From NCBI GenBank assembly GCA_019683805.1, contig JADGHQ010000016.1, positions 1-42,681 on the forward strand: a DNA stretch of 42,681 nucleotides, in the 5' to 3' direction. A program made the translations under genes and the position numbers. A model generated the notes under the pieces. It was given only the letters and a program-made list of their open reading frames with translations. It made no database searches and was not told the origin of the DNA. Source of the stretch: Thermoleophilaceae bacterium. Its GTDB lineage: Bacteria > Actinomycetota > Thermoleophilia > Solirubrobacterales > Thermoleophilaceae. Of this stretch, positions 1-42,681 are shown piece after piece; position 1 is the first letter of the stretch; every line of letters begins with the position of its first letter.

Positions 1-1
1 G

Positions 2-72
2 AGGCGCCGACCGGAATCGAACCGGTGTACGCGGCTTTGCAGGCCGCTGCGTAACCACTCCGCCACGGCGCC
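2..72 (-). tRNA. tRNA-Cys (anticodon GCA)
   Basis: Read on the minus strand, the segment folds as a cloverleaf: the 7-bp acceptor pair GGCGCCG/CGGCGCC closes it, the anticodon loop is CTGCAAA with GCA in the centre, and the T-arm carries GGTTCGATTCC. The discriminator base is U, as is usual for tRNA-Cys. CCA is not encoded. The gene lies at the window edge but appears complete. Confidence 0.96.
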
Positions 73-131
73 CGGAGCGCATCTAGCCTAGCGGCGCCGC
101 CAGTGGGCGCGCACCCCGCTACGCTGCGGCC

Positions 132-620
132 GTGGCGAACCTGTTCGAGCCGGACTGGGACCCGGACGAGCCCGCTCCCGCGCCCTTCACCGCGCGCTCC
201 GCGTCGCTCGGCGCGCAGGCCGGCGGCGAGCGCCTCGGCGCCTCTCTCTACGAGCTGCAGCAGGGTGAGTCGATCTGCCCGCTGCACATCCACTACGCGA
301 ACGAGGAGATGATCTTCGTGATCGCCGGCCGCCCGACGCTGCGAACGCTCGACGGCGAGCGCGAGCTCGAGACCGGCGAGGTGGTGGCCTGCCCCGCCGG
401 CCGCGCCGGGGCGCACAGGATCGACAACCGCCGCGCCGAGTCGGCGCGCGTGCTGATCGTGAGCACGATGATCGCCCCGGAGGTCGCCGAGTACCCCGAC
501 AGCGGCAAGGTGATGGTGCGGACCGCGCCGCCCGGGCGTCCCGTGGGGCCGGACGGCATGCGCAAGCTGCTCCCCCTCGACGCCGAGGTGGACTACTTCG
601 AAGGCGAGGTGGACGGCTGA
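132..620 (+). CDS. Cupin-domain protein
   Basis: A 162-residue single-domain cupin of unknown substrate. Cupin motif 1 is seen around residues 52-66 (HIHYANEEM followed by a Gly), giving likely metal ligands His52, His54 and Glu58 or Glu59. Motif 2 is near residues 88-99 (PAGRAGAHRIDN), with His95 as the fourth ligand. This pattern belongs to small cupin_2 proteins, which bind a divalent metal and act as isomerases, oxygenases or sugar-binding domains. The GTG start has no Shine-Dalgarno sequence, but TACGCT at 120-125 lies 6 bases upstream, which fits a leaderless mRNA. It is followed 17 bases later by ctaA on the same strand, without obvious functional connection. The fold is fairly certain; the function is unknown. 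Confidence 0.85.
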   Translation: MANLFEPDWDPDEPAPAPFTARSASLGAQAGGERLGASLYELQQGESICPLHIHYANEEMIFVIAGRPTLRTLDGERELETGEVVACPAGRAGAHRIDNRRAESARVLIVSTMIAPEVAEYPDSGKVMVRTAPPGRPVGPDGMRKLLPLDAEVDYFEGEVDG

Positions 621-637
621 GGCCCTATCTTGGGGGC

Positions 638-1600
638 GTGCGCGCGCGCCTCGAGATCACCCCCGAGCTCTACCGCAAGGTCGCGGTGGTCTCGCTCGCC
701 GCGCTCTCGCTGATCGTGCTGACCGGCGCCGCGGTGCGGCTCACCGGGTCGGGCCTCGGCTGCCCCGACTGGCCGAAGTGCTACGGCCGCACGGTCGCGC
801 CGCTCGAGTCGCACGCCGTGATCGAGTTCGGGAACCGGCTGTTCTCGGGGTTCGTGAGCCTCGCGGTGGTGGCGGCCGGCGTGCTCGCCTGGCTGCGCCG
901 CCCCTTCCACTGGCACCTCGCGCTCTTCGGCGCGCTGCTGCCGCTCGGCGTGGTCGCCCAGGCGGTGCTCGGCGGGCTCGTCGTCCGGTACCACCTCGCG
1001 CCGGGGCTCGTGATGGGCCACTTCATCCTCTCGATGATGCTGCTCGACGCGGCCTTCGCGCTCGCGTGGTGCTCGACCTACGAGCCGGGCTCGCGGCGGC
1101 ACTCCACCGACCGCCTCGGCGTCTGGGCGGTGCGCGCGCTGATCCCGTTCGGCCAGCTCACGATCCTGCTCGGGACGATCGCGACCGCCTCCGGGCCGCA
1201 CGCGGGCTCCCACGGCGAGACGCTCGTGCGGCGCTTCGACTTCAAGGGCTCGGACACGCTGCACTGGATGGTCCAGCGCCACGGCGCGATCGCCGCGCTC
1301 TTCGGCCTCGCGGCGGTCGCCGTGTGGCTGCTGCTGCGCCGCGAGGGCGGCGAGCGGCGCGCGCTGCGGCCGCTCGGCGTGGTCATCGCGCTGCTCGGCG
1401 CGCAGGGGGTCGTCGGCATCGTCCAGTACGTGCTGAAGCTGCCGGCGGAGCTCGTGTGGGTGCACGTCGCGCTCGCGACCGCGACCTGGCTCGCGATGCT
1501 GTGGAGCGTGGCCGCGGCCGGCCGCCTCTCGCCCCAGGCCGTGAGCACGCGCATCGCGGAGAGGCTCCAGCACGCGGCCGAGCCGGCGCGCGCCGCATAA
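638..1600 (+). CDS. ctaA: Heme A synthase (CtaA/COX15 family)
   Basis: An integral membrane protein of 320 residues that oxidises the C8 methyl of heme O to a formyl group, giving heme A for aa3-type oxidases. About eight hydrophobic segments are visible (from about residues 16, 68, 93, 122, 165, 217, 246 and 272). A CPDWPKC loop supplies the Cys pair at 42 and 48 typical of the Bacillus-type enzyme. Candidate heme-ligating histidines are His128, His215 and His276. The position where many homologues have ExxHR reads EFGNR (63-67), so the first histidine is replaced by Asn66; I believe this also occurs in other actinobacteria but could not check. The GTG start has no Shine-Dalgarno sequence; TATCTT at 626-631 would place a transcript start at the GTG. 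No oxidase subunit genes of the aa3 type are adjacent. Confidence 0.93.
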   Translation: MRARLEITPELYRKVAVVSLAALSLIVLTGAAVRLTGSGLGCPDWPKCYGRTVAPLESHAVIEFGNRLFSGFVSLAVVAAGVLAWLRRPFHWHLALFGALLPLGVVAQAVLGGLVVRYHLAPGLVMGHFILSMMLLDAAFALAWCSTYEPGSRRHSTDRLGVWAVRALIPFGQLTILLGTIATASGPHAGSHGETLVRRFDFKGSDTLHWMVQRHGAIAALFGLAAVAVWLLLRREGGERRALRPLGVVIALLGAQGVVGIVQYVLKLPAELVWVHVALATATWLAMLWSVAAAGRLSPQAVSTRIAERLQHAAEPARAA

Positions 1601-1602
1601 GA

Positions 1603-1632
1603 GGGCGCCGCCGGGGCGGGCGCGGCGTGCCC
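1603..1632 (+). terminator. Possible hairpin terminator after ctaA
   Basis: GGGC-GCCGC (1603-1611 region) can pair with GCGGC-GTGCCC (1622-1632) with a two-base bulge, just after the ctaA stop and before the tRNA-Gly promoter. There is no T-tract, which is common for high-GC actinobacteria. Support is limited to pairing and position. Confidence 0.35.
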
Positions 1633-1643
1633 CTTGCGAGAGG

Positions 1644-1671
1644 TGAACGGGCGGGCGCCCGTGGCTATACT
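1644..1671 (+). promoter_or_regulatory. Putative promoter of tRNA-Gly
   Basis: TATACT at 1666-1671 is close to the -10 consensus and lies 11 bases upstream of the mature tRNA 5' end. A weaker -35 candidate TGAACG is at 1644-1649 with a 16-bp spacer. Confidence 0.55.
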
Positions 1672-1682
1672 CGGCGACCCAC

Positions 1683-1756
1683 GCGGATGTAGCTCAGTTG
1701 GCTAGAGCGTCTGCTTGCCATGCAGAAGGTCGGGGGTTCGAGTCCCCTCATCCGCT
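1683..1756 (+). tRNA. tRNA-Gly (anticodon GCC)
   Basis: The acceptor stem GCGGATG/CATCCGC encloses a complete cloverleaf. The anticodon stem TCTGC/GCAGA encloses the loop TTGCCAT, giving anticodon GCC. The T-arm holds GGTTCGAGTCC, and the D-arm begins TAGCTCAGTTGG. The discriminator base is U and CCA is not encoded. Confidence 0.97.
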
Positions 1757-1984
1757 CTCTCCCTCCCACCGGCGCCCCGGATCAGGGCGCGACTCGCGGG
1801 CTCGTGGATCGTCATCCGGCCTGCGTCGATACGTGCGCGGCGCTCCGCCACAACCAAGCGCCACAGCCGCTGCAGCGCCGGCGGCCAGCGCGCCCGCCGC
1901 GATCTGTCTCCCTGCAAGCGCGGCAAACCCCCGAAACGCCCCCAGGCCCGACGTCTAGACTCGACCTCGGCGAAGGGAGGGAAG

Positions 1985-2362
1985 ATGGAGCACGAGCACA
2001 CGCAGCACGTCGCGGCGCCGCCCGACCGCGTGTTCGACGTCCTCGCCGACGTGGACAACCTGCCGCACTATTTCCCCCAGGTTACGGCCGCCCGGCGGAC
2101 CGGCGGCGACAAGGTCACGATCGAGGCGCGCTACGACGGCGAGACCAAGCACGGCGAGGCGTGGTTCCACACCGACGAGTCCGCGCGCCGCATCGAATGG
2201 GGCTCCCCCGGCAGCGACTACCGCGGCTGGCTCGAGGTCAGCCCCGACGCCGATGGATCGCGGCTCACGCTCTTTCTCACAACCGCGCACGGCGACGCGT
2301 CCGACAGCGAGGTGATGGGGACGCTCGACGCCATCCGGCGCCTCGTAGAGGCCGCCACCTAG
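1985..2362 (+). CDS. SRPBCC (polyketide cyclase/START-like) family protein
   Basis: A 125-residue protein with the layout of the SRPBCC ligand-binding fold: an N-terminal strand (HTQHVAAPPDRVFDVLADVD) leading into the first helix, a run of beta-strands with WFHTDESARRIEW, and a C-terminal helix (residues ~105-123). Such proteins bind hydrophobic ligands or lipids; no catalytic residues can be assigned. The ATG at 1985 is chosen over more distal upstream starts because GGGAGG lies at the right distance and because upstream codons would run through the tRNA. TAGACT at 1956-1961 could be its -10 element. It stands alone between the tRNA and the cyd operon, so context gives no role. Confidence 0.75.
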   Translation: MEHEHTQHVAAPPDRVFDVLADVDNLPHYFPQVTAARRTGGDKVTIEARYDGETKHGEAWFHTDESARRIEWGSPGSDYRGWLEVSPDADGSRLTLFLTTAHGDASDSEVMGTLDAIRRLVEAAT

Positions 2363-2590
2363 CCGGCCCCGGCGGTGTGCGCGCACCACCGCAGGGCCAG
2401 GGAACGCCTTCCGTACTTATCCGCAACGTGATTACGGGCGTCACACGATGGCGGGGCGGCCGGCCGCTGGCACAGTGGCCACCGTGCACGCTGAACGCAC
2501 GCAGCTCCGCAGCACACGAGCCGGCGCAGCAATCTGCCTGAGCGCCCGCCGGCCCGCGACCCCTCCGCGCCGCGCCAGGGAGGCCCGCGC

Positions 2591-3979
2591 GTGACCTCGC
2601 TCGAGCTCGCACGCTGGCAGTTCGGCATCACCACGCTCTACCACTTCATCTTCGTGCCGATCACGATCGGCCTCGCGACCTTCACCGCCTACTGCCAGAC
2701 GCGCTGGCACCGGAGCGGCGAGGAGCACTGGCTGCGGGCGACGCGCTTCTGGGGCAAGCTCGTACTGATCTCGTTCGCGCTCGGGGTCGCCACCGGGATC
2801 GTGCAGGAGTTCCAGTTCGGCATGAACTGGTCGAACTACTCGCGCTTCGTAGGCGACATCTTCGGGGCGCCGCTCGCGATGGAGGGCCTCGCCGCGTTCT
2901 TCGTCGAGTCCACCTTCCTGGGGCTGTGGATCTTCGGCTGGGGCAGGCTCTCGCCGCGCGTGCACCTCGCCTGCGCGTGGGCGATCGCCGGCGCGACGGC
3001 GCTGTCGGCCTACTTCATCCTCGCCGCGAACTCGTGGATGCAGCACCCGGTCGGCTACCGGATGGTGGACGGCCGGCCGCGGCTCACCAACATCGCCGCG
3101 GTCCTCTTCAACAACACCGCGATCTACGCGTTCGTCCACACGATTATCGCGGCCCTGCTCACCGCCGGCATGCTCGTGATCGCGATCTCCGCCTGGCACC
3201 TGCGCCGCGGCAACGAGGCAGCCGGCGTCTTCTCCGCCTCGATTCGCCTCGCGCTGCCGCTCGTCGCGGTCGCAGCCCTCCTGCAGTTCTTCGTCGGGCA
3301 CTTCGACGGCATCCTCATGACCAAGCAGCAGCCGATGAAGATGGCCGCGGCCGACGCCGTGTTCGAGACCAAGCGCGGCGCCGGGCTCTCGCTGTTCGCG
3401 ACGGGCGACTTCGAGTCGAACCCCCGCGGCCTCGACCGCAACATCGAGGTCCCGAACCTCCTGTCGTGGATCTCGACCGGCTATCCCCGCGGCGAGATCA
3501 AGGGCGTGAACGACCTCGACCGCGAGTACGGCGCCCGCTACGGACCCGGCGAGTACGCGCCGATCGTGGCCGTGGCGTACTGGTCCTGGCGCGCGATGAT
3601 CGGCTGCGCGGTCGGGATGTTCGCGGTGGGCGCCTTCGGCTGGTGGCGCGCGCGGCGCGGCGAGCTCTTGCGCTCCAGGCGCTTCCTGCGGCTCGCGGTC
3701 CCGGCCGCGGCGCTCCCCTTCGTCGCGAGCTCGACCGGCTGGATCTTCACCGAGATGGGCCGCCAGCCGTGGGTCGTGTTCGGCCTGCTGAAGACGAGCG
3801 ACGCGGGCTCGCCCAGCGTGAGCACGGCCGAGGTGCTCGTCACGCTGATCGGCTTCACGCTGCTCTACGGCGTGCTCGCCGCGATCGCCGGGCGGATCTT
3901 CCTGAGGACCGCCCGCAAGGGTCCACCCGAGGAGGGCGCGGCCGAGGAGCCGGGCCAGGAGCTGGCGCTCGCCTACTGA
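2591..3979 (+). CDS. cydA: Cytochrome bd oxidase subunit I
   Basis: Catalytic subunit of the quinol:O2 oxidoreductase of the cytoplasmic membrane, 462 residues. The heme ligands known from E. coli have counterparts here: His18 (in LYHFIFVPITIG), His183 (in AFVHTII) and Met389 (in TEMGRQPW). The GMNWSNYSRFVGDIFGAPLA segment and the GRQPW motif are family hallmarks. The protein is about 60 residues shorter than E. coli CydA, consistent with the short Q-loop subfamily common in Gram-positive bacteria. GTG start with AGGGAGG 9 bases upstream. It heads a tightly packed cydABDC operon; cydB starts 3 bases after the stop. Bd oxidases have high oxygen affinity and tolerate sulfide and NO. Confidence 0.97.
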   Translation: MTSLELARWQFGITTLYHFIFVPITIGLATFTAYCQTRWHRSGEEHWLRATRFWGKLVLISFALGVATGIVQEFQFGMNWSNYSRFVGDIFGAPLAMEGLAAFFVESTFLGLWIFGWGRLSPRVHLACAWAIAGATALSAYFILAANSWMQHPVGYRMVDGRPRLTNIAAVLFNNTAIYAFVHTIIAALLTAGMLVIAISAWHLRRGNEAAGVFSASIRLALPLVAVAALLQFFVGHFDGILMTKQQPMKMAAADAVFETKRGAGLSLFATGDFESNPRGLDRNIEVPNLLSWISTGYPRGEIKGVNDLDREYGARYGPGEYAPIVAVAYWSWRAMIGCAVGMFAVGAFGWWRARRGELLRSRRFLRLAVPAAALPFVASSTGWIFTEMGRQPWVVFGLLKTSDAGSPSVSTAEVLVTLIGFTLLYGVLAAIAGRIFLRTARKGPPEEGAAEEPGQELALAY

Positions 3980-3982
3980 GCC

Positions 3983-5039
<1,057 letters not shown>

Positions 5040-5062
<23 letters not shown>

Positions 5063-6773
5063 CGCGGGCGCGCGGGACGGCAGGGGCCGGGCCCAGGGAA
5101 GGCTGATCCGGGCGAGCCGCGCGGCGCGCCTCCACCTCGTCGCGACGGTGGCCCTCGGGCTCGCGACGACGGCGCTGATCGTCGCGCAGGCCACGCTGCT
5201 CGCACACGTCGTGGCGCGCGTGTTCGTCGACGGCGCGGCGCTCGCGGACGTGGCGCCCTCGCTCTGGTGGCTCGCGGCCGCGAGCGTCGCGCGCGGGCTC
5301 GCCGCCGCCGGGACCGAGGCCGGCGGCCGCTACGGCGCGGCGCGCGTGCTGGCCGACCTGCGCGAGCGGCTCGTCCGGCGGCTCCTGCTCGAGCGCCCGG
5401 GGAGCCTCGCGGGCGAGCACGCCGGCGAGCTCGCGGCCACGGCGGTGCAGGGCGTCGACGCGCTCGAGGCCTACTTCGCGCGCTACCTGCCGCAGGCGGC
5501 GCTCTCCTGCCTCGCGCCGGTCGCGATCCTCGCGTGGGTCCTGCCGCGGGACCTCGAGGCCGCGGCGATCCTCGCGGTCACCGTCCCGCTGATCCCCCTC
5601 TTCATGGTCCTGATCGGCAGGCTCGCCGCGGAGCGGACGCGGCGGCGCTGGCGGACGCTGTCGGCGCTCAGCGCCCGCTTCCTCGACCTCGTCTCGGGGC
5701 TCGAGACGCTGCGGGCGTTCGGGCGCACGAGCGCCGCCGGCCGCGCGCTCGACGAGGCCGGCGAGCGCTACCGCCGGGAGACGATGGCGACGCTGCGGAT
5801 CGGCTTCCTCTCGGCTCTCGTCCTCGAGCTCCTGGCGACGCTCGGTACCGCGCTCGTCGCGGTCACGGTGGGCGTGCAGCTCGCCTCCGGATCGCTCGGG
5901 CTCGAGGCGGGGCTCACCGTGCTCATCCTCGCCCCCGAGCTCTACGCGCCGCTGCGCGAGCTCGGCGCGCAGTTCCACGCGAGCGCCGACGGGCTCGCGG
6001 CGGCAGAGCGCATCCTCGAGGTGCTCGACGCGCCCGGCGGCGTCACGGTGCGCCGCCCCACCGTCGAGCCGCCCGACCCGGCGCTCGTGCCGGTGTCGCT
6101 CGAGGACGTGCGCTTCACCTATCCGGGCCGCTCGGCGCCCGTGCTCGACGGCGCGAGCCTGACGCTCGAGCCCGGCAGGCTCACCGCGCTCGTCGGGCCG
6201 AGCGGCGCCGGCAAGACCACGCTCGCGCTGCTCGTGCTGCGGCTCGCCGACCCCGACTCGGGCACGGTCGCGTGCGGCGGCGTCGATCTGCGCCGGGTCG
6301 AGCCGCGCGCGTGGCGGCGGCGCGCGGCCTGGGTGCCCCAGCGGGCGACGATCTTCGCCGGCACGGTCGAGGACAACGTCCGGCTCGCCCGGCCCGAGGC
6401 GACGAGCGCCGAGGTGGCAGAGGCCCTGCGCGCGGCGGGCGCGGAGGAGTTCGTGGCGGCGCTGCCCGACGGAGCGCAGACCAGGCTCGGTGACGGCGGG
6501 CGGCGGCTGTCCGCCGGCCAGTCCCGGCGGATCGCCCTGGCGCGCGCCTTCCTCAGCGACGCTTCGCTCGTCGTCCTCGACGAGCCGACCGCCCATCTCG
6601 ACGCCCACTCCGCGGCGGCGGTCGAGGCCGCGATCGGGCGCCTCGCGGCCGGGCGCACGGTGCTGCTCATAACCCACCGGCCCGAGCTCGCCGCCGCCTG
6701 CGACCGGGTGCTCGAGCTGCGGCACGGGCGGATCGCCGCGCTCGGGAGGCAGGGCCTGGAGGCGGCCGCGTGA
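5040..6773 (+). CDS. cydD: CydD, ABC exporter subunit for cytochrome bd assembly
   Basis: A 577-residue fused ABC exporter half: a six-helix membrane domain (residues ~25-310) followed by a nucleotide-binding domain. Walker A GPSGAGKTT is at 386-394, the signature LSAGQ at 490-494, and Walker B LVVLDEP around 510. With CydC it forms the heterodimer that exports cysteine and glutathione-type thiols and is required for assembly of bd oxidase in bacteria where it has been tested. The signature Gly-Gly is replaced by Ala-Gly. The GTG at 5040 lies inside cydB; the overlap suggests translational coupling. Its position after cydAB supports CydD over a generic exporter. Confidence 0.93.
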
Positions 6774-8455
6774 GCCTCAGCCGGCGCGGCTCGCATGCGC
6801 CGCTGTGGCGCATGGCGCGCGCGACCCGCTCGCGCTGGCGCCTGCTCGCGCTCTCCGTGCTGCTCGGCGCGGGGGCGGTGCTCGCCGGGGTCGGGCTGCT
6901 CGCGGTGTCCGGGTACCTGATCAGCCGCGCGGCGCAGCGGCCCGAGATCCTCTCCCTCGGCGTCGCGATCGCAGCCGTCCGCTCGCTTGCGATCGCGCGC
7001 GCGGCGCTCCGCTACGGCGAGCGGCTCGCCTCCCACGATCTCGCCTTCCGCACGCTCGCCGACCTGCGCCGGAGGCTCTTCGCGCGCCTCGTGCCGCTCG
7101 TGCCGGGCGGCCTCCCCGGGGTGGGGCGGGCGGACGTGCTGAGCCGCTTCGTCGGCGACGTCGACCGCCTCCAGGACCTCTACCTCCGCGCGCTGGGGCC
7201 GGTCGCCGTGGGGCTCCTCTCCGCAGCGGCGACCCTGCTGATCGCGTTCGCGCTCCTGCCGGCAGCCGCCGCGGCGCTCGCCGTCGGACTGCTCGTCGCC
7301 GGGCTCGTCACGCCGCTCTTGACCCGCGCGGCGGCGCGCGCGGCCGGGAGGCGCCAGGCCGCGGCGCGCGCCGCGCTCACCGCCGCGATCGTCGAGGTGA
7401 CCGGCGGCGCGGCTGAGATCGCGCTCGCCGGGCGCGAACGCGACTGGATCGAGCGGGCCGACCGGGCGAGCGCCCGCCTGGCGCGGATCCAGCGCCGCGA
7501 CGCCCTCTCGGGCGGGCTGGCGACGGGGCTCGCGACCGCGGCGACCGGGCTGACCGCCGTGGGCGTCGCGCTGGTCGCCGTACCCGCCGTCCGCGGGGGA
7601 GCGCTCGCGGGCGTGCTGCTCGCCGCCGTGCTCCTGCTGACCCTGGGCGCCTTCGAGACGGTTCGACCGCTCCCGTCCGCCGGCGCCAGCATCGACGCCT
7701 GCGGCGCGGCCGCCCGGCGCATCGAGGACATCCTCGACCGTCCGGCGCCGGTGGTCGACCCCGAGCAACCGGCGCGCCCGCCGAGCGCAGGCGACCTCGA
7801 GGCCCGCGGCCTGCGCTTCCGCTACGACGACGCGGGCCCCTGGCTGCTCGCGGGCGTCGACATGCGGCTCGCGCCCGGGAAGGCGATCGCCCTCGCCGGC
7901 CCGAGCGGCTGCGGGAAGAGCACGCTTGCCGAGCTCCTCGTCAGGTTCCGCGACCCGGTGGCGGGCGCCGTCCTGCTCGGCGGGATCGACCTGCGCGATC
8001 TCCCCCAGGAGGAGCTGCGCGACGCCGTGCTGCTCGGCTCGCAGGACGCCTACCTCTTCGACGGAACGATCCGCGAGAACCTCGCCCTGGCGAAGCCGGA
8101 CGCCTCACAGGCCGAGCTCGAGCGAGCGGCCCGGCGCGTCGGGCTCGGGCCCTGGCTCGCCGCGCTCCCCGACGGGCTCGACACCGCGGTCGGGGAACAG
8201 GGGGCGCAGGTCTCGGGCGGCCAGCGCCGCCGCATCGCGGCAGCACGGCTGCTGCTCTCCCCCGCGCGCTTCCTGATCGCGGACGAGCCGGCCGCCCACC
8301 TCGACCCGCCGGCCGCCGCCGCGCTCCACGCCGAGCTCGCGCGCGAGGCCCGAGCCGGGCGCGGCGTGCTCCTGATAGCCCACGAGCCCTACGGCCTTGA
8401 GCGCTTCGACGAGGTGCTCGAGCTCCGCGAAGGGCGCCTGAAGGCCCGGGGTTAG
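6770..8455 (+). CDS. cydC: CydC, ABC exporter subunit for cytochrome bd assembly
   Basis: Partner half-transporter of CydD, 561 residues. The membrane domain has about six hydrophobic segments; Walker A GPSGCGKST is at 377-385, the signature VSGGQ around 481-485, and Walker B FLIADEP about 20 residues later. Both halves keep an intact Walker A and the acidic residue after Walker B. The GTG start overlaps the cydD stop by 4 bases (GTGA), a typical coupling arrangement. The gene order A-B-D-C matches that of many actinobacteria and Bacillus. It ends with a hairpin that closes the operon. Confidence 0.93.
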   Translation: MSLSRRGSHAPLWRMARATRSRWRLLALSVLLGAGAVLAGVGLLAVSGYLISRAAQRPEILSLGVAIAAVRSLAIARAALRYGERLASHDLAFRTLADLRRRLFARLVPLVPGGLPGVGRADVLSRFVGDVDRLQDLYLRALGPVAVGLLSAAATLLIAFALLPAAAAALAVGLLVAGLVTPLLTRAAARAAGRRQAAARAALTAAIVEVTGGAAEIALAGRERDWIERADRASARLARIQRRDALSGGLATGLATAATGLTAVGVALVAVPAVRGGALAGVLLAAVLLLTLGAFETVRPLPSAGASIDACGAAARRIEDILDRPAPVVDPEQPARPPSAGDLEARGLRFRYDDAGPWLLAGVDMRLAPGKAIALAGPSGCGKSTLAELLVRFRDPVAGAVLLGGIDLRDLPQEELRDAVLLGSQDAYLFDGTIRENLALAKPDASQAELERAARRVGLGPWLAALPDGLDTAVGEQGAQVSGGQRRRIAAARLLLSPARFLIADEPAAHLDPPAAAALHAELAREARAGRGVLLIAHEPYGLERFDEVLELREGRLKARG

Positions 8456-8470
8456 CGGGGCCTTCCCCGC
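8455..8470 (+). terminator. GC hairpin terminator after cydC
   Basis: GCGGGG (8455-8460), loop CCTT, CCCCGC (8465-8470): a perfect 6-bp G/C stem that starts at the last base of the cydC stop codon. There is no T-tract. It probably ends the cyd transcript. Confidence 0.5.
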
Positions 8471-8569
8471 CGGATGTCACCGCCGGGCGGCGCTCGCGTG
8501 CGGGCGAGGGCGCTGCCGCGCCGGCGACGGACTCGAAGGAAAACCGTTCCACCCCGCTTGACAGCGCAC

Positions 8570-8598
8570 TACCAAGGATGGGAGGCTCTCGCTTGGTA
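8570..8598. promoter_or_regulatory. Inverted repeat upstream of the aminotransferase gene
   Basis: TACCAAG at 8570-8576 and CTTGGTA at 8592-8598 are perfect inverted arms with a 15-bp spacer, so the arm centres are 22 bp apart (two helical turns). A consensus-like TTGACA lies just upstream at 8558-8563, and TACTAA at 8607-8612 could be a -10 element. It is unrelated to the TGGAACGTTCCA operators elsewhere in the window. It could be a dimer-binding operator or an RNA hairpin. Confidence 0.45.
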
Positions 8599-8612
8599 AA
8601 CCGCTCTACTAA

Positions 8613-9980
8613 GTGGGGATCGATCACGTGGGACAGCGTCAGACCGCCGCACCCGACATCTACTCCGTCGCGCGGGATCACTACATCTGGCCGCAGTTGA
8701 CGCGCGCCGAGCTCGACGCGGGGGCGCCGCAGCTCCTGAAGGCCGGCGCCGGCGTGCGCGTCCGGACGGCCGACGGCAGCGAGTACCTCGACCTGATGAG
8801 CACGGTTTCCCGAGCCTCCTCCCTGGGCTACGGCGAGGAGCGCATCGCGCGCGCCGTGTACGAGCAGCTGCGCCGACTCCACTACGGCGGAACCGCGCAC
8901 TCGCAGGCGGAGGTGACGATCGAGCTGGCGCAGCGGATCGCGGGGCTCGCTCCCGGCGACCTCACGGCGTGCGTCTTCGTCTCGAGCGGCTCCGAGGCCA
9001 ACGAGGTCGCCTTCAAGCTCGCGCGCTTCTACCACCACGCGCGGGGGACGAAGCCCCGCGCCTACAAGGTGATCGCGCGCTGGAAGGACTACCACGGGGC
9101 CGCCGGCGGAGCGACCGTCGCGAGCGACTGGCTCGGCGTGCGCCGGCCGATGGAGCCGGGCGTGCCCGGGTTCTCCCGCATCCCGTCGCCGATCGCGTAC
9201 CGCTGCCCGTTCGGCCTCGCGCACGACGACTGCGGCGAGGCCTGCGCGCTGCGCTGCGCCGACTACCTCGAGCAGCAGATCCTGCACGAGGGCCCCGAGC
9301 TCGTGTCGGCGTTCATCCTCGAGCCGATCGCGCAGGCCGACGGCGTGCAGATCCCGCCCCCCGGCTACCTCCGGCGCGTGCGGGAGATCTGCACGAAGTA
9401 CGACGTCGTCCTCATCGCGGACGAGGTGATCACCGGCTTCGGCCGCACGGGCAAGTGGTTCAGCGTCGACCACTGGGGCATCGAGCCGGACATCATCACC
9501 ATGGCGAAGGGGATCACCGCCGGCTACGTCCCCCTAGGTGCGGCGATCGCGAGCCGGGAGATCCGCGACGCGCTCGACGGCTATCCGGACATCCACACCT
9601 ACGGCGGCCACCCGGCGGCCGCGGTGGCGGCTCTGACCGCGATCGACATCTACGAGGGCGACGGGCTGCTCGAGCGCGCCGCCGAGCTCGGCGCGCACGC
9701 GCTCGAGACGCTGCGCGAGCTCGACGACCTCGACGCCGTCGGCGACGTCCGCGGCCTCGGGCTCTGGCTGGCGATCGACTTCACCGCGGACCCCGCCACG
9801 CGCGAGCCGCTCCCGAAGGACACCCTCAAGGCGATCGTGGACCGCACGCGCGAGCTCGGCGTGCTCGTGAGCAACAACGGCACGGCGATCGAGCTCGCGC
9901 CGCCGCTCGTGATCAGCCGCGCGGACCTCGACGAGGGGCTCGGGCGCTTCGCGCAGGCGGTCAGAGAGGTCCTCCGCTAG
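8613..9980 (+). CDS. Class III (PLP-dependent) aminotransferase
   Basis: A fold-type I aminotransferase of 455 residues. The PLP Lys is most likely Lys299 in TMAKGITAGY; DEVITGFGRTG is the Asp-bearing cofactor motif, and SSGSEANEVAFKLAR is the phosphate-binding segment. The family includes omega-amino acid:pyruvate, ornithine and GABA aminotransferases and glutamate-1-semialdehyde aminomutase; the substrate cannot be read from sequence. A Cys-rich insertion near residues 190-215 (CPFGLAHDDCGEACALRC) is unusual. The reading frame is closed by TAA directly before GTG 8613; GTG 8628, with GGGGA upstream, is an alternative start. It is monocistronic, with an inverted repeat upstream, and faces the end of the inositol operon. 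Confidence 0.88.
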   Translation: MGIDHVGQRQTAAPDIYSVARDHYIWPQLTRAELDAGAPQLLKAGAGVRVRTADGSEYLDLMSTVSRASSLGYGEERIARAVYEQLRRLHYGGTAHSQAEVTIELAQRIAGLAPGDLTACVFVSSGSEANEVAFKLARFYHHARGTKPRAYKVIARWKDYHGAAGGATVASDWLGVRRPMEPGVPGFSRIPSPIAYRCPFGLAHDDCGEACALRCADYLEQQILHEGPELVSAFILEPIAQADGVQIPPPGYLRRVREICTKYDVVLIADEVITGFGRTGKWFSVDHWGIEPDIITMAKGITAGYVPLGAAIASREIRDALDGYPDIHTYGGHPAAAVAALTAIDIYEGDGLLERAAELGAHALETLRELDDLDAVGDVRGLGLWLAIDFTADPATREPLPKDTLKAIVDRTRELGVLVSNNGTAIELAPPLVISRADLDEGLGRFAQAVREVLR

Positions 9981-10026
9981 GCCCCGCCCGGCGAGGATCC
10001 GGCGCTCTCTGCGCGGCAAGCCGTAG

Positions 10027-10042
10027 CCGGACCGGAGTCCGG
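10027..10042. terminator. Possible bidirectional hairpin between convergent genes
   Basis: CCGGAC, loop CGGA, GTCCGG forms a 6-bp stem in the 64-bp gap between the aminotransferase and the dehydrogenase, which converge here. No T-tract. Position makes a shared terminator plausible. Confidence 0.35.
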
Positions 10043-10044
10043 GC

Positions 10045-11004
10045 CTACTCGTAGACGGCCGGGTTCGCCACGTGCGGCGCCCGGCCGCCCGCGAGCACCG
10101 CGGCCATCCCCTCGCTCATCGCGGCGAACACCGCCCGGTTCGCCGCCGGCGTGAGCGCGAGCGCGTGCGGCGAGCAGATCACGTCGTCGCGCTCGAACAG
10201 CGGGTGCGGCTCGGGCGGCTCGCGCTCGAAGACGTCGAGCGCGACCCCGCCGAGCGCGCCGGAGACGAGCCCCTCGTACAGCACGTCGAGCGGCGCGACC
10301 GCGCCGCGGCTCACGTTCACGATCCGAAGCCCCGGGCGGGCGCGCGCGAGGAGCCTGCGCGAGACGAGCCCGCGCGTGTCGTCCGAGAGCGGCACGTGCA
10401 GGGTGAGGTGGTCCGCCCGCGCCACGGCGTCCTCCAGCGAGGCGAGCTCGACCCCGGCCTCCGCCGCCGCGGCCGCGTCGAGCGAGGGGTCGCAGACGAT
10501 CACGTGCATCCCGAGGGCGCGGGACAGCGCGGCCACGCGCCGGCCGATCGCGCCGTAGCCCGCGATCGCGATCGTGGTTCCCGCCAGATCGCCGACCCCG
10601 AGCGCGTCGCGCTCGGCCCAGCGTCCCTCGCGCACGGCCGCGTGGAGCGCCGGCAAGCGCTTCACGAGCGCGAGCAACAGCGCGATCGTCCCCTCCGCCA
10701 CGGCGTCGGCGTTCGCGCCCGGCGTGATCACGACCGGGATCCCCCTGGCGGTGGCGGCCTCGAGGTCGATGCGATCGACGCCAACGCCGGTGCGCCCGAT
10801 CACGCGCAGGCGCGGCGCGGCCTCGAGCAGGCTCGCGCTCACGACCGTCGGGCCGCGCGCCACGAGCCCGAGCGCGTCCGCGAGCAGCGGCCGCAGCGTC
10901 TCCTCGCTGTCATCCGAGGCGACGGCTATCGGGCCGAACCGGCCGAGGATCTCGGGCGCCGGCTCGGACAGCGGCCCCGCAGCCACGATCGCGGGCGAGC
11001 TCAC
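10045..11004 (-). CDS. D-isomer-specific 2-hydroxyacid dehydrogenase
   Basis: An NAD(P)-dependent 2-hydroxyacid dehydrogenase of 319 residues, the last gene of the ten-gene minus-strand operon. The Rossmann motif GYGAIG is at 149-154, followed by an acidic residue at Asp172 at the end of beta-2, which favours NAD. The catalytic triad is present: Arg233 (NVSRGA), Glu262 (FEREPP) and His280 (SPHAL). The family includes phosphoglycerate, glycerate, glyoxylate and lactate dehydrogenases. Its GTG start overlaps the aldolase stop (GTGA), so the two are translationally coupled. A likely role is to reduce a 2-oxo acid (pyruvate-like or tartronate semialdehyde-like) released by the neighbouring aldolase; this is inference from context. 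Confidence 0.88.
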   Translation of the reverse strand: MSSPAIVAAGPLSEPAPEILGRFGPIAVASDDSEETLRPLLADALGLVARGPTVVSASLLEAAPRLRVIGRTGVGVDRIDLEAATARGIPVVITPGANADAVAEGTIALLLALVKRLPALHAAVREGRWAERDALGVGDLAGTTIAIAGYGAIGRRVAALSRALGMHVIVCDPSLDAAAAAEAGVELASLEDAVARADHLTLHVPLSDDTRGLVSRRLLARARPGLRIVNVSRGAVAPLDVLYEGLVSGALGGVALDVFEREPPEPHPLFERDDVICSPHALALTPAANRAVFAAMSEGMAAVLAGGRAPHVANPAVYE

Positions 11005-11771
11005 CGCGGCGCGAGCCGGCGGGCGGCGGCCGCGACCGCGGCGGCGCCCTGCACGAGCAGCGTCGAGTCGGAGCCCACACCGATCATGCGGAACCCGTCC
11101 GCGGCCGCCGCGGGCAGCGCGCTCGCCGAGTTGACGAGGATGCCGGCGGCCTTGCCCGCCCCCTCGGCGGCGGACACGACCCGGCTCACCGCGTCGCGGA
11201 ACTCGGGCGCCTCCACCCTGCCGCGGATGCCCATCGCGTGCGAGAGGTCGCCGGGTCCGATGAAGAGCACGTCGACGCCGTCGAGCCGCGCGATCTCGGG
11301 GGCCGCGTCGACGGCCGCGGGCGACTCGATCTGCACGACGCCGAGGATGCGCTCGGCAGCCTCGTCGATCGCCTCCGGGCGTGTGCCGAAGCCGCAGGCA
11401 CGGTTGTAGGTGGCGACGCCGCGCTCGCCCTCGGGCGGGTAGCGGAGCAGCCGGATCGCGGCGCGCGCCTCCTCGACGGTGTCGAGCCGCGGGAACATCA
11501 CGCCCTCGGCGCCGAGGTCGAGCGCCCGTCCGGCCCGCGCCCGCTCCGCCGCCTCGACGCGGACGAGCGCGTGCATGCCGGCGACCGCGGCGGCGTGCAG
11601 CTGGCCGACCAGCGCCGCCTCGTGGCCGCCGCCGTGCTCGAGATCCACGAGCGCCCAGTCGAGGCCCGCCGCGCCCATCGCCTCCACCGCCAGCGGGCTG
11701 CCAAGGTTGGCGAACGCTCCCACGAGCGTCTCGCCGGCGGCCAGCCGCGCCTTCATCGAGGCAGCGCTCAT
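11001..11771 (-). CDS. HpcH/HpaI-family class II aldolase
   Basis: A 256-residue metal-dependent aldolase of the HpcH/HpaI (2-oxo-3-deoxy acid) family. Signature segments are LVDLEHGG with likely catalytic His46, VVQIESPAAV with a metal-binding Glu, and VDVLFIGPGDLSHAMG, whose Asp should be the second metal ligand. Family members split 2-oxo-3-deoxy acids to pyruvate plus an aldehyde, such as 2-dehydro-3-deoxyglucarate or 2,4-dihydroxyhept-2-enedioate. The ATG overlaps the iolD stop (ATGA), and the stop overlaps the next gene. No IolJ-type aldolase is seen in the window, so this enzyme is a candidate to act on the inositol pathway intermediate, or it serves a parallel branch. Confidence 0.87.
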   Translation of the reverse strand: MSAASMKARLAAGETLVGAFANLGSPLAVEAMGAAGLDWALVDLEHGGGHEAALVGQLHAAAVAGMHALVRVEAAERARAGRALDLGAEGVMFPRLDTVEEARAAIRLLRYPPEGERGVATYNRACGFGTRPEAIDEAAERILGVVQIESPAAVDAAPEIARLDGVDVLFIGPGDLSHAMGIRGRVEAPEFRDAVSRVVSAAEGAGKAAGILVNSASALPAAAADGFRMIGVGSDSTLLVQGAAAVAAAARRLAPR

Positions 11772-13666
11772 CCGTAGTAGCGCTGCAGCCGCTCGCGGTC
11801 GGCCTCGTATTCGGCGCGCAGCTTCCGCACCAGCTCGTCGCCGGAGACCTCGGAGGGCGCCACGTCCCACCACGCGCCCGAGCCGGGAAGGTCCACGTGC
11901 GGCACGGTCTCGGCGACGATCACCACCGGGCCGTCCAACTCGCGCGCGCGGGCGAGCGCGTCGCGGGTCTCCTCGGGCGTCGACACGCGGAACGCCGTCG
12001 CGCCGAGCCCCTCGGCGACCTTGGCGAGATCGAGCGACAGGTAGTCGCCCTCGAGGCGGCCGCCGGCGAGCGCGCCGTCGCCGCTCGCGTCACCCCTGCG
12101 CGCGCGGAACTCGTTGCCGAACTCGCGGCCCGCGCGCAGCATCTGGAGGCGGCGGATCACCTGAAATCCGTGGTTCTCCGAGATCACCAGGGTGATCTTG
12201 AGGCCCTCCTGCACCGCGGTCACGATCTCCGACGGGCTCATCAGGAAGGTGCCGTCGCCGATGAACGACACCACCTCGCCTTCGGGCTGCGCCATTCGCA
12301 CGCCGAGCGCCGCCGGCAGCTCGTAGCCCATGCACGAGTAGCCGAACTCGAGGTGGCAGGCGCGGCCGCCGGTCGCGTCCCAGACCTTGAGCAGGTCGCC
12401 GGGCGGCCCGCCGGCGGCGGCGATGATCGTGTCGCCGGCCTGCGCCGAGTCCTGCATCACGCCGATCAGACGGCCCTGGGTCATCCCGGCCTCGTGGTCG
12501 CCGTGGAGGGCGGCGTCGCGCTCCACCTCCCACCGGTCGCGCCGCTCCGACACCTCGGCGCGGTAGCGCTCCGACGGCGTGACGCCGCGCGCCGAGAGGG
12601 CCGCATCGAGAGCCCGCAGCGCCTCGCGCGCGTCGGCCACGACGGGGATCGCTCCCTGCTTGTGGGCGTCGCGGTCGCACACGTTGATCGCCGCGAAGCG
12701 CACGTCGGGGTGCTGGAACAGCGACTGCGAGGCGGTGGCGAAGTCCGTGAGGCGCGTGCCCACGCAGAGGATCACGTCCGCCTCCGCGGCGATCTGGTTG
12801 CAGGCGGGATTGCCCTCGAGGCCGAGTCCCCCGAGCCCCCACCAGGCCTGCCGGCGCACCGCGCCCTTGCCGCCGAAGGTCTCCGCCACCGGGATCCCGT
12901 GGCTCTCCGCGAGCGCCTCGAGCTCGGCCTCGGCCTCGCTGTAGATCACGCCGCCCCCGGCGATGATCAGCGGCCGCCTCGCCCCCGCGAGGAGCTCCGC
13001 GACGGCCTCGATCGAAGCCTGATCCGGGACCGGACGGCGCACCTGCCAGGTGCGCTCGGCGAAGAAGCGCTCGGGGAAGTCGTAGGCCTCCGCCTGGATG
13101 TCCTGGGGCAGCGCCAGCACGACCGCGCCGGCCTCCTCCGGGCTCGTGAGCACGCGCATCGCCTCCGGCAGCGCGGTCAGAAGCTGCTCGGGCCGGGAGA
13201 TGCGGTCGAAGAAGCGCGACACCGGCCGGAAGGCGTCGTTCACGCTCACGTCGCCGGCGAGCGGGTGCTCGAGCTGCTGCAGCACCGGGCCCTGGCGGCG
13301 CGTGGCGTAGATGTCGCCGGGCAGCAGCAGCACCGGCAGCCGGTTGATGGTGGCGAGCGCGGCGCCGGTGACCATGTTGGTGGCGCCCGGCCCGATCGAG
13401 CTCGTGCACGCAAGCGTGGCGAGCCGGCGCGACGCCTTCGCGAACGCGCTCGCGGTGTGGACCATCGACTGCTCGTTGCGGGCCTGGAGGTAGGTGAGGC
13501 CCTCACCGTGCTCCTCGAGCGCCTGGCCGACGGCGGCGACGTTGCCGTGGCCGAAGATCCCGAACATCCCCGGGACGAGCCGGCGGCGGTTGCCGTCGCG
13601 CTCCGAGTACTGGACCGACAGGTAGCGCACGATTGCCTGGGCTGTGGTCAAGCGTACGGTCGACAC
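11768..13666 (-). CDS. iolD: 3D-(3,5/4)-trihydroxycyclohexane-1,2-dione hydrolase
   Basis: A thiamine diphosphate enzyme of 632 residues that hydrolyses the cyclic dione from inositol to 5-deoxy-D-glucuronate, opening the ring. The N-terminal PYR domain carries the ThDP-activating Glu65 in YLQARNEQ. The C-terminal PP domain has GDGTFLMSPSE followed by SENHGF, the GDG-N metal and diphosphate motif. The near-N-terminal GMFGIFGHGNV segment is typical of IolD and separates it from acetolactate synthase. GTG start with AGGAGGAGA upstream. It sits with the aldehyde dehydrogenase and aldolase in the minus-strand operon, whereas the other iol genes lie 18-27 kb away on the plus strand. Confidence 0.94.
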   Translation of the reverse strand: MSTVRLTTAQAIVRYLSVQYSERDGNRRRLVPGMFGIFGHGNVAAVGQALEEHGEGLTYLQARNEQSMVHTASAFAKASRRLATLACTSSIGPGATNMVTGAALATINRLPVLLLPGDIYATRRQGPVLQQLEHPLAGDVSVNDAFRPVSRFFDRISRPEQLLTALPEAMRVLTSPEEAGAVVLALPQDIQAEAYDFPERFFAERTWQVRRPVPDQASIEAVAELLAGARRPLIIAGGGVIYSEAEAELEALAESHGIPVAETFGGKGAVRRQAWWGLGGLGLEGNPACNQIAAEADVILCVGTRLTDFATASQSLFQHPDVRFAAINVCDRDAHKQGAIPVVADAREALRALDAALSARGVTPSERYRAEVSERRDRWEVERDAALHGDHEAGMTQGRLIGVMQDSAQAGDTIIAAAGGPPGDLLKVWDATGGRACHLEFGYSCMGYELPAALGVRMAQPEGEVVSFIGDGTFLMSPSEIVTAVQEGLKITLVISENHGFQVIRRLQMLRAGREFGNEFRARRGDASGDGALAGGRLEGDYLSLDLAKVAEGLGATAFRVSTPEETRDALARARELDGPVVIVAETVPHVDLPGSGAWWDVAPSEVSGDELVRKLRAEYEADRERLQRYYG

Positions 13667-13678
13667 AGGTCTCTCCTC

Positions 13679-15106
13679 CTACGCGAGCCCGTGGATGACC
13701 ACGGTCTTCAGTTCCGTCATCTCCTCGACCGCGTAGCGCGGCCCTTCCTTGCCGATGCCCGAGCCCTTGAGGCCTCCGTACGGCATCGGGTCGGCTCGCC
13801 AGAGCGGCGTCCAGTTCACGTGCAGCGCGCCGGCGTCGACCTCGCGGACGAAGCGCATCGCCGCGGTCACGTCCTTCGTGAAGACGCCGGCCCCGAGGCC
13901 GTAGCGCGAGTCGTTCGCGACGCGGATCGCCTCGTCCACGTCCGCCACGGGCGTGACCGCGACCGCCGGGCCGAAGAGCTCATCGCGCGAGAGCGGCGCG
14001 CTCGGCGCCACTCCGTCGACGACCGCCGGGGACACCACCGCCCCGTCGCGCTCACCCCCGACGAGCACGCGCGCCCCCTCGTCCACGGCCTCGGCGATCG
14101 CGCGCTCGACGCGCTGCGCCTCGCGCTCTGAGATCAGCGATCCGATCGTGCTCGAGGCAGCGAGCGGATCGCCCGCCTCGATGGCGGCGACGCGCGGCAC
14201 GAGCGCGTCGAGGAAGTCGGCGTGAACCGCGCTCTGGACGAGGACGCGCTGCACCGAGATGCACACCTGGCCCGCGTTCACGTAGCCCCCCACCGCGATC
14301 GCCGCCGCCGCGGCCTCGAGGTCCGCGTCCGCGAGCACGAGCGTCGGACAGGTGGCGCCCAGCTCGAGCGAGAGCCGCTTCACCCCGGCCACGCGCGTGA
14401 TCGCCTCCCCCACCGGCGTCGAGCCCGTGAACGAGATCTTGCGCACGCGCGGGTCCGCGCACAGCGCCGGCCCGAGCTCGGACCCTGAGCCGGTGATCAC
14501 CGACAGCGCAAGCGGCGGCAGGCCCGCCTCGAGCAGGATCTCGCACAGCATGAGAGCGGTCAGCGGCGTGGCCTCCGCGGGCTTCAGCACGACGGCGTTC
14601 CCCGCGGCGAGCGCGGGGCCGACCTTGTGGAGCACGAGCAGCAGCGGGTAGTTGAACGGCGTGATCGCCACGACCACGCCGCAGGGCTGGCGCAGCGTGA
14701 AGCCGAGCTTGCCCTCGCCGCCCGGCGAGGCATCGAGGCTGAGCGCCTCACCCGCGGCGGCGGCGCCCTCGTGCGCGCTCACCCGCAGGATGTGGCCGGC
14801 GCGTCCCGCCTCGCCGCGAGCCTCCGCGAGCGCCTTCCCCGCCTCCGCGGCGATCGTCTGCGCGAGCTGCTCGACTCGCTCGTCGGCGATCGCCGCCGCG
14901 CGGTTCAGGATCGCGGCCCGCTCGTGCGCGGGCAGGGCACGCATCTGCCGTGCCCCCTCGACCGCCGCGGCCACGGCGCGCTCGGCGTCGGACGTGCGGG
15001 CGCGGGGCACGGTGGCGATCACCTCGCCGCTGTAGGGGTTCAGCACCTCCTGCCGCTCGGCGCCGCGCGTCCAGTCGCCCGCCAGGTGCATCTGCCGCTC
15101 GCTCAT
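13679..15106 (-). CDS. NAD(P)-dependent aldehyde dehydrogenase
   Basis: A 475-residue aldehyde dehydrogenase superfamily member. Catalytic residues are visible: Asn152 (FNYP), Glu248 (LELGATCP) and Cys282 (NAGQVCISVQR). The usual ELGG(N/K) motif reads ELGATCP, placing it among lactaldehyde, phosphonoacetaldehyde and succinate-semialdehyde dehydrogenase-like enzymes; it differs from the CoA-acylating IolA at 37.2 kb, which has LGGAKNH. It probably oxidises an aldehyde formed in the same operon, perhaps by the HpcH/HpaI aldolase. ATG overlaps the upstream isomerase stop (ATGA), and iolD follows 12 bases after its stop. Confidence 0.9.
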   Translation of the reverse strand: MSERQMHLAGDWTRGAERQEVLNPYSGEVIATVPRARTSDAERAVAAAVEGARQMRALPAHERAAILNRAAAIADERVEQLAQTIAAEAGKALAEARGEAGRAGHILRVSAHEGAAAAGEALSLDASPGGEGKLGFTLRQPCGVVVAITPFNYPLLLVLHKVGPALAAGNAVVLKPAEATPLTALMLCEILLEAGLPPLALSVITGSGSELGPALCADPRVRKISFTGSTPVGEAITRVAGVKRLSLELGATCPTLVLADADLEAAAAAIAVGGYVNAGQVCISVQRVLVQSAVHADFLDALVPRVAAIEAGDPLAASSTIGSLISEREAQRVERAIAEAVDEGARVLVGGERDGAVVSPAVVDGVAPSAPLSRDELFGPAVAVTPVADVDEAIRVANDSRYGLGAGVFTKDVTAAMRFVREVDAGALHVNWTPLWRADPMPYGGLKGSGIGKEGPRYAVEEMTELKTVVIHGLA

Positions 15107-15963
15107 CGAGCCGCCCCTCCTCCGGTAAGCGCCGCCGTCACCGCCGCGACACTCTCGCGCACGTAGATGTCGAGGGTGCGCGCCGTGGCCTCGCCCTTGT
15201 CGGGGTTGAACGGATTCGGCCCCGGCGCGGTGAACTCGAACACGAGCGGGCCGCCGTAGCCCGCGTCGCGGGCCGCCGCCACGATCGGCGCCACGTCGAG
15301 CTGGCCGTGGCCGAGCCCAAGCCGGTTCGAGTCGGCCAGGTGCAGCGCCATCAGTCGCGGCGCCGCTGCGGCCACCGCCGCGGCGCTGTCGCGCTCCTCG
15401 AGCTGCATGTGGAACGCGTCGAGGATCACGCCGGCGTTGGCGGCGCCGAGGTCCGCGGCGAAGAGAAGCGCCTGCTCGGCGGTGTTCACGAGGAAGCTCT
15501 CGTAGCGGTTGACCGCCTCCACCCCCACCGCCACACCGCGCTCGCCGGCGTAGTCGGCGACCGCCCTCGCGGCGTCGACGGCGCGCTTCCAAGACTCGGC
15601 CACGGGGCCGTCCACGCGCCCGATCGCGGCGGGGATCAGGCCGATCGCGGGCGCCCCGACCTCGCACGCGAGATCTACGCAGCCGCGGTAGTAGTCGACC
15701 GCCCGGCGCCGCGCGGCGGCGTCGGGATGCGAGAGGTCGCGCTCGTCGGTCGGCGCGGGGCAGATCGCGGTGATGCCGGTCGCCTCGATGCCCGCCTCCG
15801 CGAGCGCCGCGGCGATCCCGGCACGGTCGGCGCGGGCGGGCTCGCCCGAGATCTCGATCCCGCGGCACCCCGCGGCCGCGAGGCGCCCGAGCAGCGTGGG
15901 CAGCTCCTGCCCGGCGAAGATCCACTCGCACGCGGCGAGCACGGGTGGCTGCGCGCCCGCCAT
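15103..15963 (-). CDS. TIM-barrel sugar isomerase/epimerase (AP endonuclease 2-like)
   Basis: A 286-residue xylose-isomerase-like TIM barrel. The metal-ligand pattern of the D-tagatose/D-psicose 3-epimerase group is seen: Glu in VGVEAVNRYESF, Asp in GVILDAFHMQLEE, His in LMALHLADSNR, and Glu in LVFEFTAPG near the C-terminus. Such enzymes interconvert ketoses at C3, and IolI (2-keto-myo-inositol isomerase) belongs to the same superfamily. In this operon, inosose isomerisation or ketose epimerisation are both plausible. It follows the ABC permease genes after 40 bases and overlaps the aldehyde dehydrogenase start. Confidence 0.85.
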   Translation of the reverse strand: MAGAQPPVLAACEWIFAGQELPTLLGRLAAAGCRGIEISGEPARADRAGIAAALAEAGIEATGITAICPAPTDERDLSHPDAAARRRAVDYYRGCVDLACEVGAPAIGLIPAAIGRVDGPVAESWKRAVDAARAVADYAGERGVAVGVEAVNRYESFLVNTAEQALLFAADLGAANAGVILDAFHMQLEERDSAAAVAAAAPRLMALHLADSNRLGLGHGQLDVAPIVAAARDAGYGGPLVFEFTAPGPNPFNPDKGEATARTLDIYVRESVAAVTAALTGGGAAR

Positions 15964-16003
15964 CAGCCGCGCCCGGGGACGGAGTCGGTGGCGGCTCGGC
16001 CCA

Positions 16004-16834
16004 TCACTTGACGGCCCCGAACGTCAGACCGCGCACGAAGTGCCGCTGGACGATGATCGCGAAGATCATGATGGGCAGGGCGCCCACGACTCCCGCCGCC
16101 GCCATCGGGCCCCACTCGATCTGGATCTTGCCGATCAGCGTCGAGACGCCCACGGGCACCGTCTGCGCGGCCGGCGTCGAGGTGAGCGTGAGCGCCAGCA
16201 GGAAGTCGTTGTAGGTCGTGATCACGCTGAAGATCGCGGTGGCCGCGATCCCCGGCGCGGCGAGCGGCAGCACCACGCGGAAGAGGGCGCGCAGGCGCGA
16301 GTCGCCGTCGACCATCGCCGCCTCCTCGATGTCCTTGGGGATCTCCTCGAGGAAGCTCTGCATCATCCAGATGACGAAGCTCGTGTTGAGGCCCCCGTAG
16401 ATGACGATCAGGCCGAGCCGCGTGTTCAGCAGCCCGTACTTCGTGAGCGTGAGGTAGAGCGGGATCACGAGCAGGATCGGCGGCAGCGTGCGCACGAGCA
16501 GCGCGGCCACGAGCGCCGACTGGTTGAGCCCGAAGCGCAGGCGGAAGCGGGCGAGCGCGTAGGCCGCGAGGGTGCCGAGCACGAGGCTCACCGCCACCGA
16601 GACCGTCACCACGATCAGGCTGTTCACGAGGAACGAGCCCATGTGGTAGTCGCCGAACAGCCTCGAGTAGTTGTCGCCCGTCGGGTGCTGCGGCACGAGC
16701 GACACGCCGCGGAAGATGTCGACGGGCTGCTTGAGCGACGTCACGAGCATCCACCAGAAGGGGAAGAGCGCGACGACGATCGCGACGCCGAGGACGGCGA
16801 CCCGCGCGACTGCGAGGGCGCGTTCGCGGCTCAC
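16004..16834 (-). CDS. Carbohydrate ABC transporter permease (MalG/UgpE type)
   Basis: Inner-membrane permease of a CUT1-type sugar importer, 276 residues with six hydrophobic segments. The cytoplasmic EAA loop that docks to the ATPase is clear (EEAAMVDGDSRLRALFRVVLP), and the C-terminal RHFVRGLTFGAVK ending is typical of MalG-like proteins. The GTG at 16834 is preferred because it overlaps the stop of the partner permease (GTGA). Together with the three genes upstream it forms a complete binding-protein-dependent importer, presumably for an inositol-like substrate given the downstream enzymes. Confidence 0.93.
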   Translation of the reverse strand: MSRERALAVARVAVLGVAIVVALFPFWWMLVTSLKQPVDIFRGVSLVPQHPTGDNYSRLFGDYHMGSFLVNSLIVVTVSVAVSLVLGTLAAYALARFRLRFGLNQSALVAALLVRTLPPILLVIPLYLTLTKYGLLNTRLGLIVIYGGLNTSFVIWMMQSFLEEIPKDIEEAAMVDGDSRLRALFRVVLPLAAPGIAATAIFSVITTYNDFLLALTLTSTPAAQTVPVGVSTLIGKIQIEWGPMAAAGVVGALPIMIFAIIVQRHFVRGLTFGAVK

Positions 16835-17757
16835 GACGACGTCCTCGCGGCCGCGTTCCGCATCAGCTTGATCGCGACGATCGTGAGCAGCAGAACCAGC
16901 ACGAGCAGCGACACGACCATCGCCATGCCGCGGCCGTACTGCGTGAACTGGAACGCCGTGTTGTACGAGTAGGTGCTGATCAGCTGCGTGGCCGTGCCCG
17001 GCCCGCCCTTCGTCAGCACGAAGATCTGGTCGAAGGTCCCGACGGCGTCGATCAGGCGCAGCACGACCGCGACCATCAGCACCGGCCGCAGCAGCGGCAG
17101 CGTGTGGTCGAAGAAGACGCGCACGGGGCCCGCGCCGTCCACGCGCGCGGCCTCGATCGGCTCCTGCGGCAGCGACTGGAGCCCCGCGAGGATGATCAGG
17201 AAGAGCAGCGGCGTCCACTCCCACACGTCCACGGCGACCACCCCGAGGAAGGCGCTGCCGGGGTTCGCCAGCACGTTCGGCTTGCCGAGGCCGAGCGCCG
17301 AGAAGAGCGGGTTCACGACGCCGATGTCGGACGCGTACATGAGCCGCCAGATCACGCCGACCACCACCGGGGCGACGGTCATCGGCAACACCAGGCTGAC
17401 GCGGATGAAGCGGCTGAAGCGGAGCTGGCTCGCCACGAGCAGCGCGAGCCCGAGGCCCAGCAGCGTCTCGATCGAGACGGCCAGGGCGACGTACTTGGCC
17501 GTGGTTCCGAGCGCCGTCCAGAACGTGTGGTCTTCGAAGATGGCGCGGTAGTTCTCGAGACCGGCCGAGCCCACATCCCGCCCGTAGCGGTAGGCGTGGA
17601 AGCTCGCCCTGACGCCGTAGATCAGCGGGTACGCCGCAACGGCCGCAAGCGCGATCGCCGCGGGCGCCAGCAGCAGCCACGGGCTGGCGAGAAGCCTTGC
17701 CCAGAGCTCGCTGCCGCGGCGCCCGCGGGCGGGAACGGCTACGGACGAAGTTCCCAT
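16831..17757 (-). CDS. Carbohydrate ABC transporter permease (MalF/UgpA type)
   Basis: Partner permease of 308 residues with six hydrophobic segments, beginning with the helix SPWLLLAPAAIALAAVAAYP. The EAA loop reads IEAARVDGAGPVRVFFDHTLP. Length and layout match UgpA-like permeases without the large MalF periplasmic insert. It lies 24 bases downstream of the binding-protein gene and overlaps the second permease, so they form one unit. Confidence 0.93.
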   Translation of the reverse strand: MGTSSVAVPARGRRGSELWARLLASPWLLLAPAAIALAAVAAYPLIYGVRASFHAYRYGRDVGSAGLENYRAIFEDHTFWTALGTTAKYVALAVSIETLLGLGLALLVASQLRFSRFIRVSLVLPMTVAPVVVGVIWRLMYASDIGVVNPLFSALGLGKPNVLANPGSAFLGVVAVDVWEWTPLLFLIILAGLQSLPQEPIEAARVDGAGPVRVFFDHTLPLLRPVLMVAVVLRLIDAVGTFDQIFVLTKGGPGTATQLISTYSYNTAFQFTQYGRGMAMVVSLLVLVLLLTIVAIKLMRNAAARTSS

Positions 17758-17781
17758 CGATCGCGCTCGTCCGGATCCGGC

Positions 17782-19179
17782 CTAGACGTAACCGCCCTGC
17801 TGCTTGATGAACTGCGCGATCTCGTTCGCGGCCTTCGTGAGGTGCGACTTCGCGATCGCGGTGTAGCCGCTCTTCTTCTGGATGGCCTCGACCAGCGCCT
17901 GGTTCAGGTGCGTGCCGAGGATGTCCTCGAACTTCGGCTCGTCCGGCGTCTTCGGCTTCGGCACGGAGTTGTTCACCGCGTCGGCGATGGCCGGCAGCCA
18001 GCGGAAGTCCTTCACGGCCTGCGGGTCGGTCAGCGCCGACTTCGTGACGGCCGCGCTGCCGTCGCCGCGGGCGAAGTCCCTCTGGATCTCGCTCGAGGTG
18101 AACCACTCGAGGAACCGCTTAGCACCCTCGGGGTTCTGCGCGCCCGACGCGATGCCACAGACGAAGGTGCCGATCGCCGGCCCGCTCTTCTCCTGCGTGG
18201 GCGTGGCGGCCATCTTGATCTTGCCGACCACCTGCGAGGACTTCCTGTCGTCCACGCGGTGCACGAGCCCCGTGTACTCGGTGAGGGCCATGCACTTGCC
18301 CTGGAGCAGCACCTGCGTCTCCTGGTCGGTGTCGAACTCGGCGACTCCGGCGGGCATGTACGGGATGAAGCTCATCAGCCGCTCGAGGGCGCCGACGCCC
18401 TCGGGGCCGGCGAACCCCGGCGACCAGTCCTCGCGCACGAACTCGCCGCCGTAGGAGTTGAGCAGCGGCAGGTACGTCATCACGATCGGGTTGCCCTTGA
18501 CCCCGCGCGCGGACCAGCCGTAGAGCTTCGGCGGCTTGGCCTTCGACTTCATCGCGGAGTAGACGTCGTCCCAGGTCTTGGGCGCCTCGTCGAAGTAGTC
18601 GGCGTGGTAGTAGAGGAGCTCGACGTCGTCGATGATCACGATCGCGTAGAGCGCCGGATCGTCGTTCGCGAAGTCCTTCAGGCGGGGACCGCTCTTCGGC
18701 GGCCAGTAGCCCTGCTCGAGGCCCTTCGGGAGGATGTCCGGGTTCACCTTGAACCCGATCTCGTCGAGGTTCTGGATGATGTTGCTGGCCGCGAACTCGG
18801 GCACCCAGTTGTCGTCCATGACGTAGATGTCGTAGGCGCCGGTCTTGTTCAGGCCGTCGTTCTTGGCGTTCTGGTACCAGGCGTCGTAGCTCGTCTCGTT
18901 GTACTTGACCTTGATCCCGGTCTCCTTCTCGAAGCGCTTGATGAAGGTGTCCCGGAACGGCGCCATGGCGTTGTCCTGGAAGGAGCCGATGGTGATGCTG
19001 CCGCCCGCGCTCTTCGAGCCCGAGGTGACAGCGCTGCTCTTGCTGGAGCCCCCGCATGCCGCGAGGAAGCCCGCGCCGAAGAGGCCTGCCGCGCCGATCG
19101 CGCCGCGCTCGATGACCTTCCTGCGCGTGAGCCGTCCCCCCAGGGAGTCCCGGCGGAACGCATCGTTGGGTTTCGTCAT
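17782..19179 (-). CDS. Extracellular solute-binding lipoprotein, family 1
   Basis: Substrate-binding protein of the carbohydrate importer, 465 residues. The N-terminus has a twin-arginine motif (TRRKV, Arg19-Arg20), a hydrophobic stretch and a lipobox FLAAC with Cys42, followed by a Ser/Gly-rich linker: a Tat-type lipoprotein signal. The mature part follows family 1 binding proteins (ITIGSFQDNAMAPFRDTFIKRFEKETG). ATG start with AGGAGGGAG upstream. Its genomic neighbours are IolD and isomerases, so a cyclitol or uronic-acid-like sugar is the expected ligand; sequence alone does not show the ligand. Confidence 0.92.
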   Translation of the reverse strand: MTKPNDAFRRDSLGGRLTRRKVIERGAIGAAGLFGAGFLAACGGSSKSSAVTSGSKSAGGSITIGSFQDNAMAPFRDTFIKRFEKETGIKVKYNETSYDAWYQNAKNDGLNKTGAYDIYVMDDNWVPEFAASNIIQNLDEIGFKVNPDILPKGLEQGYWPPKSGPRLKDFANDDPALYAIVIIDDVELLYYHADYFDEAPKTWDDVYSAMKSKAKPPKLYGWSARGVKGNPIVMTYLPLLNSYGGEFVREDWSPGFAGPEGVGALERLMSFIPYMPAGVAEFDTDQETQVLLQGKCMALTEYTGLVHRVDDRKSSQVVGKIKMAATPTQEKSGPAIGTFVCGIASGAQNPEGAKRFLEWFTSSEIQRDFARGDGSAAVTKSALTDPQAVKDFRWLPAIADAVNNSVPKPKTPDEPKFEDILGTHLNQALVEAIQKKSGYTAIAKSHLTKAANEIAQFIKQQGGYV

Positions 19180-19202
19180 TCCACTCCCTCCTAGTCCCCC
19201 GG

Positions 19203-20309
19203 TCAGATGCCGGCGGTTGCCGCGTGTCCGGCGCTCGACGCGCCGCGTTCTCCGGGCTTGGCGAGCGCTTCGCCCGAGTCCTTGTCGAACAGGTGCACCC
19301 GTCCCTCCGCAGGTCGCACCGCGCAGCGCTCACCGACCGGCCGATCGAAGCCGGCGTGAGCGCGGATGTTCAGGAGCTCGTCCTCGAGGCGCACCGTCAC
19401 GAGCGTCTCGTTGCCGAGCGGCTCGACGACGTAGATCTCGCCGGCGAGGCTGTCCGGCGCGCCGTGATCGGTGACCTCCGCATGCTCGGGGCGGAACCCG
19501 AGCTTCACCGGCCCGCGGATCTCGGCGCCCGGGAGGGGGATCGAGCCGGTGGGGTGGCGGAAGCTGCCGTCCTCGACGGCGCCGTCGAGGACGTTCATCG
19601 GCGGGGATCCGCAGAAGCGCGCGACGAAGAGGTTGGCCGGGCGCTCGTAGAGCTCCGCGGGCGTGGCGAGCTGCTGGAGCGCGCCGTCGCGCATCACGGC
19701 GATCAGGTCGGCCATCGTCATGGCCTCGATCTGATCGTGGGTCACGTAGAGGGTCGTGACGCCGAGCTCACGCTGCAGGCGCTTGATCTCGACGCGCATC
19801 TGCAGGCGAAGCTGCGCGTCGAGGTTCGAGAGCGGCTCGTCCATGAGGAACGCGTGCGGGCGGCGGACGATCGCGCGCGCGAGCGCCACGCGCTGGCGCT
19901 GCCCGCCCGAGAGCTCGCGTGGCATGCGTCCAAGCAGCCCGCCGATGCCGAGGAGCTCGGCGACCCTGCGGACCCGCTCGTCGCGCTCCGCCGCCGCGCT
20001 GCGGCGAAGCCTCAGCGGGTAGGCGATGTTCTCCGCGACGCTCTTGTGCGGGTAGAGCGCGTAGCTCTGGAACACCATCGCCACGTCCCGATGGCGCGGC
20101 TCGAGCCTCGTGACGTCCCGGTCGCCGATGTAGATCCGTCCGGACGTCGGCTGCTCGAGGCCGGCGAGCAGGCGCAGGGCGGTCGTCTTCCCGCACCCCG
20201 ACGGGCCGAGCATGGCGAGGAACTTGCCGTCCGGCACGGTGAGGTCGAGCGGCGCCAGCGCCTGGGTCGAGCCGAAGCTCTTCGACGCTCTCTCGTATCT
20301 GACGTCCAT
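19203..20309 (-). CDS. Sugar ABC transporter ATP-binding protein (MalK/UgpC type)
   Basis: Cytoplasmic ATPase of the importer, 368 residues. Walker A GPSGCGKTT is at 35-43, the signature LSGGQ at 133-137, Walker B AFLMDEP around 153-159, and the switch His follows in YVTHDQ. The C-terminal 130 residues have the MalK-like regulatory (TOBE/OB) extension with KLGFRPEHAEV. ATG at 20309 is chosen because GGAGGAG lies at the correct distance and the Walker A spacing is normal. The gene lies between the isomerase and the binding-protein gene with gaps of 16 and 23 bases. Confidence 0.94.
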   Translation of the reverse strand: MDVRYERASKSFGSTQALAPLDLTVPDGKFLAMLGPSGCGKTTALRLLAGLEQPTSGRIYIGDRDVTRLEPRHRDVAMVFQSYALYPHKSVAENIAYPLRLRRSAAAERDERVRRVAELLGIGGLLGRMPRELSGGQRQRVALARAIVRRPHAFLMDEPLSNLDAQLRLQMRVEIKRLQRELGVTTLYVTHDQIEAMTMADLIAVMRDGALQQLATPAELYERPANLFVARFCGSPPMNVLDGAVEDGSFRHPTGSIPLPGAEIRGPVKLGFRPEHAEVTDHGAPDSLAGEIYVVEPLGNETLVTVRLEDELLNIRAHAGFDRPVGERCAVRPAEGRVHLFDKDSGEALAKPGERGASSAGHAATAGI

Positions 20310-20325
20310 CGCGCGGGGCTCCTCC

Positions 20326-21291
20326 TCAGCTTCTGGCGTGGCCTGGCACGGTCGCTTCCATTGCCGCCTGCAAGCCCTCGAGCGAGGCCTCGATGCCCTG
20401 CTCGGGCGTGAGCGTCGGATCCTCGTGCTCGATCGAGACCGGACCGTCGTAGCCCACTGCGCGCAGGACGGCGAGCAGCTCGCGCCACTCCTCGAGCGGG
20501 CGCCCGCGGCCGACGGCGCAGAAGTGCCAGGGCATCGTGTCGGCATCCGCGGGCCAGCGGAAGTCGAGGACGCCGTGGAGCGCCACGCGCTCGGGATGGA
20601 CAATCGTGTCCTTGCCGTGGACGAAGCCGACGCTGTCGCCGAGCCTGCGAGCCGTCGTGACCGGGTCGATGCCCTGCCACCAGAAGTGGCTCGGGTCGAG
20701 GTTGACCTTCACGTTCTCGCCGGTGACCTCGCGCAGCTGCTCGAACGAGGCGGCGTTGTAGATCGACGTGCCCGGGTGCAGCTCGAGGCAGATGTCGACC
20801 CCGGGCGCCGCTTCCACCGCGAAGCGGGAGAGCTCGCGCCAGTAGGGCGCGATCGCCTGCTCCCACTGCCAGTCCCAGAGGTTCTCCATGTCGGGGAGCC
20901 AGGCGCCGCCGGCGAACACGGGCCATCCGCCGCCGCCGGGACCGCCCGGACAGCCGCTCATCGCCACGATGCGCGGCACCCCGAGGGCCGCCGCGAGCTC
21001 GAGGGCTCCACGGAGCGCCCGGCCGTGCGCCTGCGCCGTGGCGGCGTCAGGGTGAAGCGGGTTGCCCGATGCGTTCAGCGCGACGAGCTCGATGCCGTGC
21101 GCGTCCAGGAGCTCGAGCAGGCGCCGGCGCTCGGCGTCGCTCGACAACAGACCCTCCAGGTCGAGGTGCGGGGCGGGCGAGTAACCGCCGACGCCGAGCT
21201 CGACGCCGGTGATGCCGCGCTGCGCGCACCACGCCAACGCCTCCTCCAGCGGGCGGTCCTCGAGCGCGTCGGTCAGGAGGGCGATCGTCAT
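20326..21291 (-). CDS. TIM-barrel sugar phosphate isomerase/epimerase, first gene of operon
   Basis: A 321-residue xylose-isomerase-like TIM barrel. Likely metal-site segments are ICLELHPGTS (Glu, His), VNLDPSHFWWQ (Asp, His), VGFVHGKD (His) and VSIEHEDP (Glu). It is clearly paralogous to the protein at 28797-29795: both share GNPLHPD, FAGGAWLPD-EN, DWQWE, LELHPGT, DPSHF-WQ-D and IEHEDP. The exact reaction is unknown. ATG 21291 is chosen because the upstream extension would run through the twin operator; the Shine-Dalgarno sequence is poor. It is the first gene of the ten-gene operon and is followed by the ABC transporter. Confidence 0.87.
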   Translation of the reverse strand: MTIALLTDALEDRPLEEALAWCAQRGITGVELGVGGYSPAPHLDLEGLLSSDAERRRLLELLDAHGIELVALNASGNPLHPDAATAQAHGRALRGALELAAALGVPRIVAMSGCPGGPGGGGWPVFAGGAWLPDMENLWDWQWEQAIAPYWRELSRFAVEAAPGVDICLELHPGTSIYNAASFEQLREVTGENVKVNLDPSHFWWQGIDPVTTARRLGDSVGFVHGKDTIVHPERVALHGVLDFRWPADADTMPWHFCAVGRGRPLEEWRELLAVLRAVGYDGPVSIEHEDPTLTPEQGIEASLEGLQAAMEATVPGHARS

Positions 21292-21307
21292 CTGGTGGGT
21301 CAAGCGA

Positions 21308-21319
21308 TGGAAGGTTCCA
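21308..21319. promoter_or_regulatory. LacI-type operator copy 1
   Basis: TGGAAGGTTCCA, matching the window-wide consensus TGGAACGTTCCA except at one central base. It lies between the putative promoter and start codon of the minus-strand isomerase/ABC/iolD operon. Confidence 0.75.
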
Positions 21320-21329
21320 TCCTGCGTAC

Positions 21330-21341
21330 TGGAACCTTCCA
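21330..21341. promoter_or_regulatory. LacI-type operator copy 2
   Basis: TGGAACCTTCCA, the exact reverse complement of copy 1, with its centre 22 bp away (two helical turns). It covers the position where the -10 element of the minus-strand promoter is expected. Confidence 0.75.
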
Positions 21342-21356
21342 CAAACACGATCTCGT

Positions 21357-21362
21357 TGTCAA
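21357..21362 (-). promoter_or_regulatory. -35 element of the ten-gene operon
   Basis: Perfect TTGACA on the minus strand. A 17-bp spacer leads into operator copy 2, where the -10 hexamer would be GAAGGT, a poor match. Repressor binding would block the -10 region. Confidence 0.5.
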
Positions 21363-21412
21363 GCCGTCCTTTAGAAATCCCACTTCACCAGGTGTCTGCT
21401 CGCCTTCGCCGC

Positions 21413-21442
21413 TTGACTCGCCGCACGCGTGGGCCGTATGGT
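21413..21442 (+). promoter_or_regulatory. Putative promoter of the tandem lacI genes
   Basis: TTGACT (21413-21418), 18-bp spacer, TATGGT (21437-21442). The start of transcription would be near 21449, about 20 bases before the ATG of the first repressor. Confidence 0.55.
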
Positions 21443-21456
21443 GGCGCCGGCGGTGG

Positions 21457-21468
21457 TGAACCGTTCCA
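21457..21468. promoter_or_regulatory. Degenerate operator at the first lacI start
   Basis: TGAACCGTTCCA, 10 of 12 matches to the consensus, or 11 of 13 to a variant TGGAACCGTTCCA with one extra central base. It abuts the ATG at 21470 and suggests autoregulation. Confidence 0.45.
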
Positions 21469-21469
21469 G

Positions 21470-22579
21470 ATGAGAACGGCAAGACGACGCACAGCGAACG
21501 CGGGACGGCGGGGATGGGCATCCCAGAGGCCGACGATCAACGACGTCGCCGCGCTCAGCGGAGTCTCGAAGTCCACGGTCTCGAACGTCCTCCGCGGCAC
21601 GGGGCGCGTCTCCGGGGCCACTCGCACCAGGGTGCTCGAGGCGATCGAGGCGCTGGGCTACCGGCCCAACGCGCTCGCGCGCGACCTCGTCCGGCGCCGT
21701 TCCAACACGCTCGGCGTGCTCGTGGGCGACCTCGCCAACACCTTCTACGCCGAGCTCGTCAAGCTGATGGAGCTCCAGGCCTCCGATGCGGCCTTCACGA
21801 CGATGGTCTGCAACACGAACGGAAACTTCGCGCTCGAGCGCGCGCGCGTGGAGACGCTGCTCGAGCGCGCCGTCCTCGGCGTCGTGCTGCTCCAGTTCAG
21901 CGGCGACCGGACCGTGCTCGAAGAGCTGCGCGCCGCACGCGTGCCCGTCGTGGTGGTGAGCTGCTCCGACGAGCGGGCCGACTGCGTGGCGGTCGACGAC
22001 GCCGCCGGAATGCGCGCCGCGGTCGAGCATCTCCACTCGCTCGGCCACCGCGCGATCGCCCATGTGACCGGTCACCTCCTGGAGGAGACGACCCGCGCCG
22101 AGCGCTTCGCCGGGTACGAGCGCGCGATGCGCGACCGAGGGCTGTCGCCGCGCCTGCTCAGCGCGGACGACTGGGAGCACGGCAGTCCAGAGGCGATTCG
22201 CAGCCTGCGCGAGCTCGTGACCGGGCCCGACCGGCTGACCGCCTTCGCCGCCGGCAACGACGTGATGGCGATCCGTCTGATGGACGCCCTCGAGGCCGCG
22301 GGCTTGCGCGTACCCGAGGATGTGTCCGTGACGGGCTTCGACGGGATCGAGCTCGGCGCGCACTCGCGCATCGGGCTCACCACCGTCTCTCAGCCGCGCG
22401 TCGAGCTCGTCACGCGCGGCCTCGAGCTCTTGCTGGATCGCATCCGCGGCGACTCCCCGACAGCGGCGCCGCGGCGCGTGACGCTCGCGCCGCAGCTCGT
22501 TGTCCGGGACTCGACGGCGCCCCCACCGACGCGACCGTCACACGGTAGAGCGCTCGGGCGACAGGCTGGCCGGGAATGA
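21470..22579 (+). CDS. LacI-family transcriptional repressor 1
   Basis: A 369-residue LacI/GalR regulator. A basic N-terminal tail of about 20 residues precedes the helix-turn-helix (residues 21-41, PTINDVAALSGVSKSTVSNV) and the hinge helix (YRPNALARDL). The rest is a periplasmic-binding-protein-like effector domain, with GVLVGDLANTFYAEL at its start and VTGFDGIELGAHSRIGLTTV near the end. These proteins bind palindromic operators as dimers and are usually released by a sugar ligand. It is divergent from the ten-gene operon, and its stop overlaps the start of repressor 2 (ATGA). The operators in the 178-bp divergent region are the obvious targets. ATG 21470 is used because earlier codons would lie in the promoter. 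Confidence 0.93.
   Translation: MRTARRRTANAGRRGWASQRPTINDVAALSGVSKSTVSNVLRGTGRVSGATRTRVLEAIEALGYRPNALARDLVRRRSNTLGVLVGDLANTFYAELVKLMELQASDAAFTTMVCNTNGNFALERARVETLLERAVLGVVLLQFSGDRTVLEELRAARVPVVVVSCSDERADCVAVDDAAGMRAAVEHLHSLGHRAIAHVTGHLLEETTRAERFAGYERAMRDRGLSPRLLSADDWEHGSPEAIRSLRELVTGPDRLTAFAAGNDVMAIRLMDALEAAGLRVPEDVSVTGFDGIELGAHSRIGLTTVSQPRVELVTRGLELLLDRIRGDSPTAAPRRVTLAPQLVVRDSTAPPPTRPSHGRALGRQAGRE
21528..21588 (+). repeat. 61-bp exact direct repeat, copy 1 (HTH of repressor 1)
   Basis: Identical base for base to 22619-22679, and encodes residues 20-40 of repressor 1. The flanking sequence diverges immediately on both sides. Confidence 0.95.
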
Positions 22580-23619
22580 CCGCGAAGATCGACGACGGAG
22601 CGCCATCCGCGTTCAGGCGGCCGACGATCAACGACGTCGCCGCGCTCAGCGGAGTCTCGAAGTCCACGGTCTCGAACGTGATGCGCGGGACCGGGAGCGT
22701 CTCCGCGGCCACGCGCGAGCGCGTTCTCGAGGCGATCGCGGCTCTCGGCTACAGGCCGAACGCGACAGCGCGCAACCTCGTGCTGCGCCGCACCAACCTG
22801 ATCGGCGTGGTGGTGGGAGACCTGGCGAACGCCTTCGACGCCGAGCTCGTGAAGCGCATCGAGCAGTGTGCGTCCGCTCATGAGTACACGACGCTCGTGT
22901 GCAACACGGGCGGACACGCCGACCTCGAGGCCTCACGGATAGAGGCGCTGCTCGAGCACCGCGTGGACGGGATCGCGCTGCTCGACTTCAGCGGCGACCG
23001 CGCGGTGATCTCCAAGCTCCTCGGCGAGCGCGTGCCGGTGGTGATGGTGAGCTGCTGGTCCGACTACGCGGACTGCGTCGCGGTCGACGACATGGTCGGG
23101 ATCGAGCTCGCGGTGCGCCACCTGGTCGAGCTCGGCCACGAGCGGATAGCGCATGTGGTCGACCCGCTCATGGAGGCCGGCACCCGGCGCGCGCGCGTGG
23201 CGGCGTTCGAGCGCGCGCTGCTGCGCTCCGGCATCGCGCCGCGCAGCGAGTGGACCCTCGTGTACGACGCGAACGAGACCGGCGGCGGCTCCGACCTGCT
23301 CGCGCTCGTCGCGCGCGACGACCACCCGACCGCGATAGTCGCAGCGAACGACTACACCGCGATCCGCCTGATCGCGCTGCTCGAGCGAAACGCCATCGCC
23401 GTGCCGCGAGACATCTCGCTCGTCGGGTTCGACGGGATCGACGTCTCCGCCCTATCTCGCATCGGGCTGACGACGGTGGCTCAGCCGCGAGACGACCTCG
23501 CCCGGACCGCCGTCGACCTGCTACGCGCGCGCATCGAGAGCGGCTACGACGCGCCGCCGGCGCAGCATCGGTTGAAGCCGCGGCTCGTGGTGCGCGGCTC
23601 GACCGGCCCTCCCCGCTGA
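22576..23619 (+). CDS. LacI-family transcriptional repressor 2
   Basis: A 347-residue paralogue of repressor 1, in tandem with it and overlapping by 4 bases. Helix-turn-helix at residues 16-36, the same amino acids as in repressor 1; the hinge helix region reads YRPNATARNLVLRRT. The effector domain keeps the same order of motifs (GVVVGDLANAFDAEL, VDGIALLDFSGDRAV, VGFDGIDVSALSRIGLTTV) but many residues differ, so it may sense a different ligand while binding the same operator. It converges with the DMT transporter gene. Confidence 0.93.
   Translation: MTAKIDDGAPSAFRRPTINDVAALSGVSKSTVSNVMRGTGSVSAATRERVLEAIAALGYRPNATARNLVLRRTNLIGVVVGDLANAFDAELVKRIEQCASAHEYTTLVCNTGGHADLEASRIEALLEHRVDGIALLDFSGDRAVISKLLGERVPVVMVSCWSDYADCVAVDDMVGIELAVRHLVELGHERIAHVVDPLMEAGTRRARVAAFERALLRSGIAPRSEWTLVYDANETGGGSDLLALVARDDHPTAIVAANDYTAIRLIALLERNAIAVPRDISLVGFDGIDVSALSRIGLTTVAQPRDDLARTAVDLLRARIESGYDAPPAQHRLKPRLVVRGSTGPPR
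22619..22679 (+). repeat. 61-bp exact direct repeat, copy 2 (HTH of repressor 2)
   Basis: Identical to 21528-21588. Encodes the helix-turn-helix of repressor 2. Confidence 0.95.
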
Positions 23620-23630
23620 GCCGCGCTCAG
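23616..23630. terminator. Possible hairpin between repressor 2 and the DMT transporter
   Basis: CTGAGC, loop CGC, GCTCAG: a 6-bp stem that includes the repressor stop codon and fills the 16-bp gap between two convergent genes. Confidence 0.4.
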
Positions 23631-23635
23631 GCAGC

Positions 23636-24466
23636 TCAGGCCGTTGCCGCTACGAGCGAGATGCCGGCTACCAGCCCCGCGAGCCCGGCGAGCTGCCGCG
23701 GCGAGAGGCGCTCGTCGTGCACCACGTAGCCGCCGATCACCGCCACGACGGAGAACTGTGCCCCCAGGACTGCCGTGACCGCCAGCGAGTCGCCGCGCGC
23801 CCCGCCGGCATACGCGTAGTAGCCCGCGAGGTTGAGCACGGCCGCCAGGACGAGCGCGAGGTGCGCGCGGCGAGACGTCCGCCGCAGGCGAAGGGGCGGC
23901 CGCGACGCGGCCCAGGTGAGGATGGCAGCCGAGCCGTTGAGCACGAGCATCATGCTCGTGAGATCGTTGTCCTGGCTGCCAACGAGCCACAGCACGATCC
24001 CGTAGCAGGTCGCCGTGAGCACGGCCAGGCCGGCGCCGGGCGATCGCCACGAGCTGCCCGGCGGGATGCCCAGACCGAGCGCGCCCGCCACGGCGAGCGC
24101 GAGGCCCACGCCGACCGGGCCGGTGATCGCCTCGCCGCCGAGCACGCCCAGCAGAGCGGCGATCGCCCCCTCGAGCGAGACGAGCGGCGCGAGAACCACT
24201 ATGTCGCCGACTGCCAGCGCGCGGCCGTAGATCAGCGTGCCGGCAGCCTGACCGCACCCGGCCGCGACGGCGGCCGCCGCCGCCGTCGAGGAGAGCCCGC
24301 CCTGCGCGAGGAGCACGGCGCCCGGGACGAGCAGCAGGAGCGTGTTGTAGCCGACGAACCAGAACGTGAACGCGTTGGCGGGCGCCTCGCGCGCGCCGGA
24401 ACGGAGCGCCAGCGTCGCGACGCCCCAGAGGAGCGCGGCCGCGGCGCCCAGTGCCACCGATTGCAT
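23636..24466 (-). CDS. DMT/EamA-family transporter
   Basis: An integral membrane protein of 276 residues with about nine to ten hydrophobic segments and the internal two-half layout of drug/metabolite transporters. The first half begins ALGAAAALLWGVATLALRSG, and the C-terminal half ends with DERLSPRQLAGLAGLVAG, a common EamA ending. Substrates of the family range from amino acids to sugars and drugs and cannot be deduced. It follows the Pot-type ATPase gene after 40 bases on the same strand and may be the last gene of that operon. There is no clear Shine-Dalgarno sequence. Confidence 0.82.
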   Translation of the reverse strand: MQSVALGAAAALLWGVATLALRSGAREAPANAFTFWFVGYNTLLLLVPGAVLLAQGGLSSTAAAAAVAAGCGQAAGTLIYGRALAVGDIVVLAPLVSLEGAIAALLGVLGGEAITGPVGVGLALAVAGALGLGIPPGSSWRSPGAGLAVLTATCYGIVLWLVGSQDNDLTSMMLVLNGSAAILTWAASRPPLRLRRTSRRAHLALVLAAVLNLAGYYAYAGGARGDSLAVTAVLGAQFSVVAVIGGYVVHDERLSPRQLAGLAGLVAGISLVAATA

Positions 24467-24506
24467 GAGGCGATCGCGGCCCGGCTCTCAGTCGGCGGCT
24501 CGCCGC

Positions 24507-25655
24507 TCAGACGCGCGCGCCGGCGGCGACGCCCTGGCCGGCGGCCTCGGAGTCCTGCACGAAGACGACGTCCTCGGGCGCCCAGTGCACCGCGACCCGC
24601 GAGTCCTGCCGCAGGACCTCCTCGCCGAGGCCGGCGACCTCGTCGACGGTCAGCGCGGCCCGGATCTCGAGCTCCTCGCTCACGCGCACGGAGACGTTGA
24701 ACGCGGAGCCCGTGAAGATCACGCGCTCGACCGTCCCGGTGGCGGCGTTGGCGGCGTCCGGCACGGCGTCCGGCATGGCGACGCGGACCCGGTCCCGAGG
24801 AAGGACGGCGGCCACGTCCGCGTGGTCGTGCAGGTGCGCGGGCCGCGTTCCGCGCAGCACGAGGTCCGGGTGCGCCAGCTCCACCACGTCGGAGTGGCGC
24901 TTCGCCTCGCCGCGCACGATCGTGCCGGCGTCGATGAACGAGGCGACGTACGAGGTCCGCGGCGCGCGGTAGAGGTCCTCGGGCCGGTCGATCTGCACGA
25001 TCACGCCCTGATCCATGACGGCGATGCGGTCGGCGATCGCGCAGGCCTCCTCCTGGTCGTGCGTGACGTGGACGAACGTCATGCCGGTCGAGCGCTTGAG
25101 GGCCACCAGCTCGTCCTGCATCTGCCTGCGCAGCTTCAGGTCGAGCGCGCCGAGCGGCTCGTCGAGCAGCAGCAGGGCGGGCCGCTTGACGATCGCGCGC
25201 GCCAGCGCGGCGCGCTGCTGCTGACCGCCCGACAGCTCGCTGATGCGGCGCCGCTCCATGCCCGCAAGCCCCACGAGCTCGAGCGCCTCCTTCACGCGCC
25301 TGTCCCGCTCCGCGCGTGGGACACGCTCCATCTTGAGACCGTACGCGACGTTCGCGCCGAGGCGCATGTGCGGGAAGAGCGCGTAGCTCTGGAACACCGT
25401 GTTCGTGGGCCGCTCGTACGGCTGGCGGTCGGTCACGTCGACGCCCTCGATCTCGACCGTCCCGGACGTCGGCTCGACGAACCCGCCGACGATCCGCAGG
25501 GTGGTCGTCTTACCGCAGCCGCTGGGACCGAGGAGGGCGAACAGCTCGCCCTTCTGGACCTCGAACGAGACGCCGCTCGTCTCGGTGCCGAGCGCGTAGT
25601 GGTCCTGTCCCGGATAGCTCTTTCGCAACTCGGTGCATTTGAGGGTCGCTGTCAC
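24507..25655 (-). CDS. ABC transporter ATP-binding protein (PotA type)
   Basis: A 382-residue ATPase. Walker A GPSGCGKTT is at 43-51, followed by the Q-loop (TVFQSYALFPHM), signature LSGGQQQR, Walker B LLLLDEP and the switch segment HVTHDQ. A C-terminal TOBE-like extension of about 130 residues follows. The closest type is the spermidine/putrescine PotA group, as the neighbouring permease and binding protein also indicate. GTG start with AGGAG about 8 bases upstream. Despite the Pot-type architecture, the operon's operator and isomerase neighbour suggest a polyol or amino-sugar substrate rather than polyamines; this is inference. Confidence 0.93.
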   Translation of the reverse strand: MTATLKCTELRKSYPGQDHYALGTETSGVSFEVQKGELFALLGPSGCGKTTTLRIVGGFVEPTSGTVEIEGVDVTDRQPYERPTNTVFQSYALFPHMRLGANVAYGLKMERVPRAERDRRVKEALELVGLAGMERRRISELSGGQQQRAALARAIVKRPALLLLDEPLGALDLKLRRQMQDELVALKRSTGMTFVHVTHDQEEACAIADRIAVMDQGVIVQIDRPEDLYRAPRTSYVASFIDAGTIVRGEAKRHSDVVELAHPDLVLRGTRPAHLHDHADVAAVLPRDRVRVAMPDAVPDAANAATGTVERVIFTGSAFNVSVRVSEELEIRAALTVDEVAGLGEEVLRQDSRVAVHWAPEDVVFVQDSEAAGQGVAAGARV

Positions 25656-25680
25656 TGGCTCGTCTCCTGTCGGGCTTGCT

Positions 25681-27513
25681 TCACGACGGCAGGCCGACTC
25701 CCGCCGGCAGCCGGCTGACCTCCTCGCGGCGCCGGATCCGGTCGCGTCCGATCGCGATCAGCACGCCGAGCGTGAGGAGCAGGAACGACGCGCCGAGCAT
25801 CAAGGCCGAGATGGCGTTCAGATCGGGCGTGACCCGGATGCGCAGCGAGCCGAAGATGTAGAGCGGCAGCGTCTGCTGGGAGCCGGTGACGAGGAAGGTG
25901 AGGATGAACTCGTCCATCGACATCGCGAACGCGATCATCGCTCCCGCGACGATGCCTGGCAGCGCCTGAGGGACCGAGATGCTGAAGAACGCGCGCCAGG
26001 GCCGCGCGCCCAGGTCCATCGCGGCGAGCTCCTGGTTGCGGTCGAGGCCCTCCAGCCGAACCAGCACCATCAGCGTGACGACTGGGAGCGTGATGATCAC
26101 GTGACCGGCCACGATCGTCCAGAGGCCGCGCTCGATGCCGAGCGCGTTGAGGCCGATGATGATCGCGAGGCCGAGCACCACCGGGGGAAGGAACAGCGGG
26201 ACCGCGATCATGCCGAGGTTGAAGCCGCGCAGCTTTCCGCGCGCGCGTGAGATCTGGACCGCGGCGAGCGTGCCGAGCACGACGCTGACGATCACGGCCG
26301 AGACGGCGACCTGCACGCTCGTCCAGAGGCTGTCCACGAGCACGACGTTGTGGAACACGTCCGAGAACCAGTGCGTCGTGAAGCCCACGAAGGGCAGGCC
26401 GCTCTGGGGGGAGTCGTTGAACGCCAGCAGCACGAGCAGCGCCGGCGGGGTGTAGAGGAAGACGAGGTACAGCAGCGAGTAGGCGAGCAGGAACGGCGCG
26501 CGCCGGTGGGTGAAGCCCATCGTGTACTCCCCCACCGCCTCGACCTTGCCGGCGGCTGTCCTGAGCACCACGAGCAGCAGGAAGATGCTGACGAGCAGGA
26601 GCATCGCGAGCGTCGCGCCGAAGCCCCACTGCATCGAGTTGTTGAACTGGTTGATGATCAGGTTCGAGTACAGGACGCCGTTCGTGCCGCCGATGAGCTG
26701 CGGCGTCGCGTAGTCGCCCATCATCGAGATGAACGAGAAGATGAAGCCGGCCACGAGCCCGGTCCTCGCGATCGGGAGCGTGATCGTGGTGAGGCTGCGC
26801 CACGGCTTGGCGCCGAGATCGGCCGACGCCTCGAGCATCGCGGGGTTCATCCGCTCGATCGCGATGTAGATCGTGAGGAACGCGAGCGGGAAGAGGAGGT
26901 AGACGAACGTGATCACGATCGCCGGCTTGTCGAAGCCGAAGAGCCCGATCGGGGAGCTCGTCAGCCCGATCGCCTGGAGCGCCTTGTTCAGCAGGCCCTC
27001 GTCGCCGAACATGTTCAGCCAGGCGAAGACCCGGATCAGGTAGCTCGTCCAGAACGGGATGATCGCCACGAGGACCCAGAAGAGCCTGCGCCGCGGTCTC
27101 ACCTTCGTCGCGACGAAGTACGCGAACGGGAACGTGAGCACGACCGTGATCGCGGACGCGATCCCGACGAACAGGAAGGACCGCAGCAGCGTGCGCCAGT
27201 AGGTCTCCTGCGTGAAGAAGCGGGTGTAGTTACCGAGCGTCCAGTCGTGGACGATCTTGCCGTTGACGGTCGGCCAGAACGAGTAGACGGCCAGGATCAC
27301 CAGCGGCACGAAGAACCCGACCGCGACGATCAGCACGGCCGGCAGCGGCAAGAGCGGGTTCTCGAGCCCGCGGTGGCGCAGACGGGCGATCAGCCGCCCG
27401 AGCGGGAGGGACACCCGGGCGGCCTTGCGATCGCCTTGCGTGGGAGGGGCCGACAGAGCGCCCCCGCCGCGCACGGCGGGGGCGTTCGTGGCGGTGTCGC
27501 GGCTCGACGCCAC
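25681..27513 (-). CDS. Fused Pot-type ABC permease (PotB-PotC in one chain)
   Basis: A single 610-residue protein containing both permeases. The first half (after a hydrophilic N-terminus of about 50 residues) resembles PotB, with LPAVLIVAVGFFVPLVILAVY and EAA loop EASADLGAKPWRSL. The second half resembles PotC, with the helix PFLLAYSLLYLVFLYTPPALL and a second EAA loop AAMDLGARPWRAFF. Each half has about six hydrophobic segments, so one polypeptide could form the whole pore. The junction lies near VEAVGEYTMGFTHRR with no stop or frameshift. GTG 27513 is chosen as it lies 8 bases after the binding-protein stop; a start further in, at VSLPLGRL, is possible. Confidence 0.92.
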   Translation of the reverse strand: MASSRDTATNAPAVRGGGALSAPPTQGDRKAARVSLPLGRLIARLRHRGLENPLLPLPAVLIVAVGFFVPLVILAVYSFWPTVNGKIVHDWTLGNYTRFFTQETYWRTLLRSFLFVGIASAITVVLTFPFAYFVATKVRPRRRLFWVLVAIIPFWTSYLIRVFAWLNMFGDEGLLNKALQAIGLTSSPIGLFGFDKPAIVITFVYLLFPLAFLTIYIAIERMNPAMLEASADLGAKPWRSLTTITLPIARTGLVAGFIFSFISMMGDYATPQLIGGTNGVLYSNLIINQFNNSMQWGFGATLAMLLLVSIFLLLVVLRTAAGKVEAVGEYTMGFTHRRAPFLLAYSLLYLVFLYTPPALLVLLAFNDSPQSGLPFVGFTTHWFSDVFHNVVLVDSLWTSVQVAVSAVIVSVVLGTLAAVQISRARGKLRGFNLGMIAVPLFLPPVVLGLAIIIGLNALGIERGLWTIVAGHVIITLPVVTLMVLVRLEGLDRNQELAAMDLGARPWRAFFSISVPQALPGIVAGAMIAFAMSMDEFILTFLVTGSQQTLPLYIFGSLRIRVTPDLNAISALMLGASFLLLTLGVLIAIGRDRIRRREEVSRLPAGVGLPS

Positions 27514-27521
27514 CGTTGGCG

Positions 27522-28715
27522 CTAGCCGGCGATGACCTTGTCGTAGACCGCCGTCCACTCCTTGGGGTTGTCAGGCGGTCCCTGGAAGACGAGCTTCTCG
27601 GCGATCTGCGGCCGATCGCCGCCGAGCGAGGCGTAGACCTTCGAGTCGGCGTCGCCGGCACTGAGGATCCGCTCGGAGGTCGTCTTGCTCGCCATCCCGA
27701 AGCGGTTCTGCTTCCAGAGCCAGTCCTGCATGTCGGGATCGCCGCAGAGGAAGTCGATGAACTTGAGCGCGTTCTCCCTGTTCTTCGCTCCCTTCACGAG
27801 CTGCGGGCCGTCGACCCAGCCGAGCGCGCCCTCCTTCGGCAGCTCGATCCTCGCGACCTCCTTGCCGGCGGCCTCGTTGATGCGGTAGGCGAGCCCCAGG
27901 CTCGTGGCCTGGCCGGCCCACGCCTTCCCGGTGCGGATCGCGTCGGCGGTCACCTGGTCCGAGCTCTTGCTGATCTGGAACGGCTTCAGCTTCGCGAGGT
28001 AGTCCGCCGCCCTCTGCAGCTCCGCGCCCGTCATCGAGTAGATCCGGTCGCGCGGCACGCCGAGCGCGAGGCCCGCGATCGAGAGGAAGTCGTCGCCGGC
28101 GCCCTGGAAGATCACCTTCCCCTTGGGGATCTTCGGGTTCCACAGCTCGTTCCACGAGTACGGCGCCGGGATGTCGATCTTCTCGGAGTTCCAGACGATG
28201 CCGAACGACGCCCACATGCTCGGGTAGAGCATGGTCTTGTTCTTCTCGACGACGTACGGGAAGTCGGTGTTCTCCTTGAAGACGGGCCAGAGGTTCTTGG
28301 AGGCCGGGATCTCGCTGAGGTCGATCGCCTCGATCAGCCCGTTCTTGTAGTACAGCGGCGAGAACCCACAGTTGGCGAACACGACGTCGTACTGCGCGCC
28401 GCCGCCCGCCTTGAGCTTGGTGAACATGTCCTGGTCGGACTCGGCGGCGATGCCGCGCATCCGGATCCCGGTGGCGTTCTGGAAGCGCTTCTGGATCTCC
28501 GGGTCGACGTAGTTCTCCCACGCCATCACGACGACTTCGCGCTTGCCGCCGCCAGACGACCCGCCGCATGCGGCCAGGAAGCTGCCCAGGCCGCCGACGG
28601 CGAGCGCGACCCCGGCCGAGCGGCCGATGAACACCCGGCGGCTGACGCCGTTCTTCTTCTCGGAGGCGCGCTCCGGCCCAGCGGCCGCGCGCGAACCCTG
28701 CGGGTCATTCGTCAT
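27522..28715 (-). CDS. Extracellular solute-binding lipoprotein (PotD type)
   Basis: Binding protein of the Pot-type importer, 397 residues. The signal has a twin-arginine motif (SRRVFIGR, Arg26-Arg27), a hydrophobic core and a lipobox LAAC with Cys50, so it is likely Tat-exported and lipid-anchored. The mature protein begins VVVMAWENYVDPEIQKRFQNATG, the usual PotD-like start. ATG 28715 is supported by AGGAG upstream; longer forms would read into the operator. It is the first gene of the transporter operon and directly follows a promoter with an operator copy. Confidence 0.93.
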   Translation of the reverse strand: MTNDPQGSRAAAGPERASEKKNGVSRRVFIGRSAGVALAVGGLGSFLAACGGSSGGGKREVVVMAWENYVDPEIQKRFQNATGIRMRGIAAESDQDMFTKLKAGGGAQYDVVFANCGFSPLYYKNGLIEAIDLSEIPASKNLWPVFKENTDFPYVVEKNKTMLYPSMWASFGIVWNSEKIDIPAPYSWNELWNPKIPKGKVIFQGAGDDFLSIAGLALGVPRDRIYSMTGAELQRAADYLAKLKPFQISKSSDQVTADAIRTGKAWAGQATSLGLAYRINEAAGKEVARIELPKEGALGWVDGPQLVKGAKNRENALKFIDFLCGDPDMQDWLWKQNRFGMASKTTSERILSAGDADSKVYASLGGDRPQIAEKLVFQGPPDNPKEWTAVYDKVIAG

Positions 28716-28749
28716 GCGAGCTCCTAAAAGGTCCTTCCCTCGGTGTGTC

Positions 28750-28761
28750 TGGAATGTTCCA
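28750..28761. promoter_or_regulatory. LacI-type operator copy 3
   Basis: TGGAATGTTCCA, one base from consensus. It lies just downstream of the Pot-operon promoter, at about +4 to +15, and upstream of the AGGAG site. Confidence 0.8.
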
Positions 28762-28771
28762 GATTGCGGGA

Positions 28772-28800
28772 AACTAACCACGGCGCTGTAGGACTGTCAA
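28772..28800 (-). promoter_or_regulatory. Promoter of the Pot-type transporter operon
   Basis: On the minus strand, TTGACA (28800-28795), 17-bp spacer, TTAGTT (28777-28772). The -35 hexamer overlaps the stop codon of the upstream isomerase gene. Transcription would start near 28765, immediately before operator copy 3. Confidence 0.7.
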
Positions 28801-29795
28801 GCTTTCTGCGAGGCTCCGCGGCCGACGCTGGAACGGTTCGGCGCGGAGGCCGCGCCGTCGACGCCGCTCAGCAGCCGCGCAGCCGCCGGGATGCCGGTCT
28901 CCGCCGGGACGAAGGGATCCTCGTGCTCGATCGATATCGACCGGACTCCGGCCACGACTTCGAGCCGCCGCACGAACTCGGCCCACCAAGCGGCGTCATG
29001 GCCGTCTCCCACCGTGGCGAAGTTCCACGGCATCTCCTCGGGGGGAGACGGCCAGCGGCGGTCCAGCAGCCCGTTGAGCCCGAGCTGCTCGGCGTTGAAG
29101 GTCACGTCCTTGGCGTGCGCGTGCCCGATCCTGCCGGCGAGGCGGTCGATGATCGCGAACGCGTCCATCTGCTGCCAGAAGAAGTGGCTCGGATCGATGT
29201 TGGCCGCTATGTTCGGAGCGACCTGCGAGAGGCGATCGAAGGTCTCGACATTGTGCGCGCAGGTGCCCGGATGCAGCTCGAGGCAGATGCGGAGGTCGGG
29301 ATGCTCCCTGCGCGCGAACTCCGAGAGGTCGGACCAGTATGGGAGGATGACCTCCTCCCACTGCCAGTCGGTCACGTTCTCGAAGTCGGGGAGCCACGCG
29401 CCGCCGGCGAAGTGCGGGGCGCGCTGCGCGCCGGGCCCGCTCCCCGGGCAGCCGGGCATGGCGACGACGCGATCCACCCCCAGGGCGGCGGCGAGCCGGA
29501 TCGTCTCGCGCAGGTCGCGATCCTGCTTCATTGCCACCTCCGAATCGGGGTGCAGCGGGTTGCCCCAGGCGTTGAGGGCCCCGACCGTGAACCCGCGGCT
29601 CTCGATCTCGCCGGTCCAGTCGGCGCGCGCCCGCTCGTCGGCCAGGAGCCGTGCGCGGTCGCAGTGACCGGTCGGCCCGTAGCCGCCCGCGATGACCTCG
29701 AGCTCGGAGACCTCGGGAACGTTGGCCTCGAGCCAGGCGAGCGCCTCGGCCAGCGGCCGGTCGGCGAACGCCTCCATCACCACGCCGAGCTTCAC
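28797..29795 (-). CDS. TIM-barrel sugar phosphate isomerase/epimerase, paralogue
   Basis: A 332-residue TIM barrel paralogous to the protein at 20326-21291, with the same motif series: GNPLHPDSE, FAGGAWLPDFEN, DWQWEE, CLELHPGT, DPSHFFWQQMD, HAHAKD and SIEHEDPF. These supply Glu, Asp, His and Glu residues for a divalent metal. GTG 29795 is chosen since GGAGGCTGGAGAG lies in front and the alternative start would sit inside the operator. It has its own promoter and operator, and the Pot-type transporter genes follow on the same strand, so each of the two ABC systems is paired with one of these isomerases. Reaction unknown. Confidence 0.87.
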   Translation of the reverse strand: MKLGVVMEAFADRPLAEALAWLEANVPEVSELEVIAGGYGPTGHCDRARLLADERARADWTGEIESRGFTVGALNAWGNPLHPDSEVAMKQDRDLRETIRLAAALGVDRVVAMPGCPGSGPGAQRAPHFAGGAWLPDFENVTDWQWEEVILPYWSDLSEFARREHPDLRICLELHPGTCAHNVETFDRLSQVAPNIAANIDPSHFFWQQMDAFAIIDRLAGRIGHAHAKDVTFNAEQLGLNGLLDRRWPSPPEEMPWNFATVGDGHDAAWWAEFVRRLEVVAGVRSISIEHEDPFVPAETGIPAAARLLSGVDGAASAPNRSSVGRGASQKA

Positions 29796-29830
29796 GGTCT
29801 CTCCAGCCTCCTTGTTCCTCTTGGCGCTTT

Positions 29831-29842
29831 TGGAGCGTTCCA
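29831..29842. promoter_or_regulatory. LacI-type operator copy 4
   Basis: TGGAGCGTTCCA, one base from consensus, at about +7 to +18 of the isomerase transcript. Confidence 0.8.
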
Positions 29843-29855
29843 CACGAGCGCCGGA

Positions 29856-29884
29856 TTTGTAGCGGTCCGGCTCGCCCGAGTCAA
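29856..29884 (-). promoter_or_regulatory. Promoter of the second isomerase gene
   Basis: On the minus strand, TTGACT (29884-29879), 17-bp spacer, TACAAA (29861-29856). The spacing is ideal and operator copy 4 follows at once. Confidence 0.7.
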
Positions 29885-29910
29885 GGCGGCCGGGCGGGCG
29901 GGCTCGCTCG

Positions 29911-31020
29911 CTACGGCGACGAGGGCGGCGCCGTGGAGCTGCGGACGACCAGAGAGGGGCTCACCCGGACATGCCTGGGCGGCCCTTCCAGCGAGCCGTC
30001 CAGCCGGGCCAGCACCAGCTCGACCGCCTCGGTGGCGATCTCGTCGAGCGGCTGGCGCACAGTCGTCAGCGAGATCCGCGCCAGCGAGGCGAGGTGGACG
30101 TCGTCGAAGCCCACCACCGACAGGTCCTCCGGCACGCGGATGCCGTGGCGGTCCGCGTACTCGAGCATGGCGATCGCGCCGATGTCGTTCGAGCAGAACA
30201 CCGCCGTGGCGCCGTCCGCCCCGCCGAGCTGGTCGCGCAGGGCGACCTCGCGGCCCCGCATCCGCGCGCGCTCGCTCCCCGGCTCCCAGTGGATCGGCGG
30301 CAGGTGCCTGGCGCCGGCCGCGCGCAGGGCGGACTGGTAGCCCCGATGCCTCGCCTGCCCCGCACGCTGCTCGAGGCTGGGGGTCGTCACGTACGCGATC
30401 CGGCGGTGCCCCAGGTTGATCAGGTGCTGCGTCGCAAGCGCCCCGCCCTGCGAGTTGCTCACCGACACCGAGTCGCCCCAGTCCTCCCGCAAGCCGGCGA
30501 ACACGACCGGCACCGAGGCGTGGAGCGCGGCCTGGATGTCGGGCGAGCGGCCGAAGAACGCCAGGAAGACGATCGCCGCCGGTCGCTGCTCGAGAAGAGC
30601 CTCGACGCGAGAGAGGGCGAAGTCCTCGTCCTGCCCCTCGATGTTGCAGAACATGGTGGTGTAGCCGTTCTCGAAGGCGACGCGCTCGAGCCGCTTGGCG
30701 ATGTCGCCGTAGAACGGGTTGTCGAGGTCGCCCACCAGCACGCCGAGGATCGTGGTGCGCTGGCGCACGAATTGCCGCGCGAGCGCGTTGGGCCGGTAGC
30801 CGAGGATCTCGATCGCCCGCTCCACCCGCGCGCGCGTCCTCTCCGACACGCCGTCCGTGCCGCGCACGACATTGGACACGGTCGACTTCGAGACCCCCGC
30901 GAGAGCCGCCACGTCGAAGATGGTCGGCACGCGCGCAGGGCCGCGCGGGCCCGCAGAGGCAGTCTGTCCTCCCCTACCGTTCGCCCGCCCGCGACGCGAG
31001 CGGCCTCTGGAGTGCTCCAC
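29911..31020 (-). CDS. LacI-family transcriptional repressor 3
   Basis: A 369-residue LacI/GalR regulator. An Arg/Gly-rich N-terminal tail of about 30 residues leads to the helix-turn-helix at 32-52 (VPTIFDVAALAGVSKSTVSNV), which shares GVSKSTVSNV with repressors 1 and 2. The effector domain starts GVLVGDLDNPFYGDI and ends with VVGFDDVHLASLARISLTTV. GTG 31020 is preferred because TAGAAA at 31032-31027 would allow a leaderless transcript; GTG 31026 is equally in frame. Operator copy 5 overlaps the first codons, suggesting autoregulation. The gene is divergent from the inositol operon. Confidence 0.92.
   Translation of the reverse strand: MEHSRGRSRRGRANGRGGQTASAGPRGPARVPTIFDVAALAGVSKSTVSNVVRGTDGVSERTRARVERAIEILGYRPNALARQFVRQRTTILGVLVGDLDNPFYGDIAKRLERVAFENGYTTMFCNIEGQDEDFALSRVEALLEQRPAAIVFLAFFGRSPDIQAALHASVPVVFAGLREDWGDSVSVSNSQGGALATQHLINLGHRRIAYVTTPSLEQRAGQARHRGYQSALRAAGARHLPPIHWEPGSERARMRGREVALRDQLGGADGATAVFCSNDIGAIAMLEYADRHGIRVPEDLSVVGFDDVHLASLARISLTTVRQPLDEIATEAVELVLARLDGSLEGPPRHVRVSPSLVVRSSTAPPSSP
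31008..31019. promoter_or_regulatory. LacI-type operator copy 5
   Basis: TGGAGTGCTCCA, two bases from consensus and almost perfectly palindromic. It lies inside the first codons of repressor 3; its centre is 105 bp from that of copy 6. Confidence 0.65.
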
Positions 31021-31071
31021 GCGCACTTTCTACTGCGCGGCGCGGACTGAATCCAGTCCCGCCACGGGTCC

Positions 31072-31102
31072 TTGACACCGGAGGGGGCTGTTCGCTTAGA
31101 TT
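31072..31102 (+). promoter_or_regulatory. Promoter of the inositol operon
   Basis: TTGACA (31072-31077) with TTAGAT or TAGATT (31096-31102) at 18-19 bp spacing. Transcription would begin near 31108, just before operator copy 6. Confidence 0.65.
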
Positions 31103-31112
31103 CCCGCATCGT

Positions 31113-31124
31113 TGGAACGTTCCA
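31113..31124. promoter_or_regulatory. LacI-type operator copy 6 (perfect palindrome)
   Basis: TGGAACGTTCCA, the only fully symmetrical copy and so the probable strongest site. It lies at about +5 to +16 of the inositol operon transcript. Confidence 0.85.
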
Positions 31125-31177
31125 TCGCCGGCCCCGGATGGCCGGCGGCTCGACCGGGTATCTCAGGAGGACCGCGA

Positions 31178-32320
31178 TTGGAAACGCCCAAGCGCGTCGG
31201 CATCATCGGCTGCGGCCTGATCGCACAGGTCATGCATCTGCCCTATCTCGCGGAGCTGAGCGACCGCTTTGAGATCGCGGCGCTCTGCGACGTCTCGGAC
31301 GACGTGGTCCGGGCGTGCGCGGAGCGCTACGGGGTGGAGCGCACCTTCACGCGCTGGGAGGACCTACTCGAGGCGCCGCTCGACGCGGTGATGGTGCTGA
31401 TCTCCGGCAACCACGCCCCGATGGCGATCGCCGCGGCGCAGAAGGGCATCCACGTCTTCGTGGAGAAGCCGATGGCCATCTCGGCCGCGCAGTGCACGGA
31501 GATGATCGAGGCCGCGGAGGCCGGCGGCGTCCGCCTCATGGTCGGCACGATGAAGCGCTACGACCCGGCGTACGAGCGCTTCGTGAAGCTCGTGCCGGAG
31601 GTGTCCGATCTGCGCCTCGTGCGGGTCGAGACGCTCGAGTCGCCGCTCGAGCCCTACGTGGCCCACTACCCGCTCGTGCGCCCCGCCTCGCCGCCCCCGG
31701 CGGATCTCGTGGCGCGGTGGCAGGCCGAGGAGAAGCCGCACATCGACGGCGCGCTCGACGGGGACAGCGACGAGACGAACCGCTCCGTGTACCGCAACGT
31801 CCTGCTCGACAACCTCGTGCACGAGTTCAACATGCTGCGCGGCGCGCTCGGCGAGCCGACGGCGGTGACCTACGCGAGCCTCACCCCCAGGTGCGCAGCC
31901 GTGCACCTGCGCTTCGGCGACGCGGAGTGCCACCTCTCCTGGGTCGACCTGCCGGGCATCGCGCGCTACAAGCAGGAGGTCGCGCTGTACGGGCCGGACC
32001 AGCGGCTCGTGCTCACCCTGCCGTCGCCCTTCCTGCGCAGCGCTCCCACACGCCTGACGCGCGAGGGCGGCGAGCCCGGCACCACCCACTCCTGGGAGGT
32101 CCAGGAGGTCGTCGCGTACGACGAGGCGTTCAAGCGCGAGCTCATCGAGTTCCACGAGGCGATCGTGAGCGGCCGCGAGCCCCGGACCTCGGGCGTCGAC
32201 GGCCTGCGCGACCTGCTCCTCTGCGAGGCGGTCGCGCGCGTCCACCGAACCGGCGCGCCGGTCACCAACCCAACCGAACTGCCCGCGGCGCTTGCTGCCC
32301 GCGGAGGAGGAAGCAGATGA
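31178..32320 (+). CDS. Gfo/Idh/MocA-family oxidoreductase 1
   Basis: A 380-residue NAD(P)-dependent oxidoreductase, first gene of the inositol operon. The N-terminal Rossmann motif is VGIIGCGLIA, the family signature FVEKPMA carries the conserved Lys, and the C-terminal alpha/beta domain includes a likely substrate-site segment NLVHEFNMLRGALG. The family oxidises inositol, inososes, glucose and related polyols. The TTG start at 31178 is chosen for its AGGAGG 7 bases upstream and because the Rossmann strand starts six residues later; an ATG further upstream would lie on the operator. Its stop overlaps the IolE-like gene start (ATGA). Confidence 0.88.
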   Translation: METPKRVGIIGCGLIAQVMHLPYLAELSDRFEIAALCDVSDDVVRACAERYGVERTFTRWEDLLEAPLDAVMVLISGNHAPMAIAAAQKGIHVFVEKPMAISAAQCTEMIEAAEAGGVRLMVGTMKRYDPAYERFVKLVPEVSDLRLVRVETLESPLEPYVAHYPLVRPASPPPADLVARWQAEEKPHIDGALDGDSDETNRSVYRNVLLDNLVHEFNMLRGALGEPTAVTYASLTPRCAAVHLRFGDAECHLSWVDLPGIARYKQEVALYGPDQRLVLTLPSPFLRSAPTRLTREGGEPGTTHSWEVQEVVAYDEAFKRELIEFHEAIVSGREPRTSGVDGLRDLLLCEAVARVHRTGAPVTNPTELPAALAARGGGSR

Positions 32321-33273
32321 CGCAGGAAATCGGCGGGGAGCTCCCCCGCGAGCACGGCGCCGGCCCGGTCGTCGTCGCCAACGCGCCGGTCAGCTACGGG
32401 GCGTTCGAGATCACGGTCGGCTCCTATCCCAACGTCCCGGACCCGATCACGTTGCTCGACGCCGTGGCGAGCGCGGGCTACGAGGGCATCGACCTCGGGC
32501 CGGTCGGCTACCTCGGCACAGGCGAGGAGCTCGCCGAGCGTCTCGGTAGCCGCAACCTGTCGCTCGCCGGCGGCTACCTCGGGCTCCCCTTCAGCGAGCC
32601 GGAGCGACTCGCGGAGGAGCTCCCCTCGCTCGACGCCCTGCTCGACGTCTTCGACTCGGTGCCGGACGGACGCGTCAAGGCCCGCCCCACGCTCGCCGAC
32701 GCGGGCTCCCCGGAGCGCGCCGCGTACCCCGGCCGGGCCGCGCTCGATCACAGCGTCGGGCTCGACGAGAAGGGCTGGAGGAACTTCGCGGACGGTCTCG
32801 CCCGCGCGGTCGAGCGCTGCCGCGAGCGCGGCTACGAGCCCACCTTCCACCACCACACCGCCACCTACATCGAGGCGATGTGGGAGATCGAGCGGCTGCT
32901 CGAGCTGAGCGACGTGGGCGTGACGCTCGACACCGGGCATCTGCTGCTCGGGCGAGGCGACCCGGTGAAGGCAGTCCGCGACTGGCGGGAACGCATCAAC
33001 CACGTTCACCTCAAGGACGCCCGCCAGGACGTACTCGACGCGATCGTGGCCGACCGCGCGCCGGTGATGGACATCTGGACGCGCAAGGCGTTCTGCCGCT
33101 TCGGCGAGGGCGACGTGGCGATCGACGAGGTGCTCGCCGCGCTGCGCGACATCGGCTACAGCGGCTGGCTCGTGGTCGAGCAGGACATGATCCCGCGGGA
33201 GGACGAGCCGGTGGAGCTGGCGGCGGCCGAGCAGGCGCAGAACCGCGAGTACCTGCGCGAGAGGGGCCTCTAG
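32317..33273 (+). CDS. iolE: Inosose dehydratase-like protein (IolE family)
   Basis: A 318-residue TIM-barrel protein. The start VVVANAPVSYGAFE and GYEGIDLGPVGYLG follow the IolE/MocC pattern. Metal-site segments include TFHHHTATYIE, VTLDTGHLLLG, INHVHLKDAR and WLVVEQDM. IolE dehydrates scyllo-inosose to 3D-(3,5/4)-trihydroxycyclohexane-1,2-dione, the substrate of IolD. GGAGGAGG stands 6 bases before the ATG. The assignment is by motif and operon position; another isomerase role is possible as there are three other xylose-isomerase-like proteins in the window. Confidence 0.82.
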   Translation: MTQEIGGELPREHGAGPVVVANAPVSYGAFEITVGSYPNVPDPITLLDAVASAGYEGIDLGPVGYLGTGEELAERLGSRNLSLAGGYLGLPFSEPERLAEELPSLDALLDVFDSVPDGRVKARPTLADAGSPERAAYPGRAALDHSVGLDEKGWRNFADGLARAVERCRERGYEPTFHHHTATYIEAMWEIERLLELSDVGVTLDTGHLLLGRGDPVKAVRDWRERINHVHLKDARQDVLDAIVADRAPVMDIWTRKAFCRFGEGDVAIDEVLAALRDIGYSGWLVVEQDMIPREDEPVELAAAEQAQNREYLRERGL

Positions 33274-33276
33274 GCG

Positions 33277-34236
33277 ATGGGTACCGAAGCGGTACGCGTC
33301 GCCGTGATCGGCGCCGGCCGCATGGGGCGGGTCCACGTCTCCGCGCTCTCCGGGAGCCGCAACGCCGAGCCCGTCGCGGTCGTCGATCCCGTGGCCGAGG
33401 CCCGCGAGCAGGCCGCCGCGGGCGGCCTCGCCGCCTACGCGAGCCTCGAGGAGCTGCTGTCGGCGGGCGGCTTCGACGCGGTCCTGGTCGCCGCGCCGTC
33501 GGACCTCCACCTGAGCCTGGTCCGGGAGCTGGCCGCCGCCCGCGTGCCGATGCTCTGCGAGAAGCCGTGCGGCATGAGCGCCGACGAGGCGCGCGCGGCC
33601 GCGCGCGCGGCGGAGGAGACGGGAACGCTCCTCCAGATCGGCTACTGGCGCCGCTTCGTGCCGGAGCTCGTCTCGCTTCGCGAGCGCATCGCCCGCGGCG
33701 ACCTTGGGGAGATAGCGCTCGTGGCCTCGCACCAGTGGGACCGGTTCCCGCCGTCGCCCGAGTTCAGGGCGCACAGCGGCGGCATCGCCGTCGACATGGC
33801 CGTGCACGAGCTCGACCAGGTGCGCTGGCTGCTCGGCCAGGAGATCGAGAGCGTGGTGGCGATGGCTGCCGGCCGCTCCGAGCCGGGCCACGCCCCCTCC
33901 GATCCGGACGCCGCCGTGGCCCTGGCGCGGCTGTCCGGCGGCACCACCGCGAACATCACCCTCGGCCGTCGCTTCGGGCAGGCGGACTCGTGCTGGATCG
34001 AGGTCTTCGGCAGCGAGGCGTACGAGCGCTGCACGTTCATGTGGGCGGCCGACAGCGAGCGGGCCTTCCTCGCAGGGCTAACCGCGCAGGCGGACGCGTT
34101 CGCGGAAGCGGTTCGCGGCGGCTCTCTCGCCGGCGCAGCCCCTGAGGACGCGGTGGCGGCGCTGTCCGCCGCAGAGCGCATAGCGGAGGCGCTCGAGCAG
34201 GCTGAGGAGTCAGAGCTAGCAGGGAGGTCGGCATGA
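33277..34236 (+). CDS. iolG: Inositol 2-dehydrogenase-like oxidoreductase (IolG family)
   Basis: A 319-residue Gfo/Idh/MocA protein. The Rossmann motif is VAVIGAGRMGRVH, the family motif LCEKPCG has the catalytic Lys, and YWRRFVPE with DMAVHELDQVRWLLG matches the Asp-x3-His segment of inositol dehydrogenases. IolG oxidises myo-inositol to scyllo-inosose with NAD. Of the three family members in the operon this one looks most like classical IolG. It starts 3 bases after the iolE stop and overlaps the next gene by 4. Confidence 0.83.
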   Translation: MGTEAVRVAVIGAGRMGRVHVSALSGSRNAEPVAVVDPVAEAREQAAAGGLAAYASLEELLSAGGFDAVLVAAPSDLHLSLVRELAAARVPMLCEKPCGMSADEARAAARAAEETGTLLQIGYWRRFVPELVSLRERIARGDLGEIALVASHQWDRFPPSPEFRAHSGGIAVDMAVHELDQVRWLLGQEIESVVAMAAGRSEPGHAPSDPDAAVALARLSGGTTANITLGRRFGQADSCWIEVFGSEAYERCTFMWAADSERAFLAGLTAQADAFAEAVRGGSLAGAAPEDAVAALSAAERIAEALEQAEESELAGRSA

Positions 34237-35381
34237 GCGCACCGGTACGAGAGGTCGGAATCGGCATCGTGGGCTATGGGATCATGGGCAAGGCCCACTC
34301 GTACGCCTACACGGCCGCGCCGCGCATCCGCGAGCTCCCGGTCCGCCCGCGGCTGCGGCTCATGAGCGGCCGCAACGCCGAGGCGGTGAGGGCCGCCGCC
34401 CGCGCCTACGGCGTCGAGGAGACCACCGGCGACTGGCGCGCGCTCGTCGACCACCCCGACATCGACATCGTCGACGTCTGCACGCCGCCCGGCACGCATG
34501 CCGAGATCGTGGCCGCAGCCGCGGCCGCGGGCAAGGCGGTGCTGTGCGAGAAGCCGCTGGCTGCCGACTACGCGACCGCGCTCGGCGCCGCCGACGCCGT
34601 CCGGCGCGCCGGCGTCCCGAACGCCATCGGCTTCAACTACCGCCGGCTGCCCGCGGTGTCGCTGATGAAGCGGATGATCGACGAGGGCCGCGTCGGCGAG
34701 ATCCTCCTGTTCCGGGCGAGCTTCCTCTCCGACGAGTTCCTCGACCCCTCGGTCCCCTTCGACTGGCGCTTCGAGCGCGCCATGGGCGGCACGACGATCT
34801 CGGACCTCGGCGCGCACCTCATCGACATGGCGCTCTGGATGGTCGGCGACATCGCCGACGTGAGCGCGCAGTCCAGGACGTTCACGACCGAGCGCGTCGA
34901 CCCCGGCTCGGGGCGCCCTCGTCGGGTTGATGTGGACGAGGCGTCCTCGGCGCTCGTGACCTTCGCCTCGGGGGCCCGCGGCAGCTTCGAGATGGCGCGC
35001 ACCTGCGCGCGCCGGCCGTGCGACTTCTGGGTCGAGGTCAACGGCACGCAGGGCACGCTGCGCTTCGACTACCCCCGGCTCAACGAGCTGCTCTACGGCG
35101 ACGCGCGCGAGGACGGCAGCCTCTACGGAATGCGCGTGATCCGCGCCGAGCACGAGAGCCACCCGTACGCCGCGCAGTGGTGGCCGATCGGGCAGGGCGT
35201 GGGATACGACGCCAGCTTCATCAACCAGGCGGCTGATCTGCTCGAGCGCTGGCTTGACGGCGAGTGGGATCCCAGCATCGAGACCGGGCTGCGCGTGCAG
35301 GCGGTGTGCGAGGCGATGGAGCGCTCGGCCGAGGAGCGCCGCTGGGTCGGAGTCGACGAGATCGCCGCGAAGGCGCTCTAG
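34233..35381 (+). CDS. Gfo/Idh/MocA-family oxidoreductase 3
   Basis: A 382-residue NAD(P)-dependent oxidoreductase. N-terminal Rossmann motif IGIVGYGIMGKAHSYAY, family motif LCEKPLA, then GFNYRRLPAVSLMK and DLGAHLIDMALWMVGD with the conserved Asp and His. The HSYAY segment after the nucleotide motif is seen in a subgroup that often occurs with sugar or inositol catabolic genes. It may act on another inositol isomer, an inosose or a glycoside. AGGGAGG upstream; ATG overlaps the iolG stop (ATGA). Confidence 0.87.
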   Translation: MSAPVREVGIGIVGYGIMGKAHSYAYTAAPRIRELPVRPRLRLMSGRNAEAVRAAARAYGVEETTGDWRALVDHPDIDIVDVCTPPGTHAEIVAAAAAAGKAVLCEKPLAADYATALGAADAVRRAGVPNAIGFNYRRLPAVSLMKRMIDEGRVGEILLFRASFLSDEFLDPSVPFDWRFERAMGGTTISDLGAHLIDMALWMVGDIADVSAQSRTFTTERVDPGSGRPRRVDVDEASSALVTFASGARGSFEMARTCARRPCDFWVEVNGTQGTLRFDYPRLNELLYGDAREDGSLYGMRVIRAEHESHPYAAQWWPIGQGVGYDASFINQAADLLERWLDGEWDPSIETGLRVQAVCEAMERSAEERRWVGVDEIAAKAL

Positions 35382-35384
35382 GGC

Positions 35385-36341
35385 ATGGCGGCGTTCGACG
35401 TGATCACGACGGGGCGGGTCGGCGTCGACCTCTACCCGCAGCAGTCCGGCGTGAGCCTCGCCGAGGTCGAGTCGTTCGCGAAGTACCTCGGCGGCAGCGC
35501 GACGAACGTCGCCGTGCAGGCGGCGCTGCTCGGAAGCAGGAGCGCCGTCGTCACCAAGGTCGGCGACGACCCGTTCGGCCCGTTCGTGCGCGGCGCGCTC
35601 GAGCGCTTCGGCGTCGACCCCCGCTGGGTCGGCACCGACCCGACCCTGCGCACGCCGATCGTCTTCTGCGAGATCCACCCGCCCGACCACTTCCCGCTGC
35701 TCTTCTACCGTGAGCCCAAGGCTCCGGACATGAACCTCACCCCCGAGGACTTCGACCTCGACTCCGTCCGGGAGGCAAAGGTGTTCTGGACCACGGGCAC
35801 CGGCCTCTCGGACGAGCCGAGTCGGAGCACCGTGCTCCAGATGCTCGAGGAGCGGGGGCGCTCGGGGGTCACGATCCACGACCTCGACCACCGGCCGATG
35901 TTCTGGCGCGACGAGTCCGAGGCGACGCGCTGGGCGCGCGAGGCCCTCCGGCACGTGACGGTCGCGGTCGGCAACCGGGACGAGGTGGAGGTGGCGGTCG
36001 GGACGCGCGACCCCGATCGGGCCGCGGAGGCGCTGCTCGATCTCGGCGTCGAGCTCGCGATCGTGAAGAAGGGCCCCGAGGGAGTGCTCGCGCGCACGGC
36101 CGACGAGCGCGTCGAGCTCCCACCCATCCGGCTCGAGGTCGTGAACGGGCTCGGGGCCGGCGACGCCTTCGGCGGCACGCTCGCGCACGGGCTCGCGCAC
36201 GGCTGGGATCTCGAGCGCACGATCCGCGCCGCCAACGCGGCCGGCGCGATCTCCGCCTCGCGGCTCGCGTGCGCCGACGACTTCCCCACGCTCCCAGAGA
36301 TCGAAGAGGTGCTGTCCCGAAAGGAATCCGCTCGTGCCTGA
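35385..36341 (+). CDS. iolC: 5-dehydro-2-deoxygluconokinase (PfkB family)
   Basis: A 318-residue ribokinase-like kinase that phosphorylates 5-dehydro-2-deoxy-D-gluconate at O6. The N-terminal PfkB signature is GGSATNVAVQAALLG, and the C-terminal signature NGLGAGDAFGG holds the catalytic Asp260. Segments FPLLFYREPKAPDMNL and DLDHRPMFWRDE are IolC-like. The length is that of a stand-alone kinase; there is no C-terminal DUF2090 aldolase-like extension as found fused to some IolC proteins. It starts 3 bases after the previous stop and overlaps iolB by 8 bases. Confidence 0.92.
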   Translation: MAAFDVITTGRVGVDLYPQQSGVSLAEVESFAKYLGGSATNVAVQAALLGSRSAVVTKVGDDPFGPFVRGALERFGVDPRWVGTDPTLRTPIVFCEIHPPDHFPLLFYREPKAPDMNLTPEDFDLDSVREAKVFWTTGTGLSDEPSRSTVLQMLEERGRSGVTIHDLDHRPMFWRDESEATRWAREALRHVTVAVGNRDEVEVAVGTRDPDRAAEALLDLGVELAIVKKGPEGVLARTADERVELPPIRLEVVNGLGAGDAFGGTLAHGLAHGWDLERTIRAANAAGAISASRLACADDFPTLPEIEEVLSRKESARA

Positions 36342-37146
36342 TCTGCTGATCCCCTCCTCCCCCGCTCCCGCGGCGGGCGAGCCCGTGGTGCGCGTGACCC
36401 CGGAGTCGGCCGGCTGGGAGTACGTCGGCTTCGAGGTTCACCGGCTCGCGGAAGGCGAGCAGCGCAGCTTCCACGCCGACGGGCGCGAGCTCTGCCTCGT
36501 GATGCTCGGCGGGCGCGCCGACGTGAACGCCGGCGCGCGCAGCTGGAGCGCGGTCGGCGGGCGCGCGAACGTCTTCGACGGCCTGCCGGCGTCGGTCTAC
36601 TCTCCCGCGGGGCAGCCGCTGTCGGCCCGCGCGGTCGGCGGCGAGGCCGAGGTCGCGCTCTGCTGGTCGCCGGCCGAGGGTCGCGCCGACCTCGAGCCCG
36701 CCCTGATCGACGCGGACGACATCGACCTCGAGATCCGGGGGTCGGGCAACATGGAGCGGCGCATTCACCCGATCCTGATGGGCGATCGCCCCGCCGAGCG
36801 GCTGCTCGTCGTCGAGGTCATCACCCCCGGCGGGCACTGGTCGAGCTACCCGCCGCACAAGCACGACCGCCACGCCCCGCCCGAGGAGACCTTCCTCGAG
36901 GAGACCTACTACCACCGCATCGACCCGCCGCGCGGCTTCGGCTTCCAGCGCGTCTACACGGACGACCGCTCGCTCGACGAGACGGTCACCTTCACCGACG
37001 GCGACGTGGTGCTCGTGCCGCGCGGGTACCACACCGTCTCGGCTCCCCCGGGCTACGACGTCTACTACCTGAACGTGATGGCCGGGCCGTTGCGCGAGTG
37101 GGCCTTCGCCAACGACCCGGACCACGCCTGGCTGTTCGGCTGCTGA
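36334..37146 (+). CDS. iolB: 5-deoxy-glucuronate isomerase
   Basis: A 270-residue bicupin that converts 5-deoxy-D-glucuronate, the product of IolD, into 5-dehydro-2-deoxy-D-gluconate, the substrate of IolC. The metal-site motif SYPPHKHD (His175, His177) followed by FLEETYYH is diagnostic of IolB. The C-terminal VPRGYHTVSAPPGYDVYYLN is also characteristic and brings another His. GTG start inside the end of iolC, so the two are coupled. Last gene of the operon; its stop codon lies in the terminator stem. Confidence 0.95.
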   Translation: MPDLLIPSSPAPAAGEPVVRVTPESAGWEYVGFEVHRLAEGEQRSFHADGRELCLVMLGGRADVNAGARSWSAVGGRANVFDGLPASVYSPAGQPLSARAVGGEAEVALCWSPAEGRADLEPALIDADDIDLEIRGSGNMERRIHPILMGDRPAERLLVVEVITPGGHWSSYPPHKHDRHAPPEETFLEETYYHRIDPPRGFGFQRVYTDDRSLDETVTFTDGDVVLVPRGYHTVSAPPGYDVYYLNVMAGPLREWAFANDPDHAWLFGC

Positions 37147-37172
37147 GCGGCCAGGGGCCGTGGCCGCTCAGC
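37142..37172. terminator. Strong bidirectional terminator between iolB and iolA
   Basis: A perfect 12-bp stem (37142-37153 with 37161-37172) closes a 7-base loop GGGGCCG. The iolB TGA is inside the left arm. The convergent iolA gene ends at 37195, so the hairpin can serve both transcripts. Confidence 0.75.
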
Positions 37173-37194
37173 GGTCACGGCCCGAGCGACCCGC

Positions 37195-38712
37195 CTAGAA
37201 CTCGCCGAACAGCCTGGCGTCCGCCGACTCGCTGAAGAAGCGCGAGGTGACGGTCTTCTTGCGCGTGTAGAACTCGACGGCGTCGGTGCCGTGCGCGTGC
37301 AGGTCGCCGAGGAAGGAGTCCTTCCAGCCGGAGAACGGGAAGAACGCCACCGGCGCGGCCACGCCCACGTTCACGCCCACCATGCCGGCCTCGACGTCGT
37401 GCCGGTAGCGGCGGACCGCCGCGCCCGACTCGGTGAAGATCGAGGTGCCGTTGCCGTAGCGGCTCGAGTTCACGATCTCGATCGCCTCGGCGAGCGTCTG
37501 GGCGTGGATGATCGACAGCACCGGGCCGAAGACCTCGTCCTGCGCGATCTCCATGTCGGGCGTCACGCCGTCGACGATCGTGGGACCGATGAAGGCGTGG
37601 TCGCCGTCGCCGCCCCGGCGGCCGTCCACGAGGAGCCTCGCGCCCGCGTCGACGGCGCGCTGGACGTAGCCCTCGATGCGCTCCCGCGCCTGGCACGAGA
37701 TCACCGGGCCCACGGCCACGTCGCTCTCGAGCCCGTTGCCCACCCGCAGGCCTTGAGCCGCCTCGGCGAGCGGGCCCACGAGGGCGTCGTGCGCCTCGGC
37801 GACGGTCACCACGACCGAGCCCGCCATGCAGCGCTGGCCGGCGGCGCCGAAGGCGCTCGTGAGGATGCCGTCGACCGTCTTCGGGATGACGGCGTCCGGC
37901 ATCACGACGATGTGGTTCTTCGCCCCCCCGAGCGCCTGCACGCGCTTGCCCGCCTTCGCGGCGCCCTCGTAGACGATGCGCGCCACGCGGGCCGAGCCGA
38001 CGAACGAGACCGCGTCGATCCCGGGCGAGTCGAGGATGGCCTGCACCACCTCGGCGTCGCCGTTGACGAGGTTGACGACGCCCGGCGGCAGCTCAAGCTC
38101 GTGGAGGATCTCGAACACGCGGTTCTGCGTGAGCGGAACCTGCTCGGAGGGCTTGAGGATGAAGCTGTTGCCCGTCGCGATCGCGAACGGCAGGAACCAG
38201 AACGGCACCATCGCCGGGAAGTTGAACGGCACGATCGCGGCGCAGACGCCCACCGGCTGTCGGATCGTCTCGCAGTCGACGTTCGTCGCGACGTCCTCGA
38301 GGACGCGCCCCTGCATCGTGGTCGGAACGGCGGTGGCGGCCTCGACCATCTCGATCATGCGCCCCACCTCGGCGCGCGCGTCGGGCAGGGTCTTGCCCAT
38401 CTCCGTGGTTACGAGCCGGGCGAGCTCGTCGGCCTCGGACACGAGGCGCTCGCGCAGACGGAAGAGCACCTTCGCGCGGGCGATCGGCGAGCGGGAGCGC
38501 CAGACCTTGAAGCCCGCGCGCGCGGCCTCTACGGCCTTCTCGAGGTCGGCGGCCGTCGAGAGCGGCACGCGCGCGAGCACCTCCTGGGTCGCGGGGTTCA
38601 GGACGTCGAGCAGGCGGGCGCCTGACGGGGCCGTCCACTCACCGCCCACGTAATTCTCGAGCACGCGGACATCGCTCGTCGCGTTGGGGGCGCTCTGCGT
38701 GGTGGTGGTCAC
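37195..38712 (-). CDS. iolA: Methylmalonate/malonate-semialdehyde dehydrogenase (CoA-acylating)
   Basis: A 505-residue CoA-acylating aldehyde dehydrogenase. The active-site Cys295 lies in GAAGQRCMAGSVVV, and LGGAKNH (262-268) replaces the usual ELGG; both are hallmarks of MmsA/IolA. Asn164 is in PFNFPAM. In inositol catabolism it converts malonate semialdehyde to acetyl-CoA and CO2; the same enzyme acts on methylmalonate semialdehyde in valine breakdown. GTG start with GGAGGAG upstream. It converges with the iol operon and diverges from the alcohol dehydrogenase gene; an own promoter is not clear. Confidence 0.93.
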   Translation of the reverse strand: MTTTTQSAPNATSDVRVLENYVGGEWTAPSGARLLDVLNPATQEVLARVPLSTAADLEKAVEAARAGFKVWRSRSPIARAKVLFRLRERLVSEADELARLVTTEMGKTLPDARAEVGRMIEMVEAATAVPTTMQGRVLEDVATNVDCETIRQPVGVCAAIVPFNFPAMVPFWFLPFAIATGNSFILKPSEQVPLTQNRVFEILHELELPPGVVNLVNGDAEVVQAILDSPGIDAVSFVGSARVARIVYEGAAKAGKRVQALGGAKNHIVVMPDAVIPKTVDGILTSAFGAAGQRCMAGSVVVTVAEAHDALVGPLAEAAQGLRVGNGLESDVAVGPVISCQARERIEGYVQRAVDAGARLLVDGRRGGDGDHAFIGPTIVDGVTPDMEIAQDEVFGPVLSIIHAQTLAEAIEIVNSSRYGNGTSIFTESGAAVRRYRHDVEAGMVGVNVGVAAPVAFFPFSGWKDSFLGDLHAHGTDAVEFYTRKKTVTSRFFSESADARLFGEF

Positions 38713-38732
38713 GTCTCCTCCGGAGGTCTGGC

Positions 38733-38761
38733 TTGACTAAGTGTGGCGCACACGCTAGAAG
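38733..38761 (+). promoter_or_regulatory. Promoter of the zinc alcohol dehydrogenase gene
   Basis: TTGACT (38733-38738), 17-bp spacer, TAGAAG (38756-38761). Start of transcription near 38768-38770. The spacer holds the small inverted repeat GTGTG-GCG-CACAC (38741-38753). Confidence 0.7.
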
Positions 38762-38769
38762 CCTGGCTT

Positions 38770-39984
38770 ATGGAACACTCCAAATCCTATCGCTCGCGCC
38801 CCTCGGACTCCAGCGCCTCGAACGGCTCGGGCAGCGCCCGCGCCGCCGTGATGAAGGCGCCGGGCCGGCTCGAGCTGGAGCGCTTCCCGGTGCCCGACCC
38901 CGAGCCGGGCGCTGTGCTCCTGAAGATCTCCTATTCCGGGATCTGCGGAACCGACAAGCACACCTTCCGCGGCGAGACGCTCCAGTACGCGGGCACGCCG
39001 CACGAGCGCCGGATCGAGTACCCGCTGATCTGCGGGCACGAGAACGTGGGCACCATCGCCGCGATCGGCGGCCGCGAGCCGCTGCTCGACAGCGAGGGCG
39101 TCCCGCTGCGGCCCGGCGACCGCGTGGTCCCGGCGGCGAACGTGCCCTGCGGGAGCTGCTGGTTCTGCCGTAGCGGCCAGCCCTACTACATGTGCGAGCG
39201 CCTCGACGACTACGGGAACAGCCTCAACGCCAAGTCGCCGCCGCACCTGTTCGGGGGCTGGGCCGAGTACATGTACGTCCTCCCCGGCACCCCCCTGTTC
39301 AGGGTTCCCGACGAGCTGCCCGACGAGGTCGCCGTGCTCACCGAGGTGATGGCGGTGACCCACGGCTTCGAGCTCGCGCGCCGGCTCTACAGCACGCCGT
39401 TCGGCGAGAGCGTCGCGGTGATCGGCGTCGGCCCGCTCGGCATGTGCCACCTGATCAAGGCGAGGCTGCTCGGCTGCGGCCGGCTGATCGCGATCGACCG
39501 GCTTCCCTCCCGCGTCGAGATGGCCGGCGAGTTCGGCGCGACCCTCGGGCTGAACGCCGCCGAGCTCGACGAGGAGGAGCTGATCGCGCGCGTGCGAGAG
39601 CACACCGGCGGGCGCGGGGCCGACATCGTGCTCGACTGCAGCGGGGTGCCGGAGACGTTCGTCACGAGCCTGCGCATGGCGCGCGTGGGCGGAACCGTGG
39701 TCGAGTCGGGCGCCTTCGTCGACATGGGCCCCGTGGCGATCAACCCGAACGCCGACATCTGCACCAGGAACGTGAACGTCCTCGGAGTCGGCGGCGAGAC
39801 GGCGGAGTCCTACCGGCCGGCCATGGAGCTGCTCGCGCGCAACATCGACCGCCTGCCGCTCGACCGGCTCGTGACGCACAAGATGGCGCTCGAGGATGCG
39901 CAGCGCGCCGTCGAGATCGCGCAGGCGGACGGGGCGATGAAGGTCGTGCTCTCGGGCGGCATCGCGCCGGCGGAGGCGGCGTGA
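38770..39984 (+). CDS. Zinc-dependent alcohol/polyol dehydrogenase (MDR family)
   Basis: A medium-chain dehydrogenase of about 404 residues. The catalytic zinc site is in GICGTDKHTF and CGHENVG; the structural zinc Cys cluster is in VPCGSCWFCRSGQPYYMC; the NAD(P) motif is VIGVGPLGMCH. This layout fits sorbitol, threonine or glucose dehydrogenase-like enzymes, so an inositol or sugar alcohol is a likely substrate. ATG 38770 is chosen because the MDR N-terminal strand (ARAAVMKAPGRLEL) begins before the internal ATG 38851, and because TAGAAG lies 8 bases upstream, as for a leaderless mRNA. Operator copy 7 covers codons 1-5. Confidence 0.87.
   Translation: MEHSKSYRSRPSDSSASNGSGSARAAVMKAPGRLELERFPVPDPEPGAVLLKISYSGICGTDKHTFRGETLQYAGTPHERRIEYPLICGHENVGTIAAIGGREPLLDSEGVPLRPGDRVVPAANVPCGSCWFCRSGQPYYMCERLDDYGNSLNAKSPPHLFGGWAEYMYVLPGTPLFRVPDELPDEVAVLTEVMAVTHGFELARRLYSTPFGESVAVIGVGPLGMCHLIKARLLGCGRLIAIDRLPSRVEMAGEFGATLGLNAAELDEEELIARVREHTGGRGADIVLDCSGVPETFVTSLRMARVGGTVVESGAFVDMGPVAINPNADICTRNVNVLGVGGETAESYRPAMELLARNIDRLPLDRLVTHKMALEDAQRAVEIAQADGAMKVVLSGGIAPAEAA
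38771..38782. promoter_or_regulatory. LacI-type operator copy 7
   Basis: TGGAACACTCCA, two bases from consensus, at about +2 to +14 and overlapping the start of the dehydrogenase gene. Confidence 0.75.
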
Positions 39985-40062
39985 ACGTACGGCGCGAGGG
40001 CGCGTGCGCGCGGCACGCGCCGCGAACCGTCGATCAGGCGGCAAACCGAAAGGAAGGTGGAC

Positions 40063-40305
40063 ATGCCCAACATCGGGCCTCTCGAAATCACTGTCGTGCT
40101 CATCATCGCCCTGCTCGTACTCGGGCCGAAGCGCCTGCCTGAGGCAGGGCGGGCCGCGGGCAGGGGGATCCGCGAGTTCAAGAACGCGATCACAGGCGGC
40201 GGGGACAGCCAGCCCGAGGCTCTCGCCCTGAGCGCCCCCGAAGCGGCCGCGGGCGCCACGCAGACCGCTGCCGCGAAGCCCCGGCACCCCGCGGAGGGCG
40301 TCTGA
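40063..40305 (+). CDS. tatA: Twin-arginine translocase subunit TatA/TatE
   Basis: An 80-residue protein: a short N-terminus, one membrane helix (residues ~6-21, PLEITVVLIIALLVLG), the hinge GPKRLPEAG, and an amphipathic helix RAAGRGIREFKNAI, followed by a variable Ala-rich tail. This is the TatA/E architecture; TatA forms the pore ring for folded Tat substrates. ATG 40063 is chosen over GTG 40057 since AGGAAGG directly precedes it. No tatB or tatC is adjacent. The two binding proteins in the window have Tat-like signals, which fits but does not prove a link. Confidence 0.9.
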   Translation: MPNIGPLEITVVLIIALLVLGPKRLPEAGRAAGRGIREFKNAITGGGDSQPEALALSAPEAAAGATQTAAAKPRHPAEGV

Positions 40306-40337
40306 CCGCGGCCGGCGTCGGCCCCCGCTCCGATCCC

Positions 40338-41048
40338 ATGCCGGCGGCGTACGGCGGAGCGCCCCTGCGCCTACGCGGGCGCGCGGCCTGGCGCGCGGTC
40401 ATGTTCGACGTCGACGGAACCCTGCTCGACTCGCGCGACGCGATCCTCGACTCCTATCGCGAGGCCACGCGCGAGGTCCTGGGCCGCGAGTACCCGGCCA
40501 CCACGGGCGAGGCGAAGGCCGTGCTCCAGTTGCGCGCGCTCGAGGTGATCGCTCTCCTGGCCGACGGCGATCCCGCTCGCGAGCGCCTTCTCTCAGATGC
40601 CTATCACGCGGCGTACGAGCGGCTCCAGTCGAGCGCGGTGCCCTACAGCGGCGCGCTGGACGCGCTGGGCGCGCTGCGCAGCGCCGGCCTGCGCGTGGCG
40701 GTCGTCACGTCGAAGTCGCGCTCCCGGCTCGAGCTCGACCTCGCGCGAACCGGCCTCGCGCCACTCGTCGACGCGAGCATCGCGGGCGACGAGGTGCGCC
40801 GGGGAAAGCCCGACCCCGAACCGCTGCTCGCAGGGTTGCGGGCGCTCGACGCGCGCGCCGGCGCGGCGCTCTACGTCGGCGACAGCCCGGTCGACGTCGC
40901 CTCCGCGCGCGCCGCGGGCGTGTACTCGGTCGGTGTCACGTTCGGCTTCCACGGGCGCGCGCTGCGCGTCGCCGGCCCGGACCTCCTGATCGACTCCTAC
41001 GACGAGCTCGTCGCGTTCGTGACGGACGGTGCCGCGACGGGCGCCTGA
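40338..41048 (+). CDS. HAD-family hydrolase (phosphoglycolate phosphatase-like)
   Basis: A 236-residue HAD phosphatase. Motif I FDVDGTLLDS has nucleophile Asp24 and acid/base Asp26; motif II is VVTSKS; motif III Lys is in RRGKPDPEP; motif IV YVGDSPVD binds Mg2+. The helical cap between motifs I and II is type C1, as in Gph, PpaX or beta-phosphoglucomutase. It lies just upstream of a GlcD-like oxidase, so a phosphoglycolate phosphatase feeding glycolate to that enzyme is an attractive reading, though inferred. The start may be ATG 40338 or the internal ATG 40401; the latter would leave only one residue before motif I. Confidence 0.88.
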   Translation: MPAAYGGAPLRLRGRAAWRAVMFDVDGTLLDSRDAILDSYREATREVLGREYPATTGEAKAVLQLRALEVIALLADGDPARERLLSDAYHAAYERLQSSAVPYSGALDALGALRSAGLRVAVVTSKSRSRLELDLARTGLAPLVDASIAGDEVRRGKPDPEPLLAGLRALDARAGAALYVGDSPVDVASARAAGVYSVGVTFGFHGRALRVAGPDLLIDSYDELVAFVTDGAATGA

Positions 41049-41100
41049 CGGCCCGCGGCCGGGGAGCGCTGCGCGCCCGTCGCGCACTACCGTGGAGGCC

Positions 41101-41193
41101 GTGGCGCTTCGGTGCAAGTCGACATCCCGGACCGCGCCCGGCGCCGCGGCGCCGCCGAGCGGCACGGGCGCGCCCGCGGGGGAGCGCGAATGA
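41101..41193 (+). CDS. Possible leader ORF upstream of the FAD oxidase
   Basis: A 30-codon frame from GTG 41101 to TGA 41193. Its stop overlaps the ATG of the next gene (ATGA), and TACCGT at 41088-41093 would place the transcript start at or near the GTG. The product is Ala/Gly/Pro-rich with a Cys at position 5 and no recognisable domain. It may be a translated leader that couples to the oxidase, or chance in high-GC DNA. Confidence 0.25.
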   Translation: MALRCKSTSRTAPGAAAPPSGTGAPAGERE

Positions 41194-42569
41194 GCGCTCC
41201 GGCGGCGGCTGCGGCCGACCTCGCCTCGATCGTCGGGGAGCGCAACGTCCGCACGGGCGCGGCACTGCGCCCCTACCTCTCGGACGCCACCGAGGCCCGT
41301 GGGCTCGCCGGCAGCGCCGAGCTCGCGGTGCTCCCGGGCAGCGCCGAGGAGGTCGCCGCGGTCGTCGCCTGGTGCTACGAGCGCGGCGTCCCGATCGTGC
41401 CGCGCGGCGGCGGCACCGGCTTCGCGGGCGGCTGCGTGCCGCTCGGCGGCGAGGTCGTCGTCTCCCTCGAGCGCCTGCGCCGCGCGCGCTCGCTCGACCC
41501 GACCCTCTGGCGCGGGGAGCTCGAGGCCGGGCTCACCACCCGGGAGGTGCAGCGGCTCGCGCGCGAGTCGGGCCTGTGGTTCCCGCCGGACCCGGGCGCG
41601 GCCGAGCAGAGCCAGCTCGGGGGCAACATCGCGACCAACGCCGGCGGGCCGCACGCCTTCAAGTACGGCGTCACGCGCGCCTGGGTGACCGGTGTCGAGG
41701 CGGTCGTGGCGCCGGGGGAGCTGATCCGCGTCGGCGGGCCGCTGCGCAAGGACGTGGCGGGCTACGACCTCCTCGGCCTGCTGGTCGGGTCGGAGGGCAC
41801 GCTCGGCATCGTGACCTCGGCATGGCTGCGCTTCATCCCGCCGCCCGAGGCGGCGCTGCCCGTCGTCTCCTTCCACGCGGACCCGCGCAGCGGCTGCGAG
41901 GCGATCGAGGCCGCGCTCGCGAGCGGCGTCGTGCCCGCGGCGCTCGAGTACCTCGACGCCGGCACGCTCTCGGCCGCCGCGGGGTCGTTTCCGGGCGAGG
42001 CGCCGAGCGGCGCGTTCATGGTGATCGCCGAGGCCGACGGCGCGGCGGACGAGGCGCGGGCCGGCCGCGATGCGCTCGTCGGGGCGGTGCGCGACAGCGC
42101 GCTGTCCGTCCACGCGCCGGACTCGCCGGCGGAGGTCGCCGCGCTCTGGGCGTGGCGCGAGGGGGTGTCGATCGCCGTCACCGCGAAGCGCGGGGGCAAG
42201 CTCAGCGAGGACATCGTGGTGCCGCTCGACCGGCTGGCGGACGCGATCGAGGGCACGGCGGCGATCGGGGCGCGGGTGGGCGTCGAGACCTGCTCCTGGG
42301 GCCACGCGGGCGACGGCAACCTGCACTCCACGCTGATGGTCGACCCCGCGGACCCGGCGGAGCTGCGGCGCGCGGAGGCCGCGTGCGACGAGCTGTTCGC
42401 CCTCGCGATCGAGCTCGGCGGCTCGATCTCCGGCGAGCACGGGCTCGGGCTCGTCAAGAGCGGCCACCTGCGCAAGCAGTGGCCGCCGCGCGCGGTCGAG
42501 CTGCACGAGGCGGTGAAGGAGGCCTTCGACCCGCGCGGCCTCTTCAACCCGCGCAAGAAGCGGCCCTAG
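41190..42569 (+). CDS. FAD-linked oxidase, GlcD-like (glycolate/lactate oxidase subunit)
   Basis: A 459-residue flavoprotein. The N-terminal FAD_binding_4 domain has PRGGGTGFAGGCVPLGG (residues ~70-86) and QLGGNIATNAGGPHAFKYGV. The C-terminal FAD-oxidase domain has CSWGHAGDGNLHSTLM, in which the histidines are typical of the active site, and ends with SGEHGLGLVK and DPRGLFNPRKKRP. Family members oxidise glycolate, D-lactate or other 2-hydroxy acids and pass electrons to quinone or FeS partners. ATG 41190 is supported by GGGGGAG upstream. Neither GlcE nor GlcF appears before the window ends. Confidence 0.9.
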   Translation: MSAPAAAAADLASIVGERNVRTGAALRPYLSDATEARGLAGSAELAVLPGSAEEVAAVVAWCYERGVPIVPRGGGTGFAGGCVPLGGEVVVSLERLRRARSLDPTLWRGELEAGLTTREVQRLARESGLWFPPDPGAAEQSQLGGNIATNAGGPHAFKYGVTRAWVTGVEAVVAPGELIRVGGPLRKDVAGYDLLGLLVGSEGTLGIVTSAWLRFIPPPEAALPVVSFHADPRSGCEAIEAALASGVVPAALEYLDAGTLSAAAGSFPGEAPSGAFMVIAEADGAADEARAGRDALVGAVRDSALSVHAPDSPAEVAALWAWREGVSIAVTAKRGGKLSEDIVVPLDRLADAIEGTAAIGARVGVETCSWGHAGDGNLHSTLMVDPADPAELRRAEAACDELFALAIELGGSISGEHGLGLVKSGHLRKQWPPRAVELHEAVKEAFDPRGLFNPRKKRP

Positions 42570-42681
42570 CCGCGGCGTCCTCGGGTTGTCCTCAGGGTCG
42601 TCTCGCGCGCCAGCCGTATTGCGGCCCCGGCCGCGAATCCCGATCATCCAGTTCGTGAGCGCCCCCGACACAGCGGTGACC

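Follow-up and report, generated by a model that had tools for sequence, protein, structure and literature searches.

Gene organisation

The window analysed here, 42,681 nucleotides of a Thermoleophilaceae genome, carries on its minus strand the operon of an HpcH/HpaI aldolase (the HpcH operon). It opens with an IolE-like TIM barrel (20326–21294; TIGR04379 40 bits, cut-off 290), whose start was shifted by eye to lie downstream of two operators. An ABC sugar transporter in the same direction (16004–20309) comprises two permeases, a binding protein (17782–19179) and an ATPase, the start of the last being set by eye. Next comes a TIM-barrel sugar epimerase/isomerase (15103–15963; PF01261), nearest to ketose 3-epimerases and with no counterpart in the other cassettes compared. 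The four genes that follow encode an aldehyde dehydrogenase (AldDH, 13679–15106; PF00171), IolD (11768–13666; TIGR04377 815 bits, cut-off 715), a class II HpcH/HpaI aldolase of 256 residues (HpcH, 11001–11771; PF03328 119 bits) and a D-isomer-specific 2-hydroxyacid dehydrogenase (2HADH, 10045–11004; PF02826/PF00389). The reading-frame ends of the TIM-barrel and AldDH genes overlap by ATGA, a gap of 12 bases separates AldDH from iolD, and the iolD/hpcH and hpcH/2HADH overlaps are ATGA and GTGA. The genes for IolD, HpcH and 2HADH are thus translationally coupled, with the AldDH gene upstream, as had been proposed from the sequence.

On the plus strand, three Gfo/Idh/MocA dehydrogenases (at 31112, 33277 and 34233) and an IolE-like gene (32317–33273) occupy 31112–35381, all below equivalog cut-offs. 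They are followed by the IolC kinase (35385–36341; TIGR04382 370 bits, cut-off 300) and the IolB isomerase (36334–37146; TIGR04378 338 bits, cut-off 205). An IolA-type (methyl)malonate-semialdehyde dehydrogenase lies on the minus strand (37195–38712; TIGR01722 560 bits, cut-off 448.5). The sequence-only reading had listed IolG, IolE, IolD, IolB, IolC and IolA as all present; the last four pass the curated NCBIfam cut-offs, whereas the proteins called IolG (best 190 bits, cut-off 355) and IolE (best 147 bits, cut-off 290) are homologues below theirs. The genome has one IolD above the cut-off. Additional IolE-like genes and another transporter operon are also present in the window.

A shared operator

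Six predicted TGGAANNTTCCA operators occur in the window, where 0.08 would be expected. All are given here on the plus strand. Two TGGAANNTTCCA sites (21308–21341) lie upstream of the HpcH operon, TGGAATGTTCCA (28750–28761) precedes the second ABC transporter operon, TGGAGCGTTCCA (29831–29842) an IolE-like gene (28797–29843), and TGGAACGTTCCA (31113–31124) iolG/E/C/B. The site TGGAACACTCCA (38771–38782), with one mismatch, sits between iolA and a divergently oriented alcohol dehydrogenase gene. These operators tie the HpcH operon, iolG-E-C-B and iolA together and strengthen the earlier claim of a single regulon. The 12-mers TGGAGCGTTCCA and TGGAACGTTCCA both recur, identical to the window sites, beside the related cassette of Amycolatopsis described below. 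A palindrome upstream of iolG, GGACTGNNTCCAGTCC, was ruled out as the shared site, as it occurs at one place only.

The IolJ step

We searched the whole genome (2.56 Mb, 95% complete) for the class II aldolase IolJ (PF01116) and found no match, while the same search matched 11 of 14 control genomes; the absence first noted from the window thus extends genome-wide. Proteins of the Cgl0159 (PF22649) and DeoC/LacD (PF01791) types gave no match in the genome either. IolC proved to be a PfkB kinase of 318 residues with no fused DUF2090 domain, again as first read. A stand-alone DUF2090 protein is, however, encoded outside the window on another contig, C80 (PF09863 101 bits), and its Lys121, Glu160 and Lys207 are invariant in 36 homologues.

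This candidate class I aldolase may complete the IolC branch and leave the canonical pathway without a gap, a tentative reading that is compatible with a separate branch for HpcH. DUF2090 was proposed as the aldolase of the IolJ step from mutant fitness data, in a fusion to IolC (Price et al. 2022, PMC9007349). In relatives that step is covered by a clustered DUF2090 or Cgl0159 protein, three genomes (G054, G138 and G077) have a stand-alone DUF2090 gene next to iolA or iolB, and no further candidate family was detected here among those sought. Against this, the C80 protein falls in a non-iol clade that is present in many relatives without IolD and is separated by a branch of 1.39 from the iol-clustered clade, which weakens it as an iol-dedicated aldolase; no copy of the TGGAANNTTCCA operator was found at its locus, and its role may be that of a housekeeping aldolase for sugar phosphates. 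Across relatives, DUF2090 and class II aldolases are not cleanly complementary, some genomes having both and some neither. The presence of this protein weakens the proposal of an unfilled gap in the inositol pathway, its non-iol clade and operator-free locus notwithstanding. If the IolB-IolC route has an aldolase here, it is most likely this protein.

The HpcH, 2HADH and AldDH proteins

Membership in the HpcH/HpaI family was judged by PF03328 together with His45, Arg70, Asp84, Glu149 and Asp175 (E. coli HpaI numbering), and the window protein has both the domain and the residues. Its catalytic H46, R71, D85, E149 and D175 are conserved, with an extra R95. It reaches none of the equivalog cut-offs for HpaI (181 bits, cut-off 369), GarL (172, cut-off 393) or RhmA (115, cut-off 441). 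The closest relatives outside cassettes adjoin enolase-family dehydratases or GarR-like reductases, neighbours that point to an aldarate-type cleavage of a 2-oxo-dicarboxylate. 2HADH is near phosphoglycerate dehydrogenase/glyoxylate reductase, and its solved relatives include a probable 2-ketogluconate reductase. The nearest model for AldDH is lactaldehyde dehydrogenase, below cut-off, and AldDH is 65–72% identical to its equivalents in other cassettes.

Recurrence of the cassette

Outside this genome, the cassette AldDH-IolD-HpcH-2HADH is found across Actinomycetota and in one Chloroflexi MAG. Its genes occur together, at 48–72% identity, in two Solirubrobacterales genomes (G144 and G173), in Amycolatopsis echigonensis and in the Chloroflexi MAG, and the iolD-hpcH adjacency is found at a contig end in Thermomonosporaceae. 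In the single-contig genome G144 the cassette occurs without any IolB; G173 carries a canonical cluster and the cassette side by side. The Amycolatopsis locus includes an IolG above its cut-off (392 bits, cut-off 355), an IolE homologue and a (methyl)malonate-semialdehyde dehydrogenase (698 bits, cut-off 448), with no iolB or iolC at that locus. Neither HpcH nor IolD of this clade turned up in plasmid records, where the best identities were 42% and 51%, respectively.

The window IolD belongs to a clade split deeply from canonical IolD (branch 0.53, support 100/100). Among relatives, a 2HADH gene lies within about 10 kb at 8 of the 12 loci of this clade and at none of 15 canonical loci (p = 2e-4). 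The full cassette is rare: we found 10 HpcH relatives in 84,980 genomes, four of them at loci with iolD.

A proposed oxidative branch

On the combined evidence, HpcH very probably ends a separate branch of some kind. On balance we favour its being the last enzyme of an oxidative, phosphorylation-free branch for a cyclitol, most likely inositol, that diverges from the main path at IolD and runs through 5-deoxyglucarate. IolD would open the ring to 5-deoxy-D-glucuronate, and AldDH, a candidate 5-deoxyglucuronate dehydrogenase, would oxidise C1 to give 5-deoxy-D-glucarate. 2HADH, a candidate 5-deoxyglucarate 2-dehydrogenase, would then oxidise the C2 alcohol to 2-keto-5-deoxyglucarate, that is, (3S,4R)-3,4-dihydroxy-2-oxohexanedioate, which HpcH would cleave to hydroxypyruvate and malonate semialdehyde. 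IolA could convert the latter to acetyl-CoA. Such a branch would bypass IolB, IolC and IolJ, and in this genome it would coexist with the phosphorylated IolB-IolC route under the same operator. The reactions predicted for the cassette would fit known enzymes in position and stereochemistry. HpcH/HpaI enzymes accept hydroxypyruvate with an exclusive 3S outcome, and one GarL yields 3S,4R (PMC7610986), which matches the predicted (3S,4R) intermediate. The sequence-only reading had offered, as one option, a second branch that ends in pyruvate and an aldehyde; the separate branch is well supported, but its likely products are hydroxypyruvate and malonate semialdehyde.

The other option had been that HpcH itself replaces IolJ by cleaving 2-deoxy-5-keto-gluconate 6-phosphate. 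HpcH is the sole aldolase of the window regulon, it is coupled to iolD, and the genome lacks IolJ. We nevertheless reject this reading as highly improbable on chemistry and distribution, since enzymes of this family coordinate a 2-oxo acid through their metal (PMC8560999), whereas the IolJ substrate is a 5-keto compound that yields DHAP, and since relatives have the clustered DUF2090 or Cgl0159 proteins. The cassette is also found in the IolB-less G144, where the known route would not make the IolJ substrate, and beside the canonical cluster of G173.

A separate branch could instead serve another cyclitol (an inositol isomer, an amino- or O-methyl-cyclitol or an inositol glycoside), with IolD opening a different diketone and HpcH releasing pyruvate or hydroxypyruvate and a different aldehyde. 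The deep split of IolD, the second transporter operon and the additional IolE-like genes would suit such a substrate, as would a SIS isomerase in one cassette. Some features that favour it also count against an inositol branch: most full-cassette genomes have iolB elsewhere, several carrying canonical iol genes besides the cassette, and a GH4 glycosidase within the G144 and G173 cassettes hints at a glycoside. The rarity of the full cassette likewise counts against the favoured branch. The closest sisters of the window IolD (G091 and G054b) bear on both readings: their place beside iolB/iolC counts against another cyclitol, and the same arrangement, with no HpcH, counts against the inositol branch. 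We consider another cyclitol rather unlikely, given that the single IolD above cut-off shares its operators with iolB, iolC and iolA and that the Amycolatopsis cassette is accompanied by an IolG that passes the cut-off for inositol 2-dehydrogenase.

Comparison with known systems

IolD, IolB, IolC and the IolA-type enzyme under one operator resemble the Bacillus-type myo-inositol pathway (IolG-IolE-IolD-IolB-IolC-IolJ-IolA), from which the window differs in lacking IolJ and in coupling an additional AldDH-2HADH-HpcH set to an IolD of another clade. The IolC-DUF2090 fusion is a known solution without IolJ, and iol-clustered stand-alone copies exist in relatives, but the DUF2090 protein here is unfused, on a different contig and in a non-iol clade. 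HpcH shares family, catalytic residues and a probable 2-oxo-dicarboxylate substrate with GarL/HpaI (PF03328) of the aldarate and hydroxyphenylacetate pathways, and its nearest relatives lie in GarL-like contexts; here, however, the neighbours are IolD, AldDH and 2HADH rather than an enolase-family dehydratase and GarR, and the proposed product is hydroxypyruvate, not pyruvate. Like the Weimberg and Dahms pathways, the proposed branch would be kinase-free and oxidise an aldehyde to a sugar acid ahead of cleavage, yet it would start from a ring-opened cyclitol and oxidise the C2 alcohol instead of dehydrating.

Implications

The open-access literature searched for 5-deoxyglucarate, non-phosphorylative inositol routes and IolD with a 2-hydroxyacid dehydrogenase held no relevant report. 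The cassette may represent an oxidative route for inositol, phosphate-free and so far undescribed, in Solirubrobacterales, Pseudonocardiaceae, Thermomonosporaceae and Chloroflexota that is able to replace IolB, IolC and IolJ entirely. Further IolB-less genomes may run the same logic through variant clusters with a more distant HpcH, in which AldDH would be exchanged for a lactonase, a short-chain dehydrogenase or a histidinol-dehydrogenase-like protein.

If true, inositol breakdown would have a second exit that requires no ATP, IolB or IolJ, and it would be wrong, for this group, to annotate every genome with IolD as having the canonical (or an incomplete) inositol pathway. Surveys that demand three of iolB, C, D and E per cluster (PMC9430895) would miss or misread the IolB-less genomes. 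As a product of the branch, hydroxypyruvate would be an uncommon point of entry, and the acceptance of this compound by HpcH/HpaI aldolases, known mainly through biocatalysis work, would gain a natural role.

Layout and regulation of the HpcH operon

The window genome (2.56 Mb, 134 contigs, 95% complete) carries an HpcH operon on the minus strand that begins with an IolE-like gene (about 21294) and continues via an ABC transporter to genes for a TIM-barrel protein (15103-15963), an aldehyde dehydrogenase (AldDH, 13679-15106), IolD (11768-13666), the HpcH/HpaI protein (11001-11771) and a D-isomer-specific 2-hydroxyacid dehydrogenase (2HADH, 10045-11004). The sequence-only reading had coupled the HpcH/HpaI gene with iolD and 2HADH, and start-stop overlaps indeed join iolD to hpcH and hpcH to the 2HADH gene; the TIM-barrel and AldDH genes are joined likewise. 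Homologues of iolG and iolE, together with iolC and iolB, lie on the plus strand, with iolA beyond them on the minus strand. The inositol gene set proposed earlier stands in part: IolD, IolC, IolB and IolA score above curated cut-offs, whereas the IolG and IolE homologues fall below theirs. The window also holds a class III aminotransferase gene (8613-9980), upstream of which lie cydABDC-like genes (2591-8455) that, by sequence alone, resemble those for cytochrome bd oxidase and for two subunits of an ABC exporter.

Allowing at most one mismatch, the window contains six copies of the palindrome TGGAANNTTCCA, where 0.08 would be expected: two upstream of the HpcH operon, and one each upstream of iolG-E-C-B, in the gap between iolA and an alcohol dehydrogenase gene, upstream of a second transporter operon and upstream of another IolE-like gene. 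Several sites fall within first-pass ORFs, whose true starts, by eye, likely lie further downstream. A scan of 137 loci totalling 1.03 Mb, almost all of them outside the window genome, gave one perfect match to the palindrome, lying between iolA and AldDH in the cassette of Amycolatopsis echigonensis. A second copy, with one mismatch, is 159 bases away; both 12-mers are identical to sites in the window. Three LacI-family regulator genes, two in tandem, are located at 21209-23619 and 29911-31026.

A conserved cassette and its IolD clade

Searching 84,980 genomes with an HpcH alignment from three cassettes recovered ten relatives. IolD lies directly upstream of HpcH in four of these loci, from Solirubrobacterales (genome G173, of the same order as the window genome), a Chloroflexi MAG, A. 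echigonensis and Thermomonosporaceae, the last at a contig end; counting the window and genome G144, there are six such loci. Five other relatives are of the aldarate type by their gene neighbours, namely an enolase-superfamily dehydratase (loci L122, L128), a GarR-like reductase (L123, L124, L128) or equivalents identified by blast match (L126). Neither was among the genes examined at L129.

In the IolD tree, most IolDs from iolB/iolC clusters are split from the cassette clade (branch 0.53, 100/100), into which fall the IolDs of all six cassettes as well as six of seven tested from IolB-less genomes. The nearest neighbours of the window IolD in the tree (91/93), from G091 and G054b, sit with iolB and iolC, which suggests that this clade still produces the substrate of IolB. 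Among relatives, a 2HADH gene is nearby in 8 of 12 loci of the clade, including the window, versus 0 of 15 others (p = 2e-4, an optimistic value because related loci are not independent).

The missing IolJ

Replacement of IolJ by HpcH/HpaI had been one of two alternatives proposed; this role is opposed by distribution, gene content and chemistry. Ten IolD-positive genomes of the order (G144, G064, G037, G085, G160, G081, G115, G116, G151 and G188) have no IolB anywhere; in the first seven a 2HADH gene lies close to IolD, in five of these together with HpcH, and the single-contig G144 has the complete cassette. Since the known route would not make the IolJ substrate without IolB, these genomes argue against substitution. 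G173 combines a canonical iolA-B-C-D cluster and a second iolB beside the alternative aldolase Cgl0159 with the cassette. The substrate of IolJ is a 5-keto compound, and its cleavage yields DHAP. HpcH/HpaI enzymes bind a 2-oxo acid on the metal (PMC8560999).

The absence of IolJ itself was borne out, as its family (PF01116) was found nowhere in the 95%-complete window genome, although a copy could sit in the unsampled part. Neither Cgl0159 nor DeoC/LacD (PF01791) has a match there. PF01116 is also missing from most same-family relatives. As the aldolase of the IolC branch, the leading candidate is a stand-alone DUF2090 protein of the class I aldolase type on contig C80 (G000:C80:2259-3152, equal to L001:1480-2406, minus strand), which retains the Lys/Glu pair. 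Mutant fitness data led to the proposal that DUF2090 is a 2-deoxy-5-keto-gluconate 6-phosphate aldolase (PMC9007349), and three relatives (G054, G138, G077) have a stand-alone DUF2090 gene next to iolA or iolB; in other relatives Cgl0159 lies inside the iol cluster. The C80 protein groups with copies from IolD-less genomes, a branch of 1.39 from the iol-clustered copies; its clade is common in relatives without IolD, and no TGGAANNTTCCA operator occurs at its locus. With neither PF01116 nor PF01791 found in the genome, it may be the lineage's fructose-1,6-bisphosphate aldolase, although DUF2090 and class II aldolases do not replace each other cleanly across relatives.

A putative oxidative branch from IolD

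The known IolD product is 5-deoxy-D-glucuronate. We infer every cassette reaction: AldDH would oxidise this product at C1 to 5-deoxy-D-glucarate, 2HADH would convert the latter to (3S,4R)-3,4-dihydroxy-2-oxohexanedioate, and HpcH would cleave C3-C4 by retro-aldol reaction to hydroxypyruvate and malonate semialdehyde. D-2-hydroxyacid dehydrogenases use the D configuration, which C2 of 5-deoxy-D-glucarate would present, and solved relatives of 2HADH include a probable 2-ketogluconate reductase. We assigned (3S,4R) by manual derivation, starting from 5-deoxyglucuronate, which has the xylo configuration. HpcH/HpaI aldolases use hydroxypyruvate with an exclusively 3S outcome, and one GarL gives 3S,4R (PMC7610986). 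Catalytic residues H46, R71, D85, E149 and D175 are conserved in HpcH; Arg95, which E. coli HpaI lacks, is present in the cassette and GarL-like copies and in three of the four distant ones.

Five IolB-less variant clusters (G160, G081, G037, G085, G064; loci L110, L111, L112, L108, L114) pair a cassette-clade IolD with 2HADH in neighbourhoods containing GntR-type regulators. A distant HpcH (28-38% identity) is present in all but G081, in whose cluster none was detected. These clusters variously contain a short-chain dehydrogenase, an SMP-30 lactonase or a histidinol-dehydrogenase-like protein; a dehydrogenase together with a lactonase may provide an alternative oxidation of the C1 aldehyde, consistent with the oxidative branch. 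In G064, a 3-dehydroquinate-synthase-like gene (L114:7377-8588), possibly of cyclitol metabolism, adjoins IolD and 2HADH.

That the cassette acts on a different cyclitol stays the main rival, because iolB is encoded elsewhere in the genomes of all four cassette carriers that the HpcH scan reached. The cassettes of G144 and G173 include a GH4 glycosidase, and that of G173 also a SIS-domain isomerase (L106:6535-7881; L107:13848-15191; L121:2094-3275), hints that the substrate is an inositol glycoside or an amino compound. At the Amycolatopsis locus, IolG scores 392 (cut-off 355) and MMSDH 698 bits (cut-off 448.5). The gene for IolA, whose substrate is malonate semialdehyde, shares its operator with the window's HpcH operon, and in Amycolatopsis it is a divergent neighbour. 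On the model favoured here, the cassette would form a phosphate-free oxidative branch that leaves the inositol path at IolD.
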